Shown here piece by piece: positions 1 through 64,000 of a stretch of 64,000 nt of DNA (within the stretch, counting starts at the first letter, position 1; every line of letters starts with the position of its first letter). This DNA is from Warburgia ugandensis (lineage: Eukaryota; Streptophyta; Magnoliopsida; Canellales; Canellaceae). Position numbers and translations under genes: made by a program. The notes beneath the pieces are model-generated. The model did no database searches. It was not told the origin of the DNA and was given only the letters and a program-made list of their open reading frames with translations. Location: positions 46,398,057 through 46,462,056 of the forward strand of contig CP141137.1 in assembly GCA_035236585.1 (NCBI GenBank), read 5' to 3'.

Positions 1-204
1 CCCGTCGTAGAATGGGGGAGATTCTTTGCAACGGACCTACCGCGGTACCCGGGTGGACAAGAGATGATGATTCTAATATGGGAGAATATTAATGCACTTA
101 ATGATGTAAAAGTAAATAAACAAATTAAGGTTATAGTCTTAGAGACACCCATGGGTCATGTCCACGAGAAAAATGGCACAATGTTTTTGTTAACCATGGC
201 ATGA
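1..204 (+). other. open frame at left edge, unidentified
   Basis: Frame 1 is open from the first base of the window to a stop at 202-204, about 67 codons. It includes the stretch FFATDLPRYPGGQ and then a hydrophilic segment. The composition looks protein-like rather than random, so this may be the end of an exon or of an old transposon gene lying mostly outside the window. I do not recognise the family. The last seven codons fall inside a repeat that recurs at 20647, which weakens the coding reading. Confidence 0.25.
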
Positions 205-349
205 AGTTCCATTATTTTGGGAAGTTGTTCCCTTACTATGTCTCATATAGTATCGTTTTTCTTCAAGAAAAAGAAGATAATGCAATCCTAAAACATCTTC
301 AGGGATTTGATAATCTACTTTGCTTTTCAGTAATGGAACTCCATCACAA
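183..349 (+). repeat. left copy of a ~168-bp tandem repeat
   Basis: This segment begins TGTTTTTGTTAACC and ends near CTCCATCAC. It recurs at 20647-20813 with roughly one mismatch in ten by eye. The CACTA element sits exactly between the two copies, so before the insertion they lay head to tail. Confidence 0.85.
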
Positions 350-352
350 TGT

Positions 353-810
353 CACTACTACACAGGAGGGTTTTAAAGTCAGCATAAAGAAGTCGCTTAT
401 ACGACTGCCGACTTTATAAATATTTTAGAAGTCATTTGAAAATAAACGACTTTAAATATATATGGATACACACACACACACACTTAAGAAGTCGGTTAAT
501 CATAAGCAACTTTAAAAAAACTAGTGCGAGAATGGAATTTTTTGCGGGAAGAGCTTATAAAGTCATTTTTATGAAAATGACTTCAAAAGTTGATAACTTT
601 TAAAGTCGTTTTCGTAAAAACAACTTTAAAAATGTATAACTTTTGAAATCAGTTTAAGTAAGTGACTTGAAAAGTATCACAATAAACTTGGCAAGAATAT
701 TTTATTTAGCAAGAATGGACTTTTAAAGTCATTTATATATAAATGACTTGAAAAATTCATTACTTTTAAAGTCGTTTAGCACTAAACGACTTCTAAAGTC
801 TTCTATGATT
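353..810. repeat. CACTA left terminus and subterminal AAGTC repeats
   Basis: The terminal inverted repeat is followed by repeated inverted motifs of the form AAGTCGTTT...AAACGACTTT, many of them paired as small palindromes (for example around 365-440, 550-660 and 725-800). They match those at 20300-20640 and are probably transposase binding sites by analogy with the Spm subterminal repeats. Confidence 0.75.
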
Positions 811-1544
811 TATAAATAGCTGTCAAAGTACATTTTTTTCTTTATCTTCTTCTTCTTCTCATGGTTTTGGCATGACAACTTCGCCTTTGGACCTTATGCT
901 TCTCTCTTTTTTCCTTTTTCCTTTCCATTTTTATATGTTGCATGTTTGTCTCATGGGAAAAACTATAAGTAAATCACAACTTCTTTTAAATCATCCTAAT
1001 ATTTCTTTTCTTGTTATTAACTTTTTTTTGTTTTTATTTTGTAGATTATGTGGGTTTTTGCACTACATATCATGGGGTTAAAGAGTTTGTTTGATCATCC
1101 TGATTTTGCCAAAATCATATGATTTCATTAAAAATGACAACTGCTCTCTCAAGCCTCACTATTGTAGAAAGGGAGAACAATATGATTTTTGGTTCTCACC
1201 CAAAATTAGGGTTTGATGAAGAATGGTGGTTATAGCATCAACTTTTAGACTATTTTCATGAAAAAGAGTGGTGTCAGCTAAATACTAGGCCAGATTTTGA
1301 TGTAAAAGAGCAGATTTGGTATTTGATCTTGGCTTGACAAGATCTAATAATATGTAACATTTGATGCATATATAAAATTGGATGTAATAAAAAAATAATT
1401 TGATTTCTTTGTTGATGTGTTTGTTTATATATATATATATATATATAATTTATTGTATTGTAAAATCAGTTTCATTGTGTATTTATGTAAATTTGAAATG
1501 TATAAAAGGTAAATAAATATATATTTCATGTAAAAATTTAAAAA
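811..1544. other. AT-rich CACTA interior, no gene seen
   Basis: There is no recognisable coding sequence here. A pyrimidine-rich stretch lies near 838-860 and a (TA)n run near 1427-1447. Short frames in this stretch show no family resemblance. Confidence 0.5.
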
Positions 1545-1835
1545 TTATTAAAGTCGTTTGTATAAAACAACTTTAAAACTCTATACTTTTAAAGTCATTT
1601 TTATGGAAACAACTTTAAAAGTGTTTACTTTTAAAGTCATTTTCAAAAAAATGACTTTAAAACTTAAAACATTTAAAGTCATTTTCATGAAAACAACTTT
1701 AAATGTAGGCACTTTTACAGTCATTTTAATAAAAACGACTTTAAAATGACTTTAAATGTTTGAACTTTTAAAGTCGTTTTTGTTTAAATGACTTTAAATG
1801 TATGAACTTTTAAAGTCATTTTTTTGGAAACAACT
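1545..1835. repeat. array of palindromic AAAGTC-(N)-GACTTT units
   Basis: At least six consecutive ~50-60-bp units each hold TTTAAAGTCRTTTT facing AAACRACTTTAAA, so each unit can fold on itself. This is the same motif as at the CACTA ends but 1.2-1.5 kb inside the element. A frame can be read through the array only because the repeat period is regular. It is not a gene. Confidence 0.7.
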
Positions 1836-1860
1836 TCAATTGTACTTCAGTTTTAAGAGG

Positions 1861-2262
1861 CTAATAGTGGCAGATGATATTTATTACAAGGTTATAAGAG
1901 AGATTTGGGTCATGGATTATACCTTCAGAACTATGATTGTGTTTAAGTGCGATGGGATAGAACACAATAGCATCAAAACTTATACCCTTAGATTGACATT
2001 GGTTGACCTTGATAGGATCAGCTATAAAAATGATCAATTTATTTTGGCATCTCAAGTAAAACAAGTATTTTACGTACAAGGTGAACATGACAAGAGATAG
2101 TAAACAGTTTTATTGCCCTATCCAAAGGATTTTTATGATGAAAACGATCTAGGAGACATTGAAATAAATTACCCTTCTGTTACCAAAACAATCCCATCAA
2201 TCGAAGCAATACTTGGTGAGAATGAGGATTATGTGCGTGACAATGGTGAGGAAGGTGCTTAG
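1861..2262 (+). pseudogene. CACTA transposase C-terminal remnant (DUF4216-like)
   Basis: The translation YYKVIREIWVMDYTFRTMIV, then FKCDG, LRLTLVDLDRI, FILASQVKQVFYV and, in a second frame, LLPYPKDFYDENDLGDIEIN follows the usual order of the DUF4216 domain found in plant En/Spm (TNP2-type) transposon proteins. The two blocks lie in different frames: the first ends in a stop at 2098-2100, and the second runs from about 2106 to a stop at 2260-2262. The catalytic TNP2 part is missing upstream, where only subterminal repeats are found. The remnant is therefore a deleted C-terminal piece and independently supports the CACTA assignment made from the ends. The match is from memory of the family, not from a search. 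Confidence 0.72.
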
Positions 2263-3580
2263 GTTTGAAAACAATATATATATATATATATATTGGGGTA
2301 CATGGAATATATATATATATATTAGTCGGTTGTAATATATATAATTTCATGTTTATAATTTTTAGCTATGCTTTTGTCATGAGCTATATGGAATATTGAT
2401 AGTGAGCTATGTGTGTGTGTGTGTGCGCGCATGCGCGTATAAAAAGAATGCATGAATCAATGTTCACTATCATAGAAAAGTTGTTTCATGATGTGTTACT
2501 TGTTAAATATTGTGAAGTACTAACATAAAAAAGTGTATATATTTTGAATAAAAAATTATAAAAAAAAGTATAAAATGATGTATACCTTTACTTTAAAGGT
2601 TAAGAGTTTTAAAGTCGTTTTTTTTTAAATGACTTTAAAAGTATACACACACATCACAATTAATTATTCATCTTCTTTTTTTTGCTTAATGTTCTTTTAT
2701 TATAGCAGTTCTTGTACTTCTTTGGTTATCACATATTTTTATTTCTTTAGGAGTCTTTCTACAATATTTTGTGACATAAGTAAACTTTGGAAGCTTAGTG
2801 TCAATAAGTACATATATATATATATATTCATTTAAAATTAAGTATATAAAACCCTAACCCTAACCCTAACCCTATGCCCTGAACCTTAATCCCAAACCCT
2901 GAACCCTGAATCTTGAATCTTGAACTCAAACCCTAACCCTAACCCTAAACCCTAATTTTATATTTATAATTTTAATTAGCTCTTTTGTCATAAGCTATAT
3001 AATGGATTGATAGCTAGCTATAGCTATATGTGCGTACAAAGAATATATGCATGAACCTATGTTGATTGTAAAAGTGTACACTTTTTAAGTATATACATAA
3101 AATAATAATTTAGAAAAGTTTGACTTTTGTGAATTTAGTATCAAGAAAACTTTACTATAAGAACCACGCTCTGTCTCTCACACACACATGCATATAGCTT
3201 ATGAAATGGACAAGGAAATTTAAGCCAACACACCCATATTCCTACCTCATAATTAATTTACCATCTTATCTTGCTTAATGTTCTTTTATTAGTACAGTTT
3301 TTATAATTCTTTGGTTATTACATATTTTTAGTTCTTAATTATGGTTATCACAGTATTTTGTGATGCAAGTGAACTTTGGAAGCTTATAGTGTCAATCAAA
3401 TATGTATATTTTATTTAAAATTAATTAATTATTATATATGAAGTACTAACATAAAAGATGTATATATTTTAAATAAAAAATTATAAAAAAAAAGTATATA
3501 CTTTTAAAGTCTTTTTTTTTTTTTTTAAAGTCTACACTTTTAAAGTCATTTTATATCTAAACGACTTCTTTATGCACCCT
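2263..3580. repeat. duplicated AT-rich segments with microsatellites
   Basis: Several blocks occur twice. About 2340-2480 resembles 2960-3080 (a GCTATGCTTTTGTCATGAGC-like block). About 2664-2815 resembles 3250-3415 (TTGCTTAATGTTCTTTTATT and TTTGGAAGCTTA). About 2513-2630 resembles 3440-3540 (GAAGTACTAACATAAAA). The order differs between the two sets, so this is a rearranged duplication. (TA)n, (GT)n and further AAGTC motifs (2610-2640, 3505-3570) are interspersed. No gene is seen. Confidence 0.6.
2849..2955 (+). repeat. interstitial telomere-like repeat
   Basis: Runs of CCCTAAC and CCCTAAA with degenerate variants (CCCTGAA, CTTGAAT) fill about 105 bp. The plant telomere unit is CCCTAAA. This copy is short, mixed and internal to the CACTA element. 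Confidence 0.8.
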
Positions 3581-4164
3581 TATTTAAACAAAAATAGACT
3601 TTCCACAATGCCCGACTGACACAGAGGAAAATCAAGGGAGAAGAAGAAGAACAAGGAGAGGAGAAGAGGGAGAATTCCAATGGTCAGAGGAGAAAATGGT
3701 GGTACATAGGGGGGAACTGGGTTCAAGCGAGGGGGGTGGTCGGCGGGGTGGATGAGAAACTAGGTGTTCGAGGAGCGGGGGAAAATCCCCTTGTTTTGTG
3801 GGTATCCTCTTTTTCTATCATCTCAGAAGATCCTACGAAGGGTGTATTTTAAACATAATTTTCTCTTCTTCTTCTTTTTTGTTTTAAAACTAATTTTAGC
3901 TTAGTAACTTCAATTCCATAACTGTGCTATCTCTTCTTCACATTTTAATTTTGCGAATATCCTTATTTAGAAATCAGTTTTTGGCTTTGTTCCTGTTCTC
4001 CATTTTCTGCATTTTGTTTGACTTCTAGAACTACTTATTTAGATGTTAAGTGCAAATGAGTTGCTTGCATAGATAAGATTCTTTCTCGAGTTCCTTTCTA
4101 CTATTCTTCTCTTTGACCTTGAAGCTTGAGGTGTATATTTCTGTTGATTGATATATAGGAATAT
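3581..4164. other. CACTA interior with a purine-rich segment, no gene identified
   Basis: Positions 3620-3790 are unusually G- and A-rich (repeated GAAGAAG, GGAGAAG, GGGGGG) compared with the AT-rich neighbourhood, and look like captured 5' UTR or exon DNA. GGTGTATTTT near 3840 could be an old splice donor. This may be the start of the acquired subtilase region, but no protein match supports that. Confidence 0.35.
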
Positions 4165-4286
4165 CAAGGCGTGGAATCAGCCTCTTGCAAAAATGCAAGG
4201 TAAGGCTGCCTACTTTAGGCCATTGTGGCCCGCCCCTTCCCCGGACCCCGCATAGGCGGGAGCTTTGTGCACCGGGGCTGCCCTTT
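4165..4286 (+). mobile_element. Au SINE, 5'-truncated
   Basis: The segment holds the 3' two-thirds of the plant Au SINE: AACAGCCTCTTGCA-like, GGTAAGGCTGC, GTGGCCCGCCCCTTCC and GTGCACCGGGGCTGCCCTTT. It is flanked by an exact 18-bp duplication, ATTGATATATAGGAATAT, at 4147-4164 and 4287-4304. The tRNA-like head is missing. A perfect duplication suggests a fairly recent insertion compared with the other SINEs here. Confidence 0.9.
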
Positions 4287-4304
4287 ATTGATATATAGGA
4301 ATAT

Positions 4305-5030
4305 TTCAATATCTAATCGACGTTATGGTTCATATCTGGTTCGGCTTTAAGATTCACTAGTAAGGATGGTATTGAGAGGGGAGAACTATCTCAAGCTATA
4401 TAGTTACCATTACTTGATTAATGGGCTTGCAGTTCTCGTCACCCCTCTGTAGGTAGTTGTTCCTTAGATTTGGAATTGCAGCTTCATCTTTGTTAAAATT
4501 TTAATTTGATTGGTTTTGATGCATCATGTCTATTACCATTGGGTCTTGTCACTTCGAAGATGGCTTTGGGCTTTTATGATAAAAAAATTTAAGAGCTTTC
4601 TATAGTTATTCCAGCAGAACCGAGACAGTCCATTTCATTGTTGCTTTGTTGAATTTGTTATGTTTTGTCTTTCTTCTGTAGCTTCCAAGTCTTTTACTTT
4701 TTCTCCATTGTTTAAATATTTTGGTCATTTCTTTCTAAAATCAGTCTATTTACCACTCCAAAAGGAAAAATGAAAAGAAAACAAGTGAAGAGAGTATGCA
4801 TCTTAATGTATCTAATGGTGTTCTGTGAGTAGTTGTTGATATTTACTGTGTCTTCTATGTTTCTGTATGTATTTGCTTCATTAGTTTTCATATGGTCTTT
4901 AACTTTTTTTCACTAAAATCTGATTAAGTCTCATTCCTTTCTTGGCATCGTTTATAGCTGTTCATTTTAATTTTTCAACACGTAGTCCTACTCTGATTTT
5001 GTGATCTTTTCTTGTTGGTGTATTTTGAAG
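4305..5030. other. non-coding, probably captured subtilase intron
   Basis: This is T-rich sequence without a recognisable exon. It ends at TTTTGAAG, a plausible splice acceptor, immediately before the first subtilase-like exon. Confidence 0.4.
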
Positions 5031-7799
<2,769 letters not shown>

Positions 7800-7993
7800 G
7801 TGTGGTTCTATTGTAACATTAGTGCTACTTATCCTGCTAACTTCCTTACATGATACGCTGAACATGCTTAAATTTTAATCACAAACTTGTACATGTTTTC
7901 ATACTGGACGATTCCAAGGTTTGGTTAGGAGATCCTATTAATTATTCTATCATATTTTCATACTTGTACATGTTTTGACTGGGACATAGATTA

Positions 7994-8174
7994 AAAGGGA
8001 AGCCCGGTGCATGAAGCTCCCACATATGCATGGTATGGGGAAGGGGCATACCACAGAGGGTCTAAAGCATGTAGCCTTACCTTGCATTTTTGCAAGAGGC
8101 TGTTTCCATGGCTCGAACCAGTGACCTCCAGGTCACATAGCAAGAACTTAACCATTGCACCAAGGCTCCCCTTC
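7994..8174 (-). mobile_element. Au SINE, full length
   Basis: On the minus strand it begins GGGGAGCCTTGGTGCAATGG (A-box region) and contains the B-box-like GGTTCGAGCC, CAGCCTCTTGCAAAAATGCA, a CCCCTTCCCC block and GTGCACC-like CATGCACCGGG, then ends in CCCTTTT. Its ~181 bp match the usual Au SINE length. The 18-bp flanks 7976-7993 and 8175-8192 (TGACTGGGACATAGATTA and TGACTAGGACATGGATTA) differ at two sites. Confidence 0.92.
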
Positions 8175-8192
8175 TGACTAGGACATGGATTA

Positions 8193-8828
8193 TGCAGTAC
8201 ATATTTTGGGTGTACTTTTTATGTTTTATAGATATATCAGGGAAAATTTGACCATATGGTCTTCTTTATTGAAAATTGATCATCTCATTCTCCTACCTAT
8301 GCAATTGGTCCATGCGGTCTTCTTTAGTGAAAATCGATCTTGGTGTGCCAGCAATGATACATCAATAGAAGACAGCCAAATTGCCATTTCTCTTTAGTGC
8401 CACTATTCTAATAATAGTTGCAACGTTCCATAGTTGTATTGATCACTTTGGGAAGATTCAATCACTACTTACAATTTTGAAAGATGAGTATACTGCCATT
8501 TCCTTGTATATGTTCTTATTCATGGCTTGCTATCTTCTATATGGAGATTGAAGTTATTAGGTGTATATGATGTTTGGTTTTTCATGTTTATAAAGATTGT
8601 TTGAAGTATTAGGTGCATAAAATGTTTGTTATTCATTGTATACATAGGTGGTAATGTATATAAAAAATTAAGATGTGGATGCAATGTAGTGGTTATTAGT
8701 TTTCCATATTTGTGGAGATTGAAGTATTTTTATACATACATGGTATTGTGTATTAAAAAGTGATGAACATTGTTTGTGAAGAGATTTTTAATGTTTATAA
8801 ACATTGTTTGAATATCAAATGTTTGTTA
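8193..8828. repeat. CACTA interior with ~210-bp tandem repeat and Harbinger target site
   Basis: No further subtilase exon is visible. ATGTTTATAAAGATTGTTTG...AAATGTTTG at about 8584 is repeated at about 8791 as ATGTTTATAAACATTGTTTG...AAATGTTTG. The second copy is cut by the Harbinger element and resumes at 20251 with TTATTCATTGTATACATG, matching TTATTCATTGTATACATA of the uncut copy at 8627. Confidence 0.7.
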
Positions 8829-8829
8829 A

Positions 8830-9076
8830 GGGGTTTATTTAACGGCATATGTATGGCATTTCTGAGATATCATGGCATATCTCAAATGTGCACCTTATTT
8901 AATCGAGATATCTTTGGCATATCTAAGATATCAAGTTTGTTTAACCACGATATCTTTGGCATATCTAAGATATCTAGTTTATTTAACTGAGGTATCTTCA
9001 ACATATGTGAGATATCAGGTTTATTTAACCCCGATATCTTTCGCATATCTGAAATATCAGGTTTATTTAGCTTTTG
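8830..9076. repeat. Harbinger left subterminal GATATC array
   Basis: About five ~46-bp units follow the pattern GATATCTTTGGCATATCTAA, GATATC, GGTTTATTTAAC. Each unit holds near-palindromic GATATC/GATATCT and GGCATATCT motifs. The same motifs recur in inverse form at 19960-20220. Confidence 0.85.
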
Positions 9077-10793
9077 TCATGTTGATATGTTTGGTGTTAT
9101 TTCAAATATGTCAAATCTTGTTTCAAGTGTAAATTTTGTTCCTCTTTTAGAGAGAGAAAAATCAAATAAAAACAACATTTTTTGTAGAGAGAGGAAAAAG
9201 GGCGTCTTCTTCATCCCTTGAAGGAAGGCCCGAAGAGGAGTAGGAAGCAGGTTCCATTCACCGTTGTTCGGTTCCAAGTCCAGACAAAAGAAATATTTCT
9301 CTGGCACCTTATCCAAAGTCTCGACAAGCCGGGTGGAAGACCCGTTCACCACCATCGGATCTAAGTCTCGACAAGCAATGGGAAAAAAGTTTGCAGGCAC
9401 CGGATCTAGCCAGATGTACTCACGTTTGCCAAAAAAACATTCCAAAAGCAGCTCTCATTTATTGTGGAATGATTTGTATTCTATTATTGTTGGTTTGCGA
9501 TTTGTTATGCATTTCACCATTTTTGTTTGGATTGAAGTGTAAAACCACTAGAAATGATGCTGATTAGAGTCTTTCAGCTTACTTACCGTGTTCCTCTCCC
9601 TGCCTATTCTGATGTCAATAAATTTGCCTCTTTTGGACTTTTCGTGATCTTGTAGGCTTACTAGTCAAGAAATATATTCATCACTGATTGATTTTTAAGC
9701 CGTCTCCATGTATAAGTCACCCAAAAATACTGAATCTGGTATATGTAATTCTAGCATTCTATGATATAAACTTGGAAACAGAAAGCATAAATCTATTGGA
9801 GAAAGCCAAATACAATCCACAATTGGCCAATTTTAGAAGTGCTTCATTCCAACAGGATAAAGGCAACAAAACCAATTAGAAGAAGCAAAATGAAATTGAA
9901 GGCTACTGTCTCACGGGAGTTCTCGAATGACCTTAGACATGTAACATGTGTATTGGTATGTCAGTCTATCTACATCCTCTAAGATCAAAAGAAAATGAAA
10001 TGAGAAAAAGGAGAAACAATTAGAGCTATTGTATACAATAGATACAAAATAATCCTCTCTATGTTACTTATTAGCATCAATTAGTTCTCAATTATTTAGA
10101 TATGCAGAGGAATCTAACTTGAGTAATTAAGATAGATTACTTACAAGAGGCACTTAAGAATTGTTATATACCTGTTAGTCATAAGCGTATTTGAAAAAGG
10201 AACCCCTTCCACATTGAGCATCCAACAACTTGTTCTCCTTGCTTGAAGAGAGGGACAAGAAAAATATACATGCAACAAGATGAATGGGGAATAAAAGAAA
10301 CAAATCATTCATATGTTGTATATGCAGAGAATTTTTAAATAGTAGAAGACTGACTATGTCATTTTATTGATCCCACAAAAAACAGGTATGCAATCTAATT
10401 CAAATAGATGGGTCTGCCCCATATATCAATAAGCAAAGCAAAACAAGAAAAAACAGAGACAAACAAAGCACCAACCCGACATAGCAAATTGTCCAAGATG
10501 GATAAAACACAAAAATTCCAAAAGATCATAATATCATAAGATTGCTTCCGAGGCCTTTATATATTGTAAAAGCCCCTACTTTAGCCTCCTTTTGTGCTCT
10601 CTTTCTTTGCTTTTTCTCATTTGGGGACTGGCTTTGTACTATTAACTTGTTTTGTGGCTGGATTTTTTCCTTGATTTGCACAAGTACGAGTTGCATCAAT
10701 CTGTCCATGTTGTGAAAATGTCATTCCTCATTTTTCAATCTTGTATATGTCAATTAATTTAGGTTCAGAATCATCAAAATATTCAGCTCTTTG
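9077..10793. other. Harbinger interior, no gene recognised
   Basis: A 122-codon open frame lies on the minus strand (9445 to 9077), but its translation resembles no family I know and it overlaps a GC-richer patch with repeated GTCTCGACAAGC and GGATCTA words. The rest is AT-rich without coding signs. Confidence 0.4.
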
Positions 10794-12184
10794 TGTAATA
10801 GACCGAGGGTCGCATCCAGCAATGATATTGTCCGCTTTGAGCTTTTGGCCCTCACGGTTTTGGTCTTCCCTTAAGAAAAAAGGCCTTGTTGCAAGGGAAG
10901 TCCTCAGCACTCTTATCAACAGCCTAGTTTCCCCTCCCCAAGCGATGTGGGACTAACTCTTAGTACCTCCTGCTTTGTCCCTCAGCCTATCATGGGCTAC
11001 CTCAACCTATCTTGGGGCATCCCCTCAAGGCATCTTGGCCCCCCCTCAAGGCATCTTGGCCCACCCTCAAGGCATCTTGGCGACTACAACGGTTCACCTT
11101 TTCCCCCGTAGGGACATGCGTCCCTGCGTGTTTCCATCCGAGAGCTCATGTGCAGCTAGCCCGCCCAATTTCCCCTCCCTAGGCAATGTGGGACTAACTC
11201 TCAGTACCTCCCGCTTCGTTCCTCAGCTTATCTTGGGCTACCTCAACCTATCTTGGGGCATCCCCCTCAAGGCATCTTGGCCCACCCTCAAGGCATCTTA
11301 GCAGCTATAACAATTCACTTTCTGTAACAGACCGAGGGCCCCATCCAGCAATGATATTGTCTGCTTTGGGCTTTTGGCTCGCACGATTTTGTTCTTCCCT
11401 TACAGGAAAAGGCCTCGTTGCAAGGGAAGTCCTCAGCACTCTTATCAACAACCCAGTTTCCCCTCCCCAAGTGATGTGGGACTAACTCTCAATACCACCT
11501 CGCCCTTGTTCCCTCAGACTATCTTGGGCCTTAGCCTCAGACTGTCAATTCAGGCATTGGCCAAGATGGCTTGAGGGGGATGCCTCAAGATAGTTTGAGG
11601 TAGCCCAAGATAGTCTAAGGGAACGAGGGTGGGGAGGTACTGAGAGTTAGTCCCACATCGCCTGGGGAGGGCCAAGATGCCTTGAGAGGAATGCCTCAAG
11701 ATAGGTTGAGGTAGCCCAATATAGGCTGAGGGACAAAGCGGGAGGTATTGAGAGTTAGTCCCACATCACCTAGGGAGGGAAAATTGGGCTGTTGATAAGA
11801 GTGATGAGGACTTCCCTTTCAATGAGGCCTTTTCCCATAAGGGAAGACCAAAATTGTGCGGGCCAAAAGGCAAAAGCGGACAATATTGTTGCTGGATGAG
11901 GCCCTCGGTCTGTTATAGAAGGTAAACCGTTGTAGTCGCCAAGATGCCTTGAGGGGGATGCCCCAAGATAGGTTGAGGTAGCCCAAGATAAGCCGAGGGA
12001 CGAAGCAGGAGGTACTGAGAGTTAGTCCCATGTCGCCTGGGGAGGGTAAACTAGGTTGTTGATAAGAGTGCTGAGGACTTCCCTTGCAACGAGGCCTTTT
12101 CCCGTAAGGGAAGACCAAAATCGTGCGGGCCAAAAGCCCAAAGCAGACAATATCGTTGCTGGATGGGGCCCTCGATTTGTTACA
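10794..12184. mobile_element. compound inverted LTR-like element (TGTAACAGACCGAGGG family)
   Basis: Four copies of a short unit that starts TGTAACAGACCGAGGGCCCC and contains GATGTGGGACTAACTC and AGTCCTCAGCACTCTTAT are present. Two are on the plus strand (from about 10794 and 11323) and two on the minus strand (ending about 11920 and 12184). They are separated by CCTCAAGGCATCTTGG repeats. The whole block begins TGTAATAG and ends TTGTTACA, and is flanked by CTTTG on both sides (10789-10793 and 12185-12189), a 5-bp target duplication typical of LTR elements. It has no coding capacity and looks like an old TRIM/LTR-type fossil arranged head to head. Confidence 0.7.
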
Positions 12185-13060
12185 CTTTGTTAATGGGGTA
12201 TTTGCATACTGGGCTCGTATGATAGTCTTACTTCAAGTATGGATTCCCTCATGCCCCATGCTTTAAAACTATGTAATTTGTAAAACTGTCTAGCTGCTCA
12301 TGGTTGTTATGGCTTGGGGCCTAAGGTGAATATTGTGGTTCTGACTTGACTATTGTGGCATTATCAATATAACATGTTTCTATTACCACCTCAAATAAGT
12401 GGGGACTTTGTGCACGGGCTCCTTTTTTATGTATGTATGTATGTATGTATGTATGTATGTATGTATGTATGTATGTATGTATGTATGTATGTATGTATGT
12501 ATGCATACACACACAATAAGATTTTAACTTTTTGCAACTAATATGCAACTATATTTTATGTAGTCCATTTTGATTACCTTTGCAAAAAACTTAACTACCA
12601 TGTTCCATTTAAAACTTTGGTTACAAAAATATATTACCTAAGCATGTATTTCAGGAAATTAAGTCAGAAAATCAGTAAGCCATAAAAATCATAAGAACTG
12701 TAAAAAATATGTATTCCTTTACTGTTTGTTGTCTTGCTTCTAGAGAGCTTTTTACTTGTTGGAAGGTGTCTGCATGTTGTAGTCGACAATTTTGCACTTC
12801 ACACAGTTCCTAACTACCCGCTTTATCCAATTTTGGCTACACCCAGTAATGCCTACTTTCGTCAAGTATAGAAATGTGTCTTCTCTTTTGTCAACTCACC
12901 CCCTTCAGTTACCTTTCCAAAAAGGTGAAAAAAGAAAAAATTCATCTGTTTTAGTTGATTACATTATTCAGGTTACTTATACCTAATATCATACTAGACA
13001 GTTTTGTGTTCATGTTTCCTCTATATAGATGTAGTTAAGTTGAAACCCAGCTTTTTGCAG
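12185..13060. other. no gene seen; ends at a splice-acceptor-like site
   Basis: AT-rich sequence with a SINE stub and microsatellite (12400-12504). A CTTTTTGCAG acceptor lies just before 13061. Confidence 0.45.
12400..12504 (+). repeat. Au SINE 3' stub and (TATG)n microsatellite
   Basis: TGGGGACTTTGTGCACGGGC at about 12400 matches the last ~28 bp of the Au SINE. It is followed by T6 and about 19 TATG units, as if the SINE tail had seeded the microsatellite. The His-Thr-Tyr-Ile frame through it is an artefact. Confidence 0.6.
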
Positions 13061-13165
13061 ATGTTGCAAAAGCTGGTTTTTACATTGACCCTAATAAGCT
13101 TGCATCTATTGTCCATGGGCATGATCTCAAGAGCTTCAATTGGCATACACAGGAAAGAAGTAGAG
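13061..13165 (+). pseudogene. exon fragment resembling a P-type Ca2+-ATPase N-terminus
   Basis: A ~105-bp block between a TTTTTGCAG acceptor and a GAGGTAG donor-like site encodes VAKAGFYIDPNKLASIVHGH followed by DLKSFNWH. Plant autoinhibited Ca2+-ATPases (ACA type) have a segment of this form, AGF.I.P..LASIV..HD.K.L, just before their first transmembrane helix. No other exon of such a gene is visible nearby. It is an isolated captured exon in the Harbinger element. The family call rests on a short motif and could be wrong. Confidence 0.45.
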
Positions 13166-13333
13166 GTAGTTGTCATCCATACATTGACACTTCTAAACTG
13201 ACCAACTATACAAAATTACTAGAAGTACAATCGTCGCAAGCTATTTTTCTTTCATATATATTATTTTGATGCATCCTCCTATTGTTATGATCTATTAGAG
13301 ACATTTTTCAAATGCCGTGCAAAAGAAAAGAGA

Positions 13334-14390
13334 GAATTCCTGTGACACATAGTGTGACACCTCGGGTTTTCTAAAATCCTTTTCCAATACATATATTAAT
13401 AGCAAAAATTTTATTATTACAAAGTAGGCAGGATCCCTAAAATAAAACTCAAATATTTAGAAATTTTTTGCAATGTTAAGGAAAACCCCGAGGGTCATTT
13501 GCACCCGAAACTACAATGCTAAACCAAATCACTTTCAAACACTCTGAGCATGCTCAAATACAAAACCACAAGAAATTATGCAACTGCAAAGAGACGATGA
13601 TAATAAAAGTCCCAAAGCTCTAAGGTCCATCCAAAGTCACCACATCATCCATATGTAAGCATATACACACTATACAGTGGTATGGGTCTAATATATCAAA
13701 ATAGACAAATATCTAGATAGAGTACCAAAAGTATGATACCAATCTAAAGACATACACTACTATGTCCCCGAATACAAAAAGTATAGGGTCCTCAAGTCCT
13801 TGTCCAAATCTGCACTATTCCACTTGCTTCTCTCTCTGACTGTCGTGCTCCAAGTCTGAGGCATTGCTTTGCAATGCCTCAACAAGCTATGCTTGTGTAG
13901 GTGATTTACATTCAATATAAAATGATAAGAAATAACATGGTACAAAAACCTCAGAGTCATACAATGAAGAATATACCAGATCCATGATATAAATAAGGCA
14001 ACATAAGTCATGGTGTCAAAACATGCAAAATCCAAAAAGATACGTAGATACAAGTAAGCCATAACCACGTGAGTCTATATCTAAAGAACAACATAAACTG
14101 CATATCAAAAGCATCAAAACATCATACATGGTCAAGCCCTATGAGTGTCTCAGGTACACTCACAGCAACACGGGGTCAACTCTCAATACCATCCGCTTTC
14201 ACCCACAACAGGGCACTCAGGCACTCACAGAAAGGTGCATTCTAGTTCCGCTTTCATCTTTCACCCACACGAGCACTCAGGCACTCACGGAAAGATGCAA
14301 TTCACGCCCACTTTCACCCTTTCACCCACAAGGTTATTGACAACAATGAAGGATCTATTTAGGTCCACTTAGACCATCAGCACCAACTTC
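13334..14390 (-). mobile_element. Gypsy-type LTR remnant
   Basis: Read on the minus strand, the sequence ends AGAAAACCCGAGGTGTCACA, like the ...AAACCCGGGTCGTCACA end of the long LTR at 27672-32420. It also holds the phrases typical of such LTRs (for example GTACACTGAG-like and CTCACAGC repeats on the plus strand at 14145-14330). The other end is truncated and no target duplication is seen. Old, broken fossil. Confidence 0.4.
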
Positions 14391-14580
14391 CACAAAGTTC
14401 TTTGTACAATATTGCAGTTGCATGGTCTCATTATGGCTCCTCATGCAATGGAGGACCACCCTGAGATTTCAAACAATTATCAGAGAGACAATCATTTTAT
14501 GGTAATTGTATCTCTCTTTTGTAATCTTCAATATAATAGATTGGGACCTTAACATTCAATATGTCACATACTGTTGATAG

Positions 14581-15330
14581 GGTTGCATTGGAGCTGCAGA
14601 TGGGACATTGATATCTGTTACAGTTTTTGCTGCGGGTCCTCGCAATTTGTCAAAGTGGCATACTAGGAAAGGGTTCCTCGTACAGAATGTTCTTACATGC
14701 TGCAATTTTGACATGCAGTTCACTTATGTGCTTGCTGGCTTTGAGGGATCTGCACATGACTCTGTCGTGTTGAAAGTGGCTCTTACAAGAGGAGGAGCAC
14801 GGTTGACAATTCTTGACGGTAAATCCATTATGTGTTTACATTTGTAAGTTCTACCTTGATGCCTTGTTCCTTAATTGCTCATGCATTTATGATACAAGGA
14901 ATTACTTCTTGGTCGACGAGGGTTATGCAAATAGGCAACAATTTCTTGCCCCTTATCGAAAGACTAGGTGTCATCTAAAGAAGTTAGCCCAAGGAATGCC
15001 ACAACCACAAATTGCGGGGGAGTTATTCAACCTTCGATACGCGTAGCTGAGGAACGTAGTAGAAAGAACATTTAGTGTTCTAAAGGCCAAATTTCCCATT
15101 CTCAAGACTGCGCCTCCCTTTCCTCTTAGGACACGGTTGATCTTGTCAAAGCATTATGTGCACTACACAATTTTATGCGACAAGAACCCATTGATGATAC
15201 ATGGCTGGCAGAGAAGATGGGAGACAATCTTGATTCTCAAAGTGACAATGATAATGACAGATGCAACTTAAGTAGTTATTCAGAGGATGAAATTATCACC
15301 TATGTAAACTTCGAAAGGGTGAATGCCGGT
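14581..15330 (+). pseudogene. PIF/Harbinger DDE transposase (DDE_Tnp_4), broken
   Basis: The translated blocks are GCIGAADGTLISV (first catalytic Asp in ADGT), WHTRKGFLVQNVLTCCNFDM, FTYVLAGFEGSAHDSVVLK (second Asp), NYFLVDEGYANRQQFLAPYR, LRNVVERTFSVLKAKFPIL (catalytic Glu in VER) and KALCALHNFMRQEPIDDTWL. This is the usual order of the plant HARBI1/ALP1-like nuclease. Exon-like blocks run from 14581 to about 14818 and from about 14899 onward, with an AT-rich intron between. A TAG interrupts the ...NLRYA-LRNVVER segment at 15045-15047, and the frame shifts again before KALCALHNF. An upstream piece (about 14400-14500, PHAMEDHPEISNNYQRD) may be the preceding exon. The N-terminal half is missing or unrecognisable. 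It is the diagnostic gene of the surrounding 8829-20250 element. Confidence 0.85.
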
Positions 15331-15665
15331 ATGCAAGTGTTGCATCAGGATGAGCCAAAGATGCAGGGTTTACAAACAGTCATGATGAGACTGACAATTC
15401 ACAGAGCACACAATTACACCCTACTTAGGAGTCCTCTTGTTAAGATGTTGCTGCTTGGCACGCTTCCATTGCACACAAACTGTGGTTTGATTATGTACAT
15501 AGAAATAACCAGTAGATGTTCGTTCATGTCACAGAAAATGTTGTATTGAAACTCTTATTTAAGGATGTATTACTTGATTGCTTGATTGTTGTTACTTGAA
15601 TGCTTATATTAATTGTATATACTTCTTATACACAAATTATATGCACATGGTATCTTCTTACAGGA

Positions 15666-16058
15666 ATGGAGCAAAACCCCCACCCCTTATGTGCATGCGG
15701 CCAAGGGCCTATGCTATTGCTCCAAGTATAGTCGAAGCCTAATTGTGGGAAGTGGTACCTACGTTGTCCTACTAATGAACAACATACAAGATGGTTTATC
15801 TAGCTTGATGAGTACATGCCAGTTGAGCTACCACCCTTACCACCAATTGGGACGACAATTCGCCGAAGGGAACAGTGTGATGGGGGATTCGATCAAAATG
15901 TGGTGTTGAAGCCCACTATTGCATTACAAGATGGAGGATGCGACCGTGTCTCCCTTGTATTTAATGCCCCCTCTTCATCATTCAATGCAGTAGCATATGT
16001 CCTTGGTGGACTTCTACTTGTATTTATTGTTCTTATGATTGCAACTATGTTTATATAA
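15666..16058 (+). pseudogene. GRF-type zinc-finger protein with C-terminal membrane helix
   Basis: The ATG at 15666 opens a 130-codon reading frame that ends in a TAA at 16056-16058. It encodes CACG near residues 11-14, then KPNCGKWYLRCP and RWF-LDE, the pattern of a GRF zinc finger (usual form CxCG...NPGRxFYxCP...C.FFxWxDE). A hydrophobic stretch, VLGGLLLVFIVLMIATMFI, lies at the C-terminus. Small plant GRF proteins often pair one finger with one terminal membrane segment. Two in-frame TAG codons interrupt the finger region, and the second half of the frame is otherwise open. It lies in the Harbinger element just after its transposase, so it is a captured copy or an old accessory gene. The function of this protein group is unclear. 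Confidence 0.6.
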
Positions 16059-17205
16059 TATGTATCTTAAAAACTACATTGACCTTGTTTGTTATGCCAC
16101 TTTCACTGGAGCTAATGCAATGAAGATTTTTCATTCTCAACTATATTGGCTGATGTAGCTTCTCTAAATTTTGATTTTGATGATTTATTTACATGAATAT
16201 GCTTTTCTCTTTAATCGTGGAAAGAATAAAGTCCCAGTTTTATTTATTCTATGTTTTCTGTTTTAATTATGTTCATGAGCAATAATATAATCTTTCTATA
16301 ACCAGTTTATTGTTCAACTAACCTATCTGATTTATGTGTAACTAGCTTAAGACATGGATCTAATAGTAAAGAGAGGAATTGGTTAGTATCACATTTGTTT
16401 TTTATTTATAGGGGTAATGGGAGTTTTGATTGTTTTTGTTGAGTGGTTGAATTTTTGGGTACATCCATTGAAGATGAACTTGTTCATATTAATTGATGTA
16501 AAAGGTACAGTAATACATTCAAAGTTATTTTAATCCTCTCCAAAATCATCTCTAACCTTGCCCTTCATGTGCAAGGTGGTTAGAAGCAGTTAATCAAAGC
16601 ATTGAACGTGGGAAAGTTATTGGTTTTAGCTCAATTTGCCATGATGCTAGTAATTGAGTGTTTTCTTACACATGCCTATTTGGTTCTTCTTCTTGTAGAT
16701 TGCTCTCAGCTTGTTGGAACTGAAATTAATGTATGCAACAATTACAAACCAAGGAGGCAAGTGATGGAGCTCAGTGAGGTTGATGGAGATGAAGACAGAT
16801 TGGGATCAGTATTGGTATTGTGACATTGCAGAAAGCATGAAAATTACATGTTGAATTGCAAAGATATCATAAAGTAACTCTTGTTTTTTATATTTTGTTT
16901 ATCAACATCATGATTCTACTGATTGAAGAGAAAATGGTTTTATAAACCCACTAGCTAAAATATGTAGATATTGGATTGGACTATTCTGAGAAGATAAGGA
17001 CCTGAGGATGATATAGATAGGTCACTTGTCTTTGCCAAGGGATACACTTTGGATAATGTGGCTTTTCCTTTTCTCCTCTTCTTATGTTTCTAAGTTAAAT
17101 GGTGGTGACCTTGTTGGTGCATTGCAAAGTAATGTTTGTGAACATATAGTTGTCTTTTTTATTAATGTATTTGTTAATCCATTTAAAAAGTTTGTTGCTT
17201 GAATC
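16059..17205. other. no recognisable gene; one possible exon near 16700
   Basis: The stretch is AT-rich. At 16690-16830, after TTCTTCTTGTAG (acceptor-like), one frame reads IALSLLELKLMYATITNQGG, which looks like coding sequence, but I do not recognise it. Confidence 0.35.
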
Positions 17206-17510
17206 AACATGGTGAAACTAGTAGTAGTTTCCTCTAAGTTTGTAGCGTTTGCAAACCATGTGTATAAGGATGCACTTGTTTGGGAGCATTTGTTAACTAG
17301 TCTAGTTCCAATGTTTGCTGCACAACGCAGAAGAGGAGCATGTTTATTTAGACTCAACCAACACCTAATCCTTCATCTCTCATGTTATATCCTGGAAAGC
17401 CTGTTATGGAAGTTGGAACTGCTGACTTTCCAAATGCACACTCAGCAATGAATTCAGCTCTAGCCAAAGGAGTGTATGCATTGATGGTGTGGTTGGCTTG
17501 GTCTTGCAAT
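17206..17510 (+). pseudogene. mitochondrial NifU-like protein (NFU4/NFU5 type), captured fragment
   Basis: One frame gives HLLTSLVPMFAAQRRRG-like sequence at 17284-17340 and the next frame gives TQPTPNPSSLMLYPGKPVME, VGTADFPNAHSAMNSALAKG and VYAL. This is the junction between the targeting presequence and the N-terminal NFU domain of plant mitochondrial NFU4/NFU5, which deliver Fe-S clusters. The fragment is broken by a TAG just before TQPTP (the usual residue there gives MFIQTQ), a frame change near 17341, and a one-base loss after VYAL, where IDGV would be expected. The CxxC-bearing C-terminal NFU domain is absent. It is embedded in the Harbinger element. Confidence 0.8.
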
Positions 17511-18340
17511 TTTCATTTAATTTCCTGCTTAGTGATACAAATCTAAGGAAAATCTGAGGTATTGCTTCAAGGAGATTCATAAAATGAATAGAAATATCGA
17601 AAGAAAATGTCGCAAAATTGTTGTATGTGATATGACTGATATCTGAATTATTGCAAAATCTCTAGTTCAAATGGGAGAATACGAAGATAACTATCATGTT
17701 CCAAGTGCTTCACACTCTTTAAATAAGTAAAATGCCTTTCCTAGCATATCAAACATTTCCACTATATTTTGAGTATACGAGTCTCATACTTGCTCTTTTA
17801 GTTGCTCTATTCATACACAATATCTTAACCATGTCCAACATCTATCAAAACACTGCACCATACTCTGTCCCTGTATCCTTGTACACACCAACATTTGTAT
17901 CACTTTGGCTATAATAGATCACTTTCCATTAATAAGAAGGGAAATGATAAACTTTGGCCAAAATTCTCAACCATTGGATTGTGCTACTCCTAGCTTTTGT
18001 TGTCCTGAGGTGTAAATCCTCAAGTATATTTGACTTTAAGTCGAGATGTACTTCTGCTATTTATTACAGTGATGGTTCACTTGATCCAGAGGCACCATCT
18101 ATTCAACAATTTCTGGTGTAACTTGAAACAATTATTTTTGTTCTTTTAGCCTGAATATATTTGTGAGACATGCAAATTTACTTATCCTTAGTAGGACAAG
18201 TCATTTGCTAACTTGGATTCTCAAGAATCCAACAAAATTGAAACTACTAGACAACCAAGTATCATTATTTCCAATTTGTCAATGCTATAGAGCCATTTTC
18301 ACTAACACGTTGTATATACTGAATCTTTGTTGCAGACAGC
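17511..18340. other. no gene recognised
   Basis: AT-rich, probably captured intron or spacer. SDGSLDPEAPSIQQF can be read near 18070-18115, but it is too short to assign. Confidence 0.4.
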
Positions 18341-18665
18341 TCAATCATATTGGCTGAATTTGGATCCTTCTTGAAAGGACACTGGTCCTCCCATGCACCG
18401 CTTCTTCCACCCTGACGATAACCAAACTACTGACCCAGACGACCGAGTCTGGGGTGGTCATGAGTGTACATATTCAATTGTTACAAGCTTTGTAGACAAA
18501 GGAAGAATAAGGGAGCATTATGTCAGGATAAGTAGATGGCCTTGGATGACCGTCTCAAGGAATGAGGACTAGAGCTGGGAGCTGGCAAGTCACTTATATC
18601 ACTACAGAAGTGTGCCTAACCCTGAGAAGGAGGATGACACTGGACCATTATTTTTGGTCTATTAA
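18341..18665 (+). pseudogene. unrecognised host-like coding fragment
   Basis: One frame reads TGPPMHRFFHPDDNQTTDPD, DRVWGGHECTYSIVTSFVDK, GRIREHYVRISRWPWMTVSR, SWELASHLYHYRSVPNPEKE and DDTGPLFLVY, with a stop before KDTGPP, one in place of a residue before SWEL, and one at the end. The density of Trp, His, Pro and Tyr and the lack of repeats argue for a real, once-conserved protein. I cannot name the family. The DNA is more GC-rich than its surroundings. It is the last of several gene-like fragments in the Harbinger element. Confidence 0.5.
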
Positions 18666-19166
18666 GTATCTGATGCTGGTAACTCCTTGTAGCTTTTAGG
18701 TTAGGGAATAGCGAGATTTAATTAGGGGGTTTATGCTTGATGTTGTTTTTATAGTTCTATTGTAAGAACATCAACTATAGTAGTGCATATATTTGTAGCT
18801 AGTTTGACGAGTTCTTTTTAACTAAATGTGGGGGGCAAGCTCAAAGCTTTAGTTGATTGATTGTTTTATAAGAAGCTTGTATATGATGTTCTGGTATTGC
18901 TTACAAGCAGTTATCCTGCTGAATCATTGTGCATGGATGAAATGGGCAGCATATGGTAGGAGGCCTTGGATCATCGACTGCGAAAGGCCTGCTGATCCAA
19001 TTGTGCGTGCCATCACTAGGTCCTATCGTCTCTTTAGGGGTGTTTGTGTTTTTATCCCTGTAAAACTACAAATTGATTACCTTGGCTAATGCAACAAGTT
19101 CTTCATCAGTGATGACCCTTTGGCCTTCGGCTCATGAATTTCTTGGTTGTGGATTGTAAGCAATGT
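18666..19166. other. no gene recognised
   Basis: A frame at 18939-19087 reads WAAYGRRPWIIDCERPADPI and may be a further piece of captured coding DNA, but it resembles nothing I know. Confidence 0.35.
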
Positions 19167-19348
19167 GAAGGAGAGCCTTGGCACAATGGAAGAGTTGTTG
19201 TCATGTGACCTTGAGGTCATGGGTTCAAGGCGTGGGAACAGCCTCTTGCAAAATGCAAGGTAAAGCTGTTTACTATTGACCCTTGTGGTCCGCCCCTTCT
19301 TCGGACTCCCCATACTTAGGAGCTTCATGCACTAGAACTGCTCGTTTA
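19167..19348 (+). mobile_element. Au SINE, full length
   Basis: It begins GAAGGAGAGCCTTGGCACAA (A box) and contains GGTTCAAGGC (B-box region), AACAGCCTCTTGCAAAATGC and GTGGTCCGCCCCTTC. The flanks TGGATTGTAAGCAATGT (19150-19166) and TGGATTGCAAGTAATGT (19349-19365) are a 17-bp target duplication with two differences. It inserted into the Harbinger element. Confidence 0.92.
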
Positions 19349-19929
19349 TGGATTGCAAGTAATGTCCTATTATTTTTGCCACAGCCCCTCCAACAATGAG
19401 GTTCAGATTTGATACATGGTTCATCCATACACGATGATGGACCAACAGATTTATTTGTTAAGGGCATCCTCACCTGTGCACACTCATATTCTCTTAAAGC
19501 AAAGGATACTCATTCGGTGCTATGGAATCTTGGCAGGTTAATGTATTCTCTATGGTGACATGTCATACAAGGATTTCAATTCAAAACATGTAGCTAGTAA
19601 GGAGGAGGATCCAAACTCTTCTTTCATGGGACGTGCAGGGAATAATCTAGCATTTAGGAAGCTACTTCTTGAGCTTCTATTACTGATAATCACACACCAA
19701 AATAGCATATGCATTGATTAATCACCAACATAGATCAACTTTTTACTCGTCTTTCTTTCTAGCAATAAAAAACAATCATACAAAGTAAATCAGAATGCAC
19801 AATGATGCATGAATCAAAAGCACATCTTACAGCTACTCATCATACATTTGTGGCCTTCAAGGATTCAAAACAAATAATGGGGCTAGTATTCAGTGATACA
19901 ATCCTTGGGCTTTGGGAATATCATGGCAT
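19349..19929. other. no gene recognised
   Basis: Harbinger interior without coding signs or clear repeats. Confidence 0.45.
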
Positions 19930-20250
19930 AGATGAATGGCTTCAGATGAATGGCCCAGATCATTGATGAATATCAAGGTGTTAGTTGATATTATGGCATA
20001 TGTCAGAAATATAGCTTATTTAACTGTGATATCTAAGAGGCATATGTTTCTCATATCTGAGGCATATCTCAGATATCGTCAAAAATATCATCAAAGATAT
20101 CACAGAACAAATATCACATATCTCAGATATCATACAAGATATCATAGAACATATGACACATATCTTAGATATCACACAAGTTATCATGGGAGATATCGCA
20201 AGAGATGTGCCAACAATATGCCAAACATGTGCTATTAAATAAACCCCCCC
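19930..20250. repeat. Harbinger right subterminal GATATC array
   Basis: GATATC, AGATATC and GGCATAT motifs recur every 20-40 bp (for example AGATATCACAGAACAAATAT), ending in the TTAAATAAACCCCCCC terminus. It mirrors the left array at 8830-9076. Confidence 0.85.
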
Positions 20251-20253
20251 TTA

Positions 20254-20646
20254 TTCATTGTATACATGAGGTGGAGCAAACAAAAAAATTTGAAAAAATA
20301 AAAATACTTTAAAAGTTCAAACTTTTAAAGTCATTTTTTTACAAAACGACTTTAAAAGTTGACACTTAAAAAGATTAAAAAATTTAAAGTCTTTTTTTTA
20401 TATAAAAAATGACTTTAAAAGTCATGATATATTGTTTAAATATTTTTACTTTCGAAGTCACTTATATAAAAACGACTTCTAAAATCACAAACTTTTGAAG
20501 TTGCTTACAAAAACAACTTTAAAAGTCACAAACATTTAAAGTCATTTAAAAACAACTTTAACAGTTGATGACTTTCCAAATCGCTTCATAAGCAGCGACT
20601 TGTATTATCACTTTTTACAGACTTTAAAAGCCCCTATGTAGTAGTG
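20254..20646. repeat. CACTA right subterminal repeats and terminus
   Basis: Inverted AAGTC..GACTT motifs recur every 30-60 bp from about 20300, and the segment ends CCCCTATGTAGTAGTG. It is the counterpart of 353-810. Confidence 0.8.
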
Positions 20647-20813
20647 TGTTTTTGTTAACCTTGGCATGAAGTTCCATTATTTTGGGAAGTTGTTCCCCTA
20701 TTGTGTCTCATATAGTATCATTTTTATTCAAGAAAAAGAAGAGAATGCAGCCCTAAAATATATTCAGGGAATCGATAGTCTATGTTGCTTTCAATAATGG
20801 AACTCCATCATTC
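20647..20813 (+). repeat. right copy of the ~168-bp tandem repeat
   Basis: Near-copy of 183-349, from TGTTTTTGTTAACC to CTCCATCATTC. It marks the other side of the CACTA insertion. Confidence 0.85.
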
Positions 20814-21784
20814 ATTTTTCACTTTTGCAATCTATTGACACAGTAAGGACTAACCTAAGCATGTACCATCCAAGACAAGGGGGTTCCATAGTTTGACAAA
20901 GGACATAAGTTTGTGCCTTCATATAGCTTTATGGGCAAGTAGGGAGGCTTATTCTAGTACGGAGGAAGTCATTCCTCAACCTTGCACTGTTAGGTGTTAA
21001 TTAGGGTTCTTAACCAGTTTCATAATGACCAATTACCGTAGGAGTTCCCGCTAACACAATTCGATGGTGTCACACCCTTCACACAAAAGAGAATGTCTAA
21101 TTTGACAAAAGAAACACCAACACCATGTGAAAGCTAGAGACTCAGCTTCTCTCCTGACACTTGGAGATGATAAGCAAATGAGGAAGCAACTAGCTAAAGA
21201 GGAGTTCAATTAAAATTGATTACCATGAACTTCTTTCTCATGGAAGGAGTAGATTATAATACAAACTTTGACCTCTATTGTATGTACTATATCTATAAGT
21301 TTTTCATATGGCCACCATCTCTTTTAATTTTGGGCGAGCACATAGAAACTTGCTTGGTGTTTAATTAGATCTCTCTATGATAACTTTCACCCACCATTCA
21401 AAAGAAATTAAAATGTTCTGTTAACTAGAAGAGGGAGTGCCAACATTATGTTTAGGTTAAGGAAAAGCGATAAAGCGACTGCGAAACTAATTTGCTTATG
21501 GGACAAGTAGAAGTCATTGACTGCAACTTGATACCTTTTTAAAGTTTGAAGTGCTACAAATCAGTGATGTAATATGACCATTTCCCTACCAAACGTCGAC
21601 AAAGGCAACCTAGCACTTCTCAAAGAAAGGGCATTGTGTCCCTCATTGATTTGTCCTTCTTCCTTAAGTAATCTAGAGCTTGCTTCTTAATCATGCTCTT
21701 AGTTTAAGAGGTGTTTTATGTAAGAGAAATGTGTAGTCCTGTCCATTATAGAAAATAAGGTTATATATATATATATATATATAT
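20814..21784. other. intergenic, no gene seen
   Basis: There is no coding resemblance. A (TA)n run lies at about 21764-21784 directly against the next element. Confidence 0.45.
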
Positions 21785-22545
21785 AATGCCATTACATTTT
21801 GGCAATTTTGCAACAACAAAAAAAAGTCCAACATTTTGTTGATTTTGCAAAATTTCCATTAAGTTTTACACATCTTTGCAAAAATGTTATTTTGTTAGTT
21901 TCCCATCTTAATTCTCAGTTAAAAATTTTTAAATTTCATCTTTGCCTTCTCTATTCTCCCTGATTCCAGTCATATCCTTCCTCAGCATTCTCATTGGCAG
22001 TCAACAACCCCTATTTTTCGATAAAATCCATGTTCCCCACATTGCTAGCTAGCCTCCCATTTCCGACCTATCCATCCCGCTAGCGGCAACAGCCCCCGTT
22101 TTTGGCACACCCTACCTCAACAGTAGCCCACTGTTTCTGGCGCACCCCACCTCACCCCTTAGCAACCCCCCATCCAACCGCATCCATAGCCACCCACAAC
22201 CTTGACCCCGACACCCCCCTGGCGTGCACCCACACTAGATTGGCAACTCCCCCTCGCTCACCCCCACCCTCTATTTCCAAACCACTGGGTTTTGATAATC
22301 CTTGTTTCTAACACCTTCCCTACTCGCACCTGCACCAAACTTCTATGTCTGTGAGGTAGCAGTCTATTAGACAAGGGTAATATTGAAAATTTATAAAAAC
22401 TAACAAGGAGGATAAAAACCTAATAGAATAACCTTTTTGCAAAGATGTATAAAACTTAAAGGCAATTTTCAAAATCAAGAAAATGTTAGATTTTTTATTT
22501 TATTTTTTGCAAAATCACCAAAATGGAATGGCATTTTTACAAAAA
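21785..22545. mobile_element. small Mutator-like element with long inverted ends and C-rich core
   Basis: The left arm (about 21785-21950) starts AATGCCATTACATTTTGG and holds GATTTTGCAAAATTTCC, GTTTTACACATCTTTGCAAA and GTTATTTTGTTAG. The right arm (about 22365-22545), reverse-complemented, gives AATGCCATTCCATTTTGG, GTTTTATACATCTTTGCAAA and GTTATTCTATTAG. Inverted repeats of ~120-170 bp suit a MULE. The core (about 21960-22320) is strikingly C-rich (CACCCC and CCCCCC runs) against AT-rich arms, as in gene-capturing Pack-MULEs. Its one plus-strand frame is proline/threonine-rich and is not recognised. The left boundary merges into a (TA)n run, so the 9-bp target duplication cannot be read. Confidence 0.65.
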
Positions 22546-24295
22546 AGTCAAAAAATAAAGCTACAAAATGACTGAAGTATTCTTGAAGTGGCTTTAAATT
22601 TTTGAATCATTGATATCATTCTTATTTTGGTATTTTCATGGATCTCTTATTTATTCTCTCTCTTTGTTTTTTTCTTATTCACAAAAGCTACTCCTAGAGT
22701 ATTCGCTTTCAAATCTCTCTCTAAAGACACCACTTTTATAAATTGATGAATGACCAAGATTGATTCTTGGGATGTTTTCTTAGTATAAGATTTTTCAAAA
22801 GTTTAGAATTGGAAATACATCCAATATTTATTCTAGGTATTCATGGAAGAGGTCCTAAACCACATTTGTAATTGAAGAGAACCAAAGTTGGAGAAAATTA
22901 ACAATTTTTTTTATTCTGGAAGAGGTAGTCTATTTCTTTTCTAATTCCTTTATGGGTTTTGATTAGAAGAAGAAAGTTAGAAAAATGTTACTGGGTTTCT
23001 CTCATCTTTTATTGTTAAGGGATGGAATTAGGTTGTTGTGAATGGTGGTGTTATAGGTATTTTTACCATCAAACAAAAGTAAAAAAGGATAATTTTGAGA
23101 GGATGATTATGATGAAACATCTTTTCCACATGGGCAGTTTTAGAACTCCTTTTTTCAAGCAAATAAAGAACCTTTTTAGTAGTTGGACTCTTTATTTAAT
23201 TATGAGTTATGACTTTGCTCAGCATAGGAGTTCTTCTTCACTCATAGAAAATTTTGCACTAAATTAAAGTTGAGTATTGTAAGAATTTCTCTCTATACTA
23301 TTTTATTGTTAAGAAAATTTAATGTTTCACCTTCTTCAAAAAGGATCAACCTCGACTTTTGATATATAGAATGCAATGTAAGTCTTCTATTTTGTTTCAG
23401 TTTAGAATAACTTATTGTAGATTCATGTTGGGGGCCAAAAAGTCACATTTCTATGTCTTTATGCTAGCAAAGAGTACAAATAAACCTATGTGCTCAATAA
23501 ATTAAAGAAGATAGAGTTCTCCTAAAACATCTAACAGAAAAAAGTTAAGAGACATAGAAGTTAGGCCCCTACCTCTACCATTTTTATGGTTAAAAAATGG
23601 ACATTATTTTAAGGAAAACCAAAAATTTCAGTTTTCTAGGTCATTACTTTAGCTCATAATACCAATCAACCATACCCAAATTATCTTTGGTAGGAATGTC
23701 ATCAATGAGAACATAAGTTGGCCAACTTTTACATAATCCGAATCAGTGATCTCATAAGAAATTATATAAAAAGTTACATATAAAGAGCTTGATTAAGGGA
23801 AGATGCTCTCATTATCTCAAATGAGAGTGTTAGATATGATGAGATCACTTCCATGGTGTCACTCCTATGAAATCACCGAAAAGGAGTGTCTCCTTACACA
23901 ACCAATGGTACAAAAATATGTTGGGCAAAGCCCATATCACATCATCAAGGTTGGCCCCCACATGTAGTGGAAAATTGTTATGGTAAGGACACATGTCTTC
24001 CCTCTTATGCAAAAAGATACATACCTTACCTTTAAGATGCCACATTATCCTCCCTTTTCAAGTATAAGAGGAGAGGTTGCATCAAAGGGGGCAAACCCTG
24101 AAATCCAAAAAAAGGCAAGAAAAATTTTGTCACAAGCTTAAGAAACACAAAAGCCAAGGCTGCAAGCGTTTGGGAAGAACAAGGTGCCCTTTTAAAAAAT
24201 TATAAAAGTACCCCAGGGGTCTTCTTCTCTACTTCCTTCGACCTCTCTTTTTTAACAAAACTTGGTGGAGTCTACACATAGACTCCATGGCATCA
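22546..24295. other. intergenic, no gene seen
   Basis: AT-rich. Short frames such as 23022-23267 and the minus-strand one at 24045-23845 show no family resemblance. Confidence 0.45.
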
Positions 24296-24612
24296 TTAGT
24301 AAGCATGTATGCTAGAAGTGAGTTAGAAACCATGTAAAATTTGTATTCTCTCGCTTCTGTCTGAGTGACCTTCTGTAGGTGGTACACTCATTCCACCTTT
24401 GAACTGTAACTCAAGCATTTTTGTAAGTCCTAAAAATTTATTTCTTTTTAAAGAATCTCTACAATGTGCCTATGTTGATCGAACTATGTATGCCAAGAGT
24501 GAGCCTAAAAACATGTAAATATTACTTTGTCCCATTACTGTCCATCCAGACCTATGTAGGTGGTATGCATTTACCACCTTTAGAGTGCTATAAGTAATAA
24601 ATTTATACTTTA
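24296..24612. repeat. diverged ~180-bp tandem duplication
   Basis: The block with GTATGCTAGAAGTGAG and TGTAGGTGGTACACTC (about 24305-24415) recurs as GTATGCCAAGAGTGAG and TGTAGGTGGTATGCAT (about 24487-24600). Confidence 0.65.
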
Positions 24613-25690
24613 GATTGAAAGTCTTTGAGAGTTTACCTAGAGAATATCTTGGGCTTAGAAGTCTTTGAAAGGTTTGAAATATGTGCTTGGGATAAGCTTT
24701 ATGGCTTGGAAATCTTAAAAGATTTGTCTGGGATTGTCCAAGGCTTGAAAATCTTGAAAGACTTTGCTGGGGAATGGCCCAAGGCTTTGGAATCGTAAAA
24801 GATTTGAAAGGTTTGCCTGGGATTGTCTAAGGCTTGAATGTTTTGAAAATCTTTGCCTAGGATTGGCACAAGGTTTAAAAATTTTGAAAATCTTAAAAGA
24901 TTTTGCTTAGGGCTTGACTAAGGCATGGAGAGCTTGAAAGTTAAGAGATGGGAAAGATTGCTTAGGGTGTGGTGGATTTGACCTAGGACATGCTCAGGAT
25001 TCGTGAAAGATGCTTAGGAGAAATGATTTTGAAGTTTTTGGCCTGAATGCTCAGGGTTCCTAAGGGGTTCTCATTAGGGATGCATTGACCTAAGGAATGT
25101 TTCTTTGTCCTAAGGAGTGTTGAGAGATGTAAAATTTTAAAATTTTGACTTGAGGGTTCTCTAGCATGCTTTGAAGTTTTGAAATCTTTTAGACCTGTGA
25201 GTGTTTAGAAATATTAAAATCTAAAAGTTTTTGCCTAAGAAGTGCTCAAGGATGTTGAAAATTTGGCTTGAGTAATGCTCACGGATGCTAAAATTTGAAA
25301 ATTTAACTTTAGAGTGCTCAAGGCTCCTCAGGGAAAATGGGTTTGACATGAAGATAGCTTAGGCTCTTGAGGGAATGCTTAGGAGAAATGGTTTTTACAA
25401 ATTTTAACCTAAGGAATGCTTAGGGTTCCTAAGGGAGCACTTAGGAGAACTGGTTTTGTAATTTTTGACCAGAGGAATGTTTAGGGCTCTTAAAGGATGC
25501 TTTGGAGATATGGTTTTAAATTGCTAACCTAACTTGTGTTCTCAAGGATGCTAAAATTTTGAGATTTCAACTTAAGGAGTACTTTGGGATGTTGAATTTT
25601 TGAGAATTTGTACCTGAATGCTCAGGGATGCAAGGACCTAAGAGTATTTATGACCCTACTAAAATTTATTTTGAAGAATGGCATAAGGGT
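24613..25690. repeat. degenerate tandem-repeat tract
   Basis: Short phrases keep recurring in loose register: CTTGAAAATCTTGAAAG, CTTAGGAGAAATGG, GGAATGCTTAGGGTTCCTAA and GGATGCTAAAATTT. The first third is built on a ~50-60-bp unit and the rest on ~70-90-bp units. No gene. Confidence 0.6.
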
Positions 25691-27314
25691 TGCTCAGATT
25701 CATTGATAAAGACATTTGAAAACTTTTGGAGATGATGAGAGTCAAGATTCTATCTTGTGATGGAAGATGATTGAAACGAAATGAATTTTTTGATCAAAAG
25801 TTCAAGTAGTGGCATGACCCATGCTAGCTTGGTCGCATGTCCCCTTGTGTAAGGAGACTATATGGCTTTCCAATAATTCAACCCTTATACGTATTATTAT
25901 CTAGAATTATTGAAAGACTCAACTGTGCAATGATGATCAGCCTAATTTATCTAGGTGCTACTCACCGATCTTCAAAAAAGCAAAATGCATGTAAATAAGA
26001 ATTTATAAACAGCCTAGAAAATATAGAAGTTTAACATTATCAATAGGATTTATATGTATCAAATTTGATTATATCTAATTTAAGAACATCCTATTAATCT
26101 CGAGCTTTGAGGACGATTTTGCAATCATGAAGTCTCCATCCCAGGACCTACTAAAAGAAGGGTCTTGAGACAATAATCTTGAAACCTATTATATATATAT
26201 ATATATATGACTAAGATCGCTCTTGTCATTATGCAACATAATATTACTTCATCTTGTTGAGTCTTTATTTACAAGTTGTTGATAACGTAATCAAATGAAG
26301 AGTTCCAAACTAACCACACTATCATATGTGGTATAGAAATCACATTTTATAAAAGCCCAACTTTGCATTATCATTCATCTCATTGCTCCAACTTTTTTTC
26401 TTATAGATAAAAGATAATGTGGTAGCTTCTAAGAAACTGTATGTTGTTTATAAGTTTAGTAAATTGTCCATCTCTAAGTACACTTTGTCAAATGTTTTTT
26501 AGATGCTAAAATTATCCAAATTACATGCTCTTTAATTTATAAGACATCTAAATATGAAGCAATAGGATGAACAGGTTATATCATTCAAAGGCAGGTCTAG
26601 AAAATGTGGTTAGTAGACAAACCATAGTGCAATTAGTTTTAGCATTTCTCTAATCAAATATCCAACAAAAGTTAGTTGTCGTTGAGCTATCTCCATGATA
26701 GAACTTACAAGATAAATTAATTTGATCATATCAATGTCATGTAGGTTGGTCCATTTCTCATCCTTTAAATAAAAATTAATTTGGGAAGAATGTTAACTCC
26801 GAGTCTACACCTGGATCTTAAGTATAAATTTATTTTTAGTCATGTGACATAAGCAAACACAAGAGTCTTTTCTTTGTATTAATTCAACTCTAGAAATAGA
26901 GCTCACCTAAGTATGTAACAATGACTCAGCTAGTGCCACAAAGTAATTTATGGTGGGAATATCACTCAAAAGAAAATGACAAATGCAAGTATGTACTTGC
27001 AATTTATCCACATCAATTAGGCACTATGGTGAATATTGCCCAACTAAACTAATTAAGGAGTTATTGCATTATAGAGAAATGCTATTTAGACTGAGTTTTC
27101 AAACTAACTCTAAAACCCCACCTAGCATTATTATCGAGAAATGCTATCTAAATTGAGTTTGCGACTAACTCTGGAACCTCATGTAGCATTATTATACAAA
27201 CATGCTATTCAAACTAAGTTCAACGAACAAGACAGATGGGGCTTAGCTAGCTAAATAGAGTTGGGGAGTAAGTCTCATAACTCAAAAAGTATTTCTCTTG
27301 CACTATATGAGGCA
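25691..27314. other. intergenic, no gene seen
   Basis: AT-rich, with a (TA)n run near 26190-26208 and a local three-fold repeat of GAGAAATGCTATTTAGACTG-like sequence at 27073-27220. Confidence 0.45.
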
Positions 27315-27671
27315 TCATCATCAATACCTTATCCCGATTAGGGGTCATGAATCTTGTTCTTTCATTCTCCTCTATTAAGTGTCATGACGTCATTTAGTCA
27401 TAGAGTTTTTAAATATTTTCTCACCATTTTTATCCACATTCTTTTGGGCCTTTCTCTTGCCCTTTTAAAAGCTTCAACCTAGATCACCTCACTCCTTCTA
27501 ATTGTTGTTGTTTTAGTCTTCGTAGGATATGTTCAAATTATTCAAGTCTAATCTCCCTAATCTTAGTTGCCTATTGGTATACTGGTAAGTTTTCTCTAGT
27601 GTTTTCATTTTTATTTTTGTGCTTTCTTGTCTTGCCACTCGCCCATCACAACCACATTTCGGTGATGTTTA
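27315..27671 (-). mobile_element. RTE-type LINE fragment, 3' part
   Basis: The sequence begins (CAT/CA)n, ACCTTATCCC and ATTAGGGGTCATGAATCTTG, and follows the 3' end of the LINE at 62051-62430 phrase by phrase (for example TATCCACATTCTTTTGGGCC). It stops at the GTTTA target duplication and resumes at 32426. Confidence 0.85.
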
Positions 27672-30600
27672 TGTAACAGCCCTAACTTTTGTAAGGAGAT
27701 TGAATAAATAATACAATTAAAAATTTTAAGAAAAATCAGGCTGGAATATTAGGGTTATTAAAAATGTGCTTTTCATAGAAGTACAATCAAGGTATAAGAC
27801 ATGTATAATTTAAAACATACTTGACGAACCCTTCAAAATGACTGTAAGTACATCAAATTCTAAGATCTGATGAAAAATCTTTATTTTTCTCTATTTTTAT
27901 GAATAAAAGAGTAAAATAGTAATTTTACTCATAACTGAGACCTAAGACATAAAAATTTGGAATGTACTCAAAAATACGATTCCAACGCCACTAAGTACGC
28001 TCAGTTCCAAGTTCATGGGAATAAACCCTATTTTTCTCCATTTTTGGAATTAAAAGGGGCAAAATGGTCCTTTCACACCTCCATAGGGCCACAAAGGAAT
28101 CCAATGGCCAGAAAATGTGTAATCACAAGTCAAACCACTACCACCTGCTAGTGGAGAAGGAGGTGGTAGGGGGAATCCAACGATAATTTAATACTAAAAA
28201 GAAATGAAACACGAAAATTACATATAATCATGAAAATTTCCAAAAATGCCTATAAATACCTTAGAATTATTTATTTTATTTTTTTCAAAAATGTTCATAA
28301 AATTTACCACAAATTTTGTAACCTCCCCTAAAATTTTAGCTCAAAACTTCTCCCCCTTCTCTCTCTTTTCTTCCTTCTTTCTCCCTCTTTATTTTCTTCT
28401 GTTAGCGTGTCCACAAACGCACCCAGGTGAATATTCCCCCTGAATCATCGGGCACATCGTCCCCGACAAACAAGGTTTTCACCCCACTATGGTTTTTCAA
28501 TTAGTCGTCCACTCTGGACCATTGAAACCTTAATGCACTCTATTAAAAAGGTTTATCACATCAAAATACACAAAAGCCCTATCCTTTTACGACGATCGGT
28601 GAAGAATTCATTGGCCAAATCACTGAAAAACAGTAGCTCCAGTGACCAATATATCAGGTGTGGATTTTCTTATTTTTTGACCAAGTTTCTAGACTCTGAA
28701 CACCCCAAGTAGGTGGATCTCATCCCCTCTTCATTTTCCCTAAGTTGATTTTGGGTTTTGGGCTCATCGGAATTGTTTCTTCAGTGATCTTCACCGGTGA
28801 ACCAATACCAGTGATTGGCCTTGATTCTCCATCTTGGACGGCTCAGATGAAACTTCTGAGTTATTGGATGGATTCCCAGGGCCCAAAAACCCTAGGAGAT
28901 GAAATATGGGCAATTGGATGTAAAGGATGGAGGAGATCCGGTGATGGGTGATCCGATAGTCCATCTCTCCTATAGGCAGTCACCTCCTCCCGACTACCTG
29001 GAATAGGCGGTAACAAGTGCGGGCCACTGGTCATCCTCGCATCTGTAAGCCAGATTTGATCTGGTTCGTCCAATTTTGAACTAAAACCTTAAATTTTCAA
29101 TTAAGAGCTCAATTTAGCTCTGAATTTAGATAAAAAAGTTTCTATAGATTCCATATCACTTGTAGAAGTTATTGAACTCATAAGATCTATGTTTTCAATT
29201 GTATTAACTTGTGATAATTAGTAAAATCCATACCAGAGGTAGTGGATCATGATCTAGATGACTTGAAAATGAAAATTTGAACCGATAGATGGGTTTAGGA
29301 GGTATAAAAAACCGATGGATTATAATCACAGTAAAATTTATATGTATCTTGATCAAGAAATCAAACAAAAATAGTAAGATTCAATATTAGCCCTTAAAAC
29401 GGGTTGAAATCTTGAAATCCCAATTTTGATCTGAATTTAACTCCAAATTGAGATCGAAAAGTTGAGTTGAATTCCTCTTGATGAGTAGAACCTATTGAGT
29501 ATAGAAAATTTATGTTTTGGTGCATGTGAAATTCTGTTAATAAAGAAAGGTATTGCTAATTCTCATGATTACTGAAATTTGGAATGATCAAACTTTATAA
29601 TTCTAATTCACTAATGATCTTGTGACTTTGAAATATGGAATCAATGGTTATAAGTGATTGATCTATGATTAATTAAGAGATCTATCCTTAAAAGTAGTAA
29701 GATCCATAAAAATGATTGGTAATCTCCTTGATCTAATTGATCAAGGATGATTGGACAGTATGGATATGTTTGGATGAAGATATGAAGTTAATATCATATG
29801 GATTTATGGACTATATGATGATGATTTGGGATAGATTAAGATCTATGCCTTTAAATTGGATAAAATGACTTAAGATCTTCTTGATTGGGTGGATCAAGAG
29901 GTCCAGATCACTTGATGAGATGCATCAATGATCTAATAATGAAATCACATTAAGGAGATGTATTAGATCTAAAGGAAAATGAAAAGATCAAGATCTAAAT
30001 CCTAAAAGGGATAGAAATCAACTATGACCATTGGATCATGATGAATAGTTATGGCATGTTAGATTTTCATTTGAATTATAAAATGTTATTATACTTGTCA
30101 TTTATTACTTAGTAGATTTAATTGTAGATTTATTTATTTATTTCTGCTTTAATGCTTATATTATTAAAAATACATTGAAAATGTAATTAAATGAAAAATA
30201 GAGTTGAAGGACATTTACATGGAATGAATGACATGGACTTAATGATAGTATGGGCTATAGTTAGTAGGATAATATAAGGAATATCATTTCCTTGGCCCGA
30301 ATTAGGAGAATAATAAAACTCCATGAATGACATCTTAATGTTCATGGACTTAATTAAAATCAATTAGAAAGAGTACTTAGGGTTGAAATGCTCATAGGAA
30401 CCTTATGAAAGGTTGAACTAAGGTCACACTAATGAATGATGAACATGGTGGTTAATAGGATTCTCTAATAGAGCCTCGCTCTTCCCCTACCTTCCATTGA
30501 CGTTTGTGAGGTCTAAACGCCTCCTTACATGAGGATTGAAGTAACCACCTCGTGTTCAACCATTCAACTAGTAAGCCTTAGCAAATTTGACATAAAAGGA

Positions 30601-32420
30601 GCTATCTAGACTTAGAATGGAATAAGCCATCCTCAACCAGTAAAACATTAACTGGTTGAGTAATAATAATAAGAACATAAAAGGTTAATAAATTATCTAA
30701 TCTTAATAAAAAAAATTATAAATAAGATAAGGTAGATCAAACAAGATCCAATAAAGATCTTGAAGGATCACAAATAAAAAGAAAAGAAATATAATGTAGA
30801 TTGTAATGTTGTTCTATGATTTTATTTATAATGTAGAATTGTGAACTTAGAAGGTTTGAAACCTTAATCATATATGATTCAAGGAAAGTTAGGGCATCCC
30901 TCATAAGATAACCCGAATACATGTAGAAAGAATACTTGTATAGATAAATAATTTTATACGTATGGTTTAATAGATGTATGAATCAAGACCATGATGGACA
31001 ATATGGAGTGAATACCACTTGAGATGTATGAATTAAGACCATGATACCCGTTTTTGGTAGGTGGATGTACAAGAATGTATTAAGGATTCATGTGTATACA
31101 TACATGATTTTTTGTCTGGAATTATAGACCTTCATAATATAAGTATACTTGGTACATTAGTATAATAATGATCCAATCACATCATCCAACTAAGTGATCC
31201 GACTCCATGATCCAATTCAACTGATCCAATGATCCAATCAAATGATAAGCAATTAATGAGATGTGTAGACTAAGGAAACCCTAAGAATAGGGCATAGAAA
31301 ATATTTCAACCTTAATTAAACAGATACATTGTCTGATATGTATAAAGTATTTTACATACAAGCATGGTGTCTTGTAATTTGGCTTTACACAATTTTAGGA
31401 CTGGAGATGCTATGCTAGGAAAGTTATGAGGGTTTGTCCACCCGCTTCTTGAAACTTATATGATGGATACCATGCCCAAAGAGAGGCTAAACGTCAGGTG
31501 GGGCAGTCATGGGAAGGCCACCACTGTGATAGTCATGGTTCCCCTATGCGAACATAGGCTTTGTTATTTTCACAATTGGTATCGGTGTACTATTATATAG
31601 TTATCCGGGCACACTGTATAAATTTAGACTATGGCATAGTAGTCCTTGAGTATTTTGCATTATGATGCACATATGATAGGCATAGTGTAATGCATAGTAT
31701 GATGAAATGCCACTACATGAGTACCTGGAAAGAAAATTTTCGTATGAGAATTGGCTGAATATTGATCTTCTAAGTGGAAGTATAGCTAGGGGAAGGAACA
31801 AGTTTTGATAAATTTTTACTATTTTAATGAATTTATCCTATACTACATAAATAATGTATATACTCTATGTTGAGATAACTCATGAGTAGATAACCATGAT
31901 GGAATAATGACTGAGGTATGCATTTTTATATTAGTGAAGTAGTATATTTTGTATCCCCTACCAAGCATAGTTTGTTGATATATTGTAAATGTTTGAATGT
32001 TTACAATATCTCAGAAATAGAGAAGGAGAATTAAGAGCTCAAGACAGCAGAAGACTTGAAGAAAATAATCAATCAGGTTATGTCCCTTAAAGATATGTAT
32101 TTTTATTTGAGAGCATTGTATAATATTGAGAGTTTTTAATGTAAGGTGAGGCTTGAAATTTGGATTATGTAATTTGGACAATGATTTGTAATTATAATAC
32201 AGGGGCTATGTAAGAGCGAACTACTGGATGATTCCTGATATTCAATAAAATCTTATTTTATGCAAAATGTCTATGTATATTATGTACCTTGGGGTGAGAC
32301 TTGGGTTTTGTTACAAACGTATTTTAAAGAAAAGAATTTCTGTTGTATTGTTTGCGAAATTCTTTTACCATTAAGAGCCCTGCTTTTAAAAAATGTATTA
32401 GAAAAACCCGGGTCGTCACA
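27672..32420 (+). mobile_element. long solo LTR (Gypsy, possibly Del/Tekay type)
   Basis: The block starts TGTAACAGCCCTAAC, ends ACCCGGGTCGTCACA, and is flanked by GTTTA on both sides (27667-27671 and 32421-32425). Those TG..CA ends and a 5-bp duplication are the signature of an LTR insertion. It splits a LINE fragment whose two halves are continuous in another copy (62051-62780). The 4.75 kb hold no gag, protease or polymerase. A poly(A)-like AATAAA lies near 32245-32255, in the right place for an LTR. I see no direct repeat of its own ends inside, so a single long LTR left by LTR-LTR recombination fits best. Non-coding fossil. Confidence 0.6.
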
Positions 32421-32425
32421 GTTTA

Positions 32426-32840
32426 TCCTATGTACATGTTGTTCCTTAACTACCTAATAGTTAGACTCATAGAGTATGGCTGGCTTTACAATTTATCTTA
32501 TAGAGTTTTTCTTTCAATTTGAGTGGTCCCCACCGATCACACAAAAACTCCAAAGGAACATTTTCATTTGTTCCAACTTGCATGGATTCTCTACATAACC
32601 TCCCTCTCAATCTCTTTCGCTCTCATGAATTGCTGATCCCAAATTATTGAAAGTATTCTTTTAGGGAAACTTCTTAGTTGTCAATCTTTACTAGTGCTCC
32701 ACCCTCGCTCCTCTCCTTGCTAAAATTGCATTCCATATAATTTGTCCTAGTTTGGCCAATTTTAAATAATTTATATTCTAATGCATCTCTTCATAACTCT
32801 AATGCATTTTATGATAAATGCATCTCTTTATAAAGCTCTC
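32426..32840 (-). mobile_element. RTE-type LINE fragment, continuation
   Basis: It continues the copy interrupted at 27671, matching the LINE at about 62440-62780 (TTGTTCCTTAAC, AGAGTATGGCTGGC, GAGTGG...CCGATCACA, TTGTTCCAACTTGCATGG, TCTCCTTGCTAAAATT). It loses similarity near 32800-32840, where it is 5'-truncated. Confidence 0.85.
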
Positions 32841-33495
32841 TTGCTTTTTGTATAATGGATATATGATCTACCTACATTGGCATCTTAAAAAAATTGTGTT
32901 TTTATTTTTGAATATAGAATATTGTTTAGAAAGTTTTTAGCTACTCTTAAAAAATATGTTTTTAAATATTAAAATATCCAATATGTATAAGTTTTAGAGC
33001 ATGAGATATGTAAGACCAAAAAAATTAGATGAACTAGATAGATTATTTATAGGGAGTAAGACTTTGATTTAGCATTCCTTGCATTGTATGGATCCACATA
33101 GAAGTAATCCGGCCACATGACATTTGCTCATTACATTGGAAGCAAATAAGCCAAAATTTGTTGCATGAGCGGCGGTCCCTCGTCCTGTCTGAGTACAACA
33201 ACTATTCTGCATATTTTTATGCTTCACGTGTCATGCAAAAAGCCTAACATAAATTAACCACGCAATACACATTTCTTTTTGCCTACCTAGTATTATGCAG
33301 ATTGTGGCTGGTATAGTAATACATTTTTGCAGCATCTAATTCACGTATGCTCTACTTTTCTTATCATTTTTGAGCCACTTTTCTTAACTCCTTTTACTGA
33401 ACAAGTTTGGATTTGATTTTTCTTTCCTATCAATTAAGGTAACTGCCAATTGATTTGAAAATGGGAAATGCTCAACGTGAATCAGCTCATGTCAG
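32841..33495. other. upstream region of the HDDC2-type gene
   Basis: AT-rich, with no transposon ends seen. It should hold the distal promoter. No clear TATA box could be fixed. Confidence 0.4.
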
Positions 33496-33532
33496 TGGGC
33501 CCAAACCAGGTGAATCAGCTCGCATGGGCCCA
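33496..33532 (+). promoter_or_regulatory. pair of TGGGCCCA palindromes (site II-like)
   Basis: Two exact TGGGCCCA palindromes lie at 33496-33503 and 33525-33532, about 140-175 bp before the chosen start codon. TGGGCC/GGCCCA site II elements bind TCP factors and are common in promoters of plant housekeeping genes. A long open frame runs across them, but their density suggests promoter rather than protein-coding DNA. Confidence 0.6.
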
Positions 33533-33670
33533 CAACACCGTAGCTGCGTCTGCTGTTCCCCCTGTACCCTCTTTCTCATGTTTTATTGCGCCCAAAGCGG
33601 AACAAAAATCCGAAGCCGAAAAAGCGAAAAAGGTCTCTGGTTCGAATACAAGAACGTCAAAAAGGCTTCG

Positions 33671-33970
33671 ATGGCCGCAAAATCTTCTCTCTCTTCCCCT
33701 TCAACTCATTTCCGTCGATCTCTTCTCTCACGTTCTCCATTTTTCCTCTCTCCCGCCTTCGTAAAGCTCGGTTTCTGCGATGACTGCCCCAGAATCCTCA
33801 CGGTCCGTTCCAATGCCACCAATCCCACCTCCGGTAATCCTTCAGATGGTGGCGGATTCGTATCCAAGAAATCATCCCACAATTCAAGCGAAATAGCTTC
33901 GATGGCGTCGGATGTCTCATCGTCGTCGTCATCCGCCATCGATTTCCTCACATTGTGTCATCGTCTCAAG
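33671..33970 (+). CDS. HDDC2: HDDC2-type HD-domain 5'-nucleotidase, exon 1 (transit peptide)
   Basis: Exon 1 of a plant homologue of HDDC2/YfbR, a metal-dependent phosphatase that removes phosphate from (deoxy)nucleoside 5'-monophosphates. The ATG at 33671 starts MAAKSSLSSPSTHF, a Ser/Arg-rich, acid-poor leader followed by SPAFVKLGF, which looks like a chloroplast transit peptide. Residues 89-100 (AIDFLTLCHRLK) begin the conserved domain, and the exon ends in phase 0 at CTCAAG|GTAAGC. An in-frame ATG at 33461 exists, but the TGGGCCCA promoter motifs lie between the two, so 33671 is preferred. Joined to exon 2 it reads CHRLK-TTKRKGWINHGIKG, the uninterrupted order in Arabidopsis At2g23820. The window encodes about 154 residues of an expected ~250. 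The rest lies to the right. Confidence 0.9.
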
Positions 33971-36841
33971 GTAAGCGATCAGATGCACCAATTTCATTGA
34001 GATTGGGTAGAAATTTTATTCTAATGTATTGCTTCCCTTTGTAGTTTCCCGTTCTGAAGATTATTCCAATTTTCTTCTGCGTTTGACTGTCGGGCGGTTC
34101 TTGAAAATGACGGATTTTGCTTAGCGAATGCTTTCTGCTTTTGTGTAGCCCTAATTCTCATACATTTCTAGCATATAATCATATTCTCTGCAGCCGTGTA
34201 TTCACTTCACGTATTCATGCGAAATCTTCTCGTGGAATTGGTGCTTCCTCGTAGAGGATATCAGGAATCTGAATGGTGATAGAAATCTTGGAAACTTTCG
34301 AGGTTAATTGTGTAATCTATGATGGACGTAGAATTTGGTCTAAGACTACTTCGTGCTGCTTCTGGGTTGATATGCTTTGGCAGGTGAATTCTTGGAGAGG
34401 GGAAATAAGCTACAGATGGAACGTTGACAAAAGTAGTAACTGAACCATGTCTTTTCTGTGAAGTGTCAATGTGAGAATGATGGGCAAAATATCCTTAGCA
34501 TCTTAGTTGGAAGGAGTTTTCTTTGGTTTTCTTGAAAGGACATAGGTAGCAAAGAAAAATGATATTGTTCGTGCATTAAGAAATGAGAAATGGGTGATCC
34601 ATAGAGATGGATCCCAGAAGAGACTCAAGAAGTAACCTAGAAATAGAGTTAAATGGATGAAGAAATGGTAAATGAACCTAGTCTGTACCACGCAAATACA
34701 AGTGTAAATGCTAGGTTGATAGGTAATCATATTCTTAACAGCTGAGTAGGAGTTAGGCCCGATGTCTTGGCACAGGTGATTTTAATTTGCCTTTTTGCTC
34801 TGACGAAGGAGTTGAGATAACTAGCATTTGGTGGTCACATTCTGATGGACTTTTTTCATGTTGAGCCAGTAGCCTCTGTGTTGCCACAAAACATGAGGTA
34901 ATGGACCATGATTCTTCCTAGGTGAGGTGTATAAATTCTGTCCTCTCCTTGCTTCAATGTGCGCATATTGAGGTGTGAGGGATAATTGTCTCCCTTAGAG
35001 GTGCTCTTAGAACACATAAATATATTAAAAGTCTGCTCTTGTGGCTATGAACATTTTCACTTTGGGTATACATACTATATACATAGAAATCTAGGATTGT
35101 CTCTGAAACTGACACATAAATACTTAGGATAGTGGCTTTTCAGTTTGCACCTATATGCTTGGGACATCCTTCTTATGTTGATCATTGTTGTGATCCTTAT
35201 TTTACTAGACAGCTGTGGAAGTTTTCCTGGCCTTGAGGACTAAAAACAGGAGGACTTCATTTTCCCTTTTACCATGATTTGGTGCTATTAAGAAGATACT
35301 GATGATCTAGATGACTTCAGGTTTATATAGGGATTTCATGTGAATATGGTAGAGATCTGGTTTATTGCTGTTAACTTTGAGGATGTCTTCTTGTTATGGA
35401 ATACATTCCTCCCACAGATGATTAATTTGAGCTTTTCTTGCATGCAATGAGGTGATTTTAGGGTGGTAACTGGGTTTTGGATGAGTTCCATTTGGGGCTG
35501 GGTTGAAGAGTTGTCTACATACTACAAGGTGTCATAGATGTGGTATTGGGGTTCTATCTTGCACCTTTATCCACACATAAATTCAGTATATATATGCTTT
35601 GGTAGGATCTGGTTGGTTATTGGAATGATATGAAAGAAGGCTTGCCCTTGAGGTGTCAATACATTTCTTGTGCCATTGTTATCACTCTCCTTCCAGTGAC
35701 TTTCTAGTATTCCATTTGCTTTAGCCATGTGATGCAAGATATGTAGGAGAAAGATGGGTGCTGAGCTGCAGATTAGGAAACATAGGAAAGAAGGTAGGTG
35801 TTGTAGGTTCTTTCCTCTGGTGAGGTAAGTTGGATGAGCAGATTATACAAATGCTAGCAGGGTGGACCCTGTGACTTAGCTCACAAGAAGAGCTATTCCT
35901 TTCCATTTGGTTGTTTATGGTATTGATTGTGGAAGGTGGTTAAAGAATGGGCTAAACAATGCCAATATGGTTAATAAATGGACAATGATTTGCTAGAGGG
36001 GACCTAGAAGGAGAACATTTGAAGCTTTCCATGTTGTTTTGTTTCATCTCATATAGTTTCAAGGATATATTTTCAGTATGGTGGAGCGTAGAATTAGCTT
36101 TGAGAACAATGTTGGTATTGGAGGTCCCTTCTTGTCATAAATTTTCGATGTTGGTCCATTTGTGATTGATCGAGGGAGAAAGTAAGATATTGCTTCCAGT
36201 GGTGGAGATGGGAAGTAGGAGAAAATATGAAGCTTTCCTTGATGTTTGTTTCATCAGCATATAGTCTTAAGGATAGATTTCTATTATGGTGGAGGATAGG
36301 ATTAGCTTTGGGAACGACATTGGTGCTAGAGGTTCCTTCTTGTCATAATATTTTGATGTTGGTCAATTTGTGATTGGTTGAGGGAGAGAGTAAGATATTG
36401 CTTCGTGATGCAGGGTCTGTGAGGATGGGAAGTACTGTAGTTTCTTGATCCTTAGCGTGCCTTGAGAAAGTGTGGTGATGTATCCGCAACTGATTTACAT
36501 TGTAAATTATGATGTCATTTTTTGGATGTCAGAAAAGCTGTTGACAAAAGGATGTGAAATTGGGACGTAATGGATTATTATTAGTCACATCATATATATT
36601 ATTTTCATATTAGATAAGATCCTATGTGTGAATAGTTGGTTTTAGGGCCTTTGCTCCTAGGGTCTTGTGTATTTAGGTCTCTTCGGAATGAATGTGTTTA
36701 GTTGCATATTCTTATGCAAGAAACAAAGCATCACCCTCTCCATTGTACTTTCTAAGGAGTTTTGACTTAGTTCCTTGCGCTAGTGTCTACCAAATTTCTT
36801 TTGCCAGGGTCTACCACTAGAATCTAATGTTTAGGAAGTTG
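33971..36841 (+). other. native part of intron 1, no gene seen
   Basis: Ordinary intron sequence, moderately T- and G-rich. The only structure noticed is the 208-bp duplication at 36021-36440. Short frames on either strand look like chance. Confidence 0.5.
36021..36440 (+). repeat. ~208-bp tandem duplication in intron 1
   Basis: GAAGCTTTCC...GTTTCATC...TATGGTGGAG...TTCTTGTCATAA...GTAAGATATTGCTTC starts at 36021 and again at 36229, with roughly one difference in eight bases. Confidence 0.8.
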
Positions 36842-36849
36842 GCTATCAA

Positions 36850-37020
36850 TAGGGGTGTGCATGGTCCGGTTTGGTTTGGGCCTATGCTTCAAAGTGAATC
36901 GGACCGAATAATTTCAATCTCTTACCGGGAGGACCGAAGATCGGACTAGACCAAACTGTCTGAGGCAAAGACCAATTGATCGGTCTTCGGTCTATTCGGT
37001 CCGGTCTTCAGTCCTATACG
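36850..37020. repeat. hAT left terminus with GGACCG subterminal motifs
   Basis: The terminal repeat is followed by many copies of GGTCCGG, GGACCGA and CGGTCTTCGGTC in both orientations within 160 bp, mirrored at 58440-58587. Confidence 0.8.
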
Positions 37021-37883
37021 GGCCATGCCTTGTACTAGTAAAAGTGAAGATTTCGGTCTGGTTCGGCCCACAGTTTGGTCCACTAGACCGAACAGGATCC
37101 CGTTTGGTCCACTTGCACTTTGCATGTTGCATGATGTAGAATCCTGTTTGGATCCTATTCTTCTTTTATTTTTTCTCTATCTAATCATTAGCAAACAATC
37201 AAAGGCAAAAGGTTTGGAAAAATACTCTCATAAGTCATAAATAATGAATGTTCCAACATAGTCTCGATGAATCTACATAGATTTTGTGGATCCAACACAA
37301 ACTGCATACGTCAATCATGTGTGTAACTGTAATATATCCCATTAATTGCAGAAATAGAAGAGATAGAATACATATAAAAACTACATCCATCATCACTTCT
37401 CTTGCTCTCCCCTCCCTCTACTCAAACTTACTACACCAAATTGATATATGAAACCTTGCTACCCTATTTTCACTTTAGGCCCTCTACTCCCAGACCCTTC
37501 CTGTGCTCAACAGATAGTAGTCCAAATCAATGATGATGCAAGGTACAAAGAAAGCTGCATACGCAATAAGGAAAGAACGTCAAAAGGCTTAAAACACACT
37601 TATGTTTTGGCGAGCTTCAGCCACTCACTGTTTTCTTCAGCTTGAGGTGCCTCCCTGCACACAACATAAATTGGTATCGAGAGTTTCTCAAGTGTAACCT
37701 AACAAAGACAATGCATGATGTTAAAAAGTGCAAAAGAACAAGAATAGAGTACGTCTTAATCTCAGGTTTTATTTGTTTTCAAGGAGAAATTTTGGGTGCA
37801 AATCTCACTTGTAGCAACCAAAGCAAACAACAGAAGGATGGTTCATCCCCCATACTGCCTTCTTGTCCTTCTTAGGAGCAACT
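37021..37883. other. hAT interior, no gene recognised
   Basis: This is the 3' side of the hAT beyond the LTR array. GGTCCACTAGACCGAAC-type subterminal words extend to about 37110. No coding resemblance. Confidence 0.45.
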
Positions 37884-38418
37884 TATCACGGACTTGGTTT
37901 GCAAGACCCGTGACCAAGGCCCGTAGGCTCTAAGGGATGTCTACTCAACTCATGGATGTGGCTTAAAGGACTTAGGCTCATGTTCCTAGATCTGTGGTGC
38001 AGGGCTTGGTTCCAAAAGGCCTGGTTTCTGGAGAAATCCTTGTAAATATCTAGATCGAGTCTAGAATACTCTAGGATTATAATAGAGTAGTCTAGAAAGA
38101 GGAGGGCTCCAGAATATGTAGTGACACTTGGAATAATCCTAACCATCCATTGAGGAGGTGGATGGGGGAGAGCAAATATAAATAGGGTGTTGCTCCTTAT
38201 TTGTAACTAGCTCAGCTCAAATTACTCAATTGAGTTTAAGGGATAATAGGTTCTCTTTAAATAAGTCTCATTTTTGAGTTCCTCACATTGCTTAAGTGGG
38301 TGAGTAAGTGTAGCCCTAGCAAGTGAAAGTGGGAGATAAAGGTTGACTTGTGATTTGCAAAAGAGTTGTGCATAAGTGTTGCACGAGTTTAGCATAGGTG
38401 AAACTGCAACCTGTGACA
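37884..38418 (+). repeat. array LTR 1
   Basis: Outer left LTR, about 535 bp. Its first bases are TATCACGGAC where the others have TGTCATGGAC. It ends TGTGACA just before the primer site at 38421. Confidence 0.8.
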
Positions 38419-40683
38419 GTTGGTATCAGAGTAAGGTTGGTATTAGGAGTTGGTATTAGAGTTGAGGTTAGGCAAAGTTGGGAAAGTGGTTCGAGTTGGG
38501 AGCTGCTTGTGGTGATTGTGAACTTTGTGATAGCGTCATGGCAGTGAGTTAGGAGTGACCAACATGCTTGTGGAGGTTCAACCAAGGACTAGGAGGGGGA
38601 AGTCTAGAGATCCATCAAGGGAGTTGGCTTTGGATGTTCGCCTCACTACGTTGGAGGAAAGGTTTTGTAAGTTAGAACAAACCATATCTGAATGTTTGGA
38701 GAAGTCTAGTGCCTTCGTGGATAACTTGCATAGTCTTAAGGTTGACATGCAAAGCACGATCGAGGTACTTAAATGTATGGATGCCAAGACCACGGAGGTG
38801 GAGTGCATGTCTAATTGTTTTGAGATAATGGAAGGAGAGATAGCCGAGGTACATGAAGAGGTAGCCAGTGTAGAGAATGTGAAAATTCGTTTGGCCCTAT
38901 TGGAGAAGGTCGTAGTTAGTGGGAGAGGATCTGGACCAAAGGAAATTGCTTTTAAAGTCAAGATCCCTAAACCTATAAGCTACAAGGGAACTCATGATGC
39001 CAAGGACTTGGAGAATTTCCTATAGCAAATAGAGCAGGACTTTAAAGCTGCCAAGATTTCTGAGAAGGCCATGGAGGTGGATGTGGCAACGATGTATCTT
39101 ATCGATGATGCAATGCTATGGTGGAGGTGAAAGTATGGTGATGTAGGTGATGGTCGTTACACCATAGCTACTTGGGAAGATTTTAAGAAGGAGATCAAAG
39201 CCCAAATTTTCCCAGAGAATGTAGAGTATTTGGCTCAGAAGAATTTGAAGCGGTTAAAGCATACGGGATCTATCAGTGAATATCTCAACCAATTCATGGC
39301 TTTGCTCTTGAACATCTTGGAGATGATTGAGAAGGACAAGTTGTTCTTCTTCACGGATGGGCTGCAATCTTGGACAAAGCAAGAGTTGCAAAGGAGAGAA
39401 GTGTAAGAGTTAGTCACTCCACTCTCAGCTATGGAGAAATTAGTGGAGTTCGATAAGAGGGCTGAAGGCACTAGTGAGGAAAAGAAGAGCACGGTTAATG
39501 GAGGTAACGATGGGGAGGACAAACCTAAGGGTCATAAGGAAGAAGGCAAGGAGGGTCGACATGTCTCCAAGGGCAAAGGTAAGTTCATCCCTCATCACTC
39601 TGGCTGCTTCATATGTGGTGATGATCATCGGTAGTAGACTGTCCAAAGAACAAGACCCTCGATGCTTTGGTGGTTGAAAGGGAGAACCACAAGGTAAGGG
39701 ATAAGGATGAAGGAGAGAAGCTTAAAAAGGGGGCACTTAGACTCCTCAATGCTCTGACGGGGTAGGAATCAGGGACCAAGCCTGTTGCAAGTAGGAGTTT
39801 GATATATGTGGACGGGTGCCTCAATGGCAAAGGCCACGGGCTATGGTAGACATGGGAGTCACTCACAACATCATCTCAGAGGGGGGAGGCTAAGAGATTA
39901 GGCCTCAAGATAAAGAAGGATCAGAGTAGGATAAAAGTGGTAAAATCTGAGCCTAGGTTAGTGCTTGGAGTAGCAAAGGAGATACCCATCAAGGTTGGAG
40001 AGTGGCAAGACACTATCACTTTAACTATAGTGCCTTTGCACAATTATAAGGTTATCCTTGGAATGGATTTCCTCGCTTTAGCTAAGGTCATCCCTATGCC
40101 ACATCTTAGAATATTGAGCTTCTTCAATGAGAAGACCCCTTGTGCGGTTTTGGTGTTGAGGGATGGCAAGAAGCAAGGGAAGATGCTATCTGCCTTGCAA
40201 TTAGTAGGGGGATCCACATCAAGTGTGGAGTCGGCACAGTTAGGCTTAAGTTGTATAGGTGCCATAAGGGTGTTATGGTCTGAAGGTTCTGAGGAGAAAC
40301 TAGTGGTTGACAAGGGTATGCTACAACGGGGGAGTTCCAAGAGGAACAAGACCAAGTAGAGACGTGCAGGGAGCACGGTAATTAGTAGCTACCATGTTGA
40401 TGTGCAAGAGGCACAACAACGAAGGGCAGCAGCACAGGGGCGTAAGAGGGATGACAACTCACAATTGAGCAAGGGCACCATTAGGACAAGGACACTCATA
40501 CATTGAAGAGGATAAAGGTCCTTGTAGAGCACAAGAGTGGATTGATGCCAATGTGAAAGCAAAGAACAATGTAGGGCATCTCATGAGGATCGTAAGGCAG
40601 CATGGGATGTGCCCAAGGGCGAAGCTTGCTACACAAAGAAAGTTGTGTCGATGAGGGCATCGACATTATCAGGTGGGGGAGAA
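38419..40683 (+). pseudogene. array internal region 1 (gag-protease fossil)
   Basis: It opens with the primer site TGGTATCAGAG. The gag part (about 38540-39765) has a coiled-coil-like N-terminal half (LEERFCKLEQTISECLEKSS) and a zinc-knuckle region near CFICGDDH. The protease part (about 39770-40360) includes VGEWQDTITLTIVPL and VILGMDFLALAK. It ends in the GGTGGGGGAGAA tract. Broken, with several disruptions. Confidence 0.8.
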
Positions 40684-41191
40684 TGTCATGGACTTGCTTT
40701 GCAAGACCCATGACCAAGGCCTGCAGGCTCTAAGGGAGGTTTGCTCAACTCATGGACGTGGCTTGAATGACTTAGGCACATGTTTCTAGATCTGTGGCGC
40801 AAGGCCTAATTCTAGAAGGCTTGGTTTTTGGAGAAATCCTTTTAAAATGGTAGAGTAGTCTAGGAGTAGGAGGGTTCTAGAATATGTAGTGACACTTGGA
40901 ATAATCTTGACCATCTTTTGAGGAGGTGGATGGGGGAGAGTAAGTATAAATAGGGTGTAGCTCCTCATTTGTAATTAGCTCAGCTCAAATTACTCAATTG
41001 AGTTCATGTAAGGGATATGAGGTTCTCTTTGAGTAAGTCTCATTTTTGAGTTGCTCTAATTGCTTTAGTGGGTGAGTGAGTGTAGCTCTAGCAAGTGAGA
41101 GTGGGAGTTAAAGGTTGACTTTTGCTTTGCAAAGGAGTTGCGCACAAGTGCTGCACGGGTTTAGCATTGGTGAAACTGCGACCTCGTGACA
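40684..41191 (+). repeat. array LTR 2
   Basis: About 508 bp, from TGTCATGGACTTGCTTTGCA to CCTCGTGACA. It lies between internal regions 1 and 2. Slightly shorter than the others. Confidence 0.85.
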
Positions 41192-43478
41192 GTTGTTATC
41201 AGAGCAAGGTTGGTATCAGGAGTTGGTATCAGAGCTGGTGTAACGCAAAGTTGGGAGAGCGGTTCAAGTTGGGAGCTGCTTGGGGTGCTTGTGAACTTTC
41301 CCATAGTGTCATGGCAAGTGAGTCAAGAGTGACTAACATATCTGTGGAGGTTCTACCAAGGACTAGGAGGGAGAAGTCCAGAGATTCATCAAGGGAGTTG
41401 GCTTTAGATGCTTGCCTTACTACGTCGGAGTAAAGGTTTTAGAACAAACCTTATCTGAATATTTGAAGAAGTCTAGTGCCTTCGTGGATACCTTGCATAG
41501 TCTTCTGGTCGACATGCAAAGCACGATTGAGGTATTTAAATATATGGATACCAAGACCATGGAGAGGGTAGAGTTTATGTTTGATCGCCTTGAGACAATG
41601 GAAGGAGAGATAGCTGAGCTTCATGAAGAGGTAGCTAGTGTAGAGGATGTGAAAATTCATTTGACTCTATTGGAGAAGGCTATAACTAGTGGGGGAGGAT
41701 CTGGACCAAAGGAAATTGCTCCTAAAGTCAAGATCCCTGAACCTACAATCTACAGGGGAACTTGTGATGCCAAGGACTTGGGAAATTTCCAATGGCAAAT
41801 GGAGCTATACATTAAAGCTATCAAGATTTCTGAGGAGGGCATGAAGGTGGATGTGGCAACAATGTATCTCATGGATGACGCGATACTATGGTGGAGTCGA
41901 TGGTATGGTGATGTAGCTGATGGTTGTTGCCCTATAGTCACTTGGGAAGACTTTAAGAAAGAGATCAAAATCCAATTCTTCCCAGATAGTGTAGAGTATT
42001 TGGCCCGGAAGCATCTTAGGCGGCTAAAGCATACGGGATCTATCCATTAATATGTTAACCAATTCATGGCTTTGCTCTTGAACATCTCGGAGATAATTGA
42101 GAAGGATAAGTTGTTCTCCTTCATGGATGGGTTGCAACATTGGGCGAAACAAGAGTTGCAAAGGAGGAAAGTGCAAGACTTAGCCATTGCACTATCAACT
42201 ATGGAGAAATTAGTGAAGTTCAATAAGAGGCCTGAAGGTACTAGTGAGGAAAAGCTCAGCAAGGTTAATGGAGGCAACGACAAGTAGGACAAACCTAAGG
42301 GTCATAAGGAAGAAGGCAAAGAGGGCCGTTATGACTTCAAGGGCAAAGGTAAGTTCACCCCTCATCACTCTGGTTGTTTCATATGTGATGGGGATCATCG
42401 GGCAGTAGATTGTCCAAAGAAGGAGATCTTCCTTGCCATGGTGGTTGAAAGGGAGAACCTTAAGGTAAGGGATAAGGTTGAAGGAGAGGAGCCTCAAATG
42501 GAGGCACTTATACTCAATGCCATGATGGGGTAGGTATCAGGGACTAAGCCTGTTGTAGGTAAGAGTTTGATATATGTGGATGTGTGCCTTAATGACAAAG
42601 GCACACAGGATATGGTAGACATGGGAGCCACTCAGTAGACATGGGAGCCACTCACAACTTCATCTCAGAGGGGGAGGCTAAGAGATTAGGCCTCAAGATA
42701 AAGAAGGATGAGAGTAGGATAAATGCGGTAAATTTTGTGGCTAGGTCAATGGTTGGAGTAGCCAAGGAGATACCCATCAAGGTTAGAGAGTGGCAAGGCA
42801 TGATCACTTTGACTATAATGCCTTTGGACGACTACGAGGTTATCCTTGGAATGAATTTCAGGGCTTCAGCTAAGGCCATCCCCATGCCACATCTTTAAAT
42901 ATTGATTTTCTTCAATGAGAAGACCCCTTGCACGGTCTTGGTGTTGAAGGATGGCAAGAGGCATGAGAAGATGCTATTTGCCTCGCAATTAGTAGAGGGA
43001 TTCATGGGAAGTGTGGAGTTGGCACAGTTAGGCTTACATTGTTTAGGTGCCATTAAGGTGCTATGGTCTAAAGGGTACGAGGAGAAACCGATGGTTGACA
43101 AGGGTATGCCACAATGGGGGAGCTCCAAGGGGAACAAGACCAAGCAGAGACATGCAGGGAGTACGGTGACTAGTGTAGCTACTACACTGATGTCCTGGAG
43201 GCACAATAGTGAAGGACAACAGCACAGGGGCGCAAGAGAGATGACAACTCACAATTGAGCAAGGGTGCACATCAGGACAAGGATGCCCATAAATTGAAGA
43301 GGATAAAAAAAAGCCCTGTGTAGCACAAGAGTGGTTGGATGTCAATGTGCGAAAAGAGAAACGAGGTAGGGCATCTCATGAGGATTACAAGGCATCGTGG
43401 GACGTGCCCCAGGGTGAAGCTCGTGACACCAAGAAAGTTGTGTCGGCAAAGGCGTCGACATTATCAGGTGGGGGAGAA
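41192..43478 (+). pseudogene. array internal region 2 (gag-protease fossil)
   Basis: This unit has the longest uninterrupted gag stretch of the array (41412-42050). It covers the coiled-coil segment, the retrotransposon-gag domain (RWYGDVADGCCPIVTWEDFK) and KHLRRLKHTGS. A zinc knuckle, CFICDGDHRAVDCP, follows near 42380-42420, and then an aspartic protease with the active-site motif GATHNFIS and VILGM. Broken, with several disruptions. Confidence 0.85.
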
Positions 43479-44013
43479 TGTCATGGACTTGCTTTGCAAG
43501 ACCCATGACCAAGGCTCGCAGGCTCTAAGGGAGGTTTGCTCAACTCATAAATATGGCCTAAAGAACTTAGGCTCGTGTTCTTGGATCTGTGATGCAAGGC
43601 CTAGTTTTTAGAGAAATCCTTGTAATATCTAGATCTTTTGAAGCAGTCTATGATGCTCTAGGAGATTGGTGGATTCGTCTAGAAAGAGTAGGAGGGTTCC
43701 AGAATATGTAGTGACACTTGGAATAATCCTGACCATCCATTGAGGAGGTAGATGGGAGAGAACAAGTATAAATAGGCTGTAGCTTGTCATTTGTAATTAG
43801 CTTAGCTCAGATTACTCAATTGAGTTCAAGTAAGGGATAACATATTCTCTTTGCGTAAGTCTCATTTCTGGGTTCCTCTCATTGCTTTAGTGGGTGAGTG
43901 AGTGTAGCCCTAACAAGTGAGAGTGGGAGTTAAAGGCTGACTTGCGCTTTGCAAAGGAGTTGTACACAAGTGCTGCACAGGTTTAACGTAGGTGAAATTG
44001 CGACCTCGTGACA
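43479..44013 (+). repeat. array LTR 3
   Basis: About 535 bp, TGTCATGGACTTGC to CCTCGTGACA. Confidence 0.85.
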
Positions 44014-46284
44014 GTTGATTTCAGAGCATGGTTGGTATCAGGCGTTGGTATCAGAGTTGAGGTTAGGAAAAGTTGGGAGGGCGGTTCGAGTTGGGAGCTG
44101 CTTGTCGTGATTGTGAACCTCCTGATAGCGTCGTGGCGAGTGAGTCAGGAGTGACCAACATGCTTGTGGAGCTTCAACCAAGGACTAAGAGGGAGAATTC
44201 CAGAGATCCATCGAGGGAGTTGGCTTTGGATGCTAGCCTCACTATGTGGGAGGAAAGGTTTGGTAAGTTTTTAGAAACCTTGTCTGAATGTTTGGAGAAG
44301 TCTATTGCCTTTAGGGACACCTGGCATAGTCTTAACGCTAACATGCAAAGCACGGTCGAGGTATTTAAATATATGGATGCTAAGACCATGGAGAGGGTGG
44401 AGTGCATGTCTACTCACCTTGAGACAATGGAAGGCGAGATAGCTAAGCCACATGAAGAGGTAGCTTGTGTAGAGGATGTGAAAATTTGTTTGGTCCTATT
44501 GGAGAAGGCTTTAGCTAGTGGGGGAGGATCTGGACCAAAGGAAATTGCTCCTATAGTCAAGATCTTTGAACCTACAAGCTATGAGGGAACCTGTGATTTC
44601 AAGGACTTGGAGAATTTTCTATGGTAAATGGAGCAATACTTGAAAGTTGCCAAGATTTCTGAGGAGGCTATGAAAGTGGATGGGGCAACGATGTATCTCA
44701 TCGAATGATGAGATGCTATGGTCGAGGCGAAGGTATGGTGAGCTGATGGTTGTTGCACCATAGCCACTTAGGAAGACTTTAAGAAAGAGATCAAAGCCCT
44801 ATTCTTCCCAGAGAATATAGAGTATTTGGCCTCAAAGAATTTGAAGCGGTTAAAGCATACGAGATTTATCTGTTAATATGTCAACCAATTCTTAGCTTTG
44901 CGCTCTTGAACTTCTTAGAGATGATTGAGAAGGACAAGTTGTTCTTCTTCATGGATGGGTTCCAACCTTGGGCGGAACAAGAGTTGCAAAGGAGGGGAGT
45001 GCAAGACTTAGTCACTGCACTGTCAACTATGGAGAAGATATTGGAGTTCGATAAGAGGGTTGAAGGCACTCGTGAGGAACAGGAGCAATGTTAATGGAGG
45101 CAATGACGGGAAGGACAAACCTAAGGTTCATAAGGAAGAAGACAATGAGGTTCGACTTGACTCCAAGGGCAAAGGTAAGTTCATCCTTCATCACTCTGGG
45201 TGTTTCATATGTGATTGGGATCATCGGGCAATAGACTGTCTAAAGAAGATGACCCTCAATGCCTTGGTGGTTGAAAGGAAGAACCATAAGGTAAGGGATA
45301 AGGATGAAGGAGAGGAGCCTAAGATGACATCACTTAGACTCCTCAATGCCATGATGGGGTAGGTTTCAGGGACCAAGCCTGTTGTAGGTGAGAGTTTGAT
45401 GTATGTGGACATGTGTCTCAATGGCAAAGGCACATGGGCTATAGTAGACACGGGAGCTACTCACAACTTCATCTCAGAGGGGGAGGCTACGAGATTAGCC
45501 CTTAGTATAAAAAAGGATGAGAGTAGGATAAAAAGCGGTAAGTTCTGAGGCTCGGTCAGTGCTTGGAGTAGCAAAGGAGATACCTATCAAGGTTGGAGAG
45601 TGGCAAGACGCTGTTACTTTAACTATAGTGCATTTGGAGGATTATGAGGTTATCCTTGGAATGGATTTTCTCGCTTTAGCTAAGGCCATCCCTTTCCCAC
45701 ATATTGGAATATTGAGCTTCTTTGATGAGAAGACCCCTTGCATGGTCTCGGTGTTGAAGGATGGCAAGAGACATGGGAAGATACTATCTGCCTTGCAACT
45801 AGTAGAGGGATTCACAGCAAGTGTGGAGTAGGAATAGTTAGGCTTACGTTGTCTAGGTGCCATTGAGGTGCTATGGTCTAAAGGGTTCGAGGAGAAACTG
45901 GTGGTTGACAAGGGTATGTTACAACGGGGGTGCTCCAAGAGAAACAAGACGAAGCAGAGACTTGCTGGGAACACAGTGACTAGTAGTTGCTACACTGATG
46001 TGTAGGGGGCACAACAGTGAAGGGCAGTAGCACAGGTGTAAGAGGGATGACAACTCACAATTGAACAAGGGTGTGCATCAGGACAAAGATGCCCATACAT
46101 TGAAGAGGATAAAGAAGGTCCTTGTAGAGCACAAGAGTGGCTGGATGTCAATTGGCAAAGGGAGGAATGTGGTAGGGCATCTCATGAGGATCACAAGACA
46201 ACATGGGACGTGTAGAAGGGCAAAGCTTGCAGCCCCAAAAAAGTTGTGTCGACAAGGGCGTCAACATTATTAGGTGGGCTAGAA
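44014..46284 (+). pseudogene. array internal region 3 (gag-protease fossil)
   Basis: Same order as its neighbours: primer site, gag with KIFEPTSYEGTCDFKDLENF, zinc knuckle CFICDWDHRAIDC, protease with the DTGATHNFIS active site near 45447-45475, VILGMDFLALAKAI, and polypurine tract. Broken, with several disruptions. Confidence 0.82.
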
Positions 46285-46836
46285 TGTCTCAGACTTGCTT
46301 TGTAAGACCGATGACCAAGGCCTGTAGGCTCTAAGGGAGGTCTTCTCAACTCATGGATGTGGCCTAAAGGACTTTGGCCCGTGTTCCTGGATCTGTGGTG
46401 CAAGGCCTAGTTTTTGGAGAAATCATTGTAAATATTTAGACCTTCTGAAGTAGTCTAGAATACTTTAGGAGAATGGTGGAATAGTCTAGAAAGAGCAGGA
46501 GGGTTCTAAAATACTATCTAAACTGTTAGTGTACTGACACTTGGAATAATCCTGACCATCCATTGAGGAGGTGGATGGTGGAGAATAATTATAAATAAGG
46601 TGTAGCTAGTTATTTGTAATTATCTTAGTTCATATTACTCAATTGAGTTCAAGTAAGGGATAACAGATTCTCTTTGCGTAAGTCTCATTTTTGTGTTTCT
46701 CGCATTGCTTTAGCGGGTGATTGAGTGTAACCCTAATAAGTGAGAGTGGGCGTTAAAGGCTGACTTGTGCTTTGCAAAGGAGTTGCATACAAGTGTCATA
46801 GGGGTTTAACATAGGTGAAAATGCGACCCCGTGACA
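46285..46836 (+). repeat. array LTR 4
   Basis: About 552 bp, TGTCTCAGACTTGC to CCCCGTGACA, followed by a well-kept primer site, TGGTATCAGAGC, from 46839. Confidence 0.83.
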
Positions 46837-49024
46837 GTTGGTATCAGAGCAAGGATGGTGCCAGGAGTTGGTATCTGAGGTTAGGCAAAGTTGGGAGAGC
46901 AGTTCGAGTTGGGAGCTGCTTATGGTGATTGTGAATCTCGCGATAGCGTTATGGCAAGTGAGTCAGAAGTGACTAACATGCTTGTGGAGGTTCAACCAAG
47001 GACTGCGAGGGAGAAGTCCAAAGATCCATTGAGGTAGTTGGCTTTGGATGGTCGCCTCACTATGTTGGAGGAAAGGTTTGGTAAAGTTAGAACAAACCTT
47101 GTCCGAATGTTTGGAGAAGTCTCGCGCCTTCGTGGACAGCTTGCATAGTCTTAAGGCTTACATGCAAAGCACGGTCGAGGTATTTAAATATATGGATGCT
47201 AAGACCATAGAGAGGGTGGAGTGCATTTCTGATCGCCTTGAGACAATGGAAGGTGAGATTGCTGAGCTACATGAATAAGTAGTTGGTGTAGAGGATGCAA
47301 AAATTCGTTTGGCCCTATTGGAAAAGGCTGTAGCTAGTAGGGGAGGATCTGGACCAAAGGAAATTGCTTCTAATGTCAAGATTGCTGAACCTACATGTTG
47401 CAGGGGAACCTGTGATGCCAAGGACTTGGAGAATTTCCTATGGTAAATCGAGCAATACTATGAAGCTGCTAAGATTTTTGAGGAGGCGATGATGGTGGAG
47501 GCAAAGGTATGGTGATATAGCTGATGATTGTTGCACTATAGCTACTTGGGAACACTAAGAAAGAGATCAAAGCCAAATTTTTTGCAAAGAATGTAGAGTA
47601 TTTGGCCCAGAAGAATCTGAAGCAGCTAAAGCACACGCGATCTATTCGTGAATATGTCAACCCATTCACGGCTTTGCTCTTGAACATCTCAGAGATGACT
47701 GAGAAGGACAAGTTGTTATTCTTCATGGATGGGTTGCAACCTTAGGCAGAACAAGAGAGGCAAACGAGGGAATTGCAAGACTTAGCTATTGCACTCTTAA
47801 CTGCAGAGAAATTAGTGGAGTTTGATAAGAGGGCTGAAGGCACTAGTAAGGAAAAGAGGAGCAAGGTTAATGGAGGCAACGGCGAGGAGGACAAACCTAA
47901 GGGTCATAAGGAAGAAGGCAAGGAGGACTGACTTGATGCCAAGGGCAAAGGTAAGTTCATCCCTTGTCGCTCTGGGTATTTCATATGTGATGGGGATCAT
48001 TGGGCAGTAGATTGTCTAAAGAAGAAGATCCTCAATGCCTTGGTGGTTGAAAGGTTGAATTAGAAGGTAAGGGATAAGGATTAAAGAGAGGAGCCTAAGA
48101 TGGGGGCACTGAGGCTCCTCAATGCCATGATGGGGCAGGTATCAAGGTCCAAGCTTGTTGCAGGTAAGAGTTTGATGTATGTGGATGTGCACCTCAATGG
48201 CAAAGCAGACGGGCTATGGTATATAAGGGAGCCCCTCACAAATTCATCTCAGAGGGGGAGGCTAAGAGATTAGGCTTCAAGATAAAGAAGGATGAGAGTA
48301 GAATAAAAGCGGTACACTAAGAGGCTAGGTTAGTGCTTGGAGTAATAAAGGAGATACCCATTAGGGTTGGAGAATGGCAAGGCACCTTCACTTTGACTAT
48401 AGTGCCTTTGGAGGATTATGAGGTTATCCTTGGAATGGATTTCCTCGCTTTAGCTAAGGCAATCTCTATGCCACATCTTGGAATATTGAGCTCTTTCGAT
48501 GTGAATACCCCTTGTTCGTTTTTGGTGTTTGAAGGTTGGCAAGAGGTAAGGGAGGATGCTCTCTTCCTTGCAGTTATAGAAGGATCCACAACAAGTGTCG
48601 AGTCGGCATAGTTGGGCTTATGTTGTATTGGTGCCATCGGGGTGCTATGTTTTGAAGGGTTCGAGAAGAAACCGGTGATTGACAAGGGTATGCCACAACG
48701 AGGGAGCTCCAAGAGAAACTAAACCAAGTAGAGATGTGTAGGGAGCACAATGATTAGTAGCTGCCACACTGATGTGCAGGAGACACAACAGCGAAGGGCA
48801 GCAGACAAGGGTGCGCATCAGGACAAGGATGCCCCCGCATTGATGTTGGTATAGAAGGTCCCTGTGGAGCACAAGAGTGGCTTGATGCCAAAGTGTAAAG
48901 GCAAGAACGAGGTAGGGCATCTCATGTGGATCACAAGGCAGCATGGGATGAGCCCAAGGGTGAAGCTTGTGACACCAAGAAAGTTGCGTTGACGAGGGCG
49001 TCGACATTATCAGGAGGGGGAGAA
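46837..49024 (+). pseudogene. array internal region 4 (gag-protease fossil)
   Basis: Somewhat shorter (2.19 kb), with small internal losses relative to the others in the gag domain. Gag and protease phrases are still clear (LEQTLSECLEKSRAFVDSLH, VGEWQGTFTLTIVPLEDYEV). The most degraded unit, with several disruptions. Confidence 0.8.
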
Positions 49025-49572
49025 TGTCACAGACTTGCTTTACAAGACCTATGACCAAGGCCCGTAGGCTCTAAGAGAGGTTTGCTCAGCTCATGGATGT
49101 GGCCTAAAGGACTTAGGCCTGTGTTCCTGGATCTATGATGCAAGGCCTAGTTTCCAAAGAAATCCTTGTAAATATTTAGGTCTTCTAAAATAGTCTAGAA
49201 TACTCTGGGAGAATGGTGGAGTAGTCTAGAAAGAGTGGTAGGGTTCTAAAATATGATCCAAGCCATTTGTGTATTGATACTTGGAATGATCCTGATCATC
49301 CATTGAGCAGGTGGATGGGGGAGAGCAAGTATAAATAGGGTGTAGCTCCTCATTTGTAATTAGCTCAGCTCAGATTACTTGATTGAGTTCAAGGGATAAG
49401 AGGTTCTCTTTGAATAAGTCTCATTTATGAGTTCCTCTCATTACTTTAAAGGGTGTGTGAGTGTACTCCTAGCAAGTAAGAGTGGGAGTTAAAAGTTGAC
49501 TTGTGCTTTGCAAAGGAGTTGTGCACAAGTGCCGCATGGGTTTAGCATAGGTGAAATTGTGACCCCGTGAGA
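49025..49572 (+). repeat. array LTR 5
   Basis: About 548 bp, TGTCACAGACTTGC to CCCCGTGAGA. Confidence 0.83.
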
Positions 49573-52500
49573 ATTGGTATAAGAGCAAGGTTGGTACCAG
49601 GACTTGGTATCGGTGCTGAGGTTTGGCAAAGTTGGGAGAGTGGTTTTAGTTGGGAGCTGTTTTCAGTGATTGTGAACCTCTCGATAGCGTCATGGCAAGT
49701 GAGTCAGGAGTGACCAACATGCCCGTGGAGCTTCAACCAAGGACTAAGAGGGAGAAGTCCAGAGATCCATCAAGGGAGTTGGCTTTGGATGCTAGCCTCA
49801 CTACGTTGGAGGAAAGGTTTGGTAAGTTTTAAGAAACCATGTCTGAATGTTTGGAGAAGTCTAGTGCCTCCATGGACACATTGCATAGCCTTAAGGCCTC
49901 ATGCAAAGCACGGTCGAGTTATTTAAATATATGGATGCTAAGACCACAGAGGCTGGATTGCATGTTTGATCGCCTTTTGACAATGGAAGGCCAGATAGCC
50001 AAGCTACATGAAGAGGTAGCTGGTATAGAGGATGTGAAAATTCATTTGGCCCTATTGGACAAGACCGTAGCTATTGAGGGAGGATTTGGACCAAAGGAAA
50101 TTGCTCCTAAAGTCAAGATCCTTGAACCTACAAGCTACAAGGGAACTTGTGATGCCAAGGACTTAGAGAATTTCCTATGGCAAATGGACCAATACTTTAA
50201 AGCTGCCAAGATTTCTGAGGGTAGAAGGTAGATGTGGCAACGATGTATCTCATGGATGACGCAATGCTATGGCGGTGGCAAAGGTATGGTGATGTAGCTG
50301 ATGGTTGTTGCACCATAGCCACTCGGGAAGACTTTAAAAAAGAGATCAAAGCCCAATTCTTCCCAGAGCTTAGAGTATTTGACCTGCAAGAATCTAAAGC
50401 AGCTAAAGCATACAGGATCTGTGTGAATATGTCAACCAATTCACGGCTTTGCTCCTGAACATCTCGGGGATGATTGAGAAAGACAAGTTGCTCTTCTTTA
50501 GGATGGGTTGCAAACTTAGGGGGAATAAGAGTTGCAAAGGAGGGAAGTGCAAGACTTAGCCATTGCACTATCAATTGCAAAGAAGTTAGTGGAGTTCGAT
50601 AAGAGGGCACGAAAAGAAGATCAAGGTTAATGGAGGTAAAGATGGGGAAGACAAGCCTAAGGGTCATAAGGAAGAAGGCAAGGAGGGCCGACATGACTCC
50701 AAGGGCAAAGGTTAGTTCATCCCTCATCACTCTAGGTGTTTCATATGTGATGGGGATCATCGGGCAGTAGACTGTCCAAAGAAGATGACCCTCACTGCCT
50801 TGGTGGTTAAAAGTAAGAACCATAAGGTAAGGGATAAGGATGAAGGAGAGGAGCCTAAGATGGGGGCACTTAGACTCCTCAATGTCATGATGGGGTAGGT
50901 ATTAGCTATGTAGTTAAAGGCGCGCCTAGGCACTATTCGATAGGTAAGCGCCTGGGAGGGGGCTAGACGCAGAGGAAATGAGGTGCGGTCTCCTAGGTGA
51001 GCGCCTGGGCGCCCCTTTCAGGTGCAAACCAGGTAATGTATAAACCTCGTTTTTATTTTTTTCACCTTCCAACCCTAATTTCAATCTTCCAACCTCCTAA
51101 GAAGGTGAAAATGACCATTCCTCTTCGATCTTTTACAGATCTAAGCAAAAAAAGGTATGGATTTATGAATTTTAGCATGTGTATATAGTTTCTGTGAAAA
51201 ATGTAAAAACTAGTACCTTTTTTCAAATTTTTTGTTTTTTGTTAACTATTTTCCATAGATCTTGATGGGTTTTAGTTCTATATGTATAAGAAAACATTCC
51301 ATTTGAGTTTTATACTTCTTTGCTCTAGATTTGAGTTTGTTTTTAGGTCTTTTACTGTTTTTCCCAAAAAATCAGTTATGGAAATAAAAAAAAGTCGTTG
51401 TTTTTTCGTATTTCTTCTTTGAAACGTATTTCTATCCACATATATAGCTTTCCCACGCTTGTGTCTTTGCGTGTGATAATTTTTTCATCTTTTTTGTTGT
51501 AATTTAGGGTTATTTTTTTAATTTTTCCAAAAAAAAGTTATGAAAATTAGGAAAAAATTGTCCTTTTTTATATTTATTAGTTAATAACTATTCTTATCCA
51601 CATATATAGGTTACTCATGCTTGTATCTTCATGTATGATGTACTTTTCATGCTTTTTTTGTATTGTAGTGTTATTTTGTTCAATTTTTCCGAAAATAAAA
51701 CTTACAAAGATTAGAAAAAAATTGTTTTATTTATATTTATTAGTTAATACCTATTCTTATATACATATATAGATTTCCCATGCTTGTGTTTTCATGTATG
51801 CTGTATTTTTCATGCTTTTTTTGTATTTTAGTGTTAGGCGCGCCTAGGCGCCCCAACCTCCAGGCGCACCCCTTTGCGCCTTGGTGCGCCTCACGCCTTT
51901 AACTACATAGTTAAAAATATAATTTTGCGCCTTAGGCTCTAGGTGCGCGCCTAGGCGCCCAAGGCTCCAGGAGCACCCATTTGCGCATAAGTGCGCCTCG
52001 CCCCTCTAACTACATAGGGTATCAGGGACCAAGCCTGTTGCAGGTGAGAGTTTGATGTATGTGGACGTGTGCCTCGATGACAAAGGCACACGGGCTATGG
52101 TAGACAGGAGAGCCACTCACAACTTCATCTCAGAGGGGAAGGCTAAGAGATTAGGCCTTAAGATAAAGAAGGATTAGAGTAGGGTAAAAGTAGTAAACTT
52201 TGAGGCTAGGTCAGTGCTTGGAGCAGTCAAGGAGTTACCCATCAAGGTTGGAGAGTGGCAAGGTGCCATTACTTTGACTATGGTGTCTTTGGACAATTAT
52301 GAGGTTATTCTTGGAACGGATTTCCTCGCTTTAGCTAAGGCCATTGCTAAGCCACATCTTGGAATATTGAGCTTCTTCAATGAGAAGACCCCTTGCGTGG
52401 TCCTGGTGTTGAAGGATGGCAAGAGGCAAGGGAAGATGCCATCTGCCTTGCAGTTAGTAGAGGGATCCACAACAAGTGTGGAGTCGGCACAGTTGGGCTT

Positions 52501-52937
52501 ACGTCATGTAGGTGCCATTAGGGTGCTGTGGTCTGAATGGTTCGAGGATAAACCGGTGGTTGACCAGGGTATGTCACAACGGGGGAACTCTAAGAGGAAC
52601 AAGACCAAGCAGAGATGTGTAGGGAGCACAATGACTAGTAGCTGTCACATTGATGTGCAGGAGGCACAACAGTGAAGGGCAAAAGCACAGGGGCCAAGAG
52701 GCATGAGAGCTCACAATTGAGCAAGGTTCGCATCAGGACAAGGACACCCATGCATTGAAGACGATAAAGAAGGTTCCTGTGGAGCACAAGAGTGGTTGAA
52801 TGTCAATGTGCAAAGGGAGGAATGAGGTAGGGCATCTCATGAGGATCACAAGGTTGCATGGGACGCACCCAAGGGCGAAGCTTGCGACACCAAGAAAGTT
52901 GTTGATGAGGGTGTCGACATTATCAGGCAGGGGAAAA
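49573..52937 (+). pseudogene. array internal region 5 (gag-protease fossil with a later insertion)
   Basis: Gag (about 49692-50890) and protease (about 52020-52660, with VGEWQGAITLTMVSLDNYEV and LASLAK-like ALAKAI) are separated by a 1.1-kb inverted-repeat element at 50903-52014, which accounts for the longer 3.4-kb length. The flanking sequence resumes at GTATCAGGGACC, as in the uninterrupted copies. Broken, with several disruptions. Confidence 0.82.
50903..52014. mobile_element. GGCGCGCC-ended inverted-repeat element (non-autonomous, hAT-like)
   Basis: The left end reads TGTAGTTAAAGGCGCGCC and the right end, reverse-complemented, TGTAGTTAGAGGGGCGAGGC. Flanking TAGGTAT (50896-50902) and TAGGGTAT (52015-52022) fit a 7-8-bp target duplication, and other array units show the empty site. 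The interior is AT-rich, with three ~130-190-bp degenerate tandem repeats (CTTGTGTCTTTGCGTGTGAT-like to TTTTTGTATTGTAGTG, 51440-51840). A second, inner right-type end (GCGCCTCACGCCTTTAACTA, near 51885-51908) shows duplication of the right end. No transposase. Confidence 0.7.
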
Positions 52938-53477
52938 TGTCACGAACTTCCTTTGTAAGACCCGTGACCAAGGCCCGCAGGCTCTAAGGGAGGTCTGCTC
53001 AACTCATGGAGTGTGGCCTAAAGGACTTAGACCCGTGTTCCTAGATTTGTGGTGCAAGGCTTGGTTTTTGGAGAAATCCTTGTAAATATCTAGATCTTCT
53101 GAAGTAGTTTAGAATACTCTAGGAGAATGGTAGAGTAGTGTAGAAAGAGTAAGAGGGTTCTGAAATATGATCAAGACCATTAATATACTGACACTTATAA
53201 TCCTGACTATCCATTGAGGAGGTTGATGGGGCAGAGCAAGTATAAATAAGGTGTAGCTCCTCATTTGTACTTAGCTTAGCTCAGATTACTCAATTGAGTT
53301 CAAGTTGTAATAGGTTCTCTTTGAGTAAGTCTCATTTTTGAGTTCCTCTTATTGCTTTAGTGGGTGAGTGAGTGTAGCCCTAGCGAGTGGGAGTTAAAGG
53401 CTGAATTGTGCTTTGCAAAGGAATTGCACACAAGTGCCGCACAGGTTTGGCATAGGTGAAACTACAATCCCGTGAGA
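52938..53477 (+). repeat. array LTR 6
   Basis: Outer right LTR, about 540 bp, TGTCACGAACTTCC to TCCCGTGAGA. The sequence after it (AGCTGCTGCAG) is not a primer site, so the array ends here and hAT DNA resumes. Confidence 0.83.
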
Positions 53478-54392
53478 AGCTGCTGCAGAATCAGATGCAA
53501 TTCATCATTATATATTAAGATCATCATGTAATGAAAATGGTTCATTGAATGCAATTCGTTATTCATCAAAGACATCTTATCAGTGGTTTCAAAGAATACT
53601 TAAGGCAAGATTAGTAGAAGTAATTAACAAGAGGCTTTCAACAAATCTGATTCAACAAGGATAGAAATAGTAGAACAAAATAACATGGAACAAATGAGAA
53701 TGTAGAGAAACATTTTAAATTGAAGTATAAGGTTTATCCCCTAGAATTGAGTTCAAGAAAATGAAACTGATCCTGCAAAAGATAGTAACTATAATAGAAG
53801 CTAAACTATAAGATTTTGTGGCCTAGAGAAGATATTGGAAACTTCCATTAGTACTCCAAAGAAAAGAAATTAAGGACATATAATCAAATTTTGTAAGCTT
53901 TTCAAATAATAAACAACCAGAATGCAAATTGCAAAGAAGAAGAATAAACTAATGGAACAATCAGCTAGTAAAAAAGGGGAAGAGTACAGTGATGGAACAA
54001 TTTGCTTATGGGTTTGTTTAGCACAAAATCCAAGAGGCATACATAGCCAAAAGAAAGAAATTTTAAGATGTTAATCCTCAATTAGTAAGTAACAATCAAA
54101 AGTTTTTCAACAGTTGTAATGAAAAATGAGAATGTATACATGATTTAGAAATCAGTTCAACACTTACCTCAAATGTCTTATAGCATTCCTTTAACTGCAA
54201 TCCTGTTCAAAAAGTGTAAAGCTCCAAAAGAAGTCAAATATGAGTCATGACACTTCACAATAAAGAGTGCAGTTATGATTTCAATCTTAAGTATAAAAAC
54301 CAGTAGAAAGTACGAAAAATAAGGTTGAGTCCATACATACCAGATGAAAAAATTGACACGTCCATGCAGTAATTATTCCAATCCACAAATCT
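53478..54392. other. hAT interior, no gene seen
   Basis: AT-rich sequence downstream of the minus-strand transposase, on its 3' side. Confidence 0.45.
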
Positions 54393-56539
54393 CTATAAAC
54401 AAATTAAAAATGTGAAGTTAAAATAAAATATAAATGAAGTAAAGTAGTTGTATTGAATGAAATTATAATGAAGTAGAGTAGTTTTATGATCTGATTCGAC
54501 CTTCTGGCACAGCTCAAACTCATTTCTATCCTCTAAAGGATCATCTGAAGCTGAAGATCGCAACCAATTTTGAGAGCAAATGAGGGCCTTCACTGTTGTT
54601 GATGACAAAGAACTTTGATGAGTATCAAGAACAAGCCCGCCAATGCAAAATGCTGATTCATAGGCAATTGTAGATACAGGAATTGCTAGTATTTCACGTG
54701 CTAATTGTGACAGGAGGCGATATTTTATTGAATGGGCCGCCACCCTATAATATCAAATGATGGATTGTTCTTCTCAAGTTCCTCCAACAAATATCTCTCA
54801 AGCTCACATATGGTACCCATACTAAGTTCCTCCTCCACAAGTCTCCCATACCAAGGTTTCCTTTTCATCATCATCACTAACATGAGCAATTCTCTTGCTC
54901 AAGTTTTGATTGAGTTGACTTCCACTAACCTCCTTGACAACCTTTCCATCGTCATGTTTAATGTACCAATCAAATAAGCGTAATAGCATCTCTCACTGCT
55001 TTCACTGAGTTCTCTACTACCACAATATCATAAACTTTTTCAAGACAAAACTTCAAAAAAGCCAACTTGTACCTAGGATCAAGTACTACAGCCACAAGCA
55101 ACAATATATTCATTTTATCAAATTTGCCCCAATACTTGTCAAACTTTGACTGCATACAATCAAACATTCTGCATAAAAAATTTTGCCCAATAGCAATGCG
55201 AACAATCATAATCTCCTTAAAAAATGCATAACAAGAGACATGCTTGGTGTCTGAAAACAGCAAAGTAGCTCTGTAAATTTTTTTCAAAAACTTCACAAAT
55301 GACTTTGCCCTATTCCAATCATTAACTAGTGGAGGCCCTACCACTTTCGTTCCCTCTCCCACCACCACCACCCCCTTCATCATTATTAGACTCATCTTCT
55401 TATGTAATATACTTTTGGTATGGCTCGTCATTTTCTTATAGCCTATCAAATGCTTTTTGAAATGTATAGCTCTCTAACATAAGATGTGTCGAGTTCCATC
55501 TAGTCGGCACATTTAAGCACACTGAGCTTTTACAAGTAATGCCTTCTTTCTTAGCACAAGTGTTGAAAATGGTCATCTTAGATGGTGAGGATTCACATAT
55601 CTTACAATATTTCGAATTGTCAAGATAGACTCATCCATCTCCTTCAAACCCTCACACAATAAGATTTAAAATGTGAGCACTGCATTTTATATGTAGAAAC
55701 TCGTGCTCTAAGATGGTGGTCTTCCTATTTTTGGTCCTTTTCTTTCGAAAAGTGACAATACCCTTATTTGAACTGGCATTATCCACTGTAATAGTAAGAA
55801 ACTTGTCTATTCCCCACTCTATCAAGCAATCCTCAATTCTTTTTCCCATCGACTTACCCTTATAGCTAAAAATTAAGCAAAAGTTTAAAATTTTCTTCTG
55901 AAGTTTCCAATCATTGTCAATATGATGTATGGTGAGACATATAGTTTAAATTTTGTATTAATGTCCATGTATCAATGGTGAGGCAAATTCTTTTACGCTT
56001 TAGTGTAGTCTTCAAAATTTTCTTCTCTGTTAAGTATAATTGCAGGTAGTCTCTAGTCATAGTAGTGCAACTAGGGATGTTGAGCTTTGGTTGTGTTGCC
56101 TGTAAGAGGTCTTTAAAGCCTTCATTCTCAATAAAACTAAAAGGCAACTCATCCACAATTATCATCTTAGCAATGATTCTTCAACAAGCTTCAGTATTAA
56201 AAGTCCAATTGACAAGATGACTCCCACTAGCCCCCTCACCAGATACACTTAATTATTTAAAACCCACAGTGCTTTGGGTCTTATCTTCACCCTATTGGGA
56301 AACTTCTTACATTTAGATATGTGAAAATTCAAATTCTTAGTGCCATTGCAGTTTGTATTACAAGCATAATCCTTACCACAATAATTACATGAACACCTAG
56401 GACTTGGGTCATCATCTTTTGTTATTATTGTAAAATGCTCCCAAACTTGTGACCGCTTTCTTTTCTTGTTATCACTTGCTGTGCTCATATTAGTAGTAGA
56501 GGGGGCATGGGCATCGGAATTAGTATTACTCGCAACCAC
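54393..56539 (-). pseudogene. hAT transposase, BED/RICESLEEPER-like, broken
   Basis: Five open stretches on the minus strand follow the order of plant hAT transposases. 56539-56249 is a BED zinc finger (SQVWEHFTI, CNYCGKDYAC, LNFHISKC) with a basic KKRKRS stretch. 56165-55917 includes ICLTIDTWTL. 55849-55652 includes ITVDNASSNKGIV and HIKCSAHILNLIV of the RNase H-like core. 55449-54970 includes NILLLVAVVLDPRYKLAFL. 54743-54393 is the C-terminal dimerisation domain (LAREILAIPVSTIAYESAF, LSSTTVKALICSQNWLRS). The stretches use different frames, with stops between and at least three frame changes, so no full protein can be made. The gene gives the orientation and superfamily of the 21.7-kb element. 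Confidence 0.88.
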
Positions 56540-56569
56540 TTGATCTCATTGTACATCTATCGACAAATA

Positions 56570-57190
56570 GAAAGTAATTCAATAATCAATCAAATATGGA
56601 ATGCATTAATCATTCAAAAGATCTAACAGTCTTGGAATTCAATAACCAAGCGTAATCAACCAAAAAAGAGAAATGAAAGTAATTCAATAACCAATCTAAT
56701 ATGCAATGCATTGACCATTCAAAGGATATAACAGCCTTGGAATTCAATCACCAAGTTTAATCTACTAGAAAAGAGAAATGAAAAGTAATTCAATAACATA
56801 TCAAATATGCAATGCATTAACCATTCAAAGGATCATATATTAGGATTTAACCTTAATGTACCACAAAAGTAATTCAATAACCAATCAAATATGCAATGTA
56901 ATAACTATTTAAAGGATCTAACAGGCTTGGAATTGAGAGAAACCAAATTCAAGCAAGTTGAAAATGGGATTTTGGAAATTGAGGCTTTGCCATTCATTAT
57001 CCACATAAGAAATTTATTATTATCAATTCAAAAAATGACATTCTCTTTCTGAATGAATCATAATTGAATCATATAGTAGAATCTAAACTTATTGTACCAG
57101 AAAAGAGAAATGAAATGTAATTCAATAACCGATCAAATATGTAATGCATTAACCATTCAAAAGATCTAATAGGCTTCGAATTCAAAGGAG
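56570..57190. repeat. ~85-105-bp tandem repeats upstream of the hAT transposase
   Basis: GTAATTCAATAACCAATCAA, ATGCAATGCATTAACCATTC and AAAGGATCTAACAGGCTTGG recur at about 56571, 56675, 56781, 56864 and 57113. They lie between the hAT 5' end and its transposase. Confidence 0.8.
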
Positions 57191-57645
57191 GCACTTACCC
57201 AACCAAGTTTAACGTTAAGCCCTTCTTTGATATCATATGTTCTCAGCAATAATATCAGCAAACACATCAATTAATTCATGTAAATATGCATGAATAAATT
57301 AGACAAAGACTTCTGTCTGTTGTTTCAAAATCATCCTATCAAAGCTAAACTGATCAACTATGGTACTAAGTATGAAATCATATAGCAATCCGAACAATAC
57401 CCAATGTACCTAAGATCTAGTAGTGCAAAATACGGACAAATCACAAAAGTCGAGATGAAAACAAAATAGAAGCAAGTCAATGCATGTTTCAAATCTTAAA
57501 ACACAAAAATTAAGTAGAATAAAGTCATAGATCAACAACAGAACTAGTAAAGGGTGAATCAATGACGACGACTAAACAAATAACAGTAACACTATACGTG
57601 ATAGGGATAGAAGATACGAGGTTGGTGGCTGTAGATAGAGATTGA
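57191..57645. other. hAT 5' region, no gene seen
   Basis: AT-rich, between two tandem-repeat blocks. It may hold the transposase promoter or 5' UTR. Confidence 0.4.
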
Positions 57646-58345
57646 CTTACTGAGAGAGAGGGAGAGAGATTAGATTCAAGAATTAAGAGAGTTTGATTCC
57701 TGAGCTGCCGTTAGGGGGTTGTAGGTTGAGACGAGAACCGAAGAGTTTGAGAACTAGAGCAGAGAGTCCGAGAACTAGAGAATCGAAGATTGAGAGGATC
57801 TAAGGGATAGAGATCAGATTCAAGAGTCAAGAGAGTCCGAGTCTTGAGCTGCTGTTAAGGGGTTTTCAGTCGAGACGAGAACCAGAGAGTCCAACAACCA
57901 TTGAGTGAGAGACTGAGAGGGAGAAAGATCGGATTCAAGAATCAAGAGAGTTAGAGACCTGAACTGCCTTAGGGTTTGCTGTCGAGATGAGAACTAGGGA
58001 TTCCTACAACTAGAGAGTCCGAGAAACATAGAGTCAGAGATTGAGCGAGAGAGAGAGATCAGATTCAAGAATCAAGAGAGTTGGAGACCTGAACTGCCTT
58101 AGGGTTTTTAGTTGAGACGAGATCAAGAGAGTCCGAGAACTAGAGAGTTTGAGAGAGATCAGATTCAAGAGAGTCTGAATCTGAGCACGTTAGGGTTTTC
58201 CGTCAAGAGGAAAACCAGAGAGTCACAGACTAAGGAGAGAGATCAAATTCAGAGTTCGAGTGACGAAGCCGAGCTAGTTAGGGTTTTCTGTTGAGATGAG
58301 AACCAGAGCATCCGAGAACAGAGAATGGCGAGAAGTGAGAACCAG
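57646..58345. repeat. purine-rich ~120-130-bp tandem repeats in hAT 5' region
   Basis: About six degenerate units built from GAGAGAGATCAGATTCAAGA, AGAGAGTTGGAGACCTGAAC, TTAGGGTTTTCTGTTGAGA and ACCAGAGAGTCCGAGAAC. Confidence 0.8.
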
Positions 58346-58439
58346 AGGCAGAGAGATAGAGGCCTGTCAACTGCTGAACTGAATCAGGGATTCGAGGGGA
58401 TGCCCTAAATTTTTTGATATCTTATATACCCCTAATTCA

Positions 58440-58587
58440 GTCTGGTCCTGTCAGGTTGAATTGGAGGACCGGGACCAGACCTAATTATTAGGTCTTCAGT
58501 TTTAAAGGACTGGACTGGACCGAAACACAACTCAGATCGACTGAAAACCCCTCCATTCAGTCTGGTCCGGTCTTTTGCACACCCCGA
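58440..58587. repeat. hAT right terminus with GGTCCGGTC subterminal motifs
   Basis: Several GGTCC/GGACC words (TCTGGTCCTGTC, GAGGACCGGGACCAGAC, TCTGGTCCGGTC) precede the terminal GCACACCCCGA. Confidence 0.8.
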
Positions 58588-59155
58588 GCTACTAGCATCT
58601 ATTTCAACGACATGTTATTTGGATATTTTTCCTATTGCTCAACCTTGATTGGTTGTAGAACAGAGTTTCTATTTACTTACCTGTCTAGAAATTGTTTTCA
58701 AATGGTTGATTGAGTACTTTCATGCCAATTCATTCAGAAAAATGCATTCATATTTCTTTAGATGTGAATATATTTCCAAAGAAATGTTATATGGTTCGGA
58801 GTGCGTATAGTGAGCTTCATTAGTTGCTGGCTGCTTGCACTTCTTTCATCGTCTCTAGGTAGTTTATGTATAGATGGGCTGATAAATTGATGGAATGATA
58901 AGAGAGGATGTTTCATTGCCAATCAAAACGTATGTCATTATGCTTCTCACTATCTGAAGTACCTACCAAACATTATTTTGTTTTCTGGTACAGGATGATG
59001 CGCTCTTTTTTTCTTAGTTTCAAACACCCTTGGAATTTGGGGTATTGAAGTATTTGGTTTGTTTTCCTTCTTATATAATTTCTAAGATTTGGTTTGTATG
59101 ATTACGTCTTGATGATGGTGATGAATCATTTTGTTTTTTTCTTAATCATTTCCAG
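58588..59155 (+). other. target duplication and native 3' end of intron 1
   Basis: GCTACTAG at 58588-58595 is the right-hand target copy. Native intron runs from there to TTTCCAG at 59155, with a T-rich tract at 59131-59150 suited to splicing. Confidence 0.6.
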
Positions 59156-59280
59156 ACAACAAAGAGGAAAGGATGGATCAACCATGGAATAAAGGGGCCT
59201 GAATCTATTGCTGATCACATGTATCGCATGGCATTGATGGCTTTAATTGCTGGGGATCTTCCTGGTGTAGACAGGGAACG
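59156..59280 (+). CDS. HDDC2: HDDC2-type gene exon 2 (HD domain, first metal-ligand His)
   Basis: The exon encodes TTKRKGWINHGIKGPESIAD then HMYRMALMALIAGDLPGVDR and E, and ends with the first two bases of an Arg codon. The His of ESIADHMYRM (residue 121 from the start at 33671) aligns with the metal-binding His of YfbR (ENVSEHSLQ). The 125-bp exon is bounded by TTTCCAG and GTTAGG, and carries no stop or frame change, unlike all the transposon-borne genes around it. That argues that the gene is still under selection despite the 25-kb intron before it. Confidence 0.93.
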
Positions 59281-59987
59281 GTTAGGTTTTAGCCATGTCA
59301 TGCTCAGTTTAAACATTGTTATCTGCTACCAAGTGCAAACTTTTTGTTGTTTTTAATTGTTTTCTGTTGGAAGCATTTCTCTTTATACCTTATCATGGTC
59401 TATTAGTGTAATAGGATCCTATTGTATAATATATCTTAAAAAAAGGCAATCAACTGATCCTGATTGTTCTTTTGTGCTCATCCTAGTACTATTGCATATG
59501 TCCAATTTACCCTCTTTCCTTTGTTTATTTCTAGTTTATATAATTTCTTTCTTCTAAATATTATTGGCATGAATCTTCTACCAAAGAACTTATTTGTGTT
59601 CATAGATTTTTTTCTTTCTTTCTTTCTTTTTTTTTTTTTGGTTTCTAAATCTATCTGATCACTTTTGTATCTTTTATCACTTTGACCTCTCTTTCTTCTT
59701 TCTCATTGTCTAGCTTTCTAGCCCTCTTCCCAAATCTTACTGTCTTTACTTGTTATCCCTTCATCTTGATCAAGAGAGAAATATCTTTCCAGCTTCAAAC
59801 AAATATATAGTCAATATCAATTAGGGGGATTTTTCATAGCTACTGTCTCCTCTCCTTCTCCATCTGCTGATTTTGGACTGTTCACCTTTGTCATGTTTAA
59901 ATATGATAGAAGGCTGATCTGGTTTTGTGATACCCACAGACAAACTCGTGTGCATAGCAACAATAAGAGAGCTGTACTTTTTACTAT

Positions 59988-59990
<3 letters not shown>

Positions 59991-60034
<44 letters not shown>
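59991..60034. repeat. (CT)n microsatellite
   Basis: About 22 CT dinucleotides in intron 2. Confidence 0.97.
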
Positions 60035-60036
<2 letters not shown>

Positions 60037-60397
60037 TTGAAAGATGAACACCAGTTGATGTGGTCTTCAGCCTATTAGAAGTACCTCTGCAAATGAAATG
60101 ACAGTTGTAACCCCTCTCTCTCCCTCTCTCATTTTTTCTTGTTTCTTTTTCTTATTAACTACCATCCTATATAAAAGCATGCATCATACTCATTAGAAGA
60201 AAATTATGTTTTTCTATATGGGTTACCAGCTTTTTAAGTTTTCATCCTTTTGCTTTTCAAGACATAGCTAGGCAGAGAGCAGATCTCTAAAGCTAGTATC
60301 TCTCATATCTTTGGGGCAAAGCTTAGAGGTGCAATCAGCTGGTTCTCATGTTACTCTTAATAGTTGAATTCAATCTATTCCTGCTGCTTTTGCTATT

Positions 60398-60878
60398 GGG
60401 AAGCATCCCCTGTAAGAGGAATTATATGGTGCTCCTGGGAGTATTAGAGAGCATATATCAGGCGGAGAGAAAAGGGACAGTGGCCCATTTTTTATACTTT
60501 TACCAAGATCTACACTGTTCATCTGATATTGGCCTCATCTTGATGGCCTGGATGCCAAACACCGCATCAGAGGTGATCTCTAAGGCCTTCTTTACCGTGC
60601 CTATTTTGGTTGAAAAATAGATGGTGTTTTGAAGGGAGACTTTCTTTCTTTCTTTTTTTTTTTTACACCATTGATTTTTCAACCACAAGGGCCTTAGAGA
60701 TCACCTTTAGATGTGAGCTTTGGTATCCAAGCCATTTGGATGAGGCTGAACCAGATGAACGGTTTAGATTTAGGAAAAAGGACAAATGAATGGGCCAGGT
60801 ACCCCTTTCTTTCTGCATGGCATATGCTCCCTAATACTCCTGTGAGTAGCATATAATTCCTCTCCTAGAAATGCTCCC
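60398..60878. mobile_element. fold-back MITE in intron 2
   Basis: The left arm (60398 to about 60625) and right arm (about 60660-60878) are inverted copies over ~220 bp. GGGAAGCATCCCCTG, GAGGAATTATATG, GGAGTATTAG and GGTGATCTCTAAGGCC on the left face CAGGAGTATTAGG, GAGGAATTATATGC and CTAGGAGAGG on the reverse complement of the right. A T-rich loop of ~35 bp separates them. The termini are GGGAGCAT/ATGCTCCC. I see no clean target duplication and no coding. The 90-codon frame across the left arm is an artefact. Confidence 0.75.
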
Positions 60879-61054
60879 GTAGTCTTATTTCCATCACGCT
60901 GCTAATAAGAGAAAACTAATTCAATTGACCATTTCTTTGTGTTTCTTATAACTTGAAATTTTGTTGATTCTGTTTTCTTGATGATTTGATATATGGTCCG
61001 CTTTATTTCTCTCAATTCCAAGGATGCTTATTTGGCATTTCTCTATTGAAACAG

Positions 61055-61092
61055 GTGTATTAAGATAGCAATTGTGCATGATATTGCAGAAG
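61055..61092 (+). CDS. HDDC2: HDDC2-type gene exon 3 (HD dyad)
   Basis: A 38-bp exon between GAAACAG and GTACTT encodes the last base of Arg, then CIKIAIVHDIAE and one base of the next codon. VHDIAE is the His-Asp metal-binding pair of the HD domain (residues 150-151), aligned with AMYHDASE of YfbR. The next expected residues (AIVGD and beyond) are not found in the remaining 2.9 kb, so exon 4 lies outside the window. The small size is unusual but the frame and splice phases fit exactly. Confidence 0.9.
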
Positions 61093-62050
61093 GTACTTTT
61101 TACCTCAGTGGTTCCTTTCTTTGATTGGTCATATTTCCCATTCCTTCTACGTATTCTAAAACCACTGATGGTTGAAATTGTGTACTTGATGCCCCATCAA
61201 GGGTTTCATAACATTGAATTGCATGTGATAGTCATTATTTGTTTATTTTGTGTTTTAATGCATCTATCTATTTGTCTGTATATACATATAAATGTATGTG
61301 ATATGTATACACCTGCAATCTGTTTGTGCATATACAATAAATATATTAATTTATTAAATTATGCCTCTAGATCTATACATCATCAATATATGCATATAGG
61401 TGCTATTTGACCCATTGAAGATTTCATTAATGTACAAACTTTGGATTGAAATAAAAGATTCAGGGTTTTGTAGAATTCACTCAATGCTGCAGCCCTCTAA
61501 TATTAGAAAAATTCATGAAAGATAGCATACAAAATTTTGTATGAAAATTTGAAACAAGAAATACAAGAGATGAATGAAAATGGTAGTGACTTAGAAATAG
61601 AAAGATAGTTGTCAAATGTTGTCGAAAGCCTGCACTAATCTGTTCTTAATGGTACACTCCAATCCTTGTCTGAATATAGCATGATGAACTACCTACAAAA
61701 CCTTCTTCCCTAACATGATGGAAGAGGGGAAATGGAAAGTGCTTGAAATTTATAGTTGCAAGGACTAGAGGTAGCTATGAAGGAAGGGGAAGATAAATCA
61801 TACTACTCTAACTCAAGGTCACCAAATTCTTCTACACCATAGATTATCCACTTCCACTTCAGGCAAATCCAATTTGGGGTTCAGATGCTTCAAAAAAAGT
61901 GGGATTTGGCACTTTGGATTCGCAATTCAATGCTTCTGATTTACCTAAATTGGCAGTTCCAATTTAATCAGATTCTCAAATCTGATCCATTCAAGACGCT
62001 AATTAGATTAAATTAGATGCTTCGATCCAATATATATATATATATATATA
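61093..62050 (+). other. HDDC2: HDDC2-type gene intron 3, 5' part
   Basis: AT-rich intron with no exon match for the missing HDDC2 C-terminus. (TA)n at about 62032-62050 abuts the LINE tail. Confidence 0.6.
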
Positions 62051-64000
62051 TCATCATCATCATCATCAAGACCTTATCCCAATTAGGGGTCGGCCACATG
62101 AATCTTATTCCTCCATTCCACTCTATTAAATACCATGGCTTCATTTAGTCCCAAAGTTTTTAAGTCTTTCCTTACCACTTCTATCCACATTCTTTTGGGC
62201 CTCCCCCTTGCCCTTTTAGAACCTTTAACTTGTATTGCCTCACTCCTAACTGGTGCCATTGTTGGTCTCCTTTGAACATATCCAAACCATCTAAGTCTAA
62301 TCTCCTCCATCTTGTTACTTATTGGTGTTATCCCTAAATTTTCTCTAATATTTTCATTTCTAATTTTATCTTTTCTTGTCTTACCACTAATCCATCTCAA
62401 CATCCTCATTTTTGCGACACTCATCCTATGAGCATGATGTTCCTTAACTGTCCAACACTCTGATCCATAGAGCATGGCCGGCCTTATAGCCATCCTATAG
62501 AATTTTTCCTTTAGTTTGAGTGGCACCCGCCGATCACATAAAACACCCGATGCACATCTCCATTTGTTCCAACCCGCTTGGATTCTCTGGGTAACCTCCC
62601 TCTCAATCTCTCCACTCTCATGGATCAATGATCCTAAGTATCGAAAGTAGTCTCTCATGGGGGACCTCTTGGTTATCAATCTTGACTGGTGTTCCACTCC
62701 TACTCTCCTTGCTAAAATTACATTTCATATATTCTGTCTTAGTTCGGCTAATTTTAAATCCTTCTGATTCTAATGCTTCGCTCCATAACTCTATCTTTAT
62801 GTTTACACCCTCCTTTGTCTTATCAAGTAGGACTATATCATCTGCAAATAGCATGCATCAGGGAATCTCCTCAGGCAGATGTTTTGTTAACTCATCTATA
62901 ACTAATGTGAAAAGGTATGGACTCAATGCCGATCCTTGGTGCAATCTGACAGTGACAGGAAAATCACCAGTCACGCCACTAGTGGTCTTAACATTTGTTA
63001 CTGCTCCCTCATACATATTTTTAATTATGTTTATATACTCCTGAGAAACCCCTTTACCACCCAACATCCTCCATATTAACTCTCTAGGGACTCTATCATA
63101 AGCTTTCTCTAAGTCAATAAAAACCATGTGCATGTATTTTCTCCTCTCCCTATATTTCTCTACTAATTGTCTTAGTAAGAAAATAGCTTCCATGGTAGAC
63201 CTCCCAGGCATGAAACCAAAGTGATTCTCTGATACACTTGTTTCATGTCGTAGCCTCTTCTCAATCACTCTTTCAAAAAGTTTCATGGTGTGGCTCATAA
63301 GTTTGATCCCTCGGTAATTAGTGCAGCTCTGAATGTCTCCTTTATTCTTATAGATTAGTACAATAGAGCTTTTCCTCCACTCATTAGGCATTTTCTTTGA
63401 TTTTATGATCTTGTTAAACAACTTGGTCAACCAAACTACTCCAATATCTCCCATATGCTTCCAAACCTCTATTGGTAGCCCATCAGGCCCCATGGCCTTT
63501 CCTGATTTCATCTTTCTCAAACCCTCTTTTACTTCAAGTATTCTAATCCTACGTTCATATCTATAATATGCAGTGTTATTTAGATTTATAGTATTTTCAA
63601 TCCCTATATTCTCAGGGCCATTGTCATTTAACAATTTTTGAAAATATATTTTCCACCTTTGTTTGATCTCATCATCTTTGACTAATACCCTTTGATCATC
63701 ACTTCTAATGCACCTAACATGCTCTAAGTCCTTACCCTTCTGTTCTCTTACTTTTGCAAGTTTAAACACATCTTTCTCACATTATCTTGTTCCTAGTCTA
63801 TTATAGAGCTCATCATATGCTTTAAGTTTAGCCTCACTTACTATTCTCTTAGCAACGTTTTTAGTATTCTTATATTGTTCATAGTTTTCATTATTTCTAA
63901 TCTTCTGCCATGCTTTAAAACGCATTTGTTTTTCTTTAATAGCTTTTTGCATTGTTTATTCCACCACCATGTTTCCTTTGTTAATAGCCTTTTACCTTTA
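62051..64000 (-). mobile_element. RTE-clade LINE, 3' part, in intron 3
   Basis: The element reads on the minus strand and continues past the right edge. Its 3' end is a (TGA)n tract (TCA repeats on the plus strand, 62051-62068), the trinucleotide tail typical of RTE elements. The reverse transcriptase is at 62083-63800. Upstream (63800-64000) is the linker between endonuclease and RT (KGKRLLTKETWWWN, NYEQYKNTKNVAKRIVSEAK). The endonuclease itself would be beyond the window. Confidence 0.9.
62083..63800 (-). pseudogene. RTE-type LINE reverse transcriptase, broken
   Basis: The frame 63769-62858 holds KSGKAMGPDGLPIEVWKH, IVLIYKNKGDIQSCTNYRGI, FGFMPGRSTMEAIFLLRQL, MVFIDLEKAYDRVPRE and LHQGSALSPYLFTLVIDEL: RT motifs up to the GSALSPYLF block. 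After a TGA near 62855 (where the family has Trp, EIPWCMLFADDIVL) the catalytic FADD motif follows in the same frame. A frame change near 62655 leads into DYFRYLGSLIHESGEIEREV and the C-terminal AGWNKWR, GSECW, MRMLRWISGKTRKDKIRNE segment to a stop near 62083. A further stop lies near 63780. So there are at least three breaks. It is more complete than the split copy at 27315-32840. Confidence 0.92.

Follow-up and report, generated by a model that had tools for sequence, protein, structure and literature searches.

The CACTA element and its family

The window analysed here, meaning the whole stretch of 64,000 nt from Warburgia ugandensis (GCA_035236585.1, contig CP141137.1, positions 46,398,057-46,462,056, forward strand), contains between 353 and 20646 a single non-autonomous CACTA (En/Spm-type) copy that is a member of a large family (Table 1). 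The termini lie in inverted orientation at 353-362 (CACTACTACA) and 20637-20646 (TGTAGTAGTG), the 3-bp duplication TGT/TGT of the element adjoins a longer direct repeat, and counts of AAAGTC/GACTTT were highest near both ends, as subterminal arrays. The pattern CACTACTACAGAAAA was found at three places. DUF4216 was the only transposase-related domain kept in this copy when the plus-strand frames of 353-8832 were scanned with Pfam, and the flanks scanned with Pfam gave no match. The ends, target duplication, subterminal arrays and DUF4216-like remnant had been described in an earlier sequence-only reading of this DNA, and all were found as claimed.

Table 1. Features of the locus, in window coordinates
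Feature	Position	Strand	Evidence or remark
~165-bp direct repeat flanking CACTA, left copy	182..346	+	89% to 20647-20810
TGT target duplication, left	350..352	.	flank inspection
CACTA left terminus, subterminal AAGTC array and body start	353..1660	+	84% to typical member C12:27871822
~3.4-kb gap against typical member; transposase region lost from window copy	1660..1854	+	colinearity; Transposase_21 and DUF4218 in typical member
CACTA body, colinear with typical member	1854..3781	+	alignment
DUF4216 remnant	~1915..2091	+	Pfam E 6.4e-8, above cut-off
Captured subtilase gene piece, introns included	3782..8545	+	88-93% to donor-like locus C12:9.40 Mb
SINE-like insert within captured subtilase segment	4165..4286	+	between 17-18-bp direct repeats (ATTGATATATAGGAATAT)
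SINE-like repeat in captured segment	8040..8174	-	present in donor-like gene too
CACTA body resumes 3' of captured segment	8540..8828	+	present in 28/29 right-end loci, mostly 85-93%
TTA target duplication, left of Harbinger	8826..8828	.	right-end loci comparison
PIF/Harbinger element, ~11.42 kb	8829/8830..20250	+	inner ends GGGGTTTATTTAA; A at 8829 ambiguous
~305-bp segment, candidate captured fragment	12885..13189	+	in some Harbinger relatives, cleanly absent in others; donor not found
~1-kb high-copy repeat nested in Harbinger	13353..14333	+	at least 35 further places, 84-88%
Harbinger-type transposase, broken (DDE_Tnp_4)	14581..15180	+	Pfam E 1.5e-5 and 2.5e-8
Captured NFU (NifU N-terminal) gene segment	16885..17953	+	Pfam Nfu_N E 2.5e-7, above cut-off
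Multi-locus segment	17957..19150	+	89-91% at four loci, all beginning here and lacking the NFU part
Third SINE-like repeat, within Harbinger	19167..19334	+	common to C6 sister
TTA target duplication, right of Harbinger	20251..20253	.	right-end loci comparison
CACTA right subterminal array and terminus	20251..20646	+	at least 39 further places in genome
TGT target duplication, right	20647..20649	.	flank inspection
~165-bp direct repeat flanking CACTA, right copy	20647..20810	+	89% to left copy

Genome searches with the left end (353-1060) returned at least 39 further copies (40 scored of 3338 first-look candidates), and searches with the right end at least 39 further places (40 scored of 1863). 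Among the matches listed, at least 5 left-right end pairs lay no more than 30 kb apart, with 0.02 expected, and of 30 left loci (that of the window among them) 24 had the CACTA motif exactly at the boundary. The ends are not chance matches, since they turn up throughout a large family and in pairs; chance ends and two unrelated termini were both dismissed. The sequence-only reading had proposed a search for other copies with the same ends, which many loci proved to share; neither outcome that it named as fatal (no other locus with these ends, or termini from unrelated elements) was encountered, the ends pairing within single elements.

Window pieces 353-1660, 1854-3781, 8540-8828 and 20251-20646 were colinear with a typical member at C12:27.87 Mb, which encodes Transposase_21, DUF4218 and DUF4216 (tnp2-type); no TAD was detected in its scanned frames, which covered part of the member. 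Inverted CACTA ends, a 3-bp duplication, arrays at both ends and a tnp2-type transposase in the family together place the element among CACTA (En/Spm, CMC) transposons.

The 165-bp repeat beside the element occurs at three places in the genome, and at a paralogous locus on C11 it is single and the whole CACTA insert is absent. The two repeats differ by 11%, a value near the ~10% that separates the window copy from the C10 copy, both loaded with the subtilase piece. That the insertion itself made the repeat, by aberrant insertion or by repair with re-replication, is a doubtful proposition; if true, the repeat would be an unusually long, datable footprint. On the counter-reading, a tandem duplication already existed and the CACTA happened to land 8 bp within it.

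The captured subtilase segment

The captured piece takes the place of ~4.7 kb of CACTA interior, with borders in the window at 3782 and 8540-8545, and homology to C12:9.40 Mb was confined to 3782-8545 within the 5.7 kb compared. Its identity was assigned by phmmer, with matches to 7eox, a PDB chain labelled Protease (E 2.2e-17), and to subtilisin-like protease and cucumisin (7e-9 and 5.5e-7), together with Pfam Peptidase_S8 matches below the gathering score (E 0.0021 and 0.00072); the subtilase showed up in short frames but escaped Pfam scans of whole frames. The phmmer matches and the donor-like locus bear out the earlier claim that the CACTA took up part of a subtilase gene. The CACTA part has the features of a Pack-TYPE element: a host gene piece inside, a donor locus elsewhere and no working transposase.

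A genome search with the subtilase piece identified four loci (all four first-look candidates scored), which were joined in the tree ((window, C10), (C12:9.40, C11)) with a bootstrap of 100. Informative sites were divided 36 (window with C10) to 17 to 9; the 17 sites join the window with the donor-like gene (30 against 62 in the unfiltered alignment). The insert at 4165-4286 was absent from C12:9.40 and C11:60.03, and the C10 sister is deleted at that place. The repeat at 8040-8174, with 135/135 columns filled in the C10 sister, 131/135 in C12:9.40 and 62/135 in the C11 paralog, came in with the captured piece, since the donor-like gene carries it too.

The second CACTA copy with the subtilase piece, at C10:28.26 Mb, has no Harbinger element, as the sequence-only reading had hoped to find, and its ends are damaged. 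The final ~12 bases of its right end could not be recognised, reading 5.4 kb past the outermost homology yielded no left end, and the copy has deletions of its own. As a result of this damage, its left capture border differs from that of the window (donor-locus coordinates 383 for the window, 699 for C10). CACTA sequence begins again at an identical point in both copies (GGAGATTGAAG, near 8543). Only these two loaded copies were found. The tree and the junctions suggest one capture, after which the loaded element would have moved.

The Harbinger element, its site and its cargo

Assignment of the inner element to PIF/Harbinger was based on a 3-bp TWA duplication (TTA, in the window and in a sister on C6), short inverted ends and DDE_Tnp_4 in broken frames. 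The C6 sister is bounded by TTA on both sides in an unrelated flank. The 11.4-kb Harbinger insertion reported earlier was recovered in its transposase domain, ends, TTA/TTA duplication and length; its description as complete holds for both ends and the duplications and fails for the transposase, which is split into several frames.

For comparison of the insertion site, 29 of at least 39 right-end places were fetched (28 distinct copies), and 28 rows (27 distinct) were readable at the site, L055 being unreadable. Harbinger was absent at the same site from 28 of 28 readable rows (27 distinct copies), loaded or not. The TTA was unchanged in 24 of these 28 uninterrupted rows and changed in 4. Among the right-end matches listed, none but the window begins before query position 15 (20250); starts at 16-18 (20251-20253) are frequent, and others lie further in.

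The NFU segment matched C4:58614100-58615173, a genic locus, at 94% and C10:71752089-71753163 at 79%, and at least part of this cargo is present in five other Harbinger copies. For the nested repeat at 13353-14333, 31 of at least 35 places start at query 1156-1168 (40 scored of 3916). Frame 18332-19086 gave no family match. Frame 13039-13170 looked like the opening stretch of a plant calcium ATPase, but this gained no support in Pfam, NCBIfam or PDB searches, and weak Pfam matches to EVI2A (E 0.0039) and DUF4500 (E 0.024), below cut-offs, were dismissed as chance. The earlier claim of several host fragments was borne out in part: NFU stood, by Pfam and its genic locus, 12885-13189 is insert-like and a candidate fragment, and 17957-19150 is classed as a multi-locus segment. 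The Harbinger part has a gene piece with a donor elsewhere and cargo common to mobile copies; because transposase remnants remain, it is named a Harbinger with gene cargo and not a strict Pack element.

Proposed order of events

Taken together, the data are very probably best explained by a CACTA copy that captured a subtilase piece, gave rise to loaded copies and was later struck by Harbinger. In the proposed sequence, a break inside the CACTA copy, from which ~3.4 kb of transposase region is missing, would have been repaired by template switching, with the subtilase locus as the source copied; the loaded CACTA would have moved after this single capture to yield the window and C10 copies; and the 11.42-kb Harbinger would have inserted in a TTA of the window copy. 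The C10 loaded copy and the empty sites support the order given in the sequence-only reading (CACTA, subtilase capture, Harbinger) and suggest that Harbinger landed after the capture. Break-repair with template switching is the mechanism that we infer for the capture because introns are kept, the junctions share few bases and CACTA ends are absent from the cargo borders. The whole structure is probably without function, passenger DNA moved by transposase from other copies.

Positions 353 and 20646 could belong to separate elements, with the span between them a patchwork, as its heavily rearranged interior might suggest; this is next to impossible and already contradicted, since one family member aligns colinearly with the span from the left terminus to the right, TGT and the terminal inverted repeats match, the ends pair in 5 other elements, and the whole insert is missing at the paralogous locus. 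Independent capture from the same gene by the window and C10 copies would accord with their differing left borders and with the 17 sites uniting the window and the donor-like gene. The fully supported grouping of the two copies and their shared point of return to CACTA sequence make it very unlikely, and the other gaps in C10 show that it underwent deletions. Harbinger-type elements are able to excise without trace, and an element present in the ancestral loaded CACTA might have been cleanly lost from C10; precise excision there would mimic an empty site and count against the proposed order. Such a history is highly improbable, given that Harbinger is absent from every readable row and that, among the matches listed, the window alone extends past the first base on the Harbinger side.

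Two adjacent CACTA insertions with a gene between them may instead have fused and so captured it, a model proposed for Pack-CACTA (PMC8903248, section 9; PMC13317346). We consider this unlikely, if with a real chance: no CACTA ends stand at the cargo borders, the ~4.7 kb of family interior that was replaced forms one block, and the arrays inside the element (1550-1660, 2590 and 3490-3570) lie within stretches colinear with the unloaded member, an argument that excludes 1660-1845, between aligned stretches.

Relation to known systems

Pack-CACTA elements of Arabidopsis, rice and maize (PMC8903248) have CACTA ends, lost transposase, host gene DNA inside and cargo common to copies, all of which the window copy shares; here, in contrast, a defined interior has given way to an intron-bearing piece of 4.7 kb, and one of the two loaded copies found was struck by another element that is itself loaded. 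In grapevine, Cactavine and Pifvine-3 elements carry transduplicated sequence (PMC2528002), the PIF cargo comprising exons and introns in several copies with TAA/TTA duplications; here too a CACTA and a PIF element hold captured sequence, but one lies inside the other and their order was tested by empty sites. Chenopodium CACTA elements are described in PMC8978399 with TAD/Transposase_21/DUF4218/DUF4216, the last three of which the typical member also has; unlike them, TAD was undetected in the frames scanned of that member, and the window copy (plus-strand frames 353-8832) has DUF4216 alone.

All of the parts belong to kinds already known (Pack-CACTA, Pack-PIF/Harbinger), and no new kind of system is present. 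The value of the locus lies in a well-resolved order of events, from donor-like gene through single capture and loaded copies to a later strike by a loaded element, made testable by comparison loci for this stratigraphy that survive in one genome. Such loci allow cargo borders to be compared with the donor as well as with an unloaded family member, and can therefore tell apart models of gene uptake by DNA transposons.

CACTA ends, family and target site

The genome comprises 14 contigs (C1 to C14) and 1.12 Gb and, judged by the content of the window, is probably that of a plant; the window occupies C12:46398057-46462056. The CACTA ends, TGT target duplication and AAGTC arrays that the sequence-only reading had assigned to an element at 353-20646 were all borne out by a check of the sequence, and the left 708 bases of the element matched 39 other genome places (80-84%, 632 bits or more; best 40 of 3338 candidates scored). 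CACTA stood exactly at the boundary in 24 of the 30 left loci fetched, the window counted among the 30. With the right-end query, the best 40 of 1863 candidates were scored and 39 further places were among the matches listed. Pairing of left and right ends, drawn from these 39 left and 39 right places with the window excluded, gave five pairs on one strand within 30 kb, compared with 0.02 expected by chance, and their match starts were 10.9-20.7 kb apart.

Five window stretches, 353-1660, 1854-2661, 2726-3718, 8540-8828 and 20251-20646, are colinear with a typical family member without the subtilase piece (C12:27871822-27884042), which has ~3.4 kb opposite window 1660-1854 and ~4.7 kb opposite the subtilase piece. 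This member carries Transposase_21, DUF4218 and DUF4216 on its plus strand (fetched sequence L065 was searched in plus frames, and part of L006 in two of them), and the minus strand of L065 gave no domain match; in window 353-8832, searched in three plus-strand frames, DUF4216 was the sole domain match. The CACTA body holds a telomere-like CCCTAA/CCCTGAA tract at 2852-2955, with a shorter counterpart in the typical member.

Bases 1-352 matched three genome places (all three candidates scored): themselves, the right flank (89% over 165 bases) and C11:9.92 Mb (68%). A direct repeat (182-346 and 20647-20810, 89%) lies on both sides of the CACTA. In the C11:9.92 Mb paralog of the target, homology to the left flank starts at window position 108 and extends across the repeat, homology to the right flank begins with the repeat and continues beyond it, and the repeat is single and the insert absent; the insertion is therefore genuine, and the doubling of the repeat took place on C12. 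If doubling preceded insertion, the CACTA, as read from the sequence, lies 8 bases inside the second repeat unit. Outside the element, 38000-51000 has strong GC skew and higher GC, and is perhaps a long retroelement.

Captured subtilase piece

A genome search with window 5037-7850 found four loci including the window, with all four first-look candidates scored.

Genomic loci related to the subtilase piece and to the NFU segment of the Harbinger element
Feature	Location	Relation to window
Subtilase locus, donor-like	C12:9.40 Mb	88-93% to 5037-7850
Subtilase locus, damaged CACTA copy	C10:28.26 Mb	89-90% to 5037-7850
Subtilase locus, paralog	C11:60.03 Mb	78-85% to 5037-7850
NFU segment (at least part)	C6:63.78 Mb	left-end match nearby
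NFU segment (at least part)	C1:0.60 Mb	left-end match nearby
NFU segment (at least part)	C8:67.70 Mb	left-end match nearby
NFU segment (at least part)	C2:17.5 Mb	left-end match nearby; over 30 kb, one piece inverted
NFU segment (at least part)	C14:30.01 Mb	left-end match nearby

Over the 5.7 kb of the donor-like locus compared, homology to the window is confined to 3782-8545. Farther on at this locus, long frames run on beyond the captured part with a GTSMAAPHVAG motif, which we take to be the catalytic-serine motif of subtilases. Because the C11 paralog is homologous to the donor-like locus over almost the entire stretch read, both look like gene loci, and the donor-like locus looks like a descendant of the capture donor. 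Introns are retained in the captured piece, so DNA was captured and not spliced RNA. Donor and CACTA have ~1 base in common at the left capture border and ~3-4 bases, around TAT, at the right. Gene capture by fusion of neighbours is a model presented in a review (PMC13317346), which allows that other mechanisms may exist.

Subtilase sequences were aligned over window 4290-8300 (4206 columns), and removal of gap columns left 3525 and of badly aligned stretches 3375. Over these 3375 sites, identity of the window to the donor-like locus is 92.1%, to the C10 copy 90.1% and to the C11 paralog 84.9%; 36 sites group it with C10, 17 with the donor-like locus and 9 with C11 (62, 30 and 10 in the unfiltered alignment), and window and C10 were grouped in the tree with bootstrap 100. 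Tree and junctions favour a single capture for these two pieces. A SINE-like repeat at 8040-8174 is found in the window, C10 and the donor-like locus and was therefore brought in with the gene. Another, at 4165-4286 between 17-18-bp direct repeats, is missing from the donor-like locus and C11, which makes it a later arrival; C10 is deleted at that place. Both are presumably Au-type SINEs.

In the damaged C10 copy (L036), the right-end match ends ~12 bases before the terminus and homology reaches left to near window position 2692, with no left end in the 5.4 kb beyond the leftmost homology. The window flanks had no match there at the score used, and the copy is therefore not a simple duplication of the window locus.

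Harbinger element and its cargo

Besides the window, 29 right-end loci were fetched (L035-L063, with L061 and L051 representing one copy). Sequence resembling 8540-8828 passes straight into right-end sequence, with the Harbinger absent, in 28 of the 29 rows (27 distinct copies); TTA is unchanged at the site in 24 of these 28, and L037 has a small gap immediately past it. The C10 copy with the subtilase piece (L036) is one of the 28, whereas L055, unreadable at the site, stands outside that count. The uninterrupted site in other copies sets the Harbinger span at 8829/8830-20250, the A at 8829 being ambiguous.

The Harbinger left end matched many genome places (best 40 of 1317 scored). The NFU segment at 16885-17953 shares 94% identity with C4:58614100-58615173, where a matching NifU-type frame is present, and 79% with C10:71752089. 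The C6 copy, ~14.1 kb from coordinates, lies in unrelated flanking sequence with a TTA at each end; given this and the other NFU-carrying copies, the Harbinger was already loaded and mobile before it entered the CACTA, or was so independently of that event. Some relatives contain segment 12885-13189 and others lack it cleanly, and no donor for it was found among the best 40 candidates scored. Also within the element are a GC-rich cluster (10789-12185) in which a unit of up to ~230 bp recurs in direct and inverted orientation, with arms 86-92% complementary; a nested ~1-kb high-copy repeat (13353-14333) with a mostly fixed left edge, starting TGTGACACCTCGGG; and 17957-19150, matched at 89-91% by four loci without the NFU part, all from the same first base.

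Order of events

Pack-TYPE elements have been described for the main superfamilies of plant elements whose ends are inverted (PMC8903248), and a study of grapevine CACTA and PIF elements describes captured sequence that includes exons and introns and is common to several PIF copies (PMC2528002). Among the titles listed by literature searches none names one loaded transposon within another, and we make no claim that such a case is unpublished.

Both the SINE-like insert at 4165 and the repeat within the Harbinger postdate their hosts. Harbinger entry is compatible with times before or after the arrival of the CACTA at its present site. The order proposed from the sequence, capture and then Harbinger, is supported by the C10 copy, in which the subtilase piece is present and the Harbinger absent: the subtilase piece entered a CACTA, the loaded CACTA spread to at least two copies, and the Harbinger entered the window copy.
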